From contig NZ_KQ130453.1 in assembly GCF_001046635.1 (NCBI RefSeq), positions 625,001-689,000 on the forward strand: a stretch of DNA of 64,000 bases, written 5' to 3'. Positions 1 to 64,000 of this stretch are shown here, piece by piece. Each line of letters begins with the position of its first letter. Position 1 is the first letter of the stretch. Below the pieces are notes generated by a model that saw nothing but the letters and a program-made list of their open reading frames with translations, searched no databases and was not told the DNA's origin. Origin of the DNA: Novosphingobium barchaimii LL02. Lineage in GTDB: Bacteria > Pseudomonadota > Alphaproteobacteria > Sphingomonadales > Sphingomonadaceae. A program made the translations under genes and the position numbers.

Positions 1-128
1 TGCCGGGCCAGCGCCTCGGCAATGCACCAGGCAACCAAGGGCACGCTTACCATGTCGGGGTTGGCGATTTCCGCCAGCAGCAGGATACGCCGGGGCCTTG
101 GGGGAGGGGTCGGACCGGGGCCAGGCAT
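1..128 (-). CDS. Glycosyltransferase, N-terminal fragment (cut by window edge)
   Basis: Reading leftward from an ATG at 128, the first 42 codons are open to the window edge. After a proline-rich start (PGPGPTPPPRPRR) comes a hydrophobic beta strand, ILLLAEIANPDMVSVPLVAW. That pattern resembles the N-terminal Rossmann strand of GT4/GT1-type glycosyltransferases. The gene points away from the polysaccharide genes on the plus strand and probably belongs to the same exopolysaccharide locus. The assignment rests on this short segment and on context only, so the exact family cannot be fixed. Confidence 0.5.
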   Translation of the reverse strand, partial: MPGPGPTPPPRPRRILLLAEIANPDMVSVPLVAWCIAEALAR

Positions 129-330
129 GTGATGGTCCGAAATCTGCCCGGTACTTTCAACCACCATAATACGGATACCTGTCAGCGCCGGGCCGAACGG
201 CTAGAATCGCGGCGGAAGAAGGACTTGCCCGAACGCCGGGTTCGTCCCGGCAGCATCCTTCCGGTCTTGTCGGCACTATATGGCCGCCGCCCGCAACATC
301 CGATCATGCCCATTGGGAGGGGAGAAGCGC

Positions 331-2457
331 GTGGGTAGATTTCCGGTGGCAAGGTACGCCGTGCGATGGCTGTTCGTGGCCTGCGTGGTCGCGGTGCCGT
401 TAGCCGCTTGCGGAGAAGGAAGCCTCGCCGCCGCCAGCAAGGACGATCCCCCGGGGCTGGCGGCCGACATGGGCGCCGACATGGGCATGGGCACCAACCT
501 CGATGGGCTGGCCTATTGGAGTACCGCGCTACCGACCCTCGATGTCATGAAATCCGCCGGCGGGTGGTTGCCGCAGGCCGACGGCAGTTACGACACCGGC
601 GAAACCGTCGCGCTTGACCGTGACGGGTGGGCTTTGCCTTCGGCCGATCCTGCCAGCCGGCGTTACCGCTCGCTGGTGGTGAACGTCATTCACGACAATC
701 CTGCCGCGCCGCCCAGCGCGCGATATGTGGTGCTTTACGATGGAACGGGCGAGATCAACGCGCTTGATGTCGACGGCGGACGCATCCTTTCGCAGGCGCC
801 GGGTGAAATGCATGTGGAGGCTGGGCGCGGCGGAAGTCTTTACCTTCGCCTCGATGCCGGGGCCTCCTTGCGAAACATTAGGGTCGTGCGCGAGGACTAC
901 CTGCCGCTCTACCGCGCGGGTCTCACCTTCAACCCTGATTTCCTCGCGCGGATCGATGCGTTTCAGGTCCTGCGGTTCATGGACTGGATGAACACCAATG
1001 CCCTGTTCGCGCCCACTGGCGGGCCAATCACGGACGAAACGGCGATCAGCGACGCACCGCAGCTAAACTGGGCCGACAGGCCGCGCCCAACCTCGATGCA
1101 TTGGGGCGAGGGCAGCCGGGGCGTGCCGGTCGAGGCGCTGGTGGAGATCGCAAACCGTACCGGGGCGGAGCCGTGGTTCACGATGCCGGTCAACGCCAGC
1201 GACGATTATGTCCGGGGTTTCGCGGCTTATGTGCGCGAACACTTGCGGCCGGACCTGAAGATCCATGTCGAGCTGTCCAACGAGGTGTGGAACTGGATAT
1301 TTCCGCAGGCCCGTTATGCACAGGCGCAGGCGCGGCGCGCCTTTGGCCCGAATGGCGACTGGCTGGAATGGTACGGCATGCGCGCGGCGCAGGTCGGGAT
1401 GATCTGGAAGAAGGCCTTCAACGAACCCGAACGGCGCAGTTCCCGCGCGGGTAGGGTGTCGATGGTCTTCGGCACCCAGTTTGCCTGGCGCGGGCTGGAG
1501 GCGAAGGGACTGGATACCGCGAACTGGCGCGATGCCGAGGGGCGGCAGATGCGCGCCTCCGACTATTTCGACGAATATGCCATCACCGCATACTACGACG
1601 GGACGATGAACACCGACGAGAGCGTGCCCATAGTCAAAGGCTGGTGGAAGGACAGCGACGGCGGATATGCCCGTGCAGTCGCCGCGCTCGACAAGCGCAT
1701 CGCCGATTTCAACGCACCGCTCTATCGCTATCACGCCGAGCAGGCGAAGGCGCATGGACTGCGACTGGTCAGCTACGAAAGCGGCTTCGGCGAATACACG
1801 CCGATTTCCCAGCACGGCAATGAGGCTTATACCGATTTCCTGGTGAAGCTGCAGCGAAGGCCCGAATTCACCGCGCTGGAAACCGCCAACTACAAGGCTT
1901 TCGCCGCGGCCGGCGGGCGTCTGTTCATGAACTTCGGCATCATCGGCACACCCTCGAAATGGGGGAGCTGGTCGGCGTTGGAATCGGTGGGGCAGGAGAC
2001 TTCCCCCCGGTATAGCGCCATGATGACCTGGCTCGCGGCCCATCCTCCTTCGCCTTTGCGGGGGCCTGCAGTGGCCTATGCGCCCTCGCGCCTGATGATC
2101 GGCAAGCCGGGCGGGTCCACGCTTACGCAAACGGCGCATGGCTATGACGTGCTGGTAGGCACCTCCGGGGACGACCGGTTCAACGCCAGTGGCGCCCCCG
2201 GTGGGCGTATCGACGGCGGAGGCGGCACCGATACTCTGGTCCTGCCGGCGAAACGCGAGGCCTATCGCTTCAGCGCAGAGGCAGGCCAGGGCCCGGTTCG
2301 TGTGGAAGGCCCCGGCGGCGGACAGGATATCTCGCGCATAGCTCTGGTCCGGTTTGGCGAAGGGCGTTCGATCGCCCTTGCACAGCTTCTGTCAGAGGAC
2401 CGGGGGCTTCGCCTTGCTGATGTAGAGCGGGTTGGAAGCGTCCCGGCGCCGAAATAG
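331..2457 (+). CDS. Exported lipoprotein with glycoside-hydrolase-like (clan GH-A-like) domain and Ca-binding-like C terminus
   Basis: A 708-aa protein starting at GTG 331, chosen because GGGAGGGGAG lies just upstream and the start gives a clean lipoprotein signal (hydrophobic stretch, then LAAC at about residues 23-26). An in-frame ATG at 280 is possible but has no good ribosome site. The middle domain carries ELSNEVWNW, where Glu318 fits the acid/base residue of clan GH-A hydrolases. SYESGFGEY, with Glu483, fits the nucleophile position. Near the C terminus GTSGDDRF and GGGGTDTL resemble RTX-type calcium-binding repeats. Its place beside export and glycosyltransferase genes suggests a role in trimming, binding or releasing exopolysaccharide. 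The catalytic residues are inferred from motif spacing alone. Confidence 0.7.
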   Translation: MGRFPVARYAVRWLFVACVVAVPLAACGEGSLAAASKDDPPGLAADMGADMGMGTNLDGLAYWSTALPTLDVMKSAGGWLPQADGSYDTGETVALDRDGWALPSADPASRRYRSLVVNVIHDNPAAPPSARYVVLYDGTGEINALDVDGGRILSQAPGEMHVEAGRGGSLYLRLDAGASLRNIRVVREDYLPLYRAGLTFNPDFLARIDAFQVLRFMDWMNTNALFAPTGGPITDETAISDAPQLNWADRPRPTSMHWGEGSRGVPVEALVEIANRTGAEPWFTMPVNASDDYVRGFAAYVREHLRPDLKIHVELSNEVWNWIFPQARYAQAQARRAFGPNGDWLEWYGMRAAQVGMIWKKAFNEPERRSSRAGRVSMVFGTQFAWRGLEAKGLDTANWRDAEGRQMRASDYFDEYAITAYYDGTMNTDESVPIVKGWWKDSDGGYARAVAALDKRIADFNAPLYRYHAEQAKAHGLRLVSYESGFGEYTPISQHGNEAYTDFLVKLQRRPEFTALETANYKAFAAAGGRLFMNFGIIGTPSKWGSWSALESVGQETSPRYSAMMTWLAAHPPSPLRGPAVAYAPSRLMIGKPGGSTLTQTAHGYDVLVGTSGDDRFNASGAPGGRIDGGGGTDTLVLPAKREAYRFSAEAGQGPVRVEGPGGGQDISRIALVRFGEGRSIALAQLLSEDRGLRLADVERVGSVPAPK

Positions 2458-3570
2458 CCGGGGCCATTGCACCCGCAGCCTGGCCCACTTCAGCCAGACC
2501 ATAGGTCCGGGATAATCGCGCCATTGCAGCGAGCGTTGGTAGGCCAGATACTGCGGCGCGAAGCTGTTGCTGACATATTTGCTGCAGCTTTTCGCCGGAA
2601 TCTCCCGGCGTTCGGCCCGGTGTGCGGTGACGAACCGGGCGGCGATGTCCTGCAGGCGGTCGGCAGTGTCCTTGCGCATCCCCCGGGGCCGCACCGAAGT
2701 ATGAACAGTCTGCCCCTGCAATATCGCGGAGGATACCAGCGCGATGTAATAGACGCCCGCTGAAGTCAGATGCACGTCATCCCGGAATATCCGCGCCAGT
2801 ATCGACCGGGTGTCGGGCCCTTCGAGGCCGGGGACCGGACGGCGCGAAATGGCTTCCTCAACCAGCACCGTCAGAGCCGACGCGGCGGGGATGGTCGCCA
2901 GTCTGTCGGCTCGTCCCTCGGCGACAAGATCGTGGTTTATTCGTCCGGCGACGCAGCGCCAGAGCGGGGCCGCAGCCCGTTCGTAGGCGATCCACGATGA
3001 GGGATCGTCAAGGTCGACGACGTTCATCCAGGCCTCGAACAGATAAGTCTGCGCATGGGGATTCTGGGCGATCACACGCTCATGAAAGTCACGCAGGAGA
3101 CTCAGGCTGTCGTTCCATACGATGCTGCCCAGCAAAGTATGCTGCTCGGTAATGACAAGGGTATCGTAGGCGATTTCTCCCGGTGCAAGCGGGCGCCGCA
3201 ATTGCGCAAGCATGTCCATCGGCCGATCCGCCCGGTCGGTTCCGGCAGCATATCCGGCCCAGGGAACAGGCCCCGAACCCATCGTCCGGTCCTTTATCGA
3301 GGAGCCTTCCAGCGCCTGCATGTTCCAGTCCATCGGCCTGCCGAGGCTGGCTGCGATGCCCTCCAGATATTCGGGATAGGGATGGTCGGTCAGGCTGTGG
3401 CCTGACACGAGCAAACGGCGCGGAATACGGGCGGGAAAGGAAGGGCCCGCCACCATTTTTTCGGCTTCGAAGACTGGAGGCGACTGCATCACGATCGGCA
3501 CCGCCGGTCCGATCTGCCACAGAGCCAGCCCGGCAAGCGCCAGCGCATATAGTCCATAGACCCGCCTCAT
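2392..3570 (-). CDS. Membrane-anchored SGNH/GDSL-type hydrolase-like protein
   Basis: 392 aa with one N-terminal membrane segment (about residues 5-22), so the rest is probably periplasmic. SGHSLTD at residues 56-62 matches the GDS(L) block with Ser59 as nucleophile. DDVHLT near residue 270 matches the terminal Asp-x-x-His block of SGNH hydrolases. The family removes acyl groups from sugars and lipids, and here a role as exopolysaccharide esterase is likely. It lies 16 bases after the glycosyltransferase at 3587-4411 and is probably co-transcribed with it. Its last 66 bases overlap, tail to tail, with the end of the glycosidase-like gene. Confidence 0.7.
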   Translation of the reverse strand: MRRVYGLYALALAGLALWQIGPAVPIVMQSPPVFEAEKMVAGPSFPARIPRRLLVSGHSLTDHPYPEYLEGIAASLGRPMDWNMQALEGSSIKDRTMGSGPVPWAGYAAGTDRADRPMDMLAQLRRPLAPGEIAYDTLVITEQHTLLGSIVWNDSLSLLRDFHERVIAQNPHAQTYLFEAWMNVVDLDDPSSWIAYERAAAPLWRCVAGRINHDLVAEGRADRLATIPAASALTVLVEEAISRRPVPGLEGPDTRSILARIFRDDVHLTSAGVYYIALVSSAILQGQTVHTSVRPRGMRKDTADRLQDIAARFVTAHRAERREIPAKSCSKYVSNSFAPQYLAYQRSLQWRDYPGPMVWLKWARLRVQWPRLFRRRDASNPLYISKAKPPVL

Positions 3571-3586
3571 GTGCCCAACGGCCGGC

Positions 3587-4411
3587 TCAGGCGGCGCTGC
3601 GCAGGCGCCATTGCCGGGCGATCTCGAAGATCAGCGGCCCTTCGACCAAATAGCGGCGCCACAACCGCTTGGGATCGCTCAGCAGGCGGAACAGCCATTC
3701 CATGCACATCCGCTGTACTATCCGGGGAGCGCGGGTCTGTTCGTCCGTCAGAAACTGCAGACTGGCGCCCACGCACAGCCCCACTCCGGTCGCCTGCCCG
3801 GTGCGGCCAATTCGATAGGCGAGAATTTCCTGCTGCGGCGATCCCACCGCGATGAAGGTATAGCGTGCCCGTGCTTCGATCGCGAACTGCTCCGCGTCCT
3901 GCGTCGCGCCGGCATCGTGGATGAAGCCCATCGGCGGGTTGTGATGAGCCAGGTTGGTCAGCCCGAAGGTCTGGCGCAGCTTGTCGATCGCACCGCTGCT
4001 GCCGCCGATCACGGCGATCCGGTCGTCCGGGCGTATGACTTCGCGAAACAGCGCGACGGTCAAGTCGCTGCCGGGTACGATCGGCAGAGCCATGTCGGCA
4101 CGTGCCGCAAGGCGGCCCAAAATACGGCTGTCGCACAAGGTGATCCAGGCATTGCGGTACATTGGCCAAAGGTCCGAGCGGGCATGCTGGATACGCACGA
4201 CATGATCGACATTGGGAGTGACGATATAGGCGAACGGTGCGTCTGCGCCGCGCTGTTCGACATCGCGAAGCACTTGAGCCTGGTCACGCCAGGCGAATTT
4301 CATGTCGATGAATTCCGACGTGCGTTGGTGCCCGCGCATTCGCCGTGCAGCGGATGCTCGCGCACCATAACCGGGCAACGGGCCCGCAGAAGCGACCGGA
4401 AGAACTGTCAT
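3587..4411 (-). CDS. WecG/TagA/CpsF family glycosyltransferase (GT26)
   Basis: About 274 aa from ATG 4411, which has AGGGTGG just upstream; an in-frame ATG at 4432 is possible but lacks a ribosome site. Family blocks appear in order: TPNVDHVV, DSRILGR, a GSDL turn, VIGGSSGA, VGSPQQE, the Gly-rich GVGLCVGASLQFL, then MEWLFRLLSDPKRLWRRYL near the C terminus. These enzymes transfer a sugar to an undecaprenyl-diphosphate-linked acceptor on the cytoplasmic face of the inner membrane (GumM of xanthan synthesis is a member). It would add a sugar to the repeat unit of the exopolysaccharide made by the neighbouring genes. Confidence 0.9.
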   Translation of the reverse strand: MTVLPVASAGPLPGYGARASAARRMRGHQRTSEFIDMKFAWRDQAQVLRDVEQRGADAPFAYIVTPNVDHVVRIQHARSDLWPMYRNAWITLCDSRILGRLAARADMALPIVPGSDLTVALFREVIRPDDRIAVIGGSSGAIDKLRQTFGLTNLAHHNPPMGFIHDAGATQDAEQFAIEARARYTFIAVGSPQQEILAYRIGRTGQATGVGLCVGASLQFLTDEQTRAPRIVQRMCMEWLFRLLSDPKRLWRRYLVEGPLIFEIARQWRLRSAA

Positions 4412-4470
4412 TTCCACCCTGTTCACTCCCATTACTGCACCGATCCGTTTTTCTTGTGATTATCGTGCAG

Positions 4471-4499
4471 TTCACAATCTTCAGTAAGGTTTGTTATAC
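4471..4499 (+). promoter_or_regulatory. Candidate sigma-70-type promoter of the exopolysaccharide export operon
   Basis: TTCACA at 4471-4476 and TTATAC at 4494-4499 are separated by 17 bases in an AT-rich stretch between divergent genes. Transcription would start near 4506 and give a leader of about 185 bases before the export gene at 4692. Prediction by pattern only. Confidence 0.5.
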
Positions 4500-4691
4500 A
4501 TTGTGCGTTAGCCTCCGCCTTCGCGGCTATTGCGATCTGAGTATCATCCGGGGTGTTTTACCTACGGATTTGCAGGGATATGGTCCTACGCTTCCAGTTT
4601 CGTGTGGTGAGAAATCGGACCCCCCTTGGACGAATGCCGCAAGAGCTACGCCGGTCGTACACTTGGCCCTCAACAACGGGGGTAAACCGAG

Positions 4692-5333
4692 ATGTTCTGT
4701 ATGCGAGGGACTATGGCCACCCTCAAGGCGCTGCCGGGACTTCTCGCTGCGCTTTGCATGGGAGCCCCGGCGCTGGCGGCCGCCAAGGATGTGGTTCCGG
4801 TGGTTCAGGCCAGCGGTGTGGACCCCGAATACCGCGTCAATCCCGGCGACGAACTCGACATCCTTGTCTGGGGTGACGAGCGGTTGCAGCGCTTGGTCAG
4901 GGTCCTGCCCGACGGCACCCTGAACTTCCCGCTGGCCGGCCGGGTCAGTGCGGCCAACCGCACCGTGCGCGAGATCGCGCTCCAGATTCGCGACAATCTC
5001 GCTCCCAATTACCGGGAAGCGCCGCCAGACGTGACCGTCGCGGTGCGCGAGGCCACGGGCATGCGCTTCTACGTGATGGGCAAGGTTCGGACACCGGGCG
5101 GCTTCGCCTCGGGTCGCTCCGTCAACGTACTGCAGGCGTTGAGCATGGCCGGGGGACTTGCGGAATTCGCCGACGTCAAGAACGCGATCATCCTGCGCCA
5201 GACAGCGCAGGGGCAGACAGTCGAGCCTGTACGTCTTTCCCGCGTGCTCAAGGGCGCGCGCAAGATGGACACCGGGCGGCTCGACGTGCCCTTGCCCGTA
5301 CTGGGAGCAGGCGATGTCCTCGTCATTCCCTGA
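4692..5333 (+). CDS. Polysaccharide export outer-membrane protein (Wza/GumB/GelD-like)
   Basis: 213 aa with an N-terminal signal peptide ending near APALAAA. The Poly_export domain begins at YRVNPGDELDILVWGDE, followed by the RVLPDGTLNFPLAGRV motif and one SLBB-type segment starting near MRFYVMGKVRTPGGF. Such proteins form the outer-membrane channel through which capsule or exopolysaccharide leaves the cell. At 213 aa it is the short, GumB-like form rather than the long Wza form. Starts at 4692, 4701 and 4713 are all in frame; 4692 has GGGGG nine bases upstream. It is the first gene of a plus-strand run ending at 11115. Confidence 0.92.
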   Translation: MFCMRGTMATLKALPGLLAALCMGAPALAAAKDVVPVVQASGVDPEYRVNPGDELDILVWGDERLQRLVRVLPDGTLNFPLAGRVSAANRTVREIALQIRDNLAPNYREAPPDVTVAVREATGMRFYVMGKVRTPGGFASGRSVNVLQALSMAGGLAEFADVKNAIILRQTAQGQTVEPVRLSRVLKGARKMDTGRLDVPLPVLGAGDVLVIP

Positions 5334-6558
5334 GAATGCAGCCTGTGTGACCGGACGATGCCGGCAACTTCCCGCCGTGGCTTTCGCGCTTGTCCTGCCG
5401 GGACTGGCCGCCTCGCCGGCAGAGGCGCGGACCGAGCCGAAGCTGGAGGTGGACACCGCGATCTTCGCGTCGTCCAATCCGCTGCTGCTGTCCACCGGGA
5501 AAGCGGGCGCAGTGATGGTAGAGGTGGCGGCATCGCCCAGCGTTACGATCACCACCCAGAACGGTTCGACGTTGCTCATCGCCGGAACATTAAGGCGGCG
5601 CGATTACAGCCGGCTCTACGGCCATTTCTTGCTGGGAGATGCACGCGTCGAAGGACGTTATCGTCATAACGAGTACCTGAACATCGGCTTCGCAGCCGGT
5701 TTCGAGCGGATGCTGGCGCTGGACCTGCTGACGTCCAGCCCCGACGGAGCAAGCGATCCCGGCGCGATCCGCAACAACTGGTTCTCCGGGGTCGATGCGG
5801 CCTGGACCCCGAACGCATACGAACTGATCACGCCGGAAGTGCGCGTCGAGCGGACATATTACACGGGCAGCAATCTGTTGCTCGATGCCAAAGCGCTGTC
5901 GATGGGAGTCGGCTATTCTCGGCGGACCGGGCCGCGCACCAGCATTGGCCTGAGGGTCCACAATTCGATCAGTTCGGTGGCCGCGATGGGCAACGTCAAC
6001 ACGGCCGCGCTCTATGCCACTTTCAACCGGAAGCTACCCGACCATGTCAAGGTCCTGGTGGAATTCGGCGCATCGAGAACCGGCGAACAGAAGGAAATAA
6101 GCAGCGGCTTCGCGGCGACCCGGCCAGGCCGGACATTGCTTGCCGGGCGATTGGAACTTTGCCGGGAAGACGGGGAGTGGGCTCGCCGCGGGCCGACCGG
6201 CTGCTTTTCCACCTCGCTCGACACCGAAGTCAGCGGGCTGGGCGGGCTGCGCCGCAACGCGATCGTATCGCTTTCGGTGATGCAGCCGGTCGGTGCGAAG
6301 TTCGTGCTGCGCGGTTCTGGCGAATTCCGGCATTCGACGCTGGTCGGCGGGGCGCCGGCGATCGGGCCGCCCGATACCTTCGGCGACGGCGCCACCGATG
6401 CCTTGCGCGCCATGGGCGCGCTGGACTGGAAGCTGCATCCGCAAATCATGCTGACAGGGAACGTCCAGTACGCGCGCCGGCAGGCCGTCACCGGTGATCG
6501 GATCGGCGCCGCGTACTTCGGTATTCAGCTCACTTTCAAGCCCAGGACCCGCAGATGA
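5314..6558 (+). CDS. Exopolysaccharide-locus outer-membrane beta-barrel protein
   Basis: About 414 aa. Start ATG 5314 overlaps the end of the export gene by 20 bases and has GGGAG upstream; a GTG at 5347 is an alternative. A hydrophobic signal segment ends near SPAEA. The rest alternates short amphipathic strands (LYGHFLLGDARVEGRYRHN, YLNIGFAAGFERM, YTGSNLLL) and finishes with the typical barrel end FGIQLTFKP. Sphingan-type clusters carry a comparable barrel gene next to the export protein. Translational overlap suggests that the two products are needed together in the outer membrane. The precise function is not known to me. Confidence 0.7.
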   Translation: MSSSFPENAACVTGRCRQLPAVAFALVLPGLAASPAEARTEPKLEVDTAIFASSNPLLLSTGKAGAVMVEVAASPSVTITTQNGSTLLIAGTLRRRDYSRLYGHFLLGDARVEGRYRHNEYLNIGFAAGFERMLALDLLTSSPDGASDPGAIRNNWFSGVDAAWTPNAYELITPEVRVERTYYTGSNLLLDAKALSMGVGYSRRTGPRTSIGLRVHNSISSVAAMGNVNTAALYATFNRKLPDHVKVLVEFGASRTGEQKEISSGFAATRPGRTLLAGRLELCREDGEWARRGPTGCFSTSLDTEVSGLGGLRRNAIVSLSVMQPVGAKFVLRGSGEFRHSTLVGGAPAIGPPDTFGDGATDALRAMGALDWKLHPQIMLTGNVQYARRQAVTGDRIGAAYFGIQLTFKPRTRR

Positions 6559-6568
6559 GTGATCACAC

Positions 6569-8059
6569 ATGACTGACGAGCAAGCACCGAACCTCAGCGT
6601 CATCAGCCCGCTCGAGATATTCGCCATTTTTTTCCGGCGGCGCTGGTGGATCGTCGTGCCTGCAGTGATCGGCACTGTGGCGGCTCTGGCGGCGGCGCTG
6701 CTGATGACCCCCGCCTACCGCTCGCAGGCGACCCTGCTGATCGACGCGCCGGAGATACCGACCGGCTTCGCTCCCCCCGTTCAATCGGCTAACTACGCCA
6801 ATGAAAGCGTGGCCAAGATCCGGGAACAGATCATGAGCCGGTCCAGCCTGACCCGGCTCATCCGCGAGGCCGGTCTGTACAAGCGCGAACAGAACGAGAT
6901 GTCGTTCGAAGACCTGCTGGGCGTGATGCGCAATTCCATCGCGGTAGACCTCGTCAGCGCCAACGGGCGCCAGCCATCTGGCAACGGCAACGACACCATC
7001 GCCTTCGACCTGTCCTTCACCTATTCGGACCCCGTGGCCGCTCACAAGGTGGCGGAGCGACTGGTCGCGATGTTCCTGACCGAGGACAAGCGGCTGCGGA
7101 CCGAAAAGGCCGTGAGCACCGCTTCGTTCCTGACCCGCCGCGTCGATGACCTGCGTGCGCAGATGGTCGAACTGGAAGGCAAGCGCCGCGAGGTGGAAAG
7201 TCGCTATGCCGGTGCATTGCCCGATCAGGTGGCCCTGAGCGCACAATCGGGCTCGTCGCTGCGCGCGGAAGTATCGCGGCTCGATGCGGAAACCCAGGGG
7301 TTGATGCAGCAGAATGGTCTTCTTGCGGCGCGCAGCGAGGAGATCGCCTCGGCGCCAAAGCCCGAATTCGAAGCGCTGCGCACTGCCGAGGATCGGCTTG
7401 CCCAGCTTTCCGCGACGTATTCCGATACCTACCCCGATGTCGTCGCAGCGCGCGCAGCAGTCTCGCGCCAGCGGCAGGCGGCTTTGTCATCAATGCGCCC
7501 ATCGCCAGGCAGCGGCGTGGTGGCCTCGGAAATGGCGGCGGCCCGCTCGCGCATATCCTCACTGGCGGCAAGGCGCGGGGAACTGGTGGGCTCGATCTCG
7601 CAGATGGACCGCATGACCGCCATGGCGCCCCAGGCGACTTACGAACTCAACAATCTCGAGCGTGACTACGACAACCTCAAGCGTCAGTATCAGGACGTGC
7701 GCGACAAGCAGATGGAAGCGCAGGTCACCGCCAATCTCCAGGCGGAGAACAAGGGTGAGCGCTTCTCGGTCGTGAACGCGGCCAGCATACCGGGTGACCC
7801 GATCCGCCCCAAGCGCTTGCAGATGGTGGCCGGAGGGCTCTTCGGCGGGCTGGCGCTGGGCTTCGCACTTGTGGTCGTGTGGGAGGTTCTGGCCGGTCCG
7901 ATCCACGGCGTCGGCGCGGTCACCCGTCTGATGAACGCGCCGCCGCTGGCAGTGGTTCCGGTGCTGGGCTCCGGCTCTACATCGCCGCTATTCGAACGCA
8001 TCAGCCGGCTTCTGCAAAAGCGGCGAGGGCGCCCCAATTCCCGTCGAGCGGAGGCATGA
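6569..8059 (+). CDS. Chain-length regulator / co-polymerase of exopolysaccharide (GumC/Wzz family)
   Basis: 496 aa. The N-terminal membrane helix is at about residues 26-46, after the conserved SPLEIFAIFFRRRWW. A long coiled-coil region follows (AEVSRLDAETQGLMQQN and similar), then the PGDPIRPKRLQ motif just before the second helix at about 419-441. This is the topology of polysaccharide co-polymerases, which set chain length and couple the polymerase to the export channel. The C-terminal tail is basic and has no ATP-binding domain; that function is carried by the next gene, whose ATG overlaps this stop codon. Confidence 0.92.
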   Translation: MTDEQAPNLSVISPLEIFAIFFRRRWWIVVPAVIGTVAALAAALLMTPAYRSQATLLIDAPEIPTGFAPPVQSANYANESVAKIREQIMSRSSLTRLIREAGLYKREQNEMSFEDLLGVMRNSIAVDLVSANGRQPSGNGNDTIAFDLSFTYSDPVAAHKVAERLVAMFLTEDKRLRTEKAVSTASFLTRRVDDLRAQMVELEGKRREVESRYAGALPDQVALSAQSGSSLRAEVSRLDAETQGLMQQNGLLAARSEEIASAPKPEFEALRTAEDRLAQLSATYSDTYPDVVAARAAVSRQRQAALSSMRPSPGSGVVASEMAAARSRISSLAARRGELVGSISQMDRMTAMAPQATYELNNLERDYDNLKRQYQDVRDKQMEAQVTANLQAENKGERFSVVNAASIPGDPIRPKRLQMVAGGLFGGLALGFALVVVWEVLAGPIHGVGAVTRLMNAPPLAVVPVLGSGSTSPLFERISRLLQKRRGRPNSRRAEA

Positions 8060-8826
8060 CGATGATTACTGTCGGCAAGGAAGATTTCGCCGGACAAACC
8101 AGCCCCTGCACAATCGTCGATCTCGAACGGCGGCGGGTTCGGCTCGACCGCGAGAAACTGCTCGAAAACGGCATTTTCGGGCTGGAACACATGGACCCGC
8201 GCGCGCGAACCTTCATCCTGCTGCGATCGCAGATCATGAACGGCTTTTATGCCGAGGGTGGACGCGTCCTGGTGGTCACCTCGACCCAGGCGGGCAATGG
8301 CAAGACGTTCGTCACCGCGAACCTGGCCTGCGCGCTCAGCCTGATCCAGCCCACCGTCCTGATCGACCTCGACCTGCGGCGACCGACTATGGCAACGCGC
8401 TTCGGCCTTACGGTGAGCGCCGGCGTCGATGACTATTTGCTGGGCGATTGCGAATGGGAAGACGTAGGCCAGAAAGTGGCAGGGCTGGATCTGACGCTTT
8501 ATCCCGTGCGCGAACCCCGGCAGGATTCGTCGACCCTTCTGTCGCTGGACCGACTGGCGGGCGCAATGACCGCGATCCGCGCCATGCCGTATCAGCCGCT
8601 GTGCATCATCGACACGCCGCCTGCGCTGGTGCTGGATGACGTGATGCTGATCGCACGCAAGGGCGACGGGATCGTGATGGTGATCGAGGAAGGCCGCACG
8701 ACCTCGGGCGAATTGAAGGAGGCCATGCGTCTGCTGGGCGCGCCGCGGATCGTCGGCACGGTGCTCAACAAGTCCATAACCAGCGGCAGCCGCCGGTACG
8801 ATTATGACTACTACGAACCTGCCTGA
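8056..8826 (+). CDS. BY-kinase-like tyrosine autokinase / ParA-type ATPase
   Basis: 256 aa. Start ATG 8056 overlaps the previous stop (ATGA) and has GGAGG upstream. Walker A is TQAGNGKTF with Lys83, Walker A' is LIDLDLRRP, and Walker B is CIIDTPPAL. The extreme C terminus has a tyrosine cluster (YDYDYYEPA), the autophosphorylation tail of bacterial tyrosine kinases. It would work with the co-polymerase just upstream, cycling phosphorylation to control polymer assembly. Kinase and co-polymerase are separate proteins here, as in gellan-type clusters. Confidence 0.88.
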   Translation: MTMITVGKEDFAGQTSPCTIVDLERRRVRLDREKLLENGIFGLEHMDPRARTFILLRSQIMNGFYAEGGRVLVVTSTQAGNGKTFVTANLACALSLIQPTVLIDLDLRRPTMATRFGLTVSAGVDDYLLGDCEWEDVGQKVAGLDLTLYPVREPRQDSSTLLSLDRLAGAMTAIRAMPYQPLCIIDTPPALVLDDVMLIARKGDGIVMVIEEGRTTSGELKEAMRLLGAPRIVGTVLNKSITSGSRRYDYDYYEPA

Positions 8827-8978
8827 AACGCTGGGCGGGTGACGATGGCGGTCTGCGAATTCCCCACGGATTACGCTGCCTGCGCGGGCCGCCATGCGTG
8901 GAATATAGTGTTTGAAACTCGCAACTGCCGCTTCGAACGAGGCGGTCTCCCGTTCCTTCCAAAGGTGAAGTTGGACGC

Positions 8979-10157
8979 ATGAAACTCAGCGAACACCCTG
9001 TCGCTATGCCCGCACTGGCACGTATCCCGGCCCTCGTGCCGATTGACGTGCCGGCAGAGCCGCCGACCCCGGTCACGCAGCCTTTCATGCCGCCGCTGGA
9101 AGAATTCGTTCCGTTTCTGGAAACCATCTGGAGCAACCGCTGGCTGACCAACTCGGGGCCGTTCCACCAGCAACTGGAGCGCGCGCTCGAAGAGTATCTT
9201 GGCGTCCCGTATATCTCGCTGACATCGAATGGCACGACTGCCCTGTGGCTGGCCTTGCAGGCGATGAAGGTCGGCGGCGAAGTTATAACGACGCCGTTCA
9301 CGTTCGTTGCGACCGCCCATGCGCTGCGTCTGGTCGGAGCGACGCCGGTCTTCGTCGACATCGACGAGGAGGACTGCAACTTGGCGCCCGCCGGGATCGA
9401 GGCCGCCGTCACCGACCGGACCAGCGCGATCCTGCCGGTCCATTGCTTTGGCCATCCTTGCGATACGGCGGCGATCTCGCGCATCGCCGACGTCTACGAA
9501 CTTAAGGTGATCTACGACGCGGCCCATGCCTTCGGGGTTCAAACGGGCGGTCAGAGCATTCTGCGGCAGGGCGACCTTTCCGTGCTCAGCTTTCACGCGA
9601 CCAAGGTGTTCAACACTTTTGAGGGCGGGGCGATCGTTTCGCCGGACCAGCGCACCAAATCGAAGATCGACCGGCTGCGCAATTTCGGCTTCATCGACGA
9701 TACAGTGATGGCCCGTGCCTCGATTAACGGAAAACTGAACGAATTGCAGTCCGCTTTCGGCCTGCTCCAGCTGCGCTATATCGACGATCTGATTGCCCGG
9801 CGCGGCGAAATCAGCGCCCGGTACCACGCAGCTCTGGCGGACATCGACGGCATAGCACCGTTCACCATCGGCGGCGGGGCCACGCTCAACCATTCCTACT
9901 TCCCGATCCTGGTATCCGAAGATTATCCGGTAGACGCCGATGCCCTGTGCCGCCGTCTGCAGGCCGCAGGCATCCTGGCGCGGCGCTACTTCCATCCGTT
10001 GATCTGTGACATGCCCGGCTACCGCGACCTGCCTTCGGCGCGTCAGCCGCTGCCGGTAGCACGCCGCATCGCCCGGCAGATCCTGTGCCTGCCGATCCAT
10101 CCCAACCTCAGCGATAGCCTCGTCGATCGAACCATCGACATCCTCAGCCATGGCTGA
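8979..10157 (+). CDS. DegT/DnrJ/EryC1/StrS-family sugar aminotransferase
   Basis: 392 aa. NRWLTNSGPF near the N terminus, TSNGTTALWLALQA, TPFTFVATAHA and DAAHAFG are the standard blocks of PLP-dependent nucleotide-sugar aminotransferases. Lys209 in FHATKVFNTFEGG is the PLP-binding lysine. The enzyme probably aminates a keto-deoxy-sugar nucleotide, supplying an amino sugar or its acylated derivative for the polysaccharide. Its last 8 bases overlap the start of the following dioxygenase gene, so the two products are probably co-translated. Confidence 0.88.
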   Translation: MKLSEHPVAMPALARIPALVPIDVPAEPPTPVTQPFMPPLEEFVPFLETIWSNRWLTNSGPFHQQLERALEEYLGVPYISLTSNGTTALWLALQAMKVGGEVITTPFTFVATAHALRLVGATPVFVDIDEEDCNLAPAGIEAAVTDRTSAILPVHCFGHPCDTAAISRIADVYELKVIYDAAHAFGVQTGGQSILRQGDLSVLSFHATKVFNTFEGGAIVSPDQRTKSKIDRLRNFGFIDDTVMARASINGKLNELQSAFGLLQLRYIDDLIARRGEISARYHAALADIDGIAPFTIGGGATLNHSYFPILVSEDYPVDADALCRRLQAAGILARRYFHPLICDMPGYRDLPSARQPLPVARRIARQILCLPIHPNLSDSLVDRTIDILSHG

Positions 10158-11115
10158 AGCGCCTTTGCGTTCGGCGATGAAATGGGCGCGTGACCTGCCG
10201 GCACGAACCGCGCTGCGCTGCGCCAATTCGGCCATGTTCAATCCCCTGCTGATGCAGAGTCACGAAAACGCGCTGGCGCGACATGGTCCGCTTGCGCCAA
10301 GTCTTTCCGGCGCGGACTTTCGGATCGTGGAAGACCTGCGCCGCGACGGCATTCACATCACCAGCCTGGGCTCGCTCGGCCTGCCGGGATCGGACGAGAT
10401 GATGGCGGCGGCGCGGAGCTTGTCACGCGATTTCGCACCGGAAGCGCGCCGGCTCGCGGCAGAAGGGCAGGAGTTCGTCATCGTCCCGCCGTCCGACATC
10501 GCCTCGCGCCCGGAAATCTTCAGATGGGGTCTTAACGAGAGGCTGCTCGACATCGTGGAAAGCTACCTCGGGTTGCCTGCCGCTTATGACGGCTTGCAAC
10601 TCATCTACACCGTCGCGGATGGCAAGGAAGCAGGCCCGCGCCGCTGGCACCGCGACTGGGAGGACCGGCGCACGATCAAAGTAGCCGTCTATTGCAACGA
10701 CGTTGCCGCCGGCGGCGGCCCCTTCCAGATGATCCGCCGCCGCGACCCCCGGCAGGGGGGCGTCAACGGCTACCGCTATATGCTGGCGGACGATGCAGCG
10801 CTCACCGAAAGGCTGGGAGCAGGGTACGAAACAGACATGGTCAGCTGCGAAGGACCTGCCGGCACCGTCATCTTTTGCGAGACGGCAGAGCATTTCCACC
10901 GCGGCCAGCCTGCCCATACGGTGGATCGCACGGCCCTGTTCCACAGCTACTTCGCCCGGCAACCGCGCCATCCGTTCTATTGCGAACGCTCGGGCATCAG
11001 CCGTAGACAGATCGCCGACCTTGCCCGGCCGTTGAATGCGCGCCAGCAGGCCTGTGCGCTCTGGCGGCGAGAACTGCCGCTCCCGGTCCGGCTGATCCCC
11101 CCTGCCGGGCTTTAG
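10150..11115 (+). CDS. PhyH-like Fe(II)/2-oxoglutarate dioxygenase of the exopolysaccharide locus
   Basis: 321 aa. WHRDWED (His167, Asp169) gives the H-x-D iron ligands, and HFHRGQPAHTVDR supplies the distal His (248 or 250) and the 2OG-binding Arg260. Motif order and spacing fit phytanoyl-CoA-dioxygenase-like enzymes. The overlap with the aminotransferase gene suggests a small-molecule or sugar-related substrate in the same pathway, but the substrate is unknown. Start ATG 10150 lies inside the last codons of the aminotransferase. Confidence 0.75.
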   Translation: MAEAPLRSAMKWARDLPARTALRCANSAMFNPLLMQSHENALARHGPLAPSLSGADFRIVEDLRRDGIHITSLGSLGLPGSDEMMAAARSLSRDFAPEARRLAAEGQEFVIVPPSDIASRPEIFRWGLNERLLDIVESYLGLPAAYDGLQLIYTVADGKEAGPRRWHRDWEDRRTIKVAVYCNDVAAGGGPFQMIRRRDPRQGGVNGYRYMLADDAALTERLGAGYETDMVSCEGPAGTVIFCETAEHFHRGQPAHTVDRTALFHSYFARQPRHPFYCERSGISRRQIADLARPLNARQQACALWRRELPLPVRLIPPAGL

Positions 11116-11915
11116 CGCCAACCGCATTGCGCGGCCTGGCGCGGATAGGCACAAGGCCTGGCGTGAACACTATCTTCTTGCCGGCGCAGGCCTGCTGGCG
11201 GGTGCGATGAACGCGCTTGTCGGGAGCGGCTCCTTTGTGACCTTGCCGGCCTTGATGGCAACGGGCGTGCCGCCGGTAGTCGCCAATGCCTCGAGCAGCG
11301 TCGCCCTCTATCCCGGCGGTGCGGCCAGCGCCTGGGTCTACCGCAAGGACATCGGCCCCGTGGCGGCGTGTCGTTGACGCGGCTTGCCATAATTTCTCTG
11401 CTCGGCGGGGCGATCGGCAGTGTGCTCCTGCTGGCGACCCCCTCGACACTGTTCAACCGCGTACTGCCATGGCTGCTGCTCGTCGCCACGCTCGCACCGG
11501 CATTCAGCAAGCGCATCGCTGCGCGCCTCCACTGGGAAGGAGGCGGGGAAGGGCCGGGCCGACAGTTATCCAGTTGGGCGAGTTCCTGCTCGGCATCTAC
11601 GGCGGATATTTCGGCGGCGCCGTCGGCATCATGATGATGGCGATCTGGAGAGTGACTACGCGTACCGGCCTCAATCGTCTTCAGGCGCCGCGCACTTTGC
11701 TGGTGACGGCGGCCAACACCGCCGCCATCGGCATTTTTGCCGTGATGAACGCGGTACGCTGGCACGACGTGCTTCTATTGGCGCCCTCTGCAATAGCCAG
11801 GGGTTATCTTGGGGCATTGCTGGGAACGCATTTGCCTCGCCGCATGGTGGAGGCTGTCACGGTGATCCTTGCTGGCATCGTGACCGTGGAATTCTTCGCC
11901 AAGGCCTATTTCTGA
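11102..11915 (+). pseudogene. TauE/SafE (TSUP) family permease, broken by two frameshifts
   Basis: Three reading frames together spell one TSUP transporter. Frame one (to about 11373) gives LLAGAMNALVGSGSFVTLPA and SSSVALYPGGAASAWVYRKD. Frame two (about 11366 to 11555) gives SLTRLAIISLLGGAIGSVL and LPWLLLVATLAPAF. Frame three (about 11555 to 11915) gives EFLLGIYGGYFGGAVGIMMM and the C terminus. All are canonical TauE blocks in correct order. The breaks fall near GTGGCGGCGTGTCG and in the G-rich stretch around 11540-11565. Either the gene is dead or the assembly has two indels. Family members export sulfonates, sulfite or similar anions. Confidence 0.75.
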
Positions 11916-12023
11916 AAACCTCCGGCCGGTTGCAACTTCAGCCCGCACCTTGTTGATTTTTCGGGCATTGCATCACAGCTCCAACGCCTGCATGAAGATG
12001 TATCGAGATCGAAGGGGAAGTCG

Positions 12024-13436
12024 ATGCGCGCGATTTGGGCAGGTTGGGCAATTCTGGCGATCCCCGCTTCACTGGCTGCGCAGGAGGTCACGCCGCTACC
12101 CGGCGGTGCCAGCGCACAGGGCGATCTATCGGTAACGATCTACAACAACGACCTGGCACTGGTGCAGGATGTGCGCCCGTTGGACCTCGGTAAGGGCCGG
12201 GTGCGACAGAGCTTTCCCGATGTCAGCGCCCGGATCAGGCCTGAAACGGTATCGCTCACCGTGGCCGACGCTGCGATCGTGGAACAGAATTTCGACTTTG
12301 ACCTGCTAAGCCCATCCAGCCTGATGGAAAAAGCCGTGGGCGAGACGATCACGCTGATCCGCACGAATCCGGCAACCGGCGCCGAAACGCGAGAGCGGGC
12401 GAAAGTCCTGGCTGTGAACGGCGGTGTGGTCCTGGAAATAAACGGCCACGTCGAAGTCCTGCGCGACGACGGCCTGCCGGTACGTGCCGTGTTCGACCGT
12501 GTACCGGAATCGCTGCGTGCCCGCCCGACGCTGTCCGTCACACTGGCGAGCAATCGCGCCGGCAATCGCCCCGCGACGCTCTCCTACCTTTCCAGCGGCC
12601 TTGGCTGGAGCGCCGACTACGTCGCACTGTTCGACGACAAGAGCGGCACTGTCGACGTGCAGGGCTGGGTGACGCTGCGCAATACCAGCGGCACAACCTT
12701 CAATGCCGCAAAGACACTGCTGGTAGCGGGTGACGTTGGCAGTTCGAACGACTCAAATCAATATGCCCCGTCCTACTCTTCACGCCGGACAACGCGCGTA
12801 CAGCCCGGCACCGAGAGCGCGAACCGCGAACAACTCGGCGATTTTTATCTATACCCGCTGGCTGAGCGCACGACGATCGCCGACAAGCAGACCAAGCAGG
12901 TCAGCTTCCTTGATGCCAAGGGCGTGTCGGCCAGTTCGGCCTATCGTTTCGAGAACCCTTGGCTGGGCACCTCGAATGAGCCGCGCAGCGCTGCAAGCGT
13001 ACTGCGTTTCGCCAATTCGGGCGCGGGTGGTCTCGGGGACGCTTTGCCTGCCGGTACAGTGCGTGTCTATGTCCGCGACGCGCGCGGGCAACCGCAGTTC
13101 ACCGGCGAAAACCAGATCGACCACACTCCGCAAGGTTCCACCATCGGTTTGCCGACCGGCGACGCTTTCGACGTGAAGGTCCAGCCGACGACCGTTTCGC
13201 GCACGCGCCTTGGCGATAGCCGCTGGCGCACGCAGATGCGCTACCGCCTGACCAACGCTCGTTCGCGCACGGCGACGGTGGAACTGGTGCAGGGTGGGCT
13301 AGACTGGGGCGATACCCGTATCATCGAGGAGAACCGCAAGAGCGAACGGCGCGACGCGGGTTCGGCGGCATGGCAGGTCCCGGTGCCGGCCAACGGGGAG
13401 GCGGTGGTCACCGCGACGTTCGACACGCGCTACTGA
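12024..13436 (+). CDS. DUF4139 domain-containing exported protein
   Basis: 470 aa, with a signal peptide ending near ASLAAQ and AGGGGA seven bases before ATG 12024. Segments such as VTIYNNDLALVQDVRPLDL at the N terminus, YLSSGLGWSADYVALFD in the centre and QMRYRLTNARSRTATVEL near the C terminus are typical of DUF4139 proteins, which have a predicted beta-rich fold and no established activity. It is directly followed, with TGATG stop/start overlap, by a diverged paralogue. The pair is probably periplasmic or surface-associated. Confidence 0.8.
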   Translation: MRAIWAGWAILAIPASLAAQEVTPLPGGASAQGDLSVTIYNNDLALVQDVRPLDLGKGRVRQSFPDVSARIRPETVSLTVADAAIVEQNFDFDLLSPSSLMEKAVGETITLIRTNPATGAETRERAKVLAVNGGVVLEINGHVEVLRDDGLPVRAVFDRVPESLRARPTLSVTLASNRAGNRPATLSYLSSGLGWSADYVALFDDKSGTVDVQGWVTLRNTSGTTFNAAKTLLVAGDVGSSNDSNQYAPSYSSRRTTRVQPGTESANREQLGDFYLYPLAERTTIADKQTKQVSFLDAKGVSASSAYRFENPWLGTSNEPRSAASVLRFANSGAGGLGDALPAGTVRVYVRDARGQPQFTGENQIDHTPQGSTIGLPTGDAFDVKVQPTTVSRTRLGDSRWRTQMRYRLTNARSRTATVELVQGGLDWGDTRIIEENRKSERRDAGSAAWQVPVPANGEAVVTATFDTRY

Positions 13437-14998
13437 TGACTGCATGGCCATCCTTTTCGGTGTCGGCTACGGCCGCGCTGCTGGCCGTAGCCGCTGGCTG
13501 GCCGGCGGATGCCAGGGAAGGGACGCGCGGCGAGGGGGCCGAAAAGGCCGTAACTTCGTCTGGACCCGGTAGTGTGGAGCTGACGGTCTACCGCGCTCCC
13601 TATAGCAACGGCGCGCTGGACTTGCGCAGTCTAGGCGGCTTCGCGATGGTGACGGAGACGCGTAAGGTACGCCTGCCGCGCGGCCGCGCCGTGCTGCGTT
13701 TCGAAGGCGTGGCCGAAGGGATCATCCCGGTAAGCGCCGTGATCGAGGGGCTGCCCGGCGGCACGGTCGAGAAGAACCGCGATGCGCGCCTGCTGTCGCC
13801 CGCTTCGCTCGTCGATGGCACGCTGGGGCGGCAAGTCACTGTGACCCGCACCAACAAGGCAACCGGGCGCATGGTCAGCGAAGAAGCCACGATCGTCGCA
13901 GGTCCGCAACCAGGCGTAGTTTTGCGAACCGCGAACGGTGTGGAGACTCTGCGCTGCTCGGGCCTGCCGGAGCGTTTGGAATTTGCCGGGGTGCCTGCCG
14001 GGCTGTCCAGCAAGCCGGTACTCAGCGTGGTTACCGACAGCCCTTCGGCCCGCACCGTTTCCGTCCGGTTGAGCTACATTGCATCCGGTTTCGACTGGCG
14101 TGCAAGCTATGTCGCCACGCAGGCAAGCGATGGCCGCTCCCTCGACCTGTTCGCGTGGTTGAGCCTTGGCAACGGTAATCCTCAGGTCTTCGCCGATGCT
14201 CAAGTCAACGCGGTGGCAGGCAAGGTGAACCGGGTGGGCACGCCTATGTTGCGCGCGGCGGTTGGCGCATTGAGACTGCAATGCTACCCGCTGGGCACCA
14301 CTACTTCCGACCTACGAGAGCAGGCACGGCGCGACGATATTATTGTGACAGCCTCACGCAGCTTCGCCGGCGTACCACCACCCATACCGATGGCCGTAAT
14401 GTCGGCCCCTCCGCCGCCACCTCCGCCTCCTCCACCTCCGCCGGAAGACCTTGGCGATCTCAAACTCTACCGGGTGCCTGAGCGAGTGACGGTAAGTGCG
14501 CGCAGTCAGAAGCAGGTGGCGTTGCTGGCGCGCGAGCAAGTGCCGTTTGAGCGCCGCTATCGCCGTTCTGTTTCTCCGGGGGAGCGGATCGAGGCTGCTA
14601 CCACGGCGGTCGTGCTGGTCCTGCAAAACAAGAGCGAGGCTGGACTTGGCCTTGCGCTGCCTTCAGGAAGCACCGCGCTATACGCCGATGACCAAGGCGG
14701 TGAGCGACTGCTGCTGGGCCTAGGCTCGCTCACAGATCGCGCCGAAGGAGAAACGTTCCGGCTCGTAGCGGGAAACAGTACGCGGGTCACCGTCACGCAG
14801 AAAAAGGGCGCGGCCCGGGAATCGGTGATCACCGCCAGCAATACCAGCCCATTTTCTATCGTGCTGGAGGTGCCGATCGGCAGTGCCGGTCAAAAGATCG
14901 AGGTTGATGGCGCCGCGCTTACAACGATCGACGGCATCGCGACTTGGTCTTTAACCCTGCCGCCGAAAAACACCGCGCAATTGCGCTACCGGTTCTAA
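13436..14998 (+). CDS. Second DUF4139-type exported protein with a 12-proline run
   Basis: 520 aa from ATG 13436, which overlaps the preceding TGA. It has a signal peptide (LLAVAAGWPADA) and the same layout as the upstream gene: VELTVYRAPYSNGALDLRS near the N terminus and YIASGFDWRASYVATQ in the centre. Between the halves is a linker with DIIVTASRSFAGVPPP followed by 12 consecutive prolines (codons about 14408-14443), so translation would probably need EF-P. DIIVTASR resembles the segment after the signal peptide of TonB receptors. The function is unknown. Confidence 0.75.
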   Translation: MTAWPSFSVSATAALLAVAAGWPADAREGTRGEGAEKAVTSSGPGSVELTVYRAPYSNGALDLRSLGGFAMVTETRKVRLPRGRAVLRFEGVAEGIIPVSAVIEGLPGGTVEKNRDARLLSPASLVDGTLGRQVTVTRTNKATGRMVSEEATIVAGPQPGVVLRTANGVETLRCSGLPERLEFAGVPAGLSSKPVLSVVTDSPSARTVSVRLSYIASGFDWRASYVATQASDGRSLDLFAWLSLGNGNPQVFADAQVNAVAGKVNRVGTPMLRAAVGALRLQCYPLGTTTSDLREQARRDDIIVTASRSFAGVPPPIPMAVMSAPPPPPPPPPPPPEDLGDLKLYRVPERVTVSARSQKQVALLAREQVPFERRYRRSVSPGERIEAATTAVVLVLQNKSEAGLGLALPSGSTALYADDQGGERLLLGLGSLTDRAEGETFRLVAGNSTRVTVTQKKGAARESVITASNTSPFSIVLEVPIGSAGQKIEVDGAALTTIDGIATWSLTLPPKNTAQLRYRF

Positions 14999-15153
14999 GC
15001 ACCGGCAGGGAAACGGTAAATTTCGACCCGTTCACCCGCAAGCGGCCGGTTTACCGGTGTCGGTTCCAGAATGAACGGCGCCTTGTTGTAATGCAGCTTC
15101 GCGTCGAATTTCGCCGCTCTACGTGCATCATGGCTCATCACCAGCACCGTCAT
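14995..15153 (-). CDS. Small hypothetical protein (52 aa)
   Basis: ATG 15153 is preceded at ideal distance by GGGAGG, a strong ribosome site, and a matching promoter lies upstream (15241-15268). The product begins MTVLVMSHDARRAAKFDAKL and ends near VEIYRFPAGA; it is basic, has no membrane helix, and I do not recognise its family. It converges on the DUF4139 gene and overlaps its stop by 4 bases. The hairpin over its ribosome site (15162-15178) suggests translational control. An in-frame ATG at 15183 would add ten residues but has no ribosome site. Confidence 0.5.
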   Translation of the reverse strand: MTVLVMSHDARRAAKFDAKLHYNKAPFILEPTPVNRPLAGERVEIYRFPAGA

Positions 15154-15161
15154 AAGCGCAC

Positions 15162-15178
15162 CTCCCGACTGGCGGGAG
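15162..15178 (-). promoter_or_regulatory. Hairpin enclosing the ribosome-binding site of the 52-aa gene
   Basis: CTCCCG (15162-15167) and CGGGAG (15173-15178) form a perfect 6-bp stem with a 5-base loop. In the minus-strand transcript the 3' arm contains most of the GGGAGG ribosome site, eight bases before the AUG. This could act as an RNA thermometer or other translational switch. Structure seen; function inferred. Confidence 0.4.
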
Positions 15179-15240
15179 ATCATACCACCAGGATCGCGGG
15201 CAGTGACATCTCTAAGTTACGCCTACATCAACTTAAACCG

Positions 15241-15268
15241 ATAATATAGATTATGTTAAATATTTGAA
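15241..15268 (-). promoter_or_regulatory. Candidate promoter for the 52-aa gene
   Basis: On the minus strand TTCAAA (15268-15263) and TATTAT (15246-15241) are spaced by 16 bases in the most AT-rich stretch nearby. The predicted leader is about 80 bases and includes the hairpin over the ribosome site. Confidence 0.45.
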
Positions 15269-15637
15269 TACTCTATGATTAGGCACTAACTGGCCGCGCG
15301 CGCAGGAACTTGAGGACGAAGATATCGTCGTCATCGTCAGCCGGCGATCTCGATGGTCCTGCCCTTGCCCGGCAGTCGCCCGGGCCGACATCATGCTTAA
15401 TTCGAGCATGATGGAGACATCCTGCTATGCCGCTGCCGTGACCTGGCCGATTGTACGGAAAGGATGATGCCGCTGGTAAGCTCCTTAGCGATGCGACGGG
15501 AGATCGGCGGCGGCGCCGCCCGCCTCGCCAGCTAGACTTACATCTGGGAAGCGGCTTCAGGCTGCGCGGTCCACGGGACGATCGGCGCCTGGCGAGTGGC
15601 AGTTCGCATCATTGTATGGCAAGCACTCGCTCAGCGT
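15269..15637. other. Gene-free stretch with a 9-bp hairpin
   Basis: No convincing gene. A perfect inverted repeat is present: CATCATGCT (15389-15397), seven-base loop, AGCATGATG (15405-15413). It has no T-run and could be a transcriptional hairpin or a binding site. The rest may include decayed coding sequence, but I could not identify any family. Confidence 0.4.
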
Positions 15638-16366
15638 TCAAAAGCTCTCTGTCGATGACAGTTTTCCCTGCTGCATCCTGTATTCCACCAGCGCCGCTTG
15701 CTTGATCGGGACAGTCCAGTCGGCACCGGAGTAAAGTCTCATGGCGGGTAGAGGCAGGCAATTCTTGCGGCCTTCATCGCATTGGTGCCCATCCGACATT
15801 TCCACGCTGGCATTCGAGCGGTTGTGGAAGGTAATCGCATTTGAGCTGCGGGCGGCCACGACTTTCCCGGCAACGGACGTTGCCCGCGCGATGACCAGAA
15901 CGTCATAACCGACAAAGACTTTTAGAGAGGTCTGTTCAGCCTCGACGGTGCCAGCCACCGGCTTGATCGCAACGCGGAAAACGCGTTCGTTGGCGCCCCG
16001 TGGCGCGATCAGGGCCACGCGTATCAGCTTTCGCTCTCCCGCTTCCAGCACCAGTTTTTGCGGTGTGACCAAAAGGCCGGTTACCATAGGATCGGACGAA
16101 TCGATGCGCTTTTCCTGTGCAGTTCCGGCTGCCTGGATAAGCGCAGGTTCCGCTACCACATATTGACGCTCGTTACCGTCGTTGATGACCTCGATATCAT
16201 CGCGCGGAGGCGCATCGGGGGCGAGGTCTACGATGACCTTACTGAGCGCGATGCCCGCCCGTGCCGGCACTGCGGCAAGAGGGCCAAGCATAACGGCAAG
16301 AGCGATGGGGATCGCCGCCGCGCGGACCAGAAACGAGGTGATCGCGATAAGCGCAGGCATGTTCAT
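15638..16366 (-). CDS. Periplasmic pilus chaperone (PapD-like, archaic chaperone-usher type)
   Basis: 242 aa with a long signal region ending near AVPARA. IALSKVIVDLAPDAPPRDDIEV and the later LLVTPQKLVLEAGERKLIRV match the N-terminal immunoglobulin-like domain of fimbrial chaperones, including the strand that donates to subunits. ATG 16366 overlaps the usher stop by 4 bases. It is the last gene of a minus-strand operon: two SCPU subunits, usher, chaperone. It would stabilise the pilus subunits in the periplasm. Confidence 0.88.
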   Translation of the reverse strand: MNMPALIAITSFLVRAAAIPIALAVMLGPLAAVPARAGIALSKVIVDLAPDAPPRDDIEVINDGNERQYVVAEPALIQAAGTAQEKRIDSSDPMVTGLLVTPQKLVLEAGERKLIRVALIAPRGANERVFRVAIKPVAGTVEAEQTSLKVFVGYDVLVIARATSVAGKVVAARSSNAITFHNRSNASVEMSDGHQCDEGRKNCLPLPAMRLYSGADWTVPIKQAALVEYRMQQGKLSSTESF

Positions 16367-18891
16367 TGATTAACCTTCTGCTGCGGGGATGGAGAAGCAA
16401 AAGCAGGGTTGGGAAGCGCCGACGCTGCCGGGCGGCAAAGTTGATCGCCGATCGAAGCATATCCACTGGCCGGCTTGACAGTATCCAGGGTGACCTTGCA
16501 GACAAGACCGCCACGGGTGCGCACCGTCAGCGTGGCATTCTGACCGGTCTGGATGAGGAAATGTCCCTGTTCGTCGCTTTCGGCCAAGTCGCCGCCTGCG
16601 GTGATCTCGGCATGGACGAGAGCGCCGCCATCGGGTCCCACCAGCCGGCCGAAGACGGCTATTACGGGCCGGGAGCGCCAGTCGAGCCAGACGACGTTGC
16701 CGGGATAAAGGCTAACCTGGCGGGCTTTTGCGTCGTAGTCAGTTAGGATCTGGCCGTTACCGCGAATGCGGATGGCGTAGGCGCGGTAGGATGGCAGGGT
16801 AAGCGTCAGATCCTTGCCGTCCCTGGAGGTGCCCATTGGCCGGTTGTCCACCAGTACTTCGAAGGCAGCATCAGGTTCGTCGCTATCGACATGGATCACA
16901 ACCATCGCATCGCCGTTGCCGCCGCTGTTGAGGCGCACGCCCCCTTGCCCCATCACCACCGCCGTGTTCAGCGAGGCGCTGAATTGGGTGGCTCCTTCGC
17001 CGAAGGGCTGCACGAAGTTCAGGCTGCCGTCGCCAATAACACTGCGCGCCTGAACCTGCCCTTGCGCATAAGTGGTCCCTTTCGACCGTTCCACGCCGCC
17101 ATCGGCCTGAACCTGGGCGCCCAGCACATCGTCGAGCCGGCGCGAGGCATTGAAACTGGCTTGAGCGCCGCCGCCGAACCCCTTGTCCCCCGATCCGAAC
17201 TGGTTGCCGCCGGTTGCGGTGTAGGTGGTGTGCGGGCGGGTGATCCTCAGGTTCAGTCCGGCGTAGCCTCGCCGCCCGGTCCGCGTGGCGGTGTAGGTCC
17301 CGTTGAAATCGAGGGCCACGTCGCGCCAGCGCAGCAGCGGCATGTAAAGCGCCGGCCCCAAGGAATAGTCGCGACTGTCCACTTGCCGCCGATAGGTCCC
17401 CACCAGTGCCAGCCTCCCTTGTCCGAGGCGATAGCCAACTGCACCGTTGAACTGGGTGTAAGCGCCGGAATAGAGGCTGTATTCCACGCTTCCGGCAGTC
17501 GGGAGAACGACCGTCGTATTAGCCAGCAGAGGGCCGCCGCCGGGGTTCGAAATGCTGCGCGCATCCAGATCGATGGAAAGCGGCGAAGTGCCGTTGCGCG
17601 CAAGGTGTCCGAAAAAGCCGAGACCTCCCCGGTTCGAAACATTTACCGAAGTGTCCAACTGCCAGTCGCCGTGCAACATTGTTGCACCTGCAGACACCCA
17701 TTGCCGGCGGTCCGTGCCCATCGCGCCCAGGTTGACGCTAAGTCCGGCATTCATACGCCGCGCCCAACCCGCCTGGAACAGCGGCGTACGGCTGATGTCG
17801 CCGATCAATCCTTCGCTGCTGCGCACCAGTGCCCCAGCATAGAACAGGAATGCATCGTGCCCCATCATGGGCAACGTGCTGCTGCGAGAAAAGAAACGCT
17901 GTTCCTTGCGCATTCCGCCCGATGCAGATGTGATCCGCAAGGTCACCGTATAGGAGCCCTCGGGCAAGGCCGAGGTATCCAGCGCCTGGTTCCCCGCGTC
18001 GTAGACGAGCGACGACATGATATTACCGTTCACCATGATATCAACCCGCGCGCGTTGTTCGAGAAACAGGATCAGTGGACTGCCCATCAACTGGTCGCGG
18101 TCTAGCCTGGTGCTGAACTGGCTGGATAGGCCCAAGCCCACCACCTTGAGGCGATCGAGCAAGGTATTACCCGGTATCCAGAAAGCCCCGGCGGTATAGC
18201 GCAGTCCGGGCCGGTCGAGTTCGCCAGCAAATGTGTCGGTCTGGAAACCGGATGAACTCGCTTGCTGGAAGTTTGCGCGAATGCGGCCCGTGCCGATGCC
18301 GAAAACAGCGTTGTCCTGAAGGTAGTACTGGGCGGCCTGGCCCTGCCCTCCCGTAACCGTGCCCGACAGGAAGTTGACCAGTGCGGGAGCATCGGACGGA
18401 GGCGGCAGGTTTTGCAGCCGCACTGCGGCCTTCACCGTCAGAAAACGTGGATCGACGAGGATATCCACGCGGTAGTGCGCTGCGTCATATATGATGGCTA
18501 CAACATCGAACGACGGCTTCGGGCAGGAGGCCCCGCTCTCAACCGGGCAGATCGCCTCGGGGTGCGGGTCCAAGTTGGGCGCGCCAAGCGCCGCCGTTAG
18601 CCGTGGACGGTTGCTAATGTCGGGCAGGCTGTCCACCAGACTGCGGGCATCCACGAAACGGAAACGGCCTGGCTCAACGATGGCGATCGCCTCGCCCATT
18701 CGGACGCCGCCCATGTAGACGTCGAGAACCAATTGCTGCGGTCCGGTCAAGTCCTCGAAGCCGGCTGGCGGCTTCACGGTCATGGCGACCTTCCGACGGA
18801 TTATGGGCGCGTCGCCTGCATTTGCGGCGCCTGCCATCGTCGCCGCCATTACGATGGCCCCGGAAATGGCGAAGAAGTGTGCCCGCGCCAT
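16363..18891 (-). CDS. Outer-membrane usher of archaic (SCPU/Csu-type) pilus
   Basis: 842 aa with a signal peptide (IVMAATMAGAANAG). LVLDVYMGGVRMGEAIAIV starts the N-terminal domain. The barrel region follows, including PLILFLEQRARVDIMVNG and SALPEGSYTVTLRITSASGG, then C-terminal domains with WLDWRSRPVIAVFGRLVGPD and GHFLIQTGQ. These are hallmarks of fimbrial ushers that polymerise and secrete subunits. Placed 8 bases after the last subunit gene and overlapping the chaperone gene. Confidence 0.92.
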   Translation of the reverse strand: MARAHFFAISGAIVMAATMAGAANAGDAPIIRRKVAMTVKPPAGFEDLTGPQQLVLDVYMGGVRMGEAIAIVEPGRFRFVDARSLVDSLPDISNRPRLTAALGAPNLDPHPEAICPVESGASCPKPSFDVVAIIYDAAHYRVDILVDPRFLTVKAAVRLQNLPPPSDAPALVNFLSGTVTGGQGQAAQYYLQDNAVFGIGTGRIRANFQQASSSGFQTDTFAGELDRPGLRYTAGAFWIPGNTLLDRLKVVGLGLSSQFSTRLDRDQLMGSPLILFLEQRARVDIMVNGNIMSSLVYDAGNQALDTSALPEGSYTVTLRITSASGGMRKEQRFFSRSSTLPMMGHDAFLFYAGALVRSSEGLIGDISRTPLFQAGWARRMNAGLSVNLGAMGTDRRQWVSAGATMLHGDWQLDTSVNVSNRGGLGFFGHLARNGTSPLSIDLDARSISNPGGGPLLANTTVVLPTAGSVEYSLYSGAYTQFNGAVGYRLGQGRLALVGTYRRQVDSRDYSLGPALYMPLLRWRDVALDFNGTYTATRTGRRGYAGLNLRITRPHTTYTATGGNQFGSGDKGFGGGAQASFNASRRLDDVLGAQVQADGGVERSKGTTYAQGQVQARSVIGDGSLNFVQPFGEGATQFSASLNTAVVMGQGGVRLNSGGNGDAMVVIHVDSDEPDAAFEVLVDNRPMGTSRDGKDLTLTLPSYRAYAIRIRGNGQILTDYDAKARQVSLYPGNVVWLDWRSRPVIAVFGRLVGPDGGALVHAEITAGGDLAESDEQGHFLIQTGQNATLTVRTRGGLVCKVTLDTVKPASGYASIGDQLCRPAASALPNPAFASPSPQQKVNQ

Positions 18892-18899
18892 GCCGCCTG

Positions 18900-19397
18900 T
18901 CAGTTCGGCGACACCATAAGCGACAGGGTTCCGGTGTAAGTGCCTGCCAGAGCAGCGCTCAGGTTGGAGGCTGGCAGGGTTACGATGAGGCTGGCGCTAC
19001 TGGCGAAGAGGCTGCCCAAAGAACAAAGCAGGTTAAGCGGGTTAGGCGTGAACCTCAAACCCTGGCCGGCGATCAACTGCGTGCCCGTGGTCTGCGATCC
19101 CGTCGAAGCCCATTGGACGGTATAGGGCAACTGCGCGGCGCTGTTACCGACGATGCCGATGGTGAACGCGCCGCCAGTCCCCGATCCGGTGGCCCTTATC
19201 GTGTAGTTCGTCACGCCGCTGTAGACGCACAGCGTCTGCGAAGCCGTCTGGTTGGTGGCGACCGAGGCGATGGTGCCGAAAGAGGCATCGGTGAGCGAAG
19301 CGATCTGCACATTCTGCGCCCATGCCTCGCTGGCCGGCGTGACCAGACCGGATAGTGCAAGAGTGCAGCCTGCCGTAAAGCGGATCCACCATGCCAT
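18900..19397 (-). CDS. SCPU (spore coat U) domain pilus subunit
   Basis: 165 aa from ATG 19397, which has AAAGGA nine bases upstream. Signal peptide ends near SEAWAQ. The domain pattern (DASFGTIASVATNQTASQTLC at its start, YTVQWAS in the middle, closing TYTGTLSLMVSPN) is that of SCPU subunits polymerised by archaic chaperone-usher systems. Two cysteines (in TLCVYS and LLCSLG) probably form the conserved disulfide. Second of two subunit genes, just before the usher. Confidence 0.85.
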   Translation of the reverse strand: MAWWIRFTAGCTLALSGLVTPASEAWAQNVQIASLTDASFGTIASVATNQTASQTLCVYSGVTNYTIRATGSGTGGAFTIGIVGNSAAQLPYTVQWASTGSQTTGTQLIAGQGLRFTPNPLNLLCSLGSLFASSASLIVTLPASNLSAALAGTYTGTLSLMVSPN

Positions 19398-19498
19398 TTT
19401 CAATGGTCCTTTCGCTGGATCGGACCCGCCATCCGTTTTTCGTCCCTCGCATCAAGCCGCACTGGGCGCAGTTCGTGAGCTTGAGGGTATTAGCGCGA

Positions 19499-20065
19499 TT
19501 ACTGCGGCGTTACGAGCAGGGTCAGGATTCCAGTATACGCGGCGTTGGCCACCATCGTGTTCTGATTGGCGGCACTAATGCCCACAAAAAGCCTGGCGGT
19601 AGGGCTCGCGCCCGCCCCGCACGTCGGCGTGATAGCGGTGCTGGTAAACGCAGCAGAAGCAGTGGCTGGTGCGAGCGTCGTACCGGTTGTGGCCGTCGAT
19701 GAATTGGCCCAGGCTACCGAATAGGGAACGGGCGCATGGCCTGTGCTGGCAAGCGTAAACGCACTGGAAGCACCATCCCCGGCAGCCCTGATCGTATAGC
19801 TTCTGCTGGAGGTATTGCTCCAAACACAGACGGGTTCGTACAGCTGGGCGTCGTTTACACTATCCAAGGTAGTGAATGTAATATCACTCAGGCCGGATAT
19901 CAGGACAAGGGCATTGATGGTTGCATTAATAGTGATGTTGCCACTGGATGTTGGCCCGATAATCCCCTGAGTAGCTGCATGAGCAGATACGACAGGAAAA
20001 ACAGAGCTAACCACGGCAATGCCCATGACTGAGGAAAGCACGCAATTTTTCGCGATCGAAAGCAT
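19499..20065 (-). CDS. SCPU domain pilus subunit (first in operon)
   Basis: 188 aa from ATG 20065, with AAAGG ten bases upstream; in-frame starts at 20092 (ATG) and 20131 (TTG) would only lengthen the N terminus. The signal peptide ends near VVSAHA. ITFTTLDSVNDAQLYEPVCVW, PYSVAWANSS and the terminal YTGILTLLVTPQ match the SCPU fold, with a likely disulfide between Cys in PVCVW and PTCGAG. It resembles the next subunit but is clearly diverged, so one may be the main rod and the other minor or tip. No other adhesin gene is adjacent. Confidence 0.82.
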   Translation of the reverse strand: MLSIAKNCVLSSVMGIAVVSSVFPVVSAHAATQGIIGPTSSGNITINATINALVLISGLSDITFTTLDSVNDAQLYEPVCVWSNTSSRSYTIRAAGDGASSAFTLASTGHAPVPYSVAWANSSTATTGTTLAPATASAAFTSTAITPTCGAGASPTARLFVGISAANQNTMVANAAYTGILTLLVTPQ

Positions 20066-20292
20066 AACTGTCAACCTTTGCAAGGTCGTCATACCGGGCC
20101 AACACTCTCTCGGGAATTTGGCCAGCGACAAATGACAATTACGACATTCCCCCTAACGAGTCATTACAACTTCATGAGAGGTGCTGTATATTGGATGTCA
20201 AAGCGGATGTATTTTACAACCAATACAGTTCTATCATCGAATCGCGAGTGGCTGGCGAAACCGACTTACACATTGATTGAGCATGGAAGCCC

Positions 20293-21318
20293 TTATCTCG
20301 CTCCGATTACGCCGTCGCGGGCATCATTCTCGTCGCCACCGGTTCCTGCCTGCGGGGCCCATTCAGACGCCGCGTTGTGTTCAGGCGTCGCAACCCCATC
20401 GCCTTCGCTGGTCCCGGCAGTGGGAATGGCCCGCCCATAAACCGGGACCACGTCAGGCGTCATGCGCCCGTGAAGCGCATCGATCTCGGCCTTACGCTGC
20501 TTCAGATAAAGCTGACGGTAGGTGGCGTAAGGGTTGTCCTCCTCACGAATACGGCTGACCTCGCTATCGAAGGCGGCTCGCTCGCCCAGTTGGCTGAGGA
20601 TGGTTGCCGGGATCACCACGGCAGGCTTGGTGAAAGGCTTGCCCACGACTGCTGGCACCAACAACTTGTCGACGGAATCTCCGATAACATCGCGCAGCGT
20701 TGTCGGGCCGATAATCGGCAGGTACATGTAGGGCCCCGGCCTCACACCATAGTACCCCATCACGTTGGCGAGGCCATTGGGGCGATACGGCAGGTTGAAC
20801 GGTTTGCGCTTTGCCATGTCGACAAGACCGGCCGCGCCGATCGTCGTGTTGATCGCGAACCGCCCCGCCGTCTCAAACGCCTTGCCCGGCTTGAACTCCA
20901 AAAGATAGGCGGCAAAGACCACCGGTTCGTTCAGGTTCGAGAAGAAGTTGCGCAGGCCCTGCCTGACCGGGCCAGGAAGTCCTTTGTTGTAAGCCTGCGC
21001 CACCGGTTTCAACACCGCATTGTCGACCGCCTGCACGGTCCTGAACGACTTCACATTGATCCGTTCGAGCGGATCGCCCGGCGGCGGCGGCTGGCGGCGC
21101 ATGACGATAATGTCGTCACCCTGCGCCACATCAGTGTCATCGCCTTGAGTTACACTTGGTGGCAGTGGCGACGGGAGCGCTGGCGCAGTCACCGGCATTT
21201 CGGGTGAAGCGTTCGGTGCCGCCTGCTCGGCGATCACGGGATCGGTGGTGACGAGAGGCTCCGCAACCGGGGCGGCAGAACTCATCATCAATACGGCAGC
21301 GGTGGCCGTCAGGCTCAT
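20293..21318 (-). CDS. mlaA: MlaA/VacJ family phospholipid-transport protein
   Basis: 341 aa from ATG 21318, which has AAGGA seven bases upstream. PGDPLERINVKSFRTVQAVDN, GLRNFFSNLNEPVVFAAYLL, GRFAINTTIGAAGLVDMA and GYYGVRPGPYMYLPIIGP are the MlaA blocks. MlaA extracts misplaced phospholipid from the outer leaflet of the outer membrane for retrograde transport. No lipobox cysteine follows the signal peptide (MMSSAAPVAEP), unlike E. coli MlaA. The mature N terminus carries DDIIVMRRQPPPP, a motif recalling TonB-receptor N termini. The remaining mla genes are not in the window. Confidence 0.88.
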   Translation of the reverse strand: MSLTATAAVLMMSSAAPVAEPLVTTDPVIAEQAAPNASPEMPVTAPALPSPLPPSVTQGDDTDVAQGDDIIVMRRQPPPPGDPLERINVKSFRTVQAVDNAVLKPVAQAYNKGLPGPVRQGLRNFFSNLNEPVVFAAYLLEFKPGKAFETAGRFAINTTIGAAGLVDMAKRKPFNLPYRPNGLANVMGYYGVRPGPYMYLPIIGPTTLRDVIGDSVDKLLVPAVVGKPFTKPAVVIPATILSQLGERAAFDSEVSRIREEDNPYATYRQLYLKQRKAEIDALHGRMTPDVVPVYGRAIPTAGTSEGDGVATPEHNAASEWAPQAGTGGDENDARDGVIGAR

Positions 21319-21428
21319 TCGATCGTCCTTGCGCAGCGGCCGCACGGACACGCCAAATCGGTTGTACAGCACCATTAGCGCAGCGATCTTTGCCGCATAA
21401 GATGCACAAGCGCGCCGGCTAGGCCCGA

Positions 21429-21444
21429 TTGACCTGTCCGTCAA
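21429..21444 (-). promoter_or_regulatory. Inverted repeat and possible -35 element upstream of mlaA
   Basis: TTGAC (21429-21433), six bases, GTCAA (21440-21444). On the minus strand this gives TTGACG followed 17 bases later by TAGCCG, a weak promoter candidate about 95 bases before the mlaA start. The remaining 300 bases between mlaA and the kinase gene show nothing else. Confidence 0.25.
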
Positions 21445-21625
21445 TTGCATGTGCCGCCGCACATCCGAACGAAATAGGCAGTGCAAAACCGGCCGACGTA
21501 GCATGAATCCATGTATCCCGGCATTGACCCAAGTGAATCGTCTGGACTCTCGCGCTTCCTGGCGGCTTCTGGCATGTCGCGCCGGCTGCCGACCGACATC
21601 CATCCTGATAGGAGGGGCTCGCGGT

Positions 21626-23905
21626 TCATGATACCTGCGCCCCGTTCCGGTCGCACTCCGTAGTGCTTGGCAGGCTGAACGTAAAAGTCGTGCCCCGGCC
21701 GGGCTCGCTTTCACATTCGATCTCACCATGGTGCCGCACGACGACGGTGTGAACGAAGCTAAGGCCCAGGCCCGCCCCGCTGGTCTTGGGACCAAGTCCT
21801 ACGGGGCCGCGGCGAAAGCGCTCGAATATGGTCATCCGCAGGTCTGCGTCCATTCCCGGGCCCTGATCGGTGATCGCGCAGTATGCCCAGATCGTTCCAT
21901 CGCGGCGCGTTTCTCTGCGCAGTGTACAAGTGATCGTGGTGCCTTGTGGGCTGTACTTGATCGCATTGCCGATCACGTTGCCCAAAGCACGGGTCAACAG
22001 CGAGCGTTCGCCCATCACCAGCAGCGGTTCATCGCCACGCGTCACGATGTCGATGGATTTTGCCTTCGACTGCGGCCACAGATCGTCGATAGCGTCCATC
22101 AACATGTCGCTTAATTCGACTTGCTCCAGCGCATATTCGAGGTTCTCGGCCCGTGCGAGCTGGACGAATTCGTCCGCAAGCCGCAGCGTGCTTTCCGCAT
22201 AGTGGCGGATCGCCACCGACTCCCGCGCGGATATCCGGTCGGGCGAAGCGGTTTCCAGCACAGCAAGGATCGATGCCTGAGGCGAGCGCATGTCATGGGT
22301 GAGAAGCTGCACGAAATCATCACGTTGCCGCTGCGCGGACTTCGCTTCGCTTATATCGACGAACCGGATCACCCATCCGACGCGGGCGCCCTCCGTGGAA
22401 GTCTGCGCAGCCATACCGATCAGAAAGAACCGGGCCTGTTCGACCTGAACCTCGCACATCGCAGGATCTTCGCCGATGGGAGGGAAAGGGACGGCATCGC
22501 CGCTGCCGGTCTGGCGAAAACACTGTAACAGCGCCGCCGCGCTCGCGGTGCCGTCAATCGCTATGCCGATCGAGGTGAACAGTGCGTGCGCGGCAGCATT
22601 GGCTATGACGACGCGGCCCTGCAGGTCCAGCACCAACGTTGCATCCGGCAACTGGTCGAGCCTGTCGGTCAGAAAATGGCGCATTTCTCGATCGCGCGTG
22701 ATGGCCGCGCGCAGGAGGCGGATGGTATAGGCGACTCCTCGCTCCTTGCGGGACGGTTCAGCCTGCGGAACCAGCGAGGGTTCGTGATCGAGACGCTCCA
22801 ACTGGACACGCATAAACTGTTCGATCACCGCCAATTGCCGCCATCCCCACAAGGGATAGGCGATCGCCAGCCCGGTCAGGGCCGCGCCGGGCGGAAGCCA
22901 CAGCCGCCACAATATCAGGGCCGCCGCGCACGAACCCAGAACCAAGGCCGCGCACAGCGCGAAGCTGGCTAACGCGGGAAGGCGCCGTACCGGACCCAGC
23001 AAGGTCATTAAAACCCATAGAGGCAAAAGCGCAAGCGCCAGACAGGGCCACAAGCCTGCCGGGCGGATCATCGCTCCGTCCCGCAGCCCCTGAAGCAGGT
23101 AAGCCTCGATTTCCAGGCCCGACATGACGCTGCCTGTCGGGGTGGGATAGCGACTGGCGAGACCCGACGCTGTCGCACCGACCAGGATGATCTTGTCCTG
23201 CAATAGTTCGGGCGGGACTTCGCCGGCCAGCACCGCAGCGGCGGAAACTTCCGGCCAGCGCCCCTGCCCGCCGCTGAAAGGAATAAGCCGCGCCCGCGCG
23301 TCGGTCACTTCGCGGCCAGCGGCGAATCCTGCGACCAAGCCCATCAGGTGGTGCCATTGCCCCTGCGCGCCCGCCACGGTCGTGGCAGACCGCACGACAC
23401 CGTCGGCGTCGGGATCAATGGTCGCGTAGCCGACCCCGGCGGCCGCCGCTCGAATGGGACTGATGGGCATGAGCGCTGCGGGTGCGGTGCCCTCGTTCGC
23501 GGTTACCGCAGGCAGCATCGGGAAAAAAATAGGGCTACTCGCTGCCGACTGACCTAACAGCCGATCTTCATTCGGATCGCCCTCTTCAGTGAACAGTACA
23601 TCGTAGGCTATCGCCTTGGGCCGGCCGGCGCTCAGCCGGTCGATAAGCGCTGCATGCGTGGCCCGGCTCCAGGGCCAACGCCCGAGCCGCCGGATAGTGT
23701 CATCGTCGATCTCGACCAGCATGATGGGCTTGGACGATGGGGGCGACGACGCCGAAAAGCTGGCCTGAAGCAGATGGTCGTAAATGAGATTGTCGATGCG
23801 CATCGTCGTGCGGTCCATCGTCATCCCCACCACGAGCAGGCTGGTGGCGATCGCGATCAGCCACCACTGCGTCCGCAGCTTCAGCCCGCGGCGCAGGATC
23901 ACCAA
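21626..23905 (-). CDS. CHASE2-PAS sensor histidine kinase
   Basis: 759 aa, GTG start at 23905. N-terminal helix, then the extracytoplasmic CHASE2 domain (DNLIYDHLLQ, VEIDDDTIRRLGRWPWSRATH, IAYDVLFTEEGDP, LQDKIILVGATASGLASRYPT), three membrane helices (about residues 285-360), a PAS-like segment, and a kinase core. The core has the H box THDMRSPQ with His537, the N box NVIGNAIKYS, and DQGPGMDAD plus GAGLGLSF for ATP binding. The gene overlaps the FecR-LysM gene by 7 bases and belongs to the same operon as the response regulator, its likely partner. Confidence 0.93.
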   Translation of the reverse strand: MVILRRGLKLRTQWWLIAIATSLLVVGMTMDRTTMRIDNLIYDHLLQASFSASSPPSSKPIMLVEIDDDTIRRLGRWPWSRATHAALIDRLSAGRPKAIAYDVLFTEEGDPNEDRLLGQSAASSPIFFPMLPAVTANEGTAPAALMPISPIRAAAAGVGYATIDPDADGVVRSATTVAGAQGQWHHLMGLVAGFAAGREVTDARARLIPFSGGQGRWPEVSAAAVLAGEVPPELLQDKIILVGATASGLASRYPTPTGSVMSGLEIEAYLLQGLRDGAMIRPAGLWPCLALALLPLWVLMTLLGPVRRLPALASFALCAALVLGSCAAALILWRLWLPPGAALTGLAIAYPLWGWRQLAVIEQFMRVQLERLDHEPSLVPQAEPSRKERGVAYTIRLLRAAITRDREMRHFLTDRLDQLPDATLVLDLQGRVVIANAAAHALFTSIGIAIDGTASAAALLQCFRQTGSGDAVPFPPIGEDPAMCEVQVEQARFFLIGMAAQTSTEGARVGWVIRFVDISEAKSAQRQRDDFVQLLTHDMRSPQASILAVLETASPDRISARESVAIRHYAESTLRLADEFVQLARAENLEYALEQVELSDMLMDAIDDLWPQSKAKSIDIVTRGDEPLLVMGERSLLTRALGNVIGNAIKYSPQGTTITCTLRRETRRDGTIWAYCAITDQGPGMDADLRMTIFERFRRGPVGLGPKTSGAGLGLSFVHTVVVRHHGEIECESEPGRGTTFTFSLPSTTECDRNGAQVS

Positions 23906-25272
23906 CCGCTCTCAACCCTCAAATCGCTGTAATCCGACCATCGGGATACAGTCTGTGCACTGATGACCTGGCTGGTCATGACGCGCCATCGATAGCTGCC
24001 GGGCGGCAGGTCTATCACGATCAGGTCATTGCCGGAAAGCGGCCCCTGCTCGATCATCGGCTTGGCTTCCTTGCCGGCCTTCGCAAGCTGAAAGCGGAAC
24101 TGCGGGTTTACCGCACCATATGCCCGCCACCAGAACCGGAACTGCCGGGAGTAACCGGCGGGAGTGACCTCAAGCCCCATCCCGATGCGGTCAAGCCGCC
24201 GTTCGAACCGGGTGATGCCTGGTTTGCCTTCCAGATCGTTGCCGTCGATAGCGGTCGCACGAACGAAGTATATGCCATCGGGCAAGGACGCGAAATGCGC
24301 TTCGGGCTCGACTGTCAACACCTCGTCCAGTACCGAGAGAAACGCCGCGTCCGCGCCGATCTGCAAGCGGTATGCCTTGGCGCCCGGCACGGACTGCAAG
24401 GCGAAGCGAACGTCGTCGCTGCTCTGCACGCCATCCGCGCCTGCAAGCTGAGGCGCATCGAGCAAGGCCACGGGTGCGGGCAGTTCGCTCGTCGTGCCGA
24501 ACCCCGCTGGCAGAGTCTGCGCATCGTGTGCTTCTGCTGCGAAGCCTACTTTGCCTTCAAGCACCTCACTGGTGGCCTGTCCGCCTTTCGTGTCGTAACT
24601 CATGCGGAACCGGGTTCCGCGCACGGACGTGATGGCGCCGGGCGTGGCAAAGCGAAAGTCGCTGAGCGGATCGCTCATCGGCGTGACCGTTGCGCTGGCG
24701 CGGCCACGTTCGATCTCGAACAGTCGCTCCAGATGGTTGCCGAGCACCGAACGGCGCAGACGCTGTATGCGCACCGCCGACTGCGACGGCAGGGCAATGC
24801 TGGAATCGTCCGGGAGCCTGAGCGTGACGAAGGACTTCTGCCCCGTTTCGATCAAAGTCCCCTCGCTTACCCCCATGCCCACGGTTGCGGGCCGGCCGCC
24901 GATCCGCACCGCGCCGCTATAACTGTGCACCGCCCCGCGAACAGGCTCAAGCTTCAGCAGTTCGCGTGGGATGAGAAGGATCATGCCAATCGGCAGGCGC
25001 AGAGGATCTGCCACCCGGTTCAGGCGCTGCACGGTGCGATAATCGTCCGGCCGAATGAGATAGAGTGCGGCCAGCCTGAAGAGGTTGTCGCCGCGCTGGA
25101 CCTTGTACCGCACCGTCTCGCCGGAGGCCTTGCCGGAAGTCTGCCTCGCCGGGTTCAGTACCGTCCGGGTTTCAGCATTTGCGGCAGGCCCTGAAATCAC
25201 CGCCAGCAGGATCAACGCCGCGGCCGTCAACGCGCGATTTCTAAGAGGTGAGTGCTTCAAGACGATATCCAT
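23899..25272 (-). CDS. Exported FecR-LysM domain protein
   Basis: 457 aa with a signal peptide ending near GPAANAE. A LysM motif follows (VQRGDNLFRLAALYL to LPIGMILLIPREL), then a FecR domain (SGAVRIGGRPATVGMGVSEG through FATPGAITSVRGTRFRMSYD), and a C-terminal half with fibronectin-like strands (FALQSVPGAKAYRLQIGAD). It is probably a periplasmic, peptidoglycan-associated sensor partner of the CHASE2 kinase. Start ATG 25272 lies 32 bases inside the response-regulator gene; the operon order is regulator, FecR-LysM, kinase. Confidence 0.88.
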   Translation of the reverse strand: MDIVLKHSPLRNRALTAAALILLAVISGPAANAETRTVLNPARQTSGKASGETVRYKVQRGDNLFRLAALYLIRPDDYRTVQRLNRVADPLRLPIGMILLIPRELLKLEPVRGAVHSYSGAVRIGGRPATVGMGVSEGTLIETGQKSFVTLRLPDDSSIALPSQSAVRIQRLRRSVLGNHLERLFEIERGRASATVTPMSDPLSDFRFATPGAITSVRGTRFRMSYDTKGGQATSEVLEGKVGFAAEAHDAQTLPAGFGTTSELPAPVALLDAPQLAGADGVQSSDDVRFALQSVPGAKAYRLQIGADAAFLSVLDEVLTVEPEAHFASLPDGIYFVRATAIDGNDLEGKPGITRFERRLDRIGMGLEVTPAGYSRQFRFWWRAYGAVNPQFRFQLAKAGKEAKPMIEQGPLSGNDLIVIDLPPGSYRWRVMTSQVISAQTVSRWSDYSDLRVESGW

Positions 25273-25927
25273 AAGCGTAAATGGGGACCAGCTTGAACCC
25301 GTTGCCTGGGCGAATATTCAGCTTGGTTCTGACATTGGAGATGTGAACGTCCAGCGTTCTGGTGGGCAGGTCAGGATTGCGTCCCCACACGGCCTCGAAG
25401 ATATACGCGCGGGACAAGGCGCGATGCAAATTGCGGAACAGGAGCAGCGCGAGAGCGAATTCCTTCGCGGTAAGCGCGATAAGCTCACCGTGGCATTCGA
25501 CAGTTTCGGCGCGCGTGTCAAACCGGTACGACCCGAAGACTTCGATGCCCAGCAACGCTGCCGGATAAGCACGCCGCGCCAGTGCGTTCACGCGAGCTTT
25601 GAGAACGGCGGGCGCAACTGGTTTAATGACGTAGTCGTCCGCGCCGGCGAACAGCCCTTCGACGATGTCCTCTTCGGCGGAGCGGCTCGTCAGCATCAGC
25701 GCAGGCGGCGCGAGGTCGAGGTTCGACCTCACCCATTCAAGAATACCGATCCCCGAAATACCGGGCACGTTCCAGTCGAGTATGAGGACGTCGTACGTCT
25801 CCCTGTGCAGCGCGCGGGTAAGCAGATGGCCTTCGCCGAACACCTCACAAAAATGCCCCGCTTCGGTAAGCGTCATTTCCACCAGGCCCGCAAGGGCCAC
25901 ATCATCTTCGAGTATCGCTATCCGCAC
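25241..25927 (-). CDS. OmpR-family response regulator
   Basis: 228 aa from GTG 25927, chosen because GAAGGA sits seven bases upstream and the length is standard; an ATG at 25984 would add 19 non-domain residues. The receiver has acidic residues EDD (7-9), phospho-acceptor Asp51 in LILDWNVPG and Lys in DYVIKPVAP. The winged-helix DNA-binding domain includes ALTAKEFALALLLFRN and TLDVHISNVRTKL. First gene of the operon with FecR-LysM and the CHASE2 kinase; likely phosphorylated by that kinase. Confidence 0.93.
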   Translation of the reverse strand: MRIAILEDDVALAGLVEMTLTEAGHFCEVFGEGHLLTRALHRETYDVLILDWNVPGISGIGILEWVRSNLDLAPPALMLTSRSAEEDIVEGLFAGADDYVIKPVAPAVLKARVNALARRAYPAALLGIEVFGSYRFDTRAETVECHGELIALTAKEFALALLLFRNLHRALSRAYIFEAVWGRNPDLPTRTLDVHISNVRTKLNIRPGNGFKLVPIYAYGYRLEALTS

Positions 25928-26190
25928 GCGCCGTCCTTCTTCGCCCGCATGCAGGCTCGCTTGGTCAATAGCAGGACGGGCCATGATTACGAGGTCCAGC
26001 AACCCGCCTTTGCAATGTTTTACAGGACGCCCCGGCACGGGACGGTCATCCCGAATTAACATTCCTTTACATGACATTGAGCGACGGGGGTGCGTACGGT
26101 CCGGCCAAACGATAATTACGGGAAAGTCCTGTTTAAGATGCAATTCGCCGCCATCGGCGCCGGTGCCCATATGGGCCGGGCGGCTTTTCC

Positions 26191-27111
26191 GTGAACCAGT
26201 CTGCCGAATATGACGGCAGGCTCATGGAACGTCTGTTTGCTTCGCCCTCAATGCCGCTATGCATCCTAGATCGTAGCCATCGGATCACGATGGCCAACCG
26301 GCCGATGTCCTCGATCTTCATGCAGGACTCCATTTCCGGCAGCCTGGTGGGCGACCTTGTCACCGGTGCAGGTCCGGTAATCCAGGAATGTTTTGATCTT
26401 GCCGCGCTTGGACGGACGCTGCCAGATCGGCATTTCGCGGCGAACGGCCGCCATTATCAGGTCACTTTTCATGCCGCTGCGGACCGGAACGGCGACGTTT
26501 CCGAAATTCTGCTGGTAGTGCTGGACGTGACCCGGCGCGTGCAAGTCGAGCACCTGCTGCGAGAATCACGCCGCCGTCTTATCGCCACTGCCCGGCGCGA
26601 TCATCTGACGGGTCTGCTCAACCGGCGCGGCCTCGACAATGTGCTTCACCGCGAACTGCGGCGCTCCAGACGGGTAGGCAAATCGCTGTCCTTGGTCGCG
26701 ATCGATATCGACTGGTTCAAGCACTACAACGACAGCCTGGGCCACCCTCAAGGTGATGCATGCCTGTATTCCGTCGCGCAAACCCTCATCGGATGCCTGC
26801 GACGTGCCGGCGATGAAGCGTGCCGATATGGAGGGGAAGAGTTCCTCCTCGTGCTGCCTGACGCAGACATCGGCGGCGCTGCCACAGTCGCTGCGAATTG
26901 CCAACGGGCCATCGATGAACTTGACATTGCGCATCCGAGCAGTCCGTTCGGCCGTGTCACGGTGAGTTTCGGGATCGCCGAGGCCGCCAACGGCACCGAG
27001 GGAGCCTTAGTTGCGCTCGACACGGTAGCGCTTCTCGCTCAAGCCGACAACGCCCTGTACCGCGCCAAGCGGAACGGCCGTAACCGCATCGAATTTGCCC
27101 AAGGCAGCTGA
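26191..27111 (+). CDS. PAS-GGDEF diguanylate cyclase
   Basis: 306 aa from GTG 26191; ATG 26224 is an alternative. The N-terminal PAS-like sensor region (CILDRSHRITMANRPMSSIF) is joined to a GGDEF domain (DHLTGLLNRRGLD, AIDIDWFKHYNDSLGH). The catalytic motif is GGEEF at 214-218, so it should be active. An RxxD inhibitory site (Arg205 to Asp208) lies five residues earlier, indicating c-di-GMP product inhibition. There is no membrane helix, so it is cytoplasmic. Near the pilus and exopolysaccharide genes, it could influence attachment, but no direct link is visible. Confidence 0.92.
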   Translation: MNQSAEYDGRLMERLFASPSMPLCILDRSHRITMANRPMSSIFMQDSISGSLVGDLVTGAGPVIQECFDLAALGRTLPDRHFAANGRHYQVTFHAAADRNGDVSEILLVVLDVTRRVQVEHLLRESRRRLIATARRDHLTGLLNRRGLDNVLHRELRRSRRVGKSLSLVAIDIDWFKHYNDSLGHPQGDACLYSVAQTLIGCLRRAGDEACRYGGEEFLLVLPDADIGGAATVAANCQRAIDELDIAHPSSPFGRVTVSFGIAEAANGTEGALVALDTVALLAQADNALYRAKRNGRNRIEFAQGS

Positions 27112-27429
27112 ACCCTGGCTCATTCTACGTAGATCGGATTACTGGTCAGAACGCGCCGCCCGCCTTCGGCGCGAACGTCTGCCCGAACCCAAACATCTCG
27201 ATACAGGCTAGGGAGCCGGGCGGCGGCGGCGGCCGGTAGCTGTTGTGCGAACCGATCTGCTGCACCTGATCCAACCGAAGGATGCTGTCCGCCTTACAGT
27301 CCCGCCGGGCCACCGAGCTATCGACGCCGAAGCCGCCATTGGCGACACCCCCGCGTCATGGCGGTAGATCCGCGATAGTCGCATCACCTGAGATACAAGG
27401 CGTCTCATTTACTTCATGTTGAGCGACTA

Positions 27430-27514
27430 GGCCGCGTTCGGATCTGGTCCTCCCTTGACCATATCTTCCCTGAACTACCACTATGCCCAGCGGCGTGCGC
27501 CGCTGGGCTTTTTT
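27430..27514 (+). ncRNA. Candidate small RNA ending in a strong terminator
   Basis: The 470 bases between the diguanylate cyclase and SulP hold no convincing gene, yet end in a very strong plus-strand terminator. Just before it is a C-rich, unstructured stretch with CCTCCC at 27449-27454, similar to the anti-Shine-Dalgarno loops of some alphaproteobacterial sRNAs. The 5' end is a guess; TTGAGC at 27418-27423 could be a -35 element. Confidence 0.3.
27485..27514 (+). terminator. Rho-independent terminator
   Basis: GCCCAGCGGC (27485-27494), loop GTGC, GCCGCTGGGC (27499-27508), then six T (27509-27514). Perfect 10-bp GC-rich stem with T-run on the plus strand only. It lies just before the SulP gene, so it ends an upstream transcript. 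Confidence 0.85.
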
Positions 27515-27581
27515 ACGGGATGCGCGCGAATATCATACGAAGTTTTGCTCGCAGCTCGCCAATTCTGGCCTAGAAGAAGCG

Positions 27582-29198
27582 ATGCGCCGGGGAGACATGA
27601 TTGCTGGACTTTCCGTTGCGGGACTGATGCTTCCCGAGGCCGTTGCCTATGCCGGCATCGCCGGGCTCCCTCCCCAGCGGGCAGTGATGGCGGCGATTGC
27701 GGGCTGTTTGATCTACGCCCTCATCGGACGAAGCCGCTTTGCGATTGTGTCTCCCACGTCATCCTCGGCAGCCATCCTTGCCGCGACGCTGGCCGTTTTT
27801 CCGGGCAGCGCCGCGCAGAAGGCCGTGATTGCAACGGTCGCCGTCGCCCTGGTAGGGCTGTTCTTTCTCATCGCGGCGGGTGGACGTCTGGGTAGCCTTA
27901 CCGGCTTTGTATCCCGGCCTGTCCTGCGCGGTTTCGCCTTCGGACTGGCGATCACCATCATCCTGCGGCAACTACCCTTAATCGTCGGGGTGCCGGAAGA
28001 GGGTTCGTCCATCGCCGCCATCGCAGTCAATTTGATACACACCATACCGCATTGGCATGTCCCGAGCCTCATCACAGGCGGACTTGCATTGGGCGCCCTG
28101 TTCCTGTTCAGGCGTTGGCCGTCGATTCCTGGTGCATTCTGCGTGCTGGCCGGCAGCATCCTTGCTTCCACAGCGCTCTCGCTTTGCGGGCAGGGAGTGG
28201 CTGTGGTGGGAACGATCGATACGGCTCTCCAATGGCCGCACTGGCCCGGCCTGAGGTTTCGCTCTTTGTCGCAACTGGCGCAGCTGATCCTGCCGCTGGT
28301 GCTTATTCTCTTCGCCGAAAGCTGGGGGACCATCCGCGCTTTGGCGCTGCGACATGGCGACACGGTAGAGCCAGATCGTGAACTTCTGTCGCTAGGTCTC
28401 GCCAATGTCGGTGCCGCGCTGGTGCAGGGTATGCCGGTGGGAGCAGGATTTTCAGCCGGGTCCGCCGCTGAAGCCGCAGGTGCGCAGAGCCGCTGGACCG
28501 CCATTCTGGCCTCCTGCTCCCTCGCCATCATAATCCTGGTCGCCGCTCCCGCGATCGCCAGCCTGCCCAAACCGGTGCTTGCCGCCGTCGTCATCGCCGC
28601 ATTGTCGCACGCGCTCAGCTTGGCGCCGCTAGTCCGGCTGTGGCGTCTCGACCGGGACCAATACGTCGCGCTGGCTGCTGCTATGGGGGTGATGGCATTC
28701 GGGGTGCTAGATGGGATGCTGCTTGCGATCGCGCTGTCGATTGCAGCACTGCTACACCGCCTGGCGGCACCGCATATCGTCTACCTGGGCCAGTTGGGGG
28801 CGAGCCACGACTACGTCGACTGGAGCCGTCACCCAGGTGCCCGGCCTGTACCAAACATGCTGATAGCCCGGCCCGTAGTGCCGATATTCTTCGCGAATGC
28901 CGACAGAGTGCTTGCAGCAGTCGCGAAAAGCGCAGCGACAGCATCCCGTGTCACTATGCTGGTCCTCAGCCTTGAGGAAAGCCCTGACATGGACAGCACC
29001 GCACTTGAAGCGCTCATTGATTTCGACACTGCCATGGCGAAGCGCGGCGTCGCTGTCGTCTATGCCCGGCTTCACGATCAATTGCGCGATCTGCTGGTTA
29101 AGTCCGGCGCCGGGGAAATCGCGGAGCGAAGCCATTTCAGTGTAGACGACGCCGTGAACGCCGCTCTTGCAGCATCGTTGGGATCAGGACCTCCATGA
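27582..29198 (+). CDS. SulP family anion (sulfate) permease with STAS domain
   Basis: About 538 aa. GDMIAGLSVAGLMLPEAVAYA followed by GIAGLPPQRAV is the SulP signature. Some ten to twelve membrane helices follow, with FAIVSPTSSSAAI and GFSAGSAAEAAGAQS as conserved transport segments, then a C-terminal STAS domain (ARPVVPIFFANADRVLAAV, EESPDMDSTALEALIDFD). The family moves sulfate, bicarbonate or other anions across the inner membrane. The start is uncertain: ATG 27582 has AGAAGAAG upstream; ATG 27597 has GGGGAG very close. Confidence 0.85.
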   Translation: MRRGDMIAGLSVAGLMLPEAVAYAGIAGLPPQRAVMAAIAGCLIYALIGRSRFAIVSPTSSSAAILAATLAVFPGSAAQKAVIATVAVALVGLFFLIAAGGRLGSLTGFVSRPVLRGFAFGLAITIILRQLPLIVGVPEEGSSIAAIAVNLIHTIPHWHVPSLITGGLALGALFLFRRWPSIPGAFCVLAGSILASTALSLCGQGVAVVGTIDTALQWPHWPGLRFRSLSQLAQLILPLVLILFAESWGTIRALALRHGDTVEPDRELLSLGLANVGAALVQGMPVGAGFSAGSAAEAAGAQSRWTAILASCSLAIIILVAAPAIASLPKPVLAAVVIAALSHALSLAPLVRLWRLDRDQYVALAAAMGVMAFGVLDGMLLAIALSIAALLHRLAAPHIVYLGQLGASHDYVDWSRHPGARPVPNMLIARPVVPIFFANADRVLAAVAKSAATASRVTMLVLSLEESPDMDSTALEALIDFDTAMAKRGVAVVYARLHDQLRDLLVKSGAGEIAERSHFSVDDAVNAALAASLGSGPP

Positions 29199-29311
29199 CG
29201 ACGAACGAACCGTTTCTCCCCCGGTCGAGGTACCGTCCTGCGCCCTACGCAGATGACCGTGGGGTGAGCGAGGTCGAACGAAAGCGCTGGCTATGTCGCA
29301 AGCATAGCTGA
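29195..29311 (+). CDS. Possible small coupled ORF after SulP (38 aa)
   Basis: ATG 29195 overlaps the SulP stop codon (ATGA), which hints at coupled translation of a short basic peptide beginning MTTNEPFLPRSRYRPAPY. No family recognised and no other support. The region from 29312 to 29653 shows only short fragments in several frames. Confidence 0.22.
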   Translation: MTTNEPFLPRSRYRPAPYADDRGVSEVERKRWLCRKHS

Positions 29312-29653
29312 CGCGATGAGCCGGAGGTGGCGCAGGCGGCGACCGCTTCGTACTCATCCGCGACGGCCAACCAATGAAAGATATCCAGATCATCGATTTC
29401 GTCAGAACAGTGGCCAAAATCTGTAAAGACCGATGCCGAGGGCACCGTGTGGTACCTCTCCGTGAAAAGGGCTGCTAACTCATCTCTGCGGCACTGAAGG
29501 GCGAAGGCAGCTTCGGCACGGCGCTGTTTCCATCCAGCACAGGATTTCTTACCACGGCTTTAGTCGTGGACTGAATGCCCTGCTTATGAAGGGCGACGCG
29601 AACGCCAATTTGCTCGATTTCGATGCGGGCAGGCAGCTTTCGCGGGCACTTCT

Positions 29654-30046
29654 TCAATAGCTCTCCGGATTTTCCCGGTGCGCAAGCAGTACGGGTAAAT
29701 GATCGTCTATCCAGTTCGCCAGCGCTTCGACCCGGTCTGCCGCCTCCCGGCCGAGGTCGGTTAACGTATATTCGACATGCGGCGGAACCACCGCATAGCT
29801 TTGCCGCTTGACCAACCTGTCGCGCTCCAACTGCTGCAGCGTCTGCGCAAGCATTCGTTCGCTCACTCCGTTCAACCTGCGCCGGAGCGCGTTGAACCGG
29901 ATCGTCCCAGGTTTCAACGCGATAAGTACCAGCACGCCCCAGGTGCTGGTCACATGTTTCATTATCTCTCGCGACGGCGAACGCGGTTCGAACACGTCGC
30001 CGCGCTCCATACGATCGGCCAGTCGCGTGGACGTACGCTGCAACAT
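29654..30046 (-). CDS. HxlR-type transcriptional regulator
   Basis: About 130 aa. HVTSTWGVLVLIALKPGTIRF, then the winged-helix segment SERMLAQTLQQLERDRLV and VPPHVEYTLTDLGREAADRV, match the HxlR family. ATG 30046 has AAAGG nine bases upstream; the GTG at 30052 is an in-frame alternative. Divergent from the methionine aminopeptidase gene, with a 149-base AT-richer gap that could hold its operator. The redox or aldehyde sensing typical of the family cannot be judged from this sequence. Confidence 0.88.
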   Translation of the reverse strand: MLQRTSTRLADRMERGDVFEPRSPSREIMKHVTSTWGVLVLIALKPGTIRFNALRRRLNGVSERMLAQTLQQLERDRLVKRQSYAVVPPHVEYTLTDLGREAADRVEALANWIDDHLPVLLAHRENPESY

Positions 30047-30195
30047 CGACACTTACCTTTATGTGCGTATTTACTTGTCACAAATTAGGCGAGTATGTGT
30101 GCCCCGGCAACACCGACCAGGCAGACCGTGCACGCAGCCGACACAGCAGCGGGCCAAAGGTCATGCCAAAAATAGCCCGAGGACGTCTTCCGCCC

Positions 30196-30999
30196 ATGAA
30201 GCATGCAACCTACATCGACGCGGCGCTGGCGCCGATCGAACGCACGGAAGCGATCAAGCTACATGGACCGGACGGATTCGAGGGGATGCGCAAGGCGGGG
30301 CGGCTTGCTGCCGACATGCTGGATCGTCTTAAACCACACGTCGTTCCCGGCGCGCGCACTGACGCGCTCGATGCCATGGTCCACGAGATGGCACTGGAGG
30401 CCGGGGCGAGACCCGCTTCGCTTGGCTATCACGGGTTCACCCATAGCTGCTGTATCTCGATCAACCAGGTGGTCTGCCACGGCATCCCCTCGGAGCGCAC
30501 GTTGAAAGAAGGTGATATCGTCAATATCGACGTGACGCCGATCTTGGACGGATGGCACGGCGACACCAGTCGCATGTATATGGTGGGCGAGGTTCCGCTG
30601 AAGGCGAAGCGGCTGGTCGAAGTGTCCTACGAGGCAATGATGCGCGGCATCGAGCAGGCGCAACCGGGCAACCGGCTGGGCGACATAGGCCATGCGATCG
30701 AGCGTTTCGCGGCCAAGCATCGCTACGGGGTCGTTCGCGATTTCTGCGGCCATGGCCTTGGCCAGGTGTTTCACGATGCGCCCGACGTTGTACATGCAGC
30801 CAGGGCGGGCACTGGGCCCGAACTGCGCCCAGGTATGTTTTTCACCGTCGAGCCTATGCTGAACATCGGCGGGCCCGGCGTAAAGATCCTCGAAGATGGC
30901 TGGACCGCCGTAACGCGCGATCGCACACTGTCGGCCCAGTTCGAGCATTCGATCGGCATCACTGAAACGGGCCACGAGATATTCACGGCCCCCGGCTGA
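30196..30999 (+). CDS. map: Type I methionine aminopeptidase
   Basis: About 267 aa from ATG 30196; a start at 30163 is possible. YHGFTHSCCISINQVVCHGI, IDVTPILDGWHGDTSRMY, FCGHGLGQVFHDAPDVVH, FFTVEPMLNIGG and FEHSIGITETG hold the five metal ligands (Asp, Asp, His, Glu, Glu) of MetAP-I. It removes the initiator methionine from nascent proteins. The context (HxlR regulator, TonB receptor) gives no functional link, and this may be one of several copies in the genome. Confidence 0.93.
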   Translation: MKHATYIDAALAPIERTEAIKLHGPDGFEGMRKAGRLAADMLDRLKPHVVPGARTDALDAMVHEMALEAGARPASLGYHGFTHSCCISINQVVCHGIPSERTLKEGDIVNIDVTPILDGWHGDTSRMYMVGEVPLKAKRLVEVSYEAMMRGIEQAQPGNRLGDIGHAIERFAAKHRYGVVRDFCGHGLGQVFHDAPDVVHAARAGTGPELRPGMFFTVEPMLNIGGPGVKILEDGWTAVTRDRTLSAQFEHSIGITETGHEIFTAPG

Positions 31000-31317
31000 G
31001 AAAGGGCGCTGCTGCCAAGGCTGGCTCTCTCAGCATGGCGCCCATTCTGGCATGGGCGTTCAACCGCGATTTGCATCGGTCGTGATGCGGGACTGGACCA
31101 TCCGGCAGGCACCCCTTCGCAAATTCGGCAACACTTTGTCACGTATTAGGGCGCCGGATGCAAAGTTGCACGACCACCCTGCCATGCACGGCGCGAGGCA
31201 ATGCATGGGTTCAGCGGCGCACAATGACGCTTGTTCAGATTTGCAAAAGCACTGTGCCGCTGCACGGCAACGCCAAGAGTGCCAATCACTGCAGATGCCA
31301 TAGATATTTTGTCTGAC

Positions 31318-31344
31318 ATCGGTCGCCTATTGTTCGCGACCGAT
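31318..31344. promoter_or_regulatory. 9-bp inverted repeat upstream of the broken TonB receptor
   Basis: ATCGGTCGC (31318-31326) and GCGACCGAT (31336-31344) are perfect complements around a 9-base spacer in the 514-base gap between map and the receptor gene. It could be a regulator site or the hairpin of a terminator without T-run for map. Confidence 0.35.
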
Positions 31345-31382
31345 CGTTCGAAAGTTCCTTATAGCCGATCAATACGACCGGC

Positions 31383-31399
31383 TGGCAGTTTCACTGCCA
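31383..31399. promoter_or_regulatory. Inverted repeat, possible operator of the receptor-GlpQ operon
   Basis: TGGCAG (31383-31388), TTTCA, CTGCCA (31394-31399), about 115 bases before the receptor start and next to AT-rich promoter-like sequence. It only partly resembles a Pho box (two CTGTCAT-like halves), so phosphate control is a guess from the glycerophosphodiesterase gene downstream. Confidence 0.3.
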
Positions 31400-31513
31400 T
31401 ACTTTTAACATGATGATTTTAGTCAAAAATTTGACCCATAGTCGTCATCATCCAAGCCTAGCGCGCACTGCGAACGATCGATGGCATCGTTTGCAGATCA
31501 AGGATGGATCATT

Positions 31514-33904
31514 ATGGGATCGCGCCGCTTCCTCCCCACATTGTCGCTGGCGGCACTTGCCACCGCCACGCTTGCCGTCTCTTCGCCCGCCTTTGCGGCA
31601 GATGACGCAGCCGCCGCAGCGGATACTGGTTCCGGCGACGCGGCGGACGGCTCGAACCCCATCGTCGTAACGGTTGCCAAGACTACGCGTTCGGCCACGG
31701 AACTGGCCGGCACCGAGATCCAGAAGATCCTGCCCGGCGTCTCCGCTTTCGGCGCGATCCAAACCTTGCCCGGTGTCATGTACCAGACCGCCGATCCGTG
31801 GGGTAACAACGAACAGAACATGTCGCTTTACATCCACGGCTTCGCCATCAACCAGTTGGGCTATACGTTGGACGGCGTTCCGCTGGGCGACCTGAGCTAT
31901 GGCAACATCACCGGCATATCACCGCAGCGCGCGGTCATTTCCGAGAACATCGGCAATGTCGTGGTCGCCACCGGCGCGGGCGACCTGGGCATCCCCTCGC
32001 TTAACAACCTGGGCGGCGCGATCGAACTAACCTCCAGCGATCCAGCCAAGATGCTTGGCCTTCAGCTTGCGCAGACCATCGGCAGCTACGGCACCTCGCG
32101 CACGTATGGCCGCTTCGATACCGGCTCGTTCGGAGCCGATGGCGGTTCCAGCGCTTATGTCGCCGTCGCCCGCCAGCGCGCCCGTGCGTGGGACTTTAAC
32201 GGCCGCCAGGGCGGCTGGCAGGTCAATGCCAAGTACGTGCATGAAAACGAAGCCGGGAAGCTGACGGCCTTCTTCGATTATTCCGACAAGCAGGAACCGA
32301 ACGAGGATGGCACCACCACTTACGTCAAACCCGCCACGGCGGCGCAGGCTTACACCCCCTACATCCGCCCATTTCTGTTCCCCGATTTCGCGGCCGCGCT
32401 TGCCTATGTCGATGCGAACGGCAACACGCCCGCTTCGGAGGGCAGCAACTACCGGAACTACTTCTCGGCCGCGCTGCGTACCGACTATCTCGGCTATATC
32501 AGGTACGACGCCAACCTGACGGACAACGTAACTTGGTCCAATCAGGTCTATTACCACCATAATGATGGTCAAGGCGTGGTGGCAGGGCCGCTCGGTCAGT
32601 CGCTATCCGTCGCCAAGGTTTATTTCCCTGATGACACCATCGCGCAGCTGGTCGAGGACACCGGCGGCAGCGGCTACATCACCCGTGTGACACAGTACCG
32701 CATCGACCGCGAGGGTCTGGTCTCAACGCTCAAGGCAGAGATGGGCAACCACAATATCGAGCTGGGCACATGGTACGAGCACAACAGCGGCGCCAACTGG
32801 CGCAACTGGTATGCCCTGGATGCCGACAACCCGACCGACCCCTACCATTGGCAGCAGCACCCGCTGTTCGTGCAGTACAGCTTCCAGTACCGCACCGACG
32901 CGCTTTAGCTGCACCTGCAGGACGAATGGGACGTGAACGACAAGCTGGTCGTGCAGGGCGGCGTCAAGTCCAGTCTGGTATTCGCCAAGGGCTGGTATCC
33001 GACGCAGCCGCTCGCCGGGTCATACTCCGGCATGGTGGGCGGGCTGCCCTCGGGCAGCATCACCACCAAGGAGTGGTTCCTGCCCGCGATCGGCGCCAAA
33101 TACGATTTGAACGGCGCCGAGCAGCTTTACTTCAACGTGCAGAAGAACATGCGCAACTTCGGCACTGCGCCGTGGAGCGTCGGTAGCCAGACTGCGTTCG
33201 ACTTCTTCAAGGAGAACGGCAAACCGGAAACCTCCTGGACTTATGAAATCGGTTTGCGCAGCCACCATGCCTTCCCGGGCTGGTTCCTGTCCTCGCTCGA
33301 TGCCCAGGTAAACTACTACCACGTCGACTTCTCGAATCGCCTGCTCGCGGTCAGCACCACGGTAGGCGGCCTCGGCGGCAGTTCGATCACAGGCGGCACC
33401 ACCAGCCTGTTCAACGTAGGCGGCGTGACCACCAACGGGGCCGACGCCGCGCTTACCCTCGGGTTCGGCCCGCATCTGTCGATCTACAACGGCATCTCGT
33501 ACAACAGCTCGAAGTACGACAGCGACTATACTAATGGCACCACCACCTACGGTACTGCCGGCCAGCAGGTTCCGGGCAGTCCAAAGTGGATGAACAAGAC
33601 GGTGGTTTCCGCCAATGCCGGCCCGGTCGAAGCGCAGTTCACCGGCATTTATATCGGCAAACGCTATTCCACTTACACCAACGACGGTGCGGTGGGTTCC
33701 TACTTCATGTCGAACGGCCGGATAGCGGTTAACCTTCCGGCGGACCTCCTCCACCTGAAGAAGGCATCGATCTCGCTCAACGTCACCAATATCTTCGACA
33801 TCAAAGGTGCATCGACGGTGTCTATCAGCCAACCTTCTTCGGTCTATGCGGTCTATCCGCTGGCCCCGCGCCAGTGGTTCCTGACGTTCTCGGTAGGGAT
33901 GTAA
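31514..33904 (+). pseudogene. TonB-dependent receptor interrupted by an in-frame amber codon
   Basis: From ATG 31514 (AAGGA nine bases upstream) the frame encodes a signal peptide ending AVSSPAFA, a plug domain (LYIHGFAINQLGYTLDGVPL, VVVATGAGDLGIPSLNNLGG) and barrel strands. TAG at 32906-32908, codon 465, interrupts it. The same frame then continues without loss for 331 codons to the typical barrel end WFLTFSVGM. The context DAL-stop-LHLQDEW suggests that CAG (Gln) mutated to TAG, since related receptors read ALQL..QDEW. Without suppression only plug and half a barrel are made. The next gene follows after 2 bases, so this was the receptor of a glycerophosphodiester-related operon. Confidence 0.85.
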
Positions 33905-33906
33905 AC

Positions 33907-35058
33907 ATGACGAACAACACATTCTCCCGGCGCGGACTGATCCGCGTTGGAGCCGGTGCAGCAGCTACAGGGATCGCGCTTGGCGCGGCCCCTTCGGTGC
34001 TCGCGGCGGCCAATGACGTGGCCCCGCGCAAAAAGCCCCTGGTCATCGGCCACCGTGGCTGTTCGGCGCTGCGACCCGAGCATACGCTGGCGTCCTATGC
34101 CAAGGCCATCCAGCAGGGCGCCGACTTTGTCGAGCCCGATCTGGTATCGACCAAGGACGGCGCTCTGATCGCCCGTCACGAAAACAACATCGCCGAAACC
34201 ACAAACGTCGCCGACCACCCCGAGTTCGCCGACCGCCGCACGACCAAGGTCATCGACGGGCAATCGCTCACCGGCTGGTTCACCGAAGACTTCACGCTGG
34301 CCGAGATCAAGACCCTGCGCGCGATCGAGCGGCTCGGTGCCATGCGCCCGGAAAGCAAGAGCTACGACGGGCAGTTCCAGCTGCTGACGTTGGAGGAAAT
34401 CGCCGATTTCGTCGCGGCAGAATCCGCTGCACGCGGACGTACGATCGGTCTCATCCCCGAGATCAAGCACCCGACCTACTTCGCAAAGATTGGACTGCCG
34501 CAGGAACAGCGCTTCCTCGCCCGGGTAGCGCTTAGCCACTATCTCTCGACCGCCCCGGTGATCGTCCAGAGCTTCGAGGTCGCCAACCTCAAGTGGCTGC
34601 GGCCACGCATCGGTGCCTACGCCAAGCTGCAACTGCTGCAACTTACCGTGCCCATGGACATGAGCCCACCTGACGTCACAGCCGCTGGCGGCAAGCTGAC
34701 CTACAACCAGATGCATACCCCGGCGGGCCTTGCCGAGGTGAAGACTTATGCCGACTGGGTATCGCCCGTGCTTCAGGGCATCATGCCCTTCGGCGATGCA
34801 ACCGGCAAGTCCGGCCCGCTCGGCAAGCCCACATCGCTGGTGCGCGATGCACGGGCGGCCGGGCTGCTCGTCTCCACATGGACGATACGGCCGGAAAACC
34901 GTTTCCTGCCCACCGATTTCCAGGGACCGGGCGGCGATGACGCCCGTCAGGACAAGGCCTGCATCGAGTTGATGCGCCGCTACATCGCGGCAGGCGTCGA
35001 TTCCTTCTTTACCGACGATCCGGGCCTCGGCCGGTCCGCGGTTGACGGCATGGCTTGA
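33907..35058 (+). CDS. glpQ: Tat-exported glycerophosphodiester phosphodiesterase
   Basis: 383 aa. A twin-arginine signal (SRRGLIRVGAGAAATGIAL) directs it folded to the periplasm. IGHRGCSALRPEHTLASYAK, DFVEPDLVSTKDG, ARHENNI and LIPEIKHP contain the catalytic His pair and the metal-binding Glu/Asp of GDPD enzymes. The closing TDDPGLG is also typical. It hydrolyses glycerophosphodiesters to glycerol 3-phosphate and an alcohol. Placed 2 bases after the TonB receptor gene, indicating a joint uptake function. Confidence 0.92.
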   Translation: MTNNTFSRRGLIRVGAGAAATGIALGAAPSVLAAANDVAPRKKPLVIGHRGCSALRPEHTLASYAKAIQQGADFVEPDLVSTKDGALIARHENNIAETTNVADHPEFADRRTTKVIDGQSLTGWFTEDFTLAEIKTLRAIERLGAMRPESKSYDGQFQLLTLEEIADFVAAESAARGRTIGLIPEIKHPTYFAKIGLPQEQRFLARVALSHYLSTAPVIVQSFEVANLKWLRPRIGAYAKLQLLQLTVPMDMSPPDVTAAGGKLTYNQMHTPAGLAEVKTYADWVSPVLQGIMPFGDATGKSGPLGKPTSLVRDARAAGLLVSTWTIRPENRFLPTDFQGPGGDDARQDKACIELMRRYIAAGVDSFFTDDPGLGRSAVDGMA

Positions 35059-35082
35059 GAATAAGTCCAAGTGACGTGAATA

Positions 35083-35107
35083 GCCCGGCGGAATGATCCC
35101 GCCGGGC
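35083..35107 (+). terminator. Hairpin after glpQ
   Basis: GCCCGGCGG (35083-35091), seven-base loop, CCGCCGGGC (35099-35107). Perfect 9-bp GC stem without a T-run, 24 bases after the glpQ stop; likely ends or stabilises that transcript. Confidence 0.5.
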
Positions 35108-35276
35108 GGCATGTTCCGCAACCTCCCATGACCGAGCCTTCATGATTGGGCCGAACAATTCATCGTTATTACAATATGATAGCATACTGTCCAAAGCGCC
35201 GGATAGCTGGAACATGACAAAACCGTAAATTTCATTGGAACGCAGATCGGGGGACTTTCGTAACTACGATCAGAGG

Positions 35277-35468
35277 GTGTCAACTTTGAGGGGCCTTCTG
35301 ACCCACCAGCGCAAAGGAACCGAAGTTGCGCCCAGGAAGTCGCTCCTGCTCCTCGCCGGCCTCGCTCTGGCCGGTGTCACCACGGCCAATGCCGCTGCGT
35401 CGAACAATGGCCCGGCAGCCCAAAGCCATCGCATGAGACGTCGGCTCACCATGCGGCAAAGCCCATAA
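35277..35468 (+). CDS. Possible small exported protein (uncertain start)
   Basis: The frame contains a clear signal-peptide-like segment, PRKSLLLLAGLALAGVTTANA, followed by about 23 mature residues. AAAGGA lies six bases before GTT (35326), which is not a start codon, so either translation begins at GTG 35277 with a long N-region or the true start has decayed. Shifting frame after position 35420 would give a His/Ala/Lys-rich tail (SHETSAHHAAKPITK), so a frameshifted remnant is also possible. Low confidence. Confidence 0.28.
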   Translation: MSTLRGLLTHQRKGTEVAPRKSLLLLAGLALAGVTTANAAASNNGPAAQSHRMRRRLTMRQSP

Positions 35469-35560
35469 CGAAAATAGCCGGCAACAAGACCAGCCAGCCC
35501 GGCTGATCCCCTCCCCTTCCTGCGGAGGCTCTGAAAGGACGGCTCCGCAGCCGTCTCGCA

Positions 35561-35983
35561 ATGGATGTAGCAATGCGCCAGTATGCCAGCCCCTTTCCGG
35601 CGCAGCGCCGGCTTGTCCGGCTGGCACCGCTGCTGCTGCTGCTCGTACCCGCAGGAACGATGCTGTTTTCCGATTCTCATACTGGTCGCATGTGGTTTGC
35701 CTCGCTTGCGGGCCGATCCGAAACGCGCCCGTTCCTGCCCGGCATGACTATCGAATGCGCCCCGTGGGAGCCGGGGCGGCTGGTCGTGACGAGCATCCGT
35801 TCAGGCCGCGGACCCGAGCTTAAAGGCATCACCGTCGGGGATACCGTCTTGGATCTGAACGGAAGGCCCATCTTCACGCTGGATCAGGCGCACCGTTATC
35901 TGCAACAAGGAACCGTCGTGCGGCTGTCAGTGTCGCATCAGGGCCGGGCGCGCACCATACTGCTCGGCCGGGAGGGAGCGTAA
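35561..35983 (+). CDS. Membrane-anchored PDZ domain protein
   Basis: 140 aa. One N-terminal helix (RLVRLAPLLLLLVPAGTML) anchors a periplasmic PDZ-like domain: GMTIECAPWEPGRLVVTSI, GITVGDTVLDLNGRPI, LQQGTVVRLSV. No protease domain. It ends 2 bases before the response-regulator gene and is co-transcribed with the two-component pair, so it may act as an accessory periplasmic sensor or as a target of that system. Confidence 0.7.
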   Translation: MDVAMRQYASPFPAQRRLVRLAPLLLLLVPAGTMLFSDSHTGRMWFASLAGRSETRPFLPGMTIECAPWEPGRLVVTSIRSGRGPELKGITVGDTVLDLNGRPIFTLDQAHRYLQQGTVVRLSVSHQGRARTILLGREGA

Positions 35984-35985
35984 CG

Positions 35986-36672
35986 ATGAGCCACAAGCTA
36001 TTGGTGATCGAGGATGACGACGACACTGCATCCTTCATCGCCAAGGGGATGGGCGAGGAAGGTTTCACCGTCGACCGCGCCGCCAACGGACGCGACGGTC
36101 TGTTCCTCGCCACAGACGGCGCCTATGACGCCATCGTGCTGGACCGCATGCTTCCCCAGATGGATGGCATGGCCGTACTGGCGGCGCTGCGTGCCGCTGG
36201 TATAGAGACGCCCATCATCATTCTGAGCGCCCTGAGCACGTCTGACGACCGCGTGGCAGGCCTTACTGCCGGGTCCGACGATTACCTGACCAAGCCTTTT
36301 GCCTTCGCCGAATTGCTCGCCCGCGTTCGCCTGCTGCTGCGCAAGCGCGGGGCCGGTGCTCCGGTAATAACCAGCTTTTCCTGCGACGATCTCGAGATGG
36401 ATCTGCTTTCACGTAAAGTCCGCCGCGGCGCCCGGTCAATCGAATTGCAGCCACGCGAATTTCGCCTGCTCGAATATCTGCTGCGCCATGCCGAACAGGT
36501 AGTGACGCGCACGATGCTGCTCGAAGGCGTCTGGGACTATCATTTCGATCCCGGGACCAACGTCATCGACGTTCACGTCAGCCGGCTACGCCGCAAGCTC
36601 GACGACGGTTCCGACCGGCCGCTGCTGCACACGGTGCGCGGTGCCGGCTACCGTCTGGGCGTTTCGGCCTGA
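35986..36672 (+). CDS. OmpR-family response regulator
   Basis: 228 aa. Receiver with EDDDD near the N terminus, phospho-acceptor Asp53 in IVLDRMLPQMDG and Lys in DDYLTKPFAF. The winged helix carries LQPREFRLLEYLLRH, NVIDVHVSRLRRKL and LLHTVRGAGYRLG. Paired with the histidine kinase 16 bases downstream. The stimulus cannot be inferred; the adjacent PDZ gene suggests envelope sensing. Confidence 0.94.
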   Translation: MSHKLLVIEDDDDTASFIAKGMGEEGFTVDRAANGRDGLFLATDGAYDAIVLDRMLPQMDGMAVLAALRAAGIETPIIILSALSTSDDRVAGLTAGSDDYLTKPFAFAELLARVRLLLRKRGAGAPVITSFSCDDLEMDLLSRKVRRGARSIELQPREFRLLEYLLRHAEQVVTRTMLLEGVWDYHFDPGTNVIDVHVSRLRRKLDDGSDRPLLHTVRGAGYRLGVSA

Positions 36673-36688
36673 GCCCCCTGAGGGCGGG

Positions 36689-38065
36689 ATGATGCTGGGC
36701 ACGACACTCTTTCGCTCGACGACGGCGCGTTTCGTCCTGCTGGCATTCGTCCTGCAGTTCCTGGTGACCGGCGGCGTCCTGGTGTTCGTCCAGGAAGCGA
36801 GCCAGCGAGCGCTCGCGGCCGAACAGCGCGAAGCCGTGGGCGAACTGCGCGACGAGTTGACCGCTGCCTGGCGCGGATCGGGCGATGAAGGTCTTCGCCA
36901 GCTTATCCGTGCGCGCCTGGAGATCACCCACGGCGCCGTCGCCGTGATCCTTTATGCCGGGCCCGATGGTACGCCGATCGCCGGCAATCTCGATGCATGG
37001 CCTACGGTGATCCCGCCAGGCACCCGATGGCGTACCATCGACCTGTACCGCGTCGGTAGCGAACGGCCGGAGCGCATGGGCGTCACCGCCGTCAGCTTGC
37101 CAGATGGCAAGCGCTTGCTGGCTGGCCACGTCATCGAATCAAGCCTGCGACTGGTCCGCGTGAACGAGGAAGCCGGGCTGGGTGCGCTTGTCGCCGCGCT
37201 GGCGCTGACCTTGCTGGGGGCGCTGGTCATCGGCCGTGTGCTGTCTAGCCGGATTGAGGCGATCACCCAGACTGCCGGCGCGGTGGGCGATGGCGCGCTG
37301 GCAGCGCGCGTGCCCGTTGGCGGCAGCGGCGATGCCTTCGACCGGCTGGGCCTCTCGATCAACGCGATGCTGGAGCGGATCGAGGGGCTGGTCTCGCAAC
37401 TGCGCATGATAACCGATGGCCTCGCACACGACCTGCGCTCGCCGGTGACGCGCATGAAAGTGCTGATAGAACGCGCCGCCGCCGAAACCCAGGACGACAA
37501 CGCCCTCGCCGCGCTGGAACGGGTCGCGCAGGAAGCCGACACACTGCTCAGGATGCTTTCCACCGCGCTGCAGATCAGCCGCGCCGAAGCCGGCATCGGC
37601 CGCGACCGGTTCAGCGAGATCGAGGTCGCGACGCTGCTGGAAGACCTCGTGGAGATCTACGGTCCACTCGCCGAAGACAACGGCTTCGTGCTGGATGCCA
37701 GTTCCCCCCCCGGCCTGCATGCCACCCTGCACCGCGAATTCATCAGTCAGGCGCTGGGCAACCTGATCGAGAATGCGCTTAAGTATGCACAAGGCGGCAG
37801 CAGCATCGCACTTAGCGCGCGGGAAGATGGCAGCCAGATCATCCTGACCGTCGCCGACGACGGCCCCGGCATCCCCCCTGAACGCCGGGCCGAGGCGCTC
37901 CGGCGCTTCGGAAGGCTCGATCCGTCCCGCCATCTGGCCGGCTCGGGCCTGGGCCTGTCTCTGGTCGAAGCCGCCGCACGTCTCCACGGCGGGGACATCC
38001 GGCTGGGAGACAACGCCCCCGGTCTGCGGGTGGACCTGTGGATCAGCGGTTCATCGCATATGTGA
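36689..38065 (+). CDS. Sensor histidine kinase with HAMP domain
   Basis: 458 aa from ATG 36689 (ATG 36692 is equally possible). First helix FVLLAFVLQFLVTGGVLVF, periplasmic loop of about 120 residues, second helix LVAALALTLLGALVIGRVL, then HAMP, the H box LAHDLRSPVTRM with His247, N box LGNLIENALKYA, DDGPGIPPE and SGLGLSLVEAAA. Complete EnvZ-like architecture; partner of the regulator just upstream. Confidence 0.93.
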   Translation: MMLGTTLFRSTTARFVLLAFVLQFLVTGGVLVFVQEASQRALAAEQREAVGELRDELTAAWRGSGDEGLRQLIRARLEITHGAVAVILYAGPDGTPIAGNLDAWPTVIPPGTRWRTIDLYRVGSERPERMGVTAVSLPDGKRLLAGHVIESSLRLVRVNEEAGLGALVAALALTLLGALVIGRVLSSRIEAITQTAGAVGDGALAARVPVGGSGDAFDRLGLSINAMLERIEGLVSQLRMITDGLAHDLRSPVTRMKVLIERAAAETQDDNALAALERVAQEADTLLRMLSTALQISRAEAGIGRDRFSEIEVATLLEDLVEIYGPLAEDNGFVLDASSPPGLHATLHREFISQALGNLIENALKYAQGGSSIALSAREDGSQIILTVADDGPGIPPERRAEALRRFGRLDPSRHLAGSGLGLSLVEAAARLHGGDIRLGDNAPGLRVDLWISGSSHM

Positions 38066-38393
38066 TCAGCAGCGAGACCACCGTCATCAGCGACATCGCA
38101 GCGATGAATGTGATATCGGCGATCCGCTCCATCACATGAAGCCGCCGGGCAGTTCCCACCCGTAGTGCAAAATAGGACGTCAACGTCGCGACGAGGAACA
38201 GCGTAGCGTCCAGAGCCAGCAGATCGTCCGCTATAGTCGAGGTGCGTCCTACCACGATGACCAGTCGCAGGATGCCGATGGCGGTGAGGCACACGCCCGA
38301 CATCCCAGCCGCGATCGGGCAGATCATGCGGCAGGTCCGCTCGTCGATCGCTGCCACAGATCGTTGAGGCACCCGGCTATCGCTTTCCTTCAT
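38043..38393 (-). CDS. Small integral membrane protein, unknown function
   Basis: 116 aa with three predicted membrane helices: GMSGVCLTAIGILRLVIVV, ALDATLFLVATLTSYFAL and ITFIAAMSLMTVVSLLITY. Its end overlaps the end of the kinase gene by 23 bases, tail to tail. I do not recognise a family. Helix content and position between two real genes support it being translated. Confidence 0.6.
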   Translation of the reverse strand: MKESDSRVPQRSVAAIDERTCRMICPIAAGMSGVCLTAIGILRLVIVVGRTSTIADDLLALDATLFLVATLTSYFALRVGTARRLHVMERIADITFIAAMSLMTVVSLLITYAMNR

Positions 38394-38542
38394 CCGGTTC
38401 CTGTCCTGACGTAGCCGGTTCGTTCAAACGGCGAATATGCACCCGTGTGCGTGTCAGCCGGCTGTAGGCTGGATTAAACCTCTGTCATGAAGCGCTACCG
38501 AGAGGGGCTGGAACGTAGGAATTTCGGGGCTAGGATCGTCCG

Positions 38543-39943
38543 ATGACCATCAGCCTTTTCTCGCAATCCAGCACGCTGTACTATGCCTGCGAATGGCTGG
38601 TGCGGATAGCCATGCTGCTTATCGTGCCCTCGCGCCGTACCCCGGAAGCGACGCGCAGCTGGCTGCTTCTTATATTCTTCCTGCCCATCCCCGGCGTTCT
38701 GCTCTACCTCGCCATCGGTCGACCCCGTTTCCCGGCATGGCGAGCGCAGCGGTTCGAGCGGGCAAAAGCGGCCCTCGCCCCGGCGGCGGCGCGACTGCAA
38801 TCCGTTCCCACGCCTTGCGACGCGGCAGTTCTTGCCGCCAGACTTGGCGGGCAACCCGCGGTATCTGGCAATGGCGTCGAACTGCTGACGGACTATGACC
38901 GCACCATCGACCGTGTGGTCCAGGACATCGACAATGCCCGCAAACACGTCCGCATCCTGGTCTACATATTCGCCGACGATGCCACCGGCCGGCGGGTCGC
39001 AGCCGCCCTCGCCCGCGCGGTGCAGCGCGGTGCCATCGTCCATGTGCTGATGGACCCGGTCGGGTCGCATCGCTGGCTCAAGGGCTCCCTCACCCTCCTT
39101 CGCGGCGCCGGAGCGCATGTCCGAGAAGCCCTGCCCTTTCACTGGCTGCGCGGCCGCACCCGGCGCGACATGCGCAATCACCGCAAGCTGTTCCTGATCG
39201 ACGGAGAGATCGGTTACGCTGGCTCGCAGAATATCGTCGACAAGAATTTCAGGCCCGGCGTCGAAAACCGCGAACTGGTCGCGCGCGTAACCGGCCCCGT
39301 GGTGGCGGAAATGACGGCCACGTTCCTCACCGACTGGTTTCTCGAAACCGAAACCATGCCCGAAAGCGACATTGCCGTCCCGCCCCTCGCAGGCACGGCC
39401 GAAGCGCAGCTTCTCCCCAGCGGGGCGAACTATCCGCTCGAAGGTTTCCAGACCCTGCTGGCCTGGCAGCTGCAACGCGCCGTCCAGCGGGTGATTATCA
39501 CCTCGCCCTATTTCATCCCCGACGAACCCCTGCTGTGCGCGATGCGTACTGCGGTGATGCGCGGAGTGGAAGTCGACCTTATCGTCTCCGCCGTGGTCGA
39601 CCAACCGTTGGTGAGCCTTGCCCAGCGATCCTATTACGACGACCTCCTGCGTTCCGGGATCAACGTCCATCTGTTTCGCCAGTACCTGCTCCATGCCAAG
39701 AACGTGAGCATCGATGGCGAACTGGGCATCGTTGGATCCAGCAATGTCGATTTGCGCTCGTTCCAGCTCAACGAAGAGGTCAGCCTGCTTCTCCACGACC
39801 GCGCCAGCGTTGGCGCGCTCGAGGCTATCCAGACGGACTATATCGCTCATTCCGATCGTCTTTCGCGAGAGAGCTGGCAACGGCGCCCATTGACCCGCAA
39901 ACTCGCCGAGAACATCGCCCGGCTGCTAAGCCCCCTGCTGTGA
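38543..39943 (+). CDS. cls: Cardiolipin synthase (phospholipase D superfamily)
   Basis: 466 aa. Two N-terminal helices (including LLLIFFLPIPGVLLYLAIG) precede two HKD motifs: NHRKLFLIDGEIGYAGSQN with His213 and LHAKNVSIDGELGIVGSSN with His384. Length and order match bacterial ClsA. It makes cardiolipin from two phosphatidylglycerols at the inner membrane. AGGA seven bases before ATG 38543 supports the start. Stands alone between convergent and divergent neighbours. Confidence 0.93.
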   Translation: MTISLFSQSSTLYYACEWLVRIAMLLIVPSRRTPEATRSWLLLIFFLPIPGVLLYLAIGRPRFPAWRAQRFERAKAALAPAAARLQSVPTPCDAAVLAARLGGQPAVSGNGVELLTDYDRTIDRVVQDIDNARKHVRILVYIFADDATGRRVAAALARAVQRGAIVHVLMDPVGSHRWLKGSLTLLRGAGAHVREALPFHWLRGRTRRDMRNHRKLFLIDGEIGYAGSQNIVDKNFRPGVENRELVARVTGPVVAEMTATFLTDWFLETETMPESDIAVPPLAGTAEAQLLPSGANYPLEGFQTLLAWQLQRAVQRVIITSPYFIPDEPLLCAMRTAVMRGVEVDLIVSAVVDQPLVSLAQRSYYDDLLRSGINVHLFRQYLLHAKNVSIDGELGIVGSSNVDLRSFQLNEEVSLLLHDRASVGALEAIQTDYIAHSDRLSRESWQRRPLTRKLAENIARLLSPLL

Positions 39944-39967
39944 AATTTCCAGCGATCAAGCCCGCCT

Positions 39968-42316
39968 CTATTTCGTCTTCGGCAAGGCAAAGGCGACTAG
40001 GTAGTCCCCCGGTGTCGTACCCATGTACATGTGCCCACCCGCTGCGATCACCACGTACTGGCGTCCGGTCTTGCGCGATATGTAGGTGATCGGTGTCGCC
40101 TGTCCGCCTGCAGGCAGACGGCCGCGCCACAACTCGCGGCCATTGGTGGTGTCAATGGCGCGCAGGTAGTTGTCGAGCGTAGCGCCGATGAAGGTCACGC
40201 CGCCTGCGGTATTGGCCGAACCGCCCAAGTTGAAGGCACCCGGCATCGCAATGCCCAGCGGCGCGGTGTCGGCGGTGGTGCCGAAAGTGCGGCTCCAGGC
40301 GATCTTGCCGGTGCTCAGGTCCACGGCGGCGATGTGTCCCCACGGCGGCGCTTCGCAAGGTATGCCCAACGGCGAAAGCATGGGCAGCAGGCTTACGCCG
40401 TAATTTGTGCCCATCTGCGGCAGGTACCCGGGGGCGTGGGAATCCTTCGCCAGTGCCGGCTTTTCAGTATCCGCGCCGTGGCGGAACAGGCGCACCTCCT
40501 GCGGGATCGCGGCGGAGTTCACGATCATCAGGTTTCGCGCCGGATCGATGCTGACGCTGCCCCAGTTGAGCACGCCGAACGTACCCGGCCACTGGATCAT
40601 GCCGCGCTCGGACGGCGGGGTGAAGTTGCCCGAGTAATCGAGCGAGCGGAAGCGGATGCGGCACCACATCTGGTCGAGCGGGGTCATGCCCCACATCGAT
40701 GCCTCGGTCAGCAGCGGCGGCGCGAACGAGGGGAAGCCCTTCACGTAAGGCTGCGTGGGAGAGTAGCGCTCACCCGGGATTTTCCCGCGCGGCACGGCGC
40801 GTTCCTCGATGCCGGTGAGCGATTTGCCGGTGCGGCGGTCGAGGATGAATATCTCGCCGCGCTTGGTCGGAGCGGCCAGGGCCGGCACCTTGCTGCCACC
40901 TGCGGTATAGTCGAACAGCACCGGCTGGGCAGGCATATCGTAGTCCCAGATATCGTGATGGACGGTCTGGAAGTGCCAGCGCACCCGGCCCGTTTTCACG
41001 TCCAGCGCGACGATGGAACTGGCATAGCGCTCCAGCATGGGGTTGCGGTGGGTGCCGACGTGGTCGGGCGTGGCGTTGCCGGTGGGCAGGTAGACGAGGC
41101 CCAGCGCAGGGTCGGCGCTGAACACGCTCCATGCATTGACCGAACCGCGTGTCCAGCCCTCGCCGGGGCCGGGCATCGGGGCGTCATCCGGGCGGCCGCT
41201 GTCCCAGGCCCAGAGCAGGCGGCCACTTTTTACGTCATAGGCGCGCACCACGCCCGATGGATCGTCCTTGGTGAAGTTGTCGCGCACGTAAGAGCCGAGG
41301 ATGGCGGTGTTGCCAACGATTACGGGCGGGGAGGACGTGTACGATCGCAGAGGATCGACAGCGCCCAGTCCGGCATCGAGGTTGACGGTGCCCATCTCGC
41401 CGAAGTCGCTGCAGGGGGCGCCGGTGGCGGCGTCGCTCGCCAGCATTCGGCCATCCACGGTCATGCTGATGATGCGCTTGGCGCAAAGGCCCGCCCCGGC
41501 GGGGTCTGCGTGGTAGGATACGCCCCGGCAGTTGAGCATCTGGGCATTGCCGATGTTCGTGTGCGGATCGCGCAGCCACACTTGCCTGCCGCTGTCGGCG
41601 TCGAGCGCGAAGACCTTGCCGGTAGGCGAACAGAAATAAACCTTGTCGTCCACCATGAGCGGCGTCGCCATGAACGAGATCGACTTGATTTCGGGGCGCT
41701 TGGCGCGGGTGTCGCCCGTCTGGAAGGACCACACCTGCTCCAGCTTCGCGGCATTCGCCGGGGTGATCTGCGCGGCGGAAGAATGGCGGGTGCCGGCGGA
41801 GTTGGCGCCGTAAGCGGTCCAGTCGGCGTTTGCGGGGTTGGCTGCCACCGCGACGGCGGGACCGCGTGTGGGGAGGATATCGAAGGTCGGGTTCATGGCG
41901 AATGCCGCGCCCAGCAGCAGCGCCGCCGCCGCGACCGCCGCGCCAAGGCCGTAGCGTGTCAGGGCATCGCCAGCCCGCGTCATCCGGCGGCGGAGACGCG
42001 GTACGGCCAAAAGGGCGCCGATCACGGCGGGCCCGGCGATGCGCGGCAGGAGTTGCCAGAACTGGGCGCCTACGTCCCAGCAGGACCATACGACAGTGCC
42101 CGCCAGCAAGCCCGCATAAAGCCACAAGCCGCGCCGGTCACCGCGCCACAGCAGCGCACCTGATGCGATGCACGCGAGGCCCGCCGCCAGATAATAGCCC
42201 GAGCCGCCGAGCATCAGCAGCTTCGCCCCGCCAAGCGCCAGCACCGCGCCGATGGCGAGCAGCACCGTTCCCGCCAGCCAGCGCGGCCAGCCGGATCCAA
42301 CCTTCTTGTCGTTCAT
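39968..42316 (-). CDS. Membrane-bound PQQ-dependent dehydrogenase (glucose/quinate/shikimate type)
   Basis: 782 aa from ATG 42316, with GAGGA upstream. About five membrane helices in the first 130 residues (WLAGTVLLAIGAVLALGG onward) are followed by the eight-bladed PQQ domain with repeated W-type motifs (DSGRQVWLRDPHTNIGN, VVRAYDVKSGRLLWAWDSG, HHDIWDYDMPAQPVLFD, ENTAGGVTF-like end). It oxidises a sugar or hydroxy acid in the periplasm and passes electrons to ubiquinone. Length and helices match Gcd and QuiA; the substrate is not clear. It lies after the E1/lipoyl operon in the same direction, separated by a repeat. Confidence 0.88.
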   Translation of the reverse strand: MNDKKVGSGWPRWLAGTVLLAIGAVLALGGAKLLMLGGSGYYLAAGLACIASGALLWRGDRRGLWLYAGLLAGTVVWSCWDVGAQFWQLLPRIAGPAVIGALLAVPRLRRRMTRAGDALTRYGLGAAVAAAALLLGAAFAMNPTFDILPTRGPAVAVAANPANADWTAYGANSAGTRHSSAAQITPANAAKLEQVWSFQTGDTRAKRPEIKSISFMATPLMVDDKVYFCSPTGKVFALDADSGRQVWLRDPHTNIGNAQMLNCRGVSYHADPAGAGLCAKRIISMTVDGRMLASDAATGAPCSDFGEMGTVNLDAGLGAVDPLRSYTSSPPVIVGNTAILGSYVRDNFTKDDPSGVVRAYDVKSGRLLWAWDSGRPDDAPMPGPGEGWTRGSVNAWSVFSADPALGLVYLPTGNATPDHVGTHRNPMLERYASSIVALDVKTGRVRWHFQTVHHDIWDYDMPAQPVLFDYTAGGSKVPALAAPTKRGEIFILDRRTGKSLTGIEERAVPRGKIPGERYSPTQPYVKGFPSFAPPLLTEASMWGMTPLDQMWCRIRFRSLDYSGNFTPPSERGMIQWPGTFGVLNWGSVSIDPARNLMIVNSAAIPQEVRLFRHGADTEKPALAKDSHAPGYLPQMGTNYGVSLLPMLSPLGIPCEAPPWGHIAAVDLSTGKIAWSRTFGTTADTAPLGIAMPGAFNLGGSANTAGGVTFIGATLDNYLRAIDTTNGRELWRGRLPAGGQATPITYISRKTGRQYVVIAAGGHMYMGTTPGDYLVAFALPKTK

Positions 42317-42373
42317 CCTCGCGTCCTCTCCCGGAACGGGGCCGTGCCATTCGGCACTTTTTTCGCTTTGGTC

Positions 42374-42459
42374 GTTCCTGCGCCGGCGGGAACCCATCTC
42401 CGGTGTCATCCTGTCGATGCCAGGCCGGGAAATGGATCCCCGCCTTCACAGCGATGACG
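42374..42459. repeat. Intergenic palindromic repeat (proteobacterial dispersed type)
   Basis: GTTCC and GGGAAC arms around GCGCCGGC at 42374-42393, followed by ATGGATCCCCGCCTTCAC and GATGACGG up to 42459. This resembles the dispersed intergenic palindromes (GGAAT-CCCGC-style) common in proteobacteria. It separates the lipoyl gene from the PQQ dehydrogenase gene. Only this copy was noticed. Confidence 0.4.
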
Positions 42460-42482
42460 GAGTCTTATTGCCAGCCTCCGCG

Positions 42483-42722
42483 CTAGGTCTCGATCACCGC
42501 GATCGCAGCGCGCACATCCACCGTGTCGCCGCTGTCGGCGAGGATGCGCAGCAGAGTGCCCGATACCGGCGCGGGGACTTCGACCGTGGTCTTGGCGGCT
42601 TCCACCTCGACGAGGTTTTCGCCTTCCTCGACACGTTCGCCCACTTCCTTGAGCCAGCGCACGATCTCGCCGTCCTGCATGCCCATGCCGTATTGCGGCA
42701 GGACCATAGTGAATTCAGCCAT
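42483..42722 (-). CDS. Free-standing lipoyl/biotinyl domain protein
   Basis: 79 aa, a single lipoyl domain: MVLPQYGMGMQDGEIVRWL, the turn EVEAAKTTVEV with Lys44 as the lipoylation site, and PVSGTLLRILADSGDTVDV. In 2-oxoacid and acetoin dehydrogenases this domain is fused to the E2 acyltransferase; here it stands alone, 12 bases after the E1-beta gene. It should carry the acyl or aldehyde group from the E1 subunits to an E2 encoded elsewhere. Confidence 0.88.
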   Translation of the reverse strand: MAEFTMVLPQYGMGMQDGEIVRWLKEVGERVEEGENLVEVEAAKTTVEVPAPVSGTLLRILADSGDTVDVRAAIAVIET

Positions 42723-42734
42723 GGTCCGTTCTCC

Positions 42735-43733
42735 TCAGGCGGGTTGGGGCTGCGGCGCAGGCGCACCTACCAGACGGCGGGCCGCATCCATTATCCGTTC
42801 CACCGAGGGGTAGAGCGGCTTTTCGATGTGCGGGCTGAACGGCAGGTGGGTATCGGGTGTGGTCACCCGCACCACCGGCGCACGCAGGGCCTCGAAGGCC
42901 TCCTCGGCGATGGTGGCGGCAATTTCACTGGCGGCGGAGCAGGTCTTGTGCGCAGGGTCGACGCAAATCGCCCTGCCTGTCTTGCGTACCGAGCGCAGGA
43001 TGATGTCGCGGTCGAGCGGCACCAAGGTGCGCGGGTCGACTACCTCCACAGAAATGCCTTCCGCTTTCAGCTTTTCCGCCGCTTTCAGCGCGATGTTCAC
43101 CGCGCCAGCGATGGCCACCACGGTCACGTCGGTGCCCTCACGCTTGACCTCGCCCTTGCCGAGCGGGATCACGAAGTCGAGGTCGTCGGGGACTTCGGAC
43201 TTGACCATCCAGCAGGTCGAATCCTCGAAAGACATCACCGGATCATCATCGCGGATCGCGGCTTTCAGCAGGCCCTTCATGTCATGCGCATTGGACGGCG
43301 CGATGATCTTCAGCCCGGGCATGTTCATGAACATGGAATAGGGCCGGTCGGAGTGCTGGGCGGCGTTGGAATTGCCGTAAAATAGGCACGACCGGATCAC
43401 GAGCGGCAGCTGCGCCTGTCCGCCGTAGATATAGCGTGACTTGGCGATGATGGAGCAGATCTGGTCCATCGCCGGGAACAGGAACGAGGAAATCGTCGCG
43501 TCCACGATGGGCCGCATCCCCACCATCGCCGCGCCGCCCGCCGCGCCGATGAAGCCGTTTTCCGAAATAGGCGTGTCACGTACGCGCTCCTCGCCGAAGC
43601 GTTCGACGAACCCGGTGGTGGTTCCGAAGACGTTGCAGCGAATGTCCTCGCCCATGATGAAGACCTTGGAATCGCGATCCATTTCCTCGGCCTGCGCCTG
43701 ATAGATGGCTTCCAGGTAAGTGATCTTGGCCAT
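42735..43733 (-). CDS. Thiamine-diphosphate dehydrogenase E1 subunit beta (acetoin/2-oxoacid type)
   Basis: 332 aa from ATG 43733, preceded by AAGGAG. ITYLEAIYQAQAEEMDRD, VFIMGEDIRCNVFGTTTG and PISENGFIGAAGGAAMVGMR, then PYSMFMNMPGLKIIAPSNA and VEVVDPRTLVPLDRDII, are the E1-beta blocks, including the Glu that activates ThDP. It forms a heterotetramer with the E1-alpha encoded 17 bases upstream. The C terminus APAPQPQPA is a short unusual extension. Confidence 0.93.
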   Translation of the reverse strand: MAKITYLEAIYQAQAEEMDRDSKVFIMGEDIRCNVFGTTTGFVERFGEERVRDTPISENGFIGAAGGAAMVGMRPIVDATISSFLFPAMDQICSIIAKSRYIYGGQAQLPLVIRSCLFYGNSNAAQHSDRPYSMFMNMPGLKIIAPSNAHDMKGLLKAAIRDDDPVMSFEDSTCWMVKSEVPDDLDFVIPLGKGEVKREGTDVTVVAIAGAVNIALKAAEKLKAEGISVEVVDPRTLVPLDRDIILRSVRKTGRAICVDPAHKTCSAASEIAATIAEEAFEALRAPVVRVTTPDTHLPFSPHIEKPLYPSVERIMDAARRLVGAPAPQPQPA

Positions 43734-43750
43734 GTTTTCCGGCTCCTTCT

Positions 43751-44755
43751 TCAGGCGTGTGCACGTACATCGTCGGGGATCGGCAGGCGATCGACGAAGA
43801 CGTGGTCGAAGGCCTCTTCGAAGGCCGGGTATGCGCTTTCGCGGGCGAAGTTCAGGGCATCGGCGACTTCCTCTGCCACCTGAACGTCGATCGCATCGAG
43901 ATCGGAACCGGAAATGCCGTCCTCGACCAGCCGGGCACGATAGAGGACGATGGGGTCGCGCGCCAGCCACTCGTCATGTTCCGGGCCGCGCGGGGTGAGA
44001 TCGCGGCCCATGTTCACGGCGTGGTCGGCGTAGCGATAGGTCTTGGTCTCGATCAGCGTGGGGCCTTTGCCGGCGCGGGCGCGGTCGACGGCCTCGCGCA
44101 CGGCGGCTTCCACGGCGTCCACGTCCTGCCCGTCGACGATGACGCCGGGGATGCCGTAACCGTGAGCCCGGTCGGCGACATGGGCGCCCGCGACGCCCGC
44201 AGCGGTCGGTGTCGACATACCGAAGCGGTTGTTTTCGCACACGAAGATCGCCGGCAGTTTCCACACGGCGGCAAGGTTCATGCCTTCATGGATCGCACCT
44301 TCGCTTGAAGCCCCGTCCCCGAAGAAGCACAGCGCCACGCGGTCCAACCCCTGCAGCTTGGCGCCAAGCGCCGCGCCTGCCGTGACCGGGCCGCCCGAGC
44401 CGACGATGCTGGTTTCCCCCAGGCTGCCCATCGAAAAGTCCGACAGGTGCATCGACCCGCCCTTCCCTTTGCAAATGCCGGTCACCTTGCCGAGCAGTTC
44501 CGCCATCAGCGGGCGCAGCTTCGCGCCCTTGGCGATCGGGTGGCCGTGACTGCGGTGGGTGCCGACCATATAGTCGTCGTCGCGCAGGGCCATACAGGCA
44601 CCCACGCCCGATGCTTCCATGCCGGCGTATGTATGCAGCGCGCCGGGGATTTCGCCCGCCGCATGGATGGTTTCAGCGCGGGTTTCGAACTGGCGGATGC
44701 GTTGCATGCGCCGGTACTTTTCAATCCTGCGGTCGTTGTCGCGACTAGCGCTCAT
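43751..44755 (-). CDS. Thiamine-diphosphate dehydrogenase E1 subunit alpha (acetoin/2-oxoacid type)
   Basis: 334 aa from ATG 44755, with AGAGGA seven bases upstream. MVGTHRSHGHPIAKGAKL and KGKGGSMHLSDFSMG precede the ThDP-binding motif from GDGASSEGAIHEGMN to CENN (146-176). RYADHAVNMGRDL is the regulatory-loop region. Compared with pyruvate dehydrogenases, the short length is closer to acetoin-type AcoA. With E1-beta it would decarboxylate or cleave a 2-oxo or hydroxyketone substrate and load the lipoyl protein. Confidence 0.93.
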   Translation of the reverse strand: MSASRDNDRRIEKYRRMQRIRQFETRAETIHAAGEIPGALHTYAGMEASGVGACMALRDDDYMVGTHRSHGHPIAKGAKLRPLMAELLGKVTGICKGKGGSMHLSDFSMGSLGETSIVGSGGPVTAGAALGAKLQGLDRVALCFFGDGASSEGAIHEGMNLAAVWKLPAIFVCENNRFGMSTPTAAGVAGAHVADRAHGYGIPGVIVDGQDVDAVEAAVREAVDRARAGKGPTLIETKTYRYADHAVNMGRDLTPRGPEHDEWLARDPIVLYRARLVEDGISGSDLDAIDVQVAEEVADALNFARESAYPAFEEAFDHVFVDRLPIPDDVRAHA

Positions 44756-44768
44756 GACAGATCCTCTC

Positions 44769-46070
44769 TCAGTGGACGGGTGCGGGCTGGGGAGCGTCGA
44801 CGGCCTCGAACAGTTCGAGCGGGGCCGCGTACATCGGTTCGGGAGCGCCGGCGGTGATCGCGTAGACGTTCTCCATATGGCAAGGGCCAAGCTTCGCGCC
44901 GAAGTAGAGACTGTCGAGCGAGATCAGCATGTTCTCCTCCATCACGAAACCTTCCTTGACCCCGGCAAGGCCAGCGGCGGGGAAGGCCAGCGGGATTTCC
45001 AGTGGCATCAGGCCGATGCCGTGGGCGACCACCAGCAGCTTCTCGGGCGTGGCGACGCCGTGGGCCTTGAGATGCTCGTACCCGATCGCCGGCAGGCTGG
45101 CGGTCGAGACGCCGGGCCGCAGAGCGTCGACCATCTTGAGGAAGGCATCGCGCAGGATGTCGTGCTGGCGGCGATATTCCGGGCTGGCCTTGCCGACCAC
45201 GGCGGTCCGATTGATGTCGACCCAGAAGCCGTCATGGATGCCCTGGGTTTCAAGGATCACGATGTCGCCGCTGCGAAGCGAACGGTTACCCCGGGTGCGG
45301 AACAGGTCGGGGATGAACTCGTCCGCCTCATAGGCACCGCCGAACAGCATGGCGCCTTCGTCCACCGGGATCACTTCGTGGCGGACCATGAAGTCGCAGA
45401 TCCGCGCCTGCACGTCGTTCCAGTCCGCGCCTTCGTGGAGCAGCGATCCGGCATGGGCGATGATCCGGTCCGCCAGTTTGCCCAGCTTGCGGTAGCGCGC
45501 CAGTTCGCCGGGCGTCTTGACCACGCGCACGCGCATCATGAAATCCAGCACGTCGCTGTATTGGTGAGGAACGGTGCCCGCGATCCGCGCCGAGACGCGG
45601 TGTTCATCGAAGCCGACACGCCCCCCCGCAAGGCCGTGATCCGCCAGCGCCGAGGCGATTGCCGCCGTGATGTCGGGCTGGCAGGTTCCGGCGATGGCAC
45701 CCACCATGCCTCCCGCATCCTCGGCCAGTTGGCCGCCGTTGCGATCCGGGTCGATATAGCGACTGACTTCGCAGAAGTTGAGCATGTCGAACGTGCGCAG
45801 TTCGCCGAAGGTACAGGCGTCCCCGTCCTTGTTCAGCACAGCGACGAGGCCCAGGTTCGCCTCGGGGATCACCAGCGTCAGCGGTTTGGCCGGATCGGCA
45901 TAGACGATGGCCGCCGCCATCGGCTCCATCTGCTGCCAGCGCTCGAGGATCGAGTGATAACCCGCCACATAGCGCACGTCGTGCGGGTGGCTGAGGACCA
46001 CCGCGTCCAGCCCCTCCGCCCCCATCATCGACTGCAGCCGGTCAGCTCTCGGGTTCGAAGGTGAGGTCAT
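44769..46070 (-). CDS. M24-fold protein (creatinase/aminopeptidase P-like) with altered metal site
   Basis: 433 aa with an N-terminal creatinase-like domain (DAVVLSHPHDVRYVAGYHS) and a C-terminal pita-bread domain (GDIVILETQGIHDGFWVD onward). Aligning by eye with aminopeptidase P, the five ligand positions read Glu274, Asp285, His350, Asp386, Glu400 (usual: Asp, Asp, His, Glu, Glu), and the catalytic His of HGxGxxxHE is Leu357 (HGIGLMPLE). This makes peptidase activity doubtful. The fold also hosts non-peptidases such as creatinase and DddP lyase, so a lyase or hydrolase role in the pathway is plausible. Overlaps the cupin gene by 4 bases. Confidence 0.8.
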   Translation of the reverse strand: MTSPSNPRADRLQSMMGAEGLDAVVLSHPHDVRYVAGYHSILERWQQMEPMAAAIVYADPAKPLTLVIPEANLGLVAVLNKDGDACTFGELRTFDMLNFCEVSRYIDPDRNGGQLAEDAGGMVGAIAGTCQPDITAAIASALADHGLAGGRVGFDEHRVSARIAGTVPHQYSDVLDFMMRVRVVKTPGELARYRKLGKLADRIIAHAGSLLHEGADWNDVQARICDFMVRHEVIPVDEGAMLFGGAYEADEFIPDLFRTRGNRSLRSGDIVILETQGIHDGFWVDINRTAVVGKASPEYRRQHDILRDAFLKMVDALRPGVSTASLPAIGYEHLKAHGVATPEKLLVVAHGIGLMPLEIPLAFPAAGLAGVKEGFVMEENMLISLDSLYFGAKLGPCHMENVYAITAGAPEPMYAAPLELFEAVDAPQPAPVH

Positions 46071-46525
46071 GCCGCCTCCTCCAGCCCCTCGTTGGCGACG
46101 TTGGAGACGACTTCGCCCTTCGCCACATCGCGCAGGAATTCGTGATTGAGGATGAAGCGCACTTCGCCCGCATCGTCGGTGAAGGCGACGGCGCCGTGGC
46201 CCATGAACAGATATTCGGTCACTTCCTCACAGCGCGCTTCGCTGTGCCGCGATCCGATCGGCTCGTAGCCATAGGTGCCGGCGGGCGCCGAGCCGACATC
46301 GTAGATCAGCTCGCCCTTGGTGACGAAATATTGGCCGTGGCCCAAGTGCCAGTGAGGGGCGAAGGTGGCGCCCGGCTCCATGTGGACCCATAGCACCCAG
46401 TCGCCGGTTTCCTCGCTGTAGCGCAGCAGCCGGATCGTAGTGCCGACACCCAGCGCCACTTCGTGGCAGTCGTTGATGTTGACGATAAGATCGCCCAGTT
46501 TTCCGGGTTCGTGTTGCTCGGTCAT
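46067..46525 (-). CDS. Cupin protein resembling 2,4'-dihydroxyacetophenone dioxygenases
   Basis: 152 aa from ATG 46525. PGATFAPHWHLGHGQYFVTKG gives the first cupin motif with candidate metal ligands His-x-His and a third His; GTYGYEPIGSRHSEAR gives the second. FMGHGAVAFTDDAGEVRFILN resembles the C-terminal part of the 2,4'-dihydroxyacetophenone dioxygenase family, which cleaves a C-C bond in hydroxy-aryl-ketones. Located between an SDR and the M24 gene in one operon. The dioxygenase role is inferred from resemblance. Confidence 0.68.
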   Translation of the reverse strand: MTEQHEPGKLGDLIVNINDCHEVALGVGTTIRLLRYSEETGDWVLWVHMEPGATFAPHWHLGHGQYFVTKGELIYDVGSAPAGTYGYEPIGSRHSEARCEEVTEYLFMGHGAVAFTDDAGEVRFILNHEFLRDVAKGEVVSNVANEGLEEAA

Positions 46526-46556
46526 GGTTTTGTTTCCTCTCGCAAAACTCGAAAAA

Positions 46557-47318
46557 TCACATCGTGGCAGTGAGGCCCTCGTCGGCAGGGATGACGGCGC
46601 CGTGGACACAGCTCGATTTGTCATCGAGCAGGAAGCAAACCAGCTGCGCGATCTGCACCGGCTCCATGAAGAACTTGCGGCGCGGGCTGGGATGGCCGTC
46701 CATCAGCGCGGCGATGGCCTGTTCGCCCTCGGGCGTGCACAAGTTGGCGGTGAGCGGCGTCGCCACCGCGCCGGGGCACACGCAGTTGATGCGGATACCC
46801 TTGGGGCCAAGTTCCGCCGCCAGCGTGCGCGAAAGCATCGCCACGGCTGCTTTCGAGGCGCTGTAGGCACTGTCGCCCGCACGCCCCGCCACGCCGCTGA
46901 CCGAACCGATGAAGACGATGGCGCCGCCGCCTGTCTCGATCATCGCCGGGAGCACGGCCTGCGTGACGTAGAAGGTGCCTTTAAGGTTCACGTCGATGTG
47001 CCGGTCGAACAGCGAAAGCGGGCTTTCTGGCACCGGGTTGGGCGCCCACATGGCCGCGTTATTGACCAGCAGCGTGACCGGCCCAAGTGCGGCCTCGATC
47101 CCGCGCACGGCCTGCGCAACGGCCTCGGCATCCGAAATGTCGACGTGGACCGCGTGGGCGAGCGCGCCGCTGGCGACTTCCTTGTCGAGGTCGGCCCGGG
47201 GGGCGTCGGACAGCACTGCGACCCTGGCGCCCGCCTCGCGCAGCAGCTTCGAGACGGCGGCGCCGATGCCGCTGGTGCCCCCGGTGACGAGCGCGACTTT
47301 TCCTGCAAGATTGCTCAT
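46557..47318 (-). CDS. Short-chain dehydrogenase/reductase
   Basis: 253 aa, classical SDR: cofactor motif TGGTSGIG, NNAAMW, catalytic YSASK, and INCVCPGAVATPLT. An acidic or Ser residue after the second strand (VAVLSDAPRADLDKE) leaves the NAD versus NADP preference open. The final DEGLTATM matches the usual SDR end. Overlaps the following SDR gene by 4 bases. Probably oxidises an alcohol formed in the pathway. Confidence 0.9.
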   Translation of the reverse strand: MSNLAGKVALVTGGTSGIGAAVSKLLREAGARVAVLSDAPRADLDKEVASGALAHAVHVDISDAEAVAQAVRGIEAALGPVTLLVNNAAMWAPNPVPESPLSLFDRHIDVNLKGTFYVTQAVLPAMIETGGGAIVFIGSVSGVAGRAGDSAYSASKAAVAMLSRTLAAELGPKGIRINCVCPGAVATPLTANLCTPEGEQAIAALMDGHPSPRRKFFMEPVQIAQLVCFLLDDKSSCVHGAVIPADEGLTATM

Positions 47319-48097
47319 TGCGCGGTGAAACCTCCGTCGACGATCAGTTCCGATCCGTGCATGTAACCCGCCTCGTCAGAGGCAAGGAACCGCACCGTCT
47401 TGGCGATGTCGATGGGGTCGGCCATGCGCCCGATGGGGTGGGCCGGGGCGAGACCGGCGGCGGCTTCCTCGACACTGGCAGCGAAACCGCTGTCGACGAT
47501 GCGCTGGAGGATGTGATCGACCATGCCGGTCTTCACGCCGCTGGGGTGCACGGAATTGACCCGCACCTTGTAGCTCAGCGCCGAGAATTCCATCGCGCAG
47601 GCCTTCACGAACAGCGCCACTGCGCCCTTCGATGCGCAGTACCCAGTGTGCAGCGGCGAACCGATCTTGCCCGCTACCGAAGATATCACCACGATCGAGG
47701 CGCCATGCGGAAGATCCTCGCCCGAACGCTTCATCAGGCCGATCGCTGATTTGGTGCCCAGGAAAACGCCGTCGACGTTGACGGCCATCTGTTTGCGCCA
47801 CTGCTCAAGCGTGGTGTTTTCCATCTTCTCCACCACGACGATGCCGGCGACATGGATCAGCGTGTCGAGCCGTCCATAACGTGCTTCTATCGCCGCGATA
47901 ACGGCCTGCCACGATGCCTCGTCAGTGACGTCGAGCTGGTAGTAGCCCCAGTCGGGCTGAGCCGCGTTCCATTCTCCTGGCAGATCTGCGCCCACCACCA
48001 CCGCCCCGGCCTCGGCCAGCGAGCGGGCGATTTCACTGCCGATGCCGCCGGTGCAGCCGGTGACAAGGGCGATGCGTCCTTCAAGCGAGGCGATCAT
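47315..48097 (-). CDS. Short-chain dehydrogenase/reductase
   Basis: 260 aa: TGCTGGIG for the cofactor, VVGADLP with an Asp that favours NAD(H), catalytic YCASK preceded by SSVAGKIGS, and SVHPSGVKTGM. Similar in size to the next SDR but clearly distinct, so each may act on a different step or stereocentre. Overlaps both the ABM gene upstream and the SDR gene downstream by 4 bases. Confidence 0.9.
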   Translation of the reverse strand: MIASLEGRIALVTGCTGGIGSEIARSLAEAGAVVVGADLPGEWNAAQPDWGYYQLDVTDEASWQAVIAAIEARYGRLDTLIHVAGIVVVEKMENTTLEQWRKQMAVNVDGVFLGTKSAIGLMKRSGEDLPHGASIVVISSVAGKIGSPLHTGYCASKGAVALFVKACAMEFSALSYKVRVNSVHPSGVKTGMVDHILQRIVDSGFAASVEEAAAGLAPAHPIGRMADPIDIAKTVRFLASDEAGYMHGSELIVDGGFTAQ

Positions 48098-48411
48098 GCG
48101 GGAACTCCTGTGATGGCCGCTTCGCCAAGGTGGTCGAAGCAGCGGATATCCGGATCACCGTCGAGGCAGGCGTATCCATCGGCGGACATGGCGACGTGAT
48201 AGGGGCGCAGCGCGTGCTCCTCCTTAGCCTGCATCGTGGTGAAGAATTCGGTGAACACAAAAGCGTTGGCATCGTCCTGCGATTGCAGGACCTGGAACAG
48301 CAGGGTATCCGGCTCGTTCGCGCGGACATCCTTTTGGAGCTGCGTCGTCAACTCTATGAAACGCTGCGTCTTGTCCGGTTTCGTGCGGACATGCATGATG
48401 ACTGCAATCAC
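48094..48411 (-). CDS. ABM-domain protein (putative small monooxygenase)
   Basis: 105 aa with the dimeric alpha-beta barrel pattern: MIAVIMHVRTKPDKTQRFIEL, EPDTLLFQVLQSQDDANAFV, EEHALRPYHVAM. ABM proteins include cofactor-free quinone-forming monooxygenases (YgiN, ActVA-Orf6), but many are uncharacterised. First gene of the eight-gene minus-strand operon ending with the lipoyl protein. Two further ABM genes lie at 58.8-59.4 kb. Confidence 0.82.
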   Translation of the reverse strand: MIAVIMHVRTKPDKTQRFIELTTQLQKDVRANEPDTLLFQVLQSQDDANAFVFTEFFTTMQAKEEHALRPYHVAMSADGYACLDGDPDIRCFDHLGEAAITGVPA

Positions 48412-48428
48412 TTGAAGGACCTTTCGTC

Positions 48429-49916
48429 ATGTGGGGGGAAATGCTGGCCGAGGCGGCGCAGGCCGCGCAGGGACCGGACCCTGCCTCCGCGCAGCCGCTG
48501 GTCGAACGCCTGCTCACCGCGAAACCCGGCGACGGGGATGCGCTGACACTGGCGGGGATCGTGGCCCAGCGTACCGGGCGCATGGAGGATGCACTGGCTG
48601 CCTTTCGCGCCGCGCGCGATGCCGACCCCCTCGACGCCGGGCGGCACCAGAACCTGGCCGTCGCGCTGAAGAACCACGGCGCCTATGACGAAGCCCTTGC
48701 CGCCTTCACTGCCGCGCTGGACCTGCGGCCCGGCCATGACGGGACGCTGGCGAACCTCGGCTCGTGCCTGATCGCGGCCGGGCGCTGCGAGGAGGCCATC
48801 GAGGTGCTGGCCGCGGCAGGTGACAAGCCCGAAGCGCTGAACAACATGGGCGTGGCGCTGGCCCGCCTGGGCCGTCACGATGAAGCGGCGGCGCGCTACA
48901 ACCGCTCGCTGGCCTTGCGTCCCGGCCATCTCGAAACCGCGCTCAACCTGATCGATGCACTGGCGGCCAGCGGCAAACGGGACGAGGCGGAAAATCTCGT
49001 GCGTCAGGTGCTCAAAGCACAGCCGCGCAATATGCGCGCCGCGAACCAGCTGGGTCTGATGCTGGAAAGTGCCGGGGATTTCGTCGGTGCCGCTGCGGTG
49101 CTGCGCAGCGTTTTCGATCCCGCCGCGCCCAATCATGCGCTTGGCGTCAATCTGGCGCGCACGCTGATCCGGGCCGGCAATCCCGAGGACTCGCTGCGGG
49201 TCAGCGGCGCGCTCGTCAAGACACAGCCCAGCGTGACCACGCCGCTCGCGCTGGCGCTGGCGGCTTACGAGCATCTGGGCCAGACCCGTGAGCTGGGCGG
49301 ACTGATGGCTTTGGACCGCTTCGTGTCGGTGCATGATATCACCGCCGCGCCGGGCTTTGCCGATATGGCGCAGTTCAACGCGGCGCTGGTTGAAGAATTG
49401 CGCGCGCATCCCTCGCTGACCTTCGAGCCGGAGGGCCTCGTCACCAGGCAGGGCCGCCAGAGCGGCGATCTTGCCGATGCCGAAACTCCGGCACTGCGCG
49501 GCCTGGTCAGCATCACCACGATGCACCTCGCGGAGACTCTCGCCGGGTTCGCGGCCCAGCCCGCCGATCATCCATTCCTGCGCGCCCTGCCCGCGAACTG
49601 GAGCCTGACCCTTTGGGGCACGGTCCTCCAGCCCGGCGGCGAAGTGGGCGCCCACATTCATGCGCCGAACTGGCTCTCGGGCGTCTACTATCCCGAGTTT
49701 GCAGGCGAGGACGGCGCTTTCGCGATAGGCGTGCTTCCCGGCGAACTGGGCGGCGGCGGCACCCCTGTCGTCAAGAACCCGCGCGCCGGGCGCATGATCG
49801 TGTTTCCCTCCTACCTGTGGCACGGAACGCTGCCGTTCGGGGGAGAGAAAGAACGCATCAGCTTCGCCTTCGACCTCGTGCCCGCAGGCGTGGGCCAACC
49901 GCACAAGCTGCGCTGA
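48429..49916 (+). CDS. TPR protein with C-terminal 2OG-Fe(II) oxygenase-like domain
   Basis: 495 aa. Roughly seven TPR-like helical repeats (AAFTAALDLRPGHDGTLANLG, NMGVALARLGRHDEAAARYN) occupy the first 270 residues. The C-terminal domain has HIHAPNWLSGVYYPEF and PRAGRMIVFPSYLWHGTLPF, then GEKERISFAFDL, giving His ligands and an Arg as in the 2OG-FeII_Oxy_5 group. It may hydroxylate a protein or metabolite. It diverges from the ABM gene, with only 17 bases between start codons, so its promoter must lie inside that gene. Confidence 0.82.
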   Translation: MWGEMLAEAAQAAQGPDPASAQPLVERLLTAKPGDGDALTLAGIVAQRTGRMEDALAAFRAARDADPLDAGRHQNLAVALKNHGAYDEALAAFTAALDLRPGHDGTLANLGSCLIAAGRCEEAIEVLAAAGDKPEALNNMGVALARLGRHDEAAARYNRSLALRPGHLETALNLIDALAASGKRDEAENLVRQVLKAQPRNMRAANQLGLMLESAGDFVGAAAVLRSVFDPAAPNHALGVNLARTLIRAGNPEDSLRVSGALVKTQPSVTTPLALALAAYEHLGQTRELGGLMALDRFVSVHDITAAPGFADMAQFNAALVEELRAHPSLTFEPEGLVTRQGRQSGDLADAETPALRGLVSITTMHLAETLAGFAAQPADHPFLRALPANWSLTLWGTVLQPGGEVGAHIHAPNWLSGVYYPEFAGEDGAFAIGVLPGELGGGGTPVVKNPRAGRMIVFPSYLWHGTLPFGGEKERISFAFDLVPAGVGQPHKLR

Positions 49917-49958
49917 AGGCCCGCGAGGCACAGAAGGGGAAGCCGCTGCCGCCATCAC

Positions 49959-52289
49959 TCAGAACTTAGCCGAGCCTTCGATGCCGAAACTGCGCGGCGG
50001 GGCGTAATTGGTGAAGTTGAACAGTCCCGCCACCGAGTTGGCCGAGACGCGGTAGACCTTGTCCAGCAGGTTTCGCCCGAAGATGGCCACGCGGTAGCGT
50101 TCGTCGGGATCGGTCCAGCCGATGCTCGCTCCCACCAGGGTGCGCGCCTGCCCCTGCGAATAGTCGGCGTTGAGCGTGGTGGATTCGAACTGCGCCTGGT
50201 AGTTGATGTCGGCGTTTAGCGAGACCGTGCCGAAGTCCGCAGGCGGGAATTCGTAATGCGCGTTGGCCCCGGCGGTCCACTTGGGCGCGCCGCGCAGTTT
50301 CAGATAGGACGCATCCTCGTTGACGCCGTCACCGTCGACGTCGGTGCTGAAGTTGATGTACTTGGCTTTCTGGTAACCCACCGAAGCGCCAAGCGTCAGG
50401 CCGGGGACCGGGGCGGAGGATATCTCCAGCTCGATGCCCTTCACTTCCGCCTTGCCGGCGTTGGTAGTGCGGGTTTCCTGTCCGGGCAGGCCCGTGATCG
50501 GGTCTACGAAAGGCACTACGGCGTCGCGCTGCAGATCGTTGTACTTCACATAGAACGCCGCGACGTTCACGCGCAGCTTGCGGTCGGCCGTTTCGGTCTT
50601 GAAGCCCAGTTCGAAGCTGTCTGCCGTCTCCTCGCGGAATGGCAGCGCCGACGTGGCGGACATCGCCTGTTCGTTGTAGCCGCCCGACTTGTAGCCTTGG
50701 CTATACGTGAAGTAGTTGTTGATGCCCGATGCGATTTCCCAGCGGTAGCCGGCGCGGATGGTCGGCTTGCTGAACTTGGCGCTGTCGCTGTATTCGGGCC
50801 AGAAGCCGGTGGCGATGGTCGAACGGCGGACTTGCGGGCGGACCGAGAAGTCCTTGCTCTCCTTGGTATAGCGCGCACCCAGGAACACAGAGAACGGATC
50901 GGCGAGCTTGTACTCTGCCTCGCCGAACACTGCATAGCTGTCGACCTTGTAGTTCGCGGTGGACTGGTTCGGATCGGTCAGCGCGGTGGGATCGCCCAGG
51001 AAGCGCAGGAAGCCAAGAAAGCTGGTCGCATTGGCATCCAGCGTCTGCCCCCAGTACATGGCGCCGGCGGTGAACTTGATGCTGTCCGAGAAGTCGGAGC
51101 TGAACCGGGCTTCCGCGCTGTATTGCTTACGGGTGTCCTCGCGGGTGGAGACGAACAGGTAGGCGTTCTCTCCGGTATAGTCGGATGGCAGTTTCGAGCG
51201 AACCCGGCGCCAGCCGCCGACCACAGTGATCGTGCCGGTGCCCTCCATGGTATGCTCGCCGCGCAGGAACACGCCGTCCACGTCGACCCGGTGGCCATCG
51301 AGCGTGCCCACGCAGGTCGGCGCGCTGGAAGAGCCTTCGCACAGGGTCGTGCCGGTCTTGAACGGGCTCTGGCCGGTGGTCTGGATGCCGGGGAAGCCGA
51401 CCACGTCGATCAGGAAGCCGGGGGGCGTCTCGTTGACCGACGGCGGGCTGTCGCCCCGGTCGCGCAGCAGTTCGTAGGTCAGCATCAGGTTGGTGTCGTC
51501 GGTCGGTTCCCACAATAGCTTGGCGCGGCCGCTGAAGTAGCGGCTGCCGCCCCAGCGCTGCCCGCGTCCAGGCACGCCTTGGAAACCATCGACGGAATTG
51601 TTCTTGGTCAGGCGGTAGTACCCATCGCTTTCCTGAAACGAACCGGCGGCGCGGAAGTAGAGGTTTTCCGACAAGGGAATGTTGATCGAGGCCTTCACGT
51701 CCTTGGTGTTGAAGCTGGAGTAGCCGAGGCGCACTTCGGCACTGAAGCCCGGCTCCGGCTTCTTGGTGATGACATTGACGACGCCGCCCACGGTGTTCTT
51801 GCCGAACAGGGTGCCTTGCGGTCCGCGCAGGACTTCGATGCGCTCCACGTCGAACAGGTCGAACAGCTGGGTCTGGACGTGAGCCAGCACGAAATCGTCG
51901 ACGACAACGCCGACGGCCGGCTCGAAGGTCAGTATGATGTCGCCGGTGGACTGGCCGCGAATGCCGATCGCGGCGGCGTTGAAGCCCGGCACGTTGGTGA
52001 TGACAACATTGGGAACGTCGCCCGCCAAAGCGCGGATATCGTTGGCGAACTTGTTCTCGATCGCCGCCTCGGTAAAGGCTGAAACCGCTACCGGCGTGTC
52101 CTGGATGGATTCCGAAATACGCCTCGCGGTGACGACGATGTCCTCAAGACCGGTCGACTGGCCGGACTGGCTAGTGCCCTGCGGCTGCGGCGCGGGCGCC
52201 GTCTGGGCCAGGACAGTGGTGCTGGCGCTCGTCAGCAGCCCCGTGGCGAGCAATTTGCAGACGCAATTCAGGTGTGACTTGCCGATCAT
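49959..52289 (-). CDS. TonB-dependent outer-membrane receptor
   Basis: 776 aa with a signal peptide ending near TTVLAQ. DIVVTARRISESIQDTPVAV is the sphingomonad plug start, followed by VERIEVLRGPQGTLFGKNTV and GGVVNVITKKPE. The barrel ends with YAPPRSFGIEGSAKF. It would import a scarce or bulky substrate across the outer membrane using TonB energy. A CATTCATG operator-like motif is 116 bases upstream, between this gene and the divergent TetR gene, so it is likely controlled by that regulator. Confidence 0.94.
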   Translation of the reverse strand: MIGKSHLNCVCKLLATGLLTSASTTVLAQTAPAPQPQGTSQSGQSTGLEDIVVTARRISESIQDTPVAVSAFTEAAIENKFANDIRALAGDVPNVVITNVPGFNAAAIGIRGQSTGDIILTFEPAVGVVVDDFVLAHVQTQLFDLFDVERIEVLRGPQGTLFGKNTVGGVVNVITKKPEPGFSAEVRLGYSSFNTKDVKASINIPLSENLYFRAAGSFQESDGYYRLTKNNSVDGFQGVPGRGQRWGGSRYFSGRAKLLWEPTDDTNLMLTYELLRDRGDSPPSVNETPPGFLIDVVGFPGIQTTGQSPFKTGTTLCEGSSSAPTCVGTLDGHRVDVDGVFLRGEHTMEGTGTITVVGGWRRVRSKLPSDYTGENAYLFVSTREDTRKQYSAEARFSSDFSDSIKFTAGAMYWGQTLDANATSFLGFLRFLGDPTALTDPNQSTANYKVDSYAVFGEAEYKLADPFSVFLGARYTKESKDFSVRPQVRRSTIATGFWPEYSDSAKFSKPTIRAGYRWEIASGINNYFTYSQGYKSGGYNEQAMSATSALPFREETADSFELGFKTETADRKLRVNVAAFYVKYNDLQRDAVVPFVDPITGLPGQETRTTNAGKAEVKGIELEISSAPVPGLTLGASVGYQKAKYINFSTDVDGDGVNEDASYLKLRGAPKWTAGANAHYEFPPADFGTVSLNADINYQAQFESTTLNADYSQGQARTLVGASIGWTDPDERYRVAIFGRNLLDKVYRVSANSVAGLFNFTNYAPPRSFGIEGSAKF

Positions 52290-52404
52290 GGTCTTCCCCT
52301 CCGAACCGACTGCCTTTTTGTGATGGGGCAGTTCGAATCACTGCCGACGTTTTCGTCCGGCCCACATAAATGAGTGCAGATGATCTTTTTTGTGAAGCTA
52401 AAAA

Positions 52405-52422
52405 AATCATTCATGTATGATT
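52405..52422. promoter_or_regulatory. Operator-like motif between TetR and TonB receptor genes
   Basis: AATCATTCATGTATGATT is an imperfect palindrome centred on CATG, inside an AT-rich divergent promoter region. Fifteen of its bases recur before the second TonB receptor (58565-58579), and a related sequence is before the ABM pair (58671-58690). A likely binding site for the adjacent TetR protein. Confidence 0.55.
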
Positions 52423-52464
52423 TATTTTACTGCATTGCAGCGGGAGCAGAAGGAGGGGATTGTT

Positions 52465-53232
52465 TTGGAAACCGGCGGCGTTCAAGAATTTCGTAAGTAT
52501 AGCGGGGGAAGCGCAACACGTGGGGGACTTGCTGCAGTGCAGGAGATGACCGGCGAAAAAACGCCAGCGAGTCGGCGCCGCTACACCAGTCCGGCAATGA
52601 CGGAGCGCCGCGCGCGGATCGTTGACGCTGCCCACCGCATCCTGGGCGAAGGCGGCGTCGCCGCGCTGACCATTCGCAGGCTGTCCGACGAGGCCGGGGT
52701 AGCCCAGCGCACGCTCTACCGCCTGTTCGGCGACAAGGACGGCGTCATCAGCGCGACGGTGGTCGACCGCATGGTCGAAGTGCGCGGACACATCGCGCGG
52801 CGCGACCACATCTACACGCTGCCGATGGTGTTTCGCGAACTAGACTGGATGGTCAGCGAACTCGACCGCGACAGCCTTTACGCGCGGGTGGTGATCGATT
52901 TCGTCTTCGCGCCGGAAGTCCGCACGCTGGAAGTGAACGAGCTAACCTCAGTGGCGCGCAGCCGCTTCGCCGGGTGGCTGGAACACCAGCGCGGCAAAGG
53001 CAGCGTGCGCGACGATCTCGATAACGAGGCGCTGGTCGACACGCATGTGATGCACGAATTCCTGGTCTACCGGCGCTGGTCGCTGGGGCAGTGCGGATCG
53101 GACCAATGCCGCCTCGAACTGCACGCCTGCTTCCTTCAGAGCGCCTCGCTGGTGCTGACGGAGGAGCTTCGCGAAACCTATCTGGCAAAGCTGGTCACGC
53201 TGCAGAAACGGATCAGGCGAATGCGCAAATAG
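52465..53232 (+). CDS. TetR-family transcriptional regulator
   Basis: About 255 aa from TTG 52465, preferred because AGGAGGGG stands six bases upstream; ATG 52417 and ATG 52546 are in-frame alternatives. The N-terminal HTH is RARIVDAAHRILGEGGVAA followed by LSDEAGVAQRTLYRLFGDK. The C-terminal ligand-binding region is all-helical and unlike well-known subgroups. Divergent from the TonB receptor and followed after 37 bases by the SnoaL-like gene. Probably the local repressor of the catabolic island. Confidence 0.88.
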   Translation: METGGVQEFRKYSGGSATRGGLAAVQEMTGEKTPASRRRYTSPAMTERRARIVDAAHRILGEGGVAALTIRRLSDEAGVAQRTLYRLFGDKDGVISATVVDRMVEVRGHIARRDHIYTLPMVFRELDWMVSELDRDSLYARVVIDFVFAPEVRTLEVNELTSVARSRFAGWLEHQRGKGSVRDDLDNEALVDTHVMHEFLVYRRWSLGQCGSDQCRLELHACFLQSASLVLTEELRETYLAKLVTLQKRIRRMRK

Positions 53233-53269
53233 CCCGAAAGACGGGCCGATAATGGGAGAGTGAACGATA

Positions 53270-53731
53270 ATGACCCTGGATGACCTGACCGCGCGCGAGG
53301 CGATCCGCCAGTTGCGCATCGACTATTCGACCGCTTTCGACACGATGGACGAGGCCGTCGTGCGCCGCAATTGCGCAGAAGATATCGTTTGCGAATACCC
53401 CATGGCCTTTGGCGGCGTCTACGAAGGAGTGGAAGCGGTCCTGGGCCTGTTCCGCGACAACTGGCGCCATTGCCGCGCGCCGTTGGAGACGCTGCATTAC
53501 ATCGCCAACCACTCGATCGAACTGACCGCGCCGGACAGCGCGCGCGGCCACTGCCTGCTGTTGGACCTCGTCACGCGCCAGCATGAAGGGTCCGCCATCG
53601 CTACCCAGGGCGGCGAGGTCAATCCGCTGCTGCTGATCGGGCGCTACGACGATGTCTATGTGCGTCAGGGCGGCCAGTGGAAATTTGCCCGGATTGCGCT
53701 GACTATGTTGTGGCCCACGCGCTCTGATTGA
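53270..53731 (+). CDS. SnoaL-like (NTF2-fold) protein
   Basis: 153 aa. LTAREAIRQLRIDYSTAFDT, YPMAFGGVYEGVEAVLGLF and a closing QGGQWKFARIALTMLWP fit the SnoaL_4 group of NTF2-like proteins. Members include isomerases, dehydratases and hydroxylase subunits for polyketide and steroid-like substrates. Follows the TetR gene closely and is probably co-transcribed. Enzymatic role unknown. Confidence 0.82.
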   Translation: MTLDDLTAREAIRQLRIDYSTAFDTMDEAVVRRNCAEDIVCEYPMAFGGVYEGVEAVLGLFRDNWRHCRAPLETLHYIANHSIELTAPDSARGHCLLLDLVTRQHEGSAIATQGGEVNPLLLIGRYDDVYVRQGGQWKFARIALTMLWPTRSD

Positions 53732-53743
53732 GGCGGAAAAATC

Positions 53744-53770
53744 GTCGTCCCGGCCCCGGTCCGGGACGAC
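53744..53770 (-). terminator. Bidirectional terminator between SnoaL-like and PQQ dehydrogenase genes
   Basis: GTCGTCCCGG (53744-53753), seven-base loop, CCGGGACGAC (53761-53770). On the minus strand the stem is followed by GATTTTTCC, giving a classical T-run for the PQQ dehydrogenase transcript; the plus-strand transcript may also end here. Confidence 0.75.
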
Positions 53771-53777
53771 TTCATGT

Positions 53778-55901
53778 TTACTCTCCGGTTTTGTGTGCCG
53801 AGCCGAAATGCATTTCCGGTTTGCCACTGCGTAGTACGTATGCCCTTGAGCGGATATACTGGCGCAATGCTTCGATCTGGTCCGGTTTGAACTCACCGAA
53901 CGCGGGCATTCCGTTCGGCACCAGCGCGCCGTCCTTGACGACTTGCGCGAACACTTCGGAATCGTGCGGGATCGCCGAAGTGCGCAGGTCCGGCGCGGTG
54001 CCGCCGGCGACGACGCCGGTGCCGTGGCAAACGGCGCAGCGACCGCCGAATATCCCCTCCCCGCGCGCGGCCAAAGCCGCGTCCGGCTTGTAGTCGGCAT
54101 CCTCGAAGGCAACCGCTTTGTATGGAATGCGCGGCGGTAGTGTCTGTTTGCCGCCGATCGCGAACGTGAGCACCCGGCGGGCCTGGGTTCGGTAATCGAT
54201 GCCGTATTTCTCGAACATTGGGCCGAACAGGCCGACGCTGGTGCCGATTCCGGCGATCACCGTGACGTATTGCTTGCCGTTCACCCGGTAGGTGATCGGC
54301 GGCGCCACCACGCCGGCACGCGCGTCGAAGTTCCACAGCCGCTTGCCGTCCTGTGCGTTGTAGGCGGAGAAGCCGCCGTCGGGCCGTCCCTGAAACACCA
54401 GATTGCCGCCCGTGGCCATGATGCCCCCATTGCCGTGGGTGGGCATTGGCAGTTTCCAGCGCGCCTTCTGCGCCACCGGGTCCCAGGCAATCAGCCAGCC
54501 GGTGACTTTGCTGCCGCCCGCGTCGATGGAGTAGCCCACACCCGGAGACAGGCCCATCCCGCCCGCGAACTTGAAGTTCTCGCGCGTGATCCCCGTATCG
54601 TCGAAGCGCACTTGGAGGTCGATGGCGGGAATATAGGTCAGGCCGGTCTTGGGGCTGAAAGCCATCGGCATCCAGCTATGCGCGCCCAGCGGGGTGGGGC
54701 GGAACGTGGTCTTGCCGCTTTCATAGCGCACGCCGGGGTTTTCGACCGGGCGCCCGGTGGCCAGGTCGATCTTCTTGGCCCAGGTCACCTGCACGAAGGG
54801 TTCGGCAGAGATCAGCTTGCCGTCCTTGCGGTCGATCACATAGTAGAAACCGTTTTTCGGCGCCGTGGTCACCACCTGACGCGGCTTGCCGTCGATGGTC
54901 AGGTCGGCCAGCTGCATGTCCATCGCGGCGTTGAAGTCCCAGCTTTCGCCAGGATTGATCTGGTAATGCCACTTGTACTTGCCGGTCTTCGCATCGAGCG
55001 CGACGATCGAGCATACGAATAGGTTGTCGCCCTTGCCCAAGCTGCGGATCTTGTGGTTCCACGGCGCGCCATTGCCGGTGCCAATCAGGATCTGGTCGTT
55101 CGCCTTGTCATACGTGATCGAATTCCATGCTGAACCGCCGCCGCCGTACTTCCACCAATTGCCGTGCCAGGTCTTGGCGGCCATCTCCTGCGCCTCGTCC
55201 TCGAAGCCCTTCGCCGGGTCGCCGGGGACGGTGTAGAATTTCCAGAGGAATTTGCCGGTATCCGCATCGAAGGCGGTGACGAAGCCGCGCACCGCGCTTT
55301 CATCGGATCCCGCATTGCCGATGATGACCTTGCCGTCGAATACCCGCGGCGGGCCGGAGATGAACATCGGCGCGCCGTCGTCCAGTGTTTGCACAGTCCA
55401 GACAGGAGCGCCGGTCTTCTCGTCCAGCGCCACGAGGCGGCCGTCCTGCGTGGCGGTGATGACCTTGTGGTTCCAGTAGGCTACGCCCCGGCTGCCCCAG
55501 CCCTGCCGCAGACGCACACCCGAAGCCTCGGGTGCCTTGGGGTCATGCTCCCACCGGACCTTGCCGGTGGCGACGTCGATCGCGCGCACCACCGAATAGC
55601 CGGTGGCGAGGTAGACGCTGCCGCCCACCTCGATCGGGCCGGTGGCCGGGTTGCCGGCGGGCAGGTCCACTGACCAGACGAGACCCAGATCCTTGACGTT
55701 GCCTTCGTTGATCTGCTCCAGCGGGCTGTAATGCTGCTCGCCGTAAGTGCGCCCGAAGGCGGGCCAGTCGTCGCCGCTGCTGGCATCGTCCAACTGCTGC
55801 AGCCATGCCTCAGGCGCCTGCTTGCCGGCCAGGGCCTCCTGATCGGCAGAACCACAGGCCGCAAGGCTCCACACCATCGCGCCAAGCATAAACGGCCGCA
55901 T
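53778..55901 (-). CDS. Quinohemoprotein (PQQ + cytochrome c) alcohol dehydrogenase, lipoprotein
   Basis: 707 aa from ATG 55901 (GTG 55904 is possible). MLGAMVWSLAACGS is a lipoprotein signal. The PQQ propeller shows DWPAFGRTYGEQHYSPLEQIN, WHGNWWKYGGGGSAWNSI and ESWDFNAAMDM. The Asp of WDF is the probable catalytic base, and Asn two residues later means the lanthanide-type D-x-D pair is absent. The C-terminal cytochrome c domain has CAVCH (622-626) and NGMPAF for the axial Met. It would oxidise alcohols in the periplasm, tethered to a membrane. Lies 109 bases after the second TonB receptor. Confidence 0.92.
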   Translation of the reverse strand: MRPFMLGAMVWSLAACGSADQEALAGKQAPEAWLQQLDDASSGDDWPAFGRTYGEQHYSPLEQINEGNVKDLGLVWSVDLPAGNPATGPIEVGGSVYLATGYSVVRAIDVATGKVRWEHDPKAPEASGVRLRQGWGSRGVAYWNHKVITATQDGRLVALDEKTGAPVWTVQTLDDGAPMFISGPPRVFDGKVIIGNAGSDESAVRGFVTAFDADTGKFLWKFYTVPGDPAKGFEDEAQEMAAKTWHGNWWKYGGGGSAWNSITYDKANDQILIGTGNGAPWNHKIRSLGKGDNLFVCSIVALDAKTGKYKWHYQINPGESWDFNAAMDMQLADLTIDGKPRQVVTTAPKNGFYYVIDRKDGKLISAEPFVQVTWAKKIDLATGRPVENPGVRYESGKTTFRPTPLGAHSWMPMAFSPKTGLTYIPAIDLQVRFDDTGITRENFKFAGGMGLSPGVGYSIDAGGSKVTGWLIAWDPVAQKARWKLPMPTHGNGGIMATGGNLVFQGRPDGGFSAYNAQDGKRLWNFDARAGVVAPPITYRVNGKQYVTVIAGIGTSVGLFGPMFEKYGIDYRTQARRVLTFAIGGKQTLPPRIPYKAVAFEDADYKPDAALAARGEGIFGGRCAVCHGTGVVAGGTAPDLRTSAIPHDSEVFAQVVKDGALVPNGMPAFGEFKPDQIEALRQYIRSRAYVLRSGKPEMHFGSAHKTGE

Positions 55902-55964
55902 CACTTTCAAATCGCCTTTCACCAACACGCGGTGCACCTCTTGCTCGAAAATGGGGGGTGAGGC

Positions 55965-56001
55965 CCAATTCCCCCATCCACCTGGCGGACGGGGGAACTG
56001 G
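55965..56001 (-). terminator. Hairpin between TonB receptor and quinohemoprotein genes
   Basis: TTCCCCC (55969-55975) pairs with GGGGGAA (55991-55997); CCA/TGG flanks at 55965-56001 extend the stem after one mismatch. It sits just after the receptor stop on the minus strand and could reduce read-through into the dehydrogenase gene. Confidence 0.45.
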
Positions 56002-56010
56002 CGCGGCGCC

Positions 56011-58494
56011 TTACAACTGATTGCCGAAGGAAAGGCCCAGTTCGACACCGAAGTATCGCGGCGCGCCGAACTGCGAGTTAAGCCACAGACCCGCCACGTT
56101 CTGCGAGCCGATGCGGTAGCGCTTGTCGGTAAGGTTCCTGCCGATCAGACGGACGTAATACTTGTCATCAGTCTGCGAGAGGGTGATCGATCCATTCACC
56201 AGCGTCCGCGCGTTGAGGAACGTATTGCCGCGCGGATCGTCAATCGCCTGCGTGTTCAGGTTGCGGGCGGTATAGGCCACGTTGCCGTTCAGAGTCATTT
56301 TGTAGTCATCACCCAGCGGCACCGAATAGATGGCATCCACCGTCCATTGCCACTTGGGCGCCCGGTCCAGCGGCGCGCTCGCCAGATCGTAGCCGGCATT
56401 CTCCGCCGTGTAGCTCTTGTACTTGCCATCCTGATAACCAAGCACACCGCGCAAGGTCAGCCCATCGACCGGAGTGGCTGAAAGTTCGCCTTCAAGCCCC
56501 TTCACGGTGGCGCTGGCCGCGTTGACGAAGATCGTCACCTGATTAGGCTGGCCATTGACCACGATCGGCACGTTGAGCTGCTTCTGCAGGTCCTTGTACT
56601 TCACATAGAAGGTGGTGACGTTGAAGCGCACCCGGTTGTCGAGGAACTGCGACTTGAAGCCCACCTCGAAGCTATCGGCGGTCTCCGGGTCAGTGGCGCG
56701 CGCGGCGGTACGGAAGGCGTCGAGATCGTCACCGAAGGCCGCGAAGCCGCCGATCTGGTCGTTGAAACCGCCGCCCTTGTATCCGTGCGAATAACCGCCG
56801 AAGACGAACACGTCGTCCGTCGCCTGATAGCTGATGCTGGCGCGGTAAGTAGGCTCGCGCCACTTGTCCTTCACCGTCACCACGCCTGCGGGATACTTGT
56901 ATACGCTGGCGTCAAGCGCCTCGTCGATCGTGATCGTGGGATCGAAACCACCGTTCAGCGCCGGGATGAACGTCTGCTGGCGGCCCCTCCAGGTCTTGTC
57001 GTCCCAGGTGTAGCGCCCACCCGCCGCGATCGTCAGCTTCTCGCCCAGCTTGAGCGTTCCTTCGAAGAACAGCGCGCGCGACTTCGCCTTTTGGGCGTTG
57101 CACAGGATGTAAGGCGTATTGTTCCACTCGCCGAACGGCAGAGGCCCCGCAGTCAGGTCGAGGAAACCGAGGATCTGGGAAACGCAGAAGTCGATCTTGT
57201 CGCGCTGGAAGAATCCGCCCGTGACGAAGTTGAACGGCCCCTGGAAATCGGACGAGAAGCGCAGTTCCTGCTGGAAGGTCTTACGGTCGTCATCGCGGGT
57301 GGCATCGAAGAACGACAGCAGCTGGCCGTCGCTGCCCAGCGCGGTTGCACCCGCATAGGAGTTGGGAATCCGCGACTGCTGCTTGCGATAGCCGGTGACC
57401 GAGCTGACCGTGCCGATGCCGGTGTGATATTCAAGATTGGCGTAGAACCCGTCGACCGAGATGCGCTGGCCCTGATCCATGAAGAGCAGGCCGTCATGGC
57501 GCCCGGTGTAACCCGCGCGCTTGAGCGGGTCGACGTTCTGCGCATTGGGATCGGTCAGGCCCAGAAGATCGGTCACGAAGGGATTGGTGCCGGTATAGAG
57601 GTAATTCTCATTCACCGAAGGGACCGAATCCGAACGATCGCGAATCCACTCGTACTGCAGCAGCGCGCTGAAATCAGGCGACGGTTCGATCAACAGCTTG
57701 GCGCGGGCCTGCCACACATCCTTGCCGCCAAGCCGCTCTCCGCCCAGGCACCCGCTGGAGCCTTGGAACTTGTTCGGCACGAAGCCGGTGACCGGGCCGT
57801 AGCAGGCGCCGTTGCGGTAGAACCCGTCCGACTTCTCATACCCGCCGACGAGGCGCAACGCCGCGATCGAGCCGATCGGCACGTTCATCGCGGCCTGTAC
57901 CTTCTTCTCGCCGAAGTCTCCGAATTCTGCGCGCGCATCGACACCGACATATTCGAGTTTAGGCCGCTTGGTGCGTACGGTGACGACGCCGCCGGTGGTG
58001 TTCTTGCCGAACAGCGTGCCCTGCGGCCCGCGCAGCACTTCTACTTGCGCCACGTCGAAGGTATCGAGCAGCTGGGTCTGCACCGATGGCACCACGAAGT
58101 CGTCGACAAGAACCGCGACCGGCGGTTCGAAGTAGACGATGATTGAGGTCTGCCCGACGCCGCGCATGGCGAAGCTGGCAGCATTGAAGTTGGCGATCGT
58201 CGCTGCCGAGAAGTTCGGCACGAAGGCGGCGATATCGCCAAGATCGCGCGGCGATGCCTGCGCGATCAGGGTGGCGTCCACCGCTGAAACCGAGACCGGG
58301 GTGGACTGCAGATCGGTGGCGCGGCGGGTAGCGGTGACGACAATTTCGGCCAATCCCGAACTGGCCGATGCCGTGCTCGCCTGCGGGGTAGCGGTATCTG
58401 CGGCAGCCGTATCCTGCGCGCGGGCGGAAGCACTTGCGAGCGCTGCGACAATCGCGAACGCGCACGTGGAACCATGCAGCCTCATGGTGAACAT
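56011..58494 (-). CDS. TonB-dependent outer-membrane receptor
   Basis: 827 aa from ATG 58494, with GGAGAGAGG just upstream; ATG 58485 is an alternative. Signal peptide ends SASARAQ. EIVVTATRRATDLQSTPVSV, VEVLRGPQGTLFGKNTTGG and a barrel ending FGVELGLSFGNQL are standard. Similar in plan to the receptor at 50-52 kb and sharing its upstream motif, so both probably serve the same substrate class. Followed by the quinohemoprotein dehydrogenase on the same strand. Confidence 0.94.
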   Translation of the reverse strand: MFTMRLHGSTCAFAIVAALASASARAQDTAAADTATPQASTASASSGLAEIVVTATRRATDLQSTPVSVSAVDATLIAQASPRDLGDIAAFVPNFSAATIANFNAASFAMRGVGQTSIIVYFEPPVAVLVDDFVVPSVQTQLLDTFDVAQVEVLRGPQGTLFGKNTTGGVVTVRTKRPKLEYVGVDARAEFGDFGEKKVQAAMNVPIGSIAALRLVGGYEKSDGFYRNGACYGPVTGFVPNKFQGSSGCLGGERLGGKDVWQARAKLLIEPSPDFSALLQYEWIRDRSDSVPSVNENYLYTGTNPFVTDLLGLTDPNAQNVDPLKRAGYTGRHDGLLFMDQGQRISVDGFYANLEYHTGIGTVSSVTGYRKQQSRIPNSYAGATALGSDGQLLSFFDATRDDDRKTFQQELRFSSDFQGPFNFVTGGFFQRDKIDFCVSQILGFLDLTAGPLPFGEWNNTPYILCNAQKAKSRALFFEGTLKLGEKLTIAAGGRYTWDDKTWRGRQQTFIPALNGGFDPTITIDEALDASVYKYPAGVVTVKDKWREPTYRASISYQATDDVFVFGGYSHGYKGGGFNDQIGGFAAFGDDLDAFRTAARATDPETADSFEVGFKSQFLDNRVRFNVTTFYVKYKDLQKQLNVPIVVNGQPNQVTIFVNAASATVKGLEGELSATPVDGLTLRGVLGYQDGKYKSYTAENAGYDLASAPLDRAPKWQWTVDAIYSVPLGDDYKMTLNGNVAYTARNLNTQAIDDPRGNTFLNARTLVNGSITLSQTDDKYYVRLIGRNLTDKRYRIGSQNVAGLWLNSQFGAPRYFGVELGLSFGNQL

Positions 58495-58564
58495 AACCTC
58501 TCTCCTTGTGCCCCGCCATTCCTTGCGGGTTGCCCAGATGGATATCACGACCGGAGCGATAAGC

Positions 58565-58579
58565 AATCATTCATGTATG
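58565..58579. promoter_or_regulatory. Second copy of the operator-like motif
   Basis: AATCATTCATGTATG matches the first 15 bases of the motif at 52405-52422 exactly, 71 bases before the second TonB receptor start. The shared stretch is followed by T-rich DNA in both places. Confidence 0.55.
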
Positions 58580-58670
58580 TTTTTTTGAAGCATGTCGGAA
58601 GTGCGACAGCGGACGTGCCACAGGGCCATGTGCCAACCCTGTGAAAGGGCCTCATAAAGCCCTATCACAT

Positions 58671-58708
58671 GCATTCATGATTGTTTTTATATTGTGATCG
58701 CCTATGCT
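58671..58708 (+). promoter_or_regulatory. Promoter and variant operator of the ABM gene pair
   Basis: GCATTCATGATTGTTTTTAT (58671-58690) keeps the CATTCATG core of the other two motif copies. It overlaps a candidate promoter, TTGTTT (58681-58686), 16 bases, TATGCT (58703-58708), about 110 bases before the first ABM gene. Two short hairpins (AGGGC/GCCCT near 58647-58663, CAGGG/CCCTG near 58621-58641) lie just upstream. Confidence 0.45.
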
Positions 58709-58818
58709 GAACGGCAAGCAGGTGGCGATACAGTCACCGCATTGGAGAGAACCGGGCAAACGCGCAGCCGCGGGCGAATCGCCGCTGTCGCCCAGCCCCG
58801 CCTGAGGAGAAAACGACG

Positions 58819-59130
58819 ATGGCTTTCAGCTTCCTGTCCCGCTTCCGCATCAGAGACGACCTGCAGCGGGAATTCGTCGCCCTGGCGCGCGAGATGGAGG
58901 TGCTTTCCAGGCAGGAGCCGGGCACCCTGCACTACAAGTTCTTCCGCCTGTCCGAACCGGGGATGTTCGCCGTCCACGAAAGCTTCGTCGACGAGGCAGC
59001 CGACGAGGCGCACATGGCCTACGACCACAACAAGGCGCTGATCGAGAAGATCGTCGGCTGCATGGACGGCAGCTACGAACGCGAACTGCTGTTCGATCTG
59101 GATGCAGAGATGGAGGGACAGGCCCGATGA
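58819..59130 (+). CDS. ABM-domain protein (putative small monooxygenase)
   Basis: 103 aa, with AGGAG before ATG 58819. FSFLSRFRIRDDLQREFVAL, EPGTLHYKFFRLSEPGMFAV and DEAHMAYDHNKALIEKI fit the ABM dimeric-barrel fold. Overlaps the next ABM gene (ATGA), so the two may form a heterodimer. The operator-like motif upstream ties it to the TonB-receptor regulon. Confidence 0.82.
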   Translation: MAFSFLSRFRIRDDLQREFVALAREMEVLSRQEPGTLHYKFFRLSEPGMFAVHESFVDEAADEAHMAYDHNKALIEKIVGCMDGSYERELLFDLDAEMEGQAR

Positions 59131-59423
59131 GCGCCAAGAGCTTCATCGCGCAGCTGCGCACTCGCCCCGAAAAGCGCGGCGACATGATCGCGCTGCAATC
59201 GGAACTGAAAAGCCTGGTGTTCGAACGCGAGCCGGACGCGCTGGTGTACGAACTGTTCCAGTCGGAAAGCGACCCCGACCTGTTCCAGGTCGTCGCCACG
59301 TTCCGCGACGATGCGGCGTACGAAAAGCACATGCACATCGACTTCCACGACCGGCTGGTGCCCGGCATCCTGGAATGCGTGGCCGAGGACATGAAGCTGG
59401 AATTCTACCGCTCGCTACCCTGA
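59127..59423 (+). CDS. ABM-domain protein (putative small monooxygenase)
   Basis: 98 aa: KSFIAQLRTRPEKRGDMIAL, EPDALVYELFQSESDPDLF, YEKHMHIDFHDRLVPG. Same fold as the upstream partner and the protein at 48.1 kb, but only moderately alike. Some ABM proteins oxidise phenolic rings without cofactor; that role would fit a location beside an FAD hydroxylase, but it is inference. Confidence 0.82.
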   Translation: MSAKSFIAQLRTRPEKRGDMIALQSELKSLVFEREPDALVYELFQSESDPDLFQVVATFRDDAAYEKHMHIDFHDRLVPGILECVAEDMKLEFYRSLP

Positions 59424-59444
59424 GCGGGTGTCTTAGCGCTTAAT

Positions 59445-59487
59445 CCCCCCGCCATTTGCGCGCGCTTCGCTCGCAAATGGCGGGGGG
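59445..59487. terminator. Long perfect hairpin between convergent genes
   Basis: CCCCCCGCCATTTGCG (59445-59460) and CGCAAATGGCGGGGGG (59472-59487) pair over 16 bp around an 11-base loop. It lies between the plus-strand ABM pair and the minus-strand flavoenzyme gene and probably terminates both transcripts, although there is no T-run. Confidence 0.65.
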
Positions 59488-59493
59488 ATCATA

Positions 59494-60693
59494 TCAGGCG
59501 ATGGCTGCGGCATCCCTCAGGCTGTCGATCATCGACTGGCGCAGCAGGTACTTGCGGCGTTCGTCGTCGTTGGTCAGCAGGGCGCGCATCTTGTCACGGC
59601 GGCGCGCGTGCGCCTCACCCTGCCCGCCGCGCATGGCCTCCATGTTCTCGATGGTCTGCTTCTGCGTGAAGGCGTGAGTGACGGTGCGGCGCTGCCGGTC
59701 GAACTGATCGAGCAGGCCATTGTCACCGCCCTTGATGACGTCGACGAGGCGCTCGCACAAGTTGAACGCGTCATGCACGCCGCTATTCATGCCGAACCCG
59801 CCGAGCGGGTTGTTGAGATGCGCCGCGTCGCCGACCAGCAGCACCCGGTCCTTGCGGAACTGCTTGGCCACGCGCTGATGGGCGCGGTAGATCGTGCGGT
59901 GATGCGTCTGAACACTGGCGCCGTCCTTGAGGAAACCGTCGAAAACCTTGGCCTTTTTCTCCTCGGACAGCAGTTCCTCGTTGCTTGCCCCGTTGGCGGG
60001 CACCAGCACGCGCCACAGGCGAGGCACCCGCAGCAGCACCATCCATTCCTGCGCATCGGAGATATAGTTGACGTAGGCAAGGTCAGGCACTTCGTCGCGG
60101 ATTTCCTGTTCGGTCGACAGGCACAGGAACCGCTCCGGATACGTGAAGCCGTCGAATTCGATGCCCAGCCATTTGCGCACGATAGAACTCGCGCCGTCGG
60201 CGCCGATCAGATAGTCGGCGCGGATCGGCTCGATCCCGGTCGGCGTTTCCAGGGCCACCTCGACGCCGTCATCGTCCTGCTGGAACCACACCAGACGGTG
60301 GCTGAACAGCACCTCAGCATTGGATTCCTCGTTAAGGCGGCTGGCCAGCTTGCCCGAAAGGTGGTGCTGTTCGCACTGGAGGCGGAAGGGATATTTGGTA
60401 TCGCCGGCCAGTTCCGCGAAGTCGAATGGCATGATCTCGCCGGTCTGACGGTCACGCCAATGGTACACCGGCGACTTCAGGCCAGTCTCCATCAGGAAGT
60501 CGGTGACCTTGATCTGGTCGAGCATCTCCAGCGTCGGCGGATGGAAAGTGGAGGCGCGAAGGTCTGCTGCGTTGTCCGCACCAAGCTCCGCGAGGATCAC
60601 GTCCACGCCGTTCATCGCCAGATACATGGCGGCGACCGAGCCGACAGGCCCCGCACCAGCCACGACAACCTGCACCCGCTTCTTCGTAGTCAT
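59494..60693 (-). CDS. FAD-dependent aromatic-ring hydroxylase-type monooxygenase
   Basis: 399 aa. The dinucleotide fold GAGPVGSVAAMYLAMNG is followed by the DG-type motif YLIGADGASSIVRKW, then VLLVGDAAHLNNPLGGFGMN. This is the p-hydroxybenzoate-hydroxylase (class A) layout, which uses NAD(P)H and O2 to hydroxylate phenolic or similar rings. Last gene of the minus-strand operon that begins beyond the right edge; 49 bases after the racemase-family gene. Confidence 0.92.
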   Translation of the reverse strand: MTTKKRVQVVVAGAGPVGSVAAMYLAMNGVDVILAELGADNAADLRASTFHPPTLEMLDQIKVTDFLMETGLKSPVYHWRDRQTGEIMPFDFAELAGDTKYPFRLQCEQHHLSGKLASRLNEESNAEVLFSHRLVWFQQDDDGVEVALETPTGIEPIRADYLIGADGASSIVRKWLGIEFDGFTYPERFLCLSTEQEIRDEVPDLAYVNYISDAQEWMVLLRVPRLWRVLVPANGASNEELLSEEKKAKVFDGFLKDGASVQTHHRTIYRAHQRVAKQFRKDRVLLVGDAAHLNNPLGGFGMNSGVHDAFNLCERLVDVIKGGDNGLLDQFDRQRRTVTHAFTQKQTIENMEAMRGGQGEAHARRRDKMRALLTNDDERRKYLLRQSMIDSLRDAAAIA

Positions 60694-60742
60694 TTGGTCG
60701 TCTCCAAGGGCCGCCGCGAGCGCCGGGCACGGATGAAAGTTG

Positions 60743-61519
60743 TCAGAATTCAGCCATCAGGCGACCGAAACCATCGATCTGGTCGTCGATCCCGTTGTGG
60801 CGCAACGCGTGCCAGTAGGTGGCGGCGTTGATTGCGATCACTGGCTTGCCCAGCCATACCTCGGCCGCGGCGGCGAAGCGCATGCAATCAAGGTTGGTGC
60901 CAACCTGGATAAGCGCGTCGACATTGTCATCGTCAAGCTGCCGGAAGGTTTCGCGCAAGGTCTGCTCAGGCGTCTCGGCTATGGCGATCCAGCTTGGCCG
61001 CTCCAGCGCAACGTCGCGCACCGTTTCATAGCCGTAGTCCGAGAGGAAGTTGCGCACTTCGGCATTGGCAGTGGGGAAGTAAGGCGAAAGGAACGCCACC
61101 TTCCTGATCCCGCCATAAGCCTTCAGCGCGGCGACAGTCGCTTCCGCGCCTGTCGAAACGCCCAGTCCCGAGACTTCCTCGACCTGCTCGCGCCACTTCC
61201 GGCCACCTTCCGCGCCGTTGAAGAAGGTAACGGCCGACATGCCCATGACAAGGTAGTTTGGCTCGCACGTCAGCACGCGTTTCACCGCGTCGTGGGTCAT
61301 GTCGCTGATTTTCCACGCGCCGGCCATAAAGGTGTCGTTCGAGACGGCCTGCGCATTGTCGACGTGGATGCGTGAATAGTGGTTGGTGACGCCGCGAGGA
61401 CGCAGGTCGTCAAAGTCGGGCTGGACGATCGTGTTGGTCGACGGGCCAAGCACGCCGAACTTCATCCGGTAGCCCTGCCGGTCCTTGTTGCGACGGTACG
61501 TGCTGGCAATCGTGGTCAT
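60743..61519 (-). CDS. Asp/Glu racemase-superfamily protein (maleate isomerase / arylmalonate decarboxylase-like)
   Basis: 258 aa from ATG 61519, with GGAG seven bases upstream. KFGVLGPSTNTIVQPDF, LVMGMSAVTFFNGAEGGRKW, GVSTGAEATVAALKAYG and GKPVIAINAATYWHAL follow maleate isomerase and arylmalonate decarboxylase. By eye, the two catalytic Cys positions appear replaced: MSAVTFF at the first, and Gly in QVGTNLDC at the second, with a Cys only five residues later. Activity may therefore differ from known members. Sits between LeuD-like and FAD hydroxylase genes. Confidence 0.75.
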   Translation of the reverse strand: MTTIASTYRRNKDRQGYRMKFGVLGPSTNTIVQPDFDDLRPRGVTNHYSRIHVDNAQAVSNDTFMAGAWKISDMTHDAVKRVLTCEPNYLVMGMSAVTFFNGAEGGRKWREQVEEVSGLGVSTGAEATVAALKAYGGIRKVAFLSPYFPTANAEVRNFLSDYGYETVRDVALERPSWIAIAETPEQTLRETFRQLDDDNVDALIQVGTNLDCMRFAAAAEVWLGKPVIAINAATYWHALRHNGIDDQIDGFGRLMAEF

Positions 61520-61575
61520 CTCATTCTCCGGTACGATGGATGGCGAGCCTTCGGGGGTGGAGCCGGGCGTGGGCT

Positions 61576-62175
61576 TCAGACCGCTCCTGCGAGCCACGGC
61601 TCGACAAGGGCGACGCGCGCTTCATGCGCACTGATCGCCGGGCCCTCGGTACGCGTGAGCGCGATTTCGTCGAGGCCGTCGATCAGGCATTCGCGGCGGA
61701 AAGGGTCGATGCGAAACGGCCAGCGCTGGCCGTCAGGCGCCTCGATCACCTGCGCGATCAGGTCGACCTTGAGAATGCCATCCTCGCCATCGGTGCGGGC
61801 GAACGCCATCAGCGGCGGAATGGCGACTTCGTCGACGACGGCGGTGAGTATCCCGTTCTTGAAGGCGTTGCTGGAAAAGATGTCTGAGAAACTGGGTGCG
61901 ATCACCACGCGGATGCCAATATCGACAATGGCCCAGGCGGCATGTTCACGGCTGGAACCGCAGCCGAAATTGGCGCCCGCGACGAGGATTTCGCTGCCCA
62001 TGTAGCGTTCCTCGTCGAACACCGTGACGCCGTTCTCGCGCAGCGCCGCGAAGGCGCCCTGGCCAAGGCCCACCTTGCTGATCGTCTTGAGCCAGTCCGA
62101 ACCGATGATCTGGTCGGTATCGACATTGCTAAGGCCCAGCGGATAGGCCCGCCCTGCCACCACGGACATGGTCAT
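61576..62175 (-). CDS. leuD: 3-isopropylmalate dehydratase-type small subunit (LeuD-like)
   Basis: 199 aa. [37 protein letters not shown] and [17 protein letters not shown] are LeuD blocks; the swivelling domain completes the active site of the large subunit. ATG 62175 overlaps the LeuC-like stop (ATGA). Without leuA or leuB nearby and with a lyase upstream, a catabolic (alkyl)malate or citraconate dehydratase is as likely as leucine synthesis. Confidence 0.9.
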
Positions 62176-63608
62176 GCCGGTTCTCCGATATAGGCGCGCA
62201 CGTCGGCCAAGTGTCCAGCCACGCCGGCGGCCGCAGCCATCGCGGGGCTCATAAGGTGGGTGCGGGCATCGGGGCCCTGACGGCCCACGAAGTTTCGGTT
62301 GGATGTTGAGGCGCAGCGGCCCAGCGGCGGGATCACGTCGGGGTTCATGCCCAGACATGCAGAGCAGCCCGGCTCGCGCCATTCGAAACCAGCGTCCATG
62401 AATATCGTGTCCAGCCCTTCGGCCTCGGCCATGCGCTTGACCAGGCCCGAGCCCGGCACCACAATCGCGGACTGGATGCGCGGCGACAGATGCCGGCCCT
62501 CCAGCACCCTGGCGGCGGCGCGCAAGTCCTCGATGCGGCTGTTGGTGCAGCTTCCGATGAACACATGGTCAACCTCGACGTCGACCATCGCTTGTCCCGG
62601 CGCGATGCCCATATAGTCCAGCGCGCGGGCGACAGCGGCGCGGCGGCCTTCGTCGGCGAAATCTTCCAGGCGCGGCGCAGCGCTGTCGATCGAGACGACC
62701 TGCTCGGGGTTGGTGCCCCAGGTCACGCTCGGCGCGATTGTGGAGGCGTCGATACTGATCGACTTGTCGAACACCGCGCCGTCGTCGCCGCGCAGATTGC
62801 GCCAGCGGGCGACCGCGTTATCCCACTGCTTGCCCTTGGGCGCCATCGGGCGGCCCTTAAGGTAGGCAAAGGTCGTCTCGTCAGGAGCGAACAGGCCCGC
62901 ACGAGCGCCCGCTTCGATCGACATGTTGGCGACTGTCAGGCGCTCCTCGATGCTCATCGCATCGAAGACCGAGCCGCGATATTCGATCACGTGGCCGATG
63001 CCCCCGCCTACGCCGATCCGGCCGATCACTGCAAGGATCACGTCCTTGGCGGAGACGCCGTGCCCCAGCTTGCCCTCGACACGTATTTCCATCGATCTGG
63101 AGCGCGCCATGCGCAGCGTCTGCGTGGCCAGCACATGCTCGACCTCGGTGGTGCCAATCCCAAAGGCCAGTGCGCCAAGCGCGCCGTGCGCGGCGGTGTG
63201 GCTGTCGCCGCAGACCAGCGTACAGCCGGGCAGTGTGAAGCCCTGTTCCGGCCCGACAACATGGACGATGCCCTGTTCCGGCGAAGTCGCGGTAAAGAAC
63301 GGCACGCCAAATTCGGCGACGTTGCATTCCAGCGCGGCAAGCTGAATGGCGCTGGCGGGGTCGACGATCGGGATCAGTTTGCCCGCCGCATCGACGCGCG
63401 GCGTCGTCGGGACGTTGTGGTCGGGCATCGCCAGCGTAAGGTCGGTGCGGCGCACCGGCAGTCCGGCCTTGCGCAGCCCTTCGAAGGCCTGGGCGCTGCT
63501 GACTTCGTGAACCAGATGGCGGTCGATGTAGATCAGGCTGGTGCCGTCATCGCGGCTCGACACCACGTGGGCGTCCCAGATCTTTTCGTAAAGCGTGCGC
63601 GGGGTCAT
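62172..63608 (-). CDS. leuC: 3-isopropylmalate dehydratase-type large subunit (LeuC-like)
   Basis: 478 aa, near the 466 of E. coli Leu[59 protein letters not shown] and [14 protein letters not shown] are strongly conserved. Cys354 ([12 protein letters not shown]), Cys415 and Cys418 (GCSACLGMN) ligate the 4Fe-4S cluster. It dehydrates and rehydrates a 2- or 3-alkylmalate together with the small subunit. Operon position after an isocitrate-lyase-family gene suggests recruitment into a degradation route. Confidence 0.92.
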
Positions 63609-63625
63609 GTTGCTCAGCCTCTCGG

Positions 63626-64000
63626 TCAGTCCTGCGCCCAGCGCTTTTCAAAGGCCCATACGTCCTCGAATCCGATCAGGCTGCAGAAGCGCTTGAAATC
63701 AAACATCTCGGCGTTGGCTGGGGCATCGCCTGCGCGCAGACGGCGGAACGCATCCTCCATTGCCTGTGCGGCTACCAGCGAGGCCATCGCCGGGTATATG
63801 CCGATCGCATAGCCCAGCTTCTCTAATCCCCCCGGCGACACGATCGGTGTCAGCCCGCCGTGCGCCATGTTCGCCAGCATCGGCACGTCGAAGGACGAGG
63901 TAATCGCCGCCATTTCCTCATGGCTTTCGAGAGCCTCTGGGAAGAGCACGTCGGCGCCGGCCCTAGCATAGGCTTCCATGCGCCGCATGATCCCATCGTA
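63626..64000 (-). CDS. Isocitrate lyase/PEP mutase-family lyase, C-terminal part (cut by window edge)
   Basis: The frame is open to the window edge, with 124 residues visible. [40 protein letters not shown] and [20 protein letters not shown] match methylisocitrate lyase, dimethylmalate lyase and oxaloacetate decarboxylase relatives. These cleave or decarboxylate 2-hydroxy-dicarboxylates through an enolate. It ends 17 bases before LeuC-like and is in the same operon. The catalytic Cys/Lys loop lies outside the window. Confidence 0.88.

Follow-up and report, generated by a model that had tools for sequence, protein, structure and literature searches.

A compact gene set of soil and marine sphingomonads that looks like an undescribed breakdown route for ketone-like compounds

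Several described systems share parts with the locus considered here. The diketone dioxygenase Dke1 of Acinetobacter johnsonii cleaves many beta-diketones (PMC4019311). For Novosphingobium sp. MBES04, an operon, G-II, has been reported that is induced by GHP, a lignin-derived phenylpropanone; it consists of four genes, the first encoding a "DAD-like" (DHA-dioxygenase-like) dioxygenase and the other three hypothetical proteins (PMC10866074). This lignin-induced cluster was compared with the present operon by layout, not by sequence, and was judged not to be the same, since its dioxygenase gene stands first. A free lipoyl protein, LbpA, is reported to take part in sulfur oxidation (PMC6067878). 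A search of PMC papers found no description of the operon's gene set, in line with an earlier note on this DNA, which knew no described pathway with exactly this set.

The window, that is, the whole stretch of 64,000 nucleotides of Novosphingobium barchaimii LL02 that was analysed, contains the operon at 42483..48411. A Pfam scan placed all eight genes on the minus strand in the order ABM, two SDRs, Cupin_7, Creatinase_N with M24, E1_dh, Transket_pyr with Transketolase_C, and Biotin_lipoyl, and both families and coordinates agree with those noted earlier. The first gene encodes an ABM-domain protein of 105 aa (48094..48411; PF03992, 53.9 bits), and the gene of SDR oxidoreductase 1 (260 aa; 47315..48097; PF13561/PF00106) overlaps it by 4 bases. 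The latter protein scored under the cut-off of every family among the best 25 of its 228 NCBIfam matches. SDR oxidoreductase 2 (253 aa; 46557..47318; PF00106/PF13561) is followed by a putative Dke1-like cupin dioxygenase of about 152 aa (46067..46525; PF12973), an M24 protein of the creatinase/prolidase fold (433 aa; 44769..46070; PF00557, PF01321), the ThDP-dependent dehydrogenase component E1-alpha (334 aa; 43751..44755; PF00676, 266 bits), E1-beta of about 332 aa (42735..43733; PF02779 and PF02780) and a free-standing lipoyl carrier protein of 79 aa (42483..42722; PF00364, 66.9 bits). The starts of the cupin, E1-alpha and E1-beta genes are internal ATG codons chosen to match relatives, and longer open reading frames exist. 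Adjacent genes overlap by 4 bases or are separated by 12–31 bases, which supports the single transcription unit suggested before. Promoter and terminator scans gave signals at no more than about the chance level.

Conservation of the gene order, a check proposed in the earlier note, was found among 25 sphingomonad loci: all eight genes were present in order in 13, and nine had the same arrangement with a single SDR gene. One locus was rearranged (L020) and two lie on short contigs, namely L009, which ends at the contig edge, and L016, a metagenome contig carrying SDR-SDR-cupin-M24 with no E1 in the following 2.7 kb. One further match, of 22 residues only (L034), was left out of the locus count. 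Counting one-SDR and two-SDR forms together, the gene order is retained in 22 of the 25 loci, which is far beyond chance. An orthologue of the ABM protein was likewise found in 22 loci and is absent from L009, L016 and L020. Many genera keep the cupin, M24, E1 and lipoyl genes together. Of 296 genomes sampled from the order, 4 had the M24 gene, which points to an accessory catabolic locus.

As for the extent of the operon, the eight genes proposed earlier stand, but the set is larger and takes in adjoining genes for a TonB receptor and for a PQQ dehydrogenase. TonB-dependent receptor 1 is encoded at 49959..52289 on the minus strand (PF00593, PF07715), and in 22 of 25 sphingomonad loci such a receptor lies no more than 6.5 kb from the M24 gene on the same strand. 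Between the receptor and the operon, in antisense, is a gene for a TPR and 2OG-Fe(II) oxygenase-like protein (48429..49916, plus strand; PF13759 and TPR families); in 20 of 21 loci its start codon and that of ABM are 14–38 bp apart. The sphingomonad set, from the TonB receptor and antisense through the 2OG gene, may constitute a single noncontiguous operon. On the other side, the minus-strand gene at 39968..42409 encodes a membrane-bound PQQ dehydrogenase that passes the cut-off of the glucose/quinate/shikimate family (TIGR03074, 937 bits against 832.65). In 18 of 25 loci a PQQ dehydrogenase gene comes next after the lipoyl gene; in L011, L012, L014, L015, L018 and L021 the identity in the best tblastn segment is only 40–43%. 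The enzyme likely belongs to the pathway of the operon. Farther upstream are a TetR-type regulator (52417..53232, plus strand; PF00440), found in 19 of 26 clustered sequences, and a PQQ dehydrogenase with a cytochrome c domain (53778..56048, minus strand; PF01011, PF13442), found in 9 of the 26.

The cupin had been regarded as DAD-like, but it is better matched by the acetylacetone-cleaving enzyme of PDB entry 3bal (E 1.7e-10 with phmmer and 1.9e-11 with a profile). The PDB matches listed for the cupin include no chain named 2,4'-dihydroxyacetophenone dioxygenase (DAD); the collection searched presumably contains such a chain. These listings do not support membership in DAD, and by its sequence the cupin is nearer to Dke1 than to DAD. 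Residues H60, H62, H96 and E90, numbered by the first alignment row, which starts two residues ahead of the likely Met, are invariant in 18 of 18 rows and align with His62, His64, His104 and Glu98 of 3bal. The hydrophilic outer-shell set of Dke1 was not found in the operon cupin: 17 of 18 rows have Asp at the Arg80 position, all 18 have Ala at the Thr107 position, and Tyr70 is kept in 14, with Phe in the three Halieaceae rows and in the second copy of L020. Since equivalents of Arg80 and Thr107 are lacking, the substrate may differ from that of Dke1.

In the M24 protein, Glu274, Asp285, His350, Asp386 and Glu400 are invariant in 23 of 23 aligned sequences, and the His position of the HExP motif is occupied by Leu357 in all 23. 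Relative to the prolidase ligand set Asp, Asp, His, Glu, Glu, the first Asp is replaced by Glu and the first Glu by Asp in the profile alignment. The predicted fold (pLDDT 78) was matched by Foldseek to prolidase, creatinase, ectoine hydrolase and DddP. With neither the ligand set nor the HExP histidine of M24 peptidases found, the protein is probably not a peptidase.

Related M24 proteins, 39–43% identical to that of the window, are encoded in Halieaceae. In four loci (L024, L027, L029 and L032) the gene has E1 alpha/beta and lipoyl/E2 genes nearby, as well as a TonB receptor gene and one or two genes for PQQ dehydrogenases; the E2 is truncated in one of the four, and a cupin is present in three, with no orthologue in the L027 locus and genome. 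Placement of the Halieaceae E1 and the operon E1 in one clade was rejected (p-AU 0.0002), which excludes the Halieaceae E1 as an orthologue; the L027 E1-alpha, which reads as frame-shifted near its end and is on a long branch, was kept in the tree and in the topology test. This separate lineage indicates that the E1 chemistry was recruited twice. In Pseudonocardia (L030) an M24 gene occurs; its genome gave no cupin match, and the 21 kb around the gene contain no E1. It follows from L027 and L030 that the M24 protein is not always dependent on the rest of the set.

The absence of E2 and E3 from the operon, pointed out in the earlier note, holds among the operon proteins scanned: PF00198 (E2 acyltransferase) gave no match there, and the scan of neighbouring proteins in the window showed no E3 (dihydrolipoyl dehydrogenase). 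A tblastn search with the E2 catalytic domain of L027 found none within 7 kb of E1 in the window or in 24 loci, 25 operon rows in all, of which some are on short contigs. Elsewhere, each of nine genomes gave 2–7 matches to this domain, with 4–7 in seven sphingomonads. A 263-aa E2 frame of G005 was rejected as a free E2, because it runs into the contig end; other E2 frames in the tested genomes are at least 396 aa long, except a 175-aa frame of G006 with two partial matches. The lipoyl protein is free-standing in all 24 sphingomonad loci carrying one.

Directly observed are the gene content and order, their conservation, the separate E1 clade, the exchange of ligands in M24 and the conservation of the iron site in the cupin. 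The gene set is compatible with the suggested oxidation of a ketone or diketone and its cleavage to an acyl thioester, and the reading that we prefer, with slightly less than even confidence, is an accessory catabolic pathway that would lead from TonB uptake through oxidation and cupin cleavage to E1/lipoyl acyl transfer to CoA. The compound would be imported via the TonB receptor, and its secondary alcohol groups would be converted by the PQQ dehydrogenases and the SDR or SDRs to a beta-dicarbonyl. The Dke1-like Fe(II) cupin, to judge from homology and its three-His site, could then cleave the latter with O2 to a carboxylate and a 2-oxo compound. ThDP-dependent cleavage of the 2-oxo compound (a 2-oxo acid, an alpha-diketone or an acyloin) would be the task of E1 alpha/beta, which would transfer the resulting acyl group to the free lipoyl protein; the ThDP motif GDG..ENN in E1-alpha, the lipoyl motif and both E1 domain sets (PF00676, PF02779, PF02780) are intact. 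An E2 encoded elsewhere, as the E2 domains in the tested genomes suggest, and a presumed E3 would pass the acyl group to CoA and reoxidise the lipoyl group. It is assumed that a free lipoyl domain lacking a subunit-binding domain can work with a borrowed E2. The M24 protein would probably act as a non-peptidase hydrolase or lyase on the substrate skeleton.

The phylogenetic analysis placed the operon E1 in a distinct clade (100/99), joined at 100/95 by a sister clade from Rubrobacter, Shinella, Novosphingobium KACC 22771 and Mesorhizobium, and apart from most of the other E1s that the same genomes encode. Paralogues L055, L056 and L075 are drawn beside the operon clade, on a long branch and at a weakly supported node (85/29). 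In Rubrobacter indicoceani, Shinella and plasmids of Novosphingobium sp. KACC 22771, a lipoyl protein of about 79–80 aa directly follows E1, and in Shinella a further gene encodes a separate E2 catalytic protein (225 aa). Mesorhizobium (L041), where no adjoining lipoyl gene was found, is the only one of the four sister rows that departs from this. The Rubrobacter and Shinella modules lie by sugar genes, and a sugar or polyol substrate fits equally. In two alphaproteobacterial genomes of 1.4 Mb (G558 and G635), a set SDR-M24-E1a-E1b-free lipoyl-ALDH stands by a KduI/IolB-type isomerase gene, with a sugar kinase and an aldolase too, read by eye. E1 with a free lipoyl protein is a recurring module, found in other alphaproteobacterial genomes as well. 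The combination had been called unusual; it is uncommon, but it recurs in other genomes.

The same order in these two small genomes (M24 22–23% identical), the sphingomonad operon, and the Halieaceae with the same M24 and separate E1/E2 are the reasons for a broader reading, somewhat unlikely in our estimate, in which SDR-M24-E1alpha-E1beta-free lipoyl would be a portable catabolic module assembled more than once. The M24 non-peptidase would prepare or release the ThDP/lipoyl substrate, and the lipoyl protein would be a diffusible acyl carrier, as the H protein is in glycine cleavage, and not part of an E2 core.

An unlikely alternative to the beta-dicarbonyl pathway is that the operon acts on a polyol, cyclitol or deoxy-ketose, from which the E1/lipoyl pair would cleave an acyloin or vicinal dione in the manner of acetoin dehydrogenase, the cupin having a role other than cleaving a beta-diketone. 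The isomerase beside the two small-genome sets would fit it, as would the glucose/quinate/shikimate family of the flanking PQQ enzyme and two sister E1 modules, both beside glpD and genes for sugar ABC transporters, one of them also with a glycerol kinase gene and the other with an aldolase gene. However, no sugar ABC transporter or sugar kinase was found among the proteins scanned around the operon, which is flanked by TonB receptors, and Rieske oxygenase genes near seven loci fit hydrophobic ring compounds. Besides, the proteins of G558 and G635 are distant from those of the window, the E1-alpha being about 36% identical and the M24 as low as given above.

It is rather improbable that the operon encodes an ordinary pyruvate, acetoin or branched-chain 2-oxoacid dehydrogenase with E2 and E3 elsewhere, beside which the cupin, SDRs and M24 protein are incidental. 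The domain make-up is standard, E2 domains occur elsewhere in the genomes, and E1-beta stands at a PDH subfamily cut-off, barely over PRK09212 (321.5 against 321) and under PRK11892 (323.4 against 454). E1-alpha, on the other hand, is under both NCBIfam PDH cut-offs (311.4 bits against 393.85 and 244.2 against 411.35), its clade is apart from the E1s of two acoX/acoC acetoin loci (L043 and L044), and the co-travel of cupin, M24, E1 and lipoyl genes across many genera does not fit incidental neighbours. Within 7 kb of E1, the 25 operon rows gave no match to acoX or acoC. The GH of the loop GH..SD or GH..GD of other E1s is DH or EH in the clade that unites the operon E1 with its sisters (11 of its 29 rows listed).

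A role of the lipoyl protein as a redox or biotin-type carrier, not as an acyl carrier for the operon E1, is highly improbable: free lipoyl proteins with other roles exist, such as LbpA, but the gene lies directly after E1-beta in all 24 loci that have it, the top NCBIfam model is the N-terminal part of acetoin-dehydrogenase E2, and the EAAK context of the lysine, the predicted modification site in 24 of 24 sphingomonad loci, differs from AMKM, the lysine motif of biotin carriers.

If the preferred beta-dicarbonyl pathway is true, sphingomonads and Halieaceae would possess a route for diketone-type intermediates of natural or industrial compounds, with a 2-oxoacid-dehydrogenase-like system that uses a free lipoyl domain in place of an E2 core, and the M24 subfamily whose metal ligands are exchanged would gain a function to look for. 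The set of genes is compact and open to testing, and whether a lone domain borrows an E2 can be answered with purified proteins.

Compared with acetoin dehydrogenase (acoABCL, acoX) and other 2-oxoacid dehydrogenases, the operon has the same E1 alpha/beta fold, ThDP motif and lipoyl domain, but it differs from the former by the lack of acoX, E2 and E3 and by the altered E1-alpha loop; the E1-alpha of the Paracoccus and Mycetohabitans aco loci belongs to another clade. The Rubrobacter, Shinella and KACC 22771 modules share the E1 clade and the free lipoyl protein directly downstream, whereas the stretches compared gave no M24 or Dke1-like cupin match, and around the modules lie either sugar/glycerol genes or genes for a flavin monooxygenase, SDRs and a hydrolase. 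Like MBES04 G-II, the operon is a Novosphingobium one with a dioxygenase gene that has been called DAD-like, and the two are set apart by their layout (PMC10866074). With the M24B family (prolidase, creatinase, ectoine hydrolase DoeA and DMSP lyase DddP), the M24 protein shares the fold and five acidic or His metal-ligand positions, unlike them having exchanged Asp/Glu ligands and Leu for the HExP His. Dke1, related to the cupin by sequence, shares with it the equivalents of the three His ligands and Glu98, but the operon cupin has Asp for Arg80 and Ala for Thr107, and its operon includes the E1/lipoyl genes.

The eight genes of the operon had been placed correctly in the earlier note: they lie on the minus strand (window positions 42483-48411) in the order ABM, SDR1, SDR2, cupin, M24, E1-alpha, E1-beta and lipoyl. 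Four-base overlaps join ABM to SDR1, SDR1 to SDR2 and cupin to M24, and the remaining gaps measure 12-31 bases. The lipoyl gene is followed by a membrane PQQ dehydrogenase of the glucose/quinate/shikimate family (39968-42409; TIGR03074, 937 bits against a cut-off of 832.65). Upstream of the operon there are an antisense gene with TPR and 2OG-Fe(II) oxygenase-like regions (the 2OG gene), a TonB receptor, a TetR gene, a SnoaL-like gene, a PQQ dehydrogenase with a cytochrome c domain and a second TonB receptor. A separate set (58850-63988) includes the end of a PEP-mutase-like lyase, a two-subunit aconitase-type hydratase, an arylmalonate decarboxylase/maleate isomerase-like protein and an FAD monooxygenase, a combination that resembles an alkylmaleate hydratase/lyase route. 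The aconitase pair and the decarboxylase-like and FAD genes are kept in the closest relative (G001), and in locus L012 the aconitase pair likewise lies upstream of the receptor.

With M24 as the query, 34 loci were found across 84,980 species genomes. Conservation of the gene order, which the earlier note had proposed to check, was found in the sphingomonad set of 25 loci (L001-L021 and L035-L038; L034, matching over 22 residues only, was left out): all eight genes are ordered in 13 of them. Not all of the 25 rows are independent, since L002 and L037 come from two strains of one species. Nine loci have a single SDR instead of the pair, the order is changed in L020, which has two cupins, L009 is truncated by the contig, and no E1 was found within 2.7 kb following M24 in L016. 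The M24-E1-alpha-E1-beta-lipoyl part is contiguous in 24/25 loci, and the identity of the aligned sphingomonad M24 proteins to that of the window falls as low as 68%. A TonB receptor lies near the operon in 22 loci, and in 18 the gene next after lipoyl encodes a PQQ dehydrogenase. This enzyme is not of one type throughout, because in six of the 18 (L011, L012, L014, L015, L018 and L021) it is just 40-43% identical to the enzyme of the window. The M24 gene is rare: in a sample of 296 genomes from the order, four match at E <= 1e-60. A close copy is present on five plasmid records, four of which were fetched. The occurrence of plasmid-borne copies (Croceicoccus, Sphingobium and Novosphingobium) is in keeping with an accessory catabolic locus.

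The lipoyl protein consists of 79 residues, with neither an acyltransferase nor a subunit-binding domain, and its top NCBIfam model is the N-terminal part of acetoin-type E2. It is free-standing, with the EAAK motif, in all 24 sphingomonad loci holding the gene; in L017 its final third diverges in a frameshift-like manner. The absence of E2, which had been proposed as an unusual feature, is real. It is not unique, since modules of E1-alpha, E1-beta and free lipoyl protein recur in Rubrobacter, Shinella and Novosphingobium KACC 22771, and in at least five further genomes (G331, G517, G558, G615 and G635) of 385 sampled from the class, counting matches at E <= 1e-12 only and leaving out a short frame of G666. 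In Shinella, the E2 catalytic domain is also encoded on its own (L040 12949-13626; 225 aa, PF00198), with glpD and an aldolase gene between it and the free lipoyl gene; this suggests a split complex. Besides, Novosphingobium sp. 18050 has a second free lipoyl protein (L107 4041-4256) downstream of the gene for an acyl-CoA reductase of LuxC type, with no E1 match across the 8.5 kb fetched.

In the maximum-likelihood tree of E1-alpha (59 rows) the 25 operon rows, one from the window and the others from 24 loci, form a single clade (100/99). The clade sister to it (joint support 100/95) comprises rows from Rubrobacter, Shinella, KACC 22771 and Mesorhizobium, three of the four accompanied by a free lipoyl gene. 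The acetoin E1s of Paracoccus and Mycetohabitans, adjoined by acoX/acoC-type genes, fall outside both clades, as do most other E1s from the same genomes; paralogues L055, L056 and L075 are drawn beside the two clades on a long branch with weak support (85/29). In an alignment of 25 E1-alpha rows the ThDP motif is retained. Operon and sister rows have DH or EH in place of the GH of the loop GH..SD or GH..GD, and [GS]E[ST].I[VT]G where most other E1s have a GAN.IVG-type stretch.

Halieaceae account for 11 of the 34 M24 loci. Four contigs (L024, L027, L029 and L032) are long enough to show the context; the other seven stop before the E1 position. In all four an orthologous M24 lies near E1-alpha, E1-beta, a TonB receptor and either an E2 or just the lipoyl portion of one, the aligned Halieaceae M24 proteins being 39-43% identical to that of the window; L032 has only an M24 fragment at the contig end, and a nearly complete M24 is found on L033, from that assembly too. 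Three of the four have a membrane-type PQQ dehydrogenase (L029 is cut at that point) and three a cupin, with no cupin orthologue in the L027 genome (G009). The E2s of L027, L029 and L032 are full-length (387-395 aa), that of L027 showing lipoyl, E3-binding and catalytic domains. In L024 (2831-3328) E2 is reduced to a lipoyl and binding region of 165 aa, lacking the catalytic domain kept by relatives; it may be an intermediate towards the free lipoyl protein, or an artefact of this single assembly. The four E1 rows sit elsewhere in the tree, and a single clade with the operon rows was rejected (delta lnL 80, p-AU 0.0002). Halieaceae therefore assembled the same putative chemistry around another E1 lineage. 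In Pseudonocardia (L030), M24 (52%) has genes for an acyl-CoA ligase and a flavin monooxygenase beside it, and the genome gave no match to the cupin.

The 2OG gene lies between the TonB receptor and ABM (48429-49959). The divergent 2OG and ABM start codons are 14-38 bp apart in 20/21 loci (-1 in L017), and no terminator-like site turned up where the convergent genes end, so the operon promoter must sit either within the 2OG gene or on the far, upstream side of the receptor. The receptor and operon, with the antisense gene between them, are thus a candidate noncontiguous operon. One weak minus-strand terminator-like site within the 2OG gene (49038-49024) counts mildly against this, although the number of such sites is close to chance (7 versus 4.5, sd 2.4).

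The most likely order of steps, in which we infer every reaction from the genes observed, begins with substrate uptake. The PQQ enzymes and SDR would then oxidise secondary alcohols, the cupin would split a beta-dicarbonyl using O2, the 2-oxo product would be cleaved on ThDP with transfer of the acyl group to the free lipoyl protein, and an E2 encoded elsewhere would pass it to CoA. The E2 catalytic domain has 2-7 matches per genome in nine genomes, although for G009 the E2 belonging to the locus itself may be among those counted. The main rival is a sugar- or cyclitol-type substrate. Two small alphaproteobacterial genomes (L109 2795-13194; L108) are a second, distant instance of M24 beside E1 and lipoyl genes: SDR, M24 (22-23% identical to that of the window), E1-alpha, E1-beta, free lipoyl protein and ALDH follow in the same order within a sugar- or inositol-like cluster. 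This stretch also encodes an IolB/KduI-like isomerase; genes for a kinase and an aldolase were picked out by eye, and none of IolE/IolD type was noticed in that way. Rieske oxygenase alpha genes, one or two per locus, were identified by clustering near the operon in seven loci (e.g. L003 18047-19399, L007 16630-19331, L036 9218-11925; confirmed by Pfam in L003 and by annotation in L036), which suggests a hydrophobic ring substrate.

The predicted M24 structure has a mean pLDDT of 78, with values below 50 at residues 348-372, which surround the active-site His; in fold it matches prolidases, creatinase, ectoine hydrolase and DddP. Its ligand positions, aligned to prolidases, are Glu274, Asp285, His350, Asp386 and Glu400, invariant in 23/23 rows, whereas prolidases have Asp, Asp, His, Glu and Glu. 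All 23 rows have Leu in place of the HExP histidine that peptidases carry, and M24 is unlikely to act as a peptidase.

As for the beta-dicarbonyl cleavage of the preferred order, the best solved relatives of the cupin in profile comparison are 2o1q (E 4.4e-13) and the acetylacetone dioxygenase Dke1 (3bal; E 1.9e-11), the latter described in PMC4019311 as cleaving many beta-diketones in an O2-dependent manner. The equivalents of Dke1 Arg80 and Thr107 are not retained in the cupin; the three His and the equivalent of Dke1 Glu98 are invariant in 18/18 rows.
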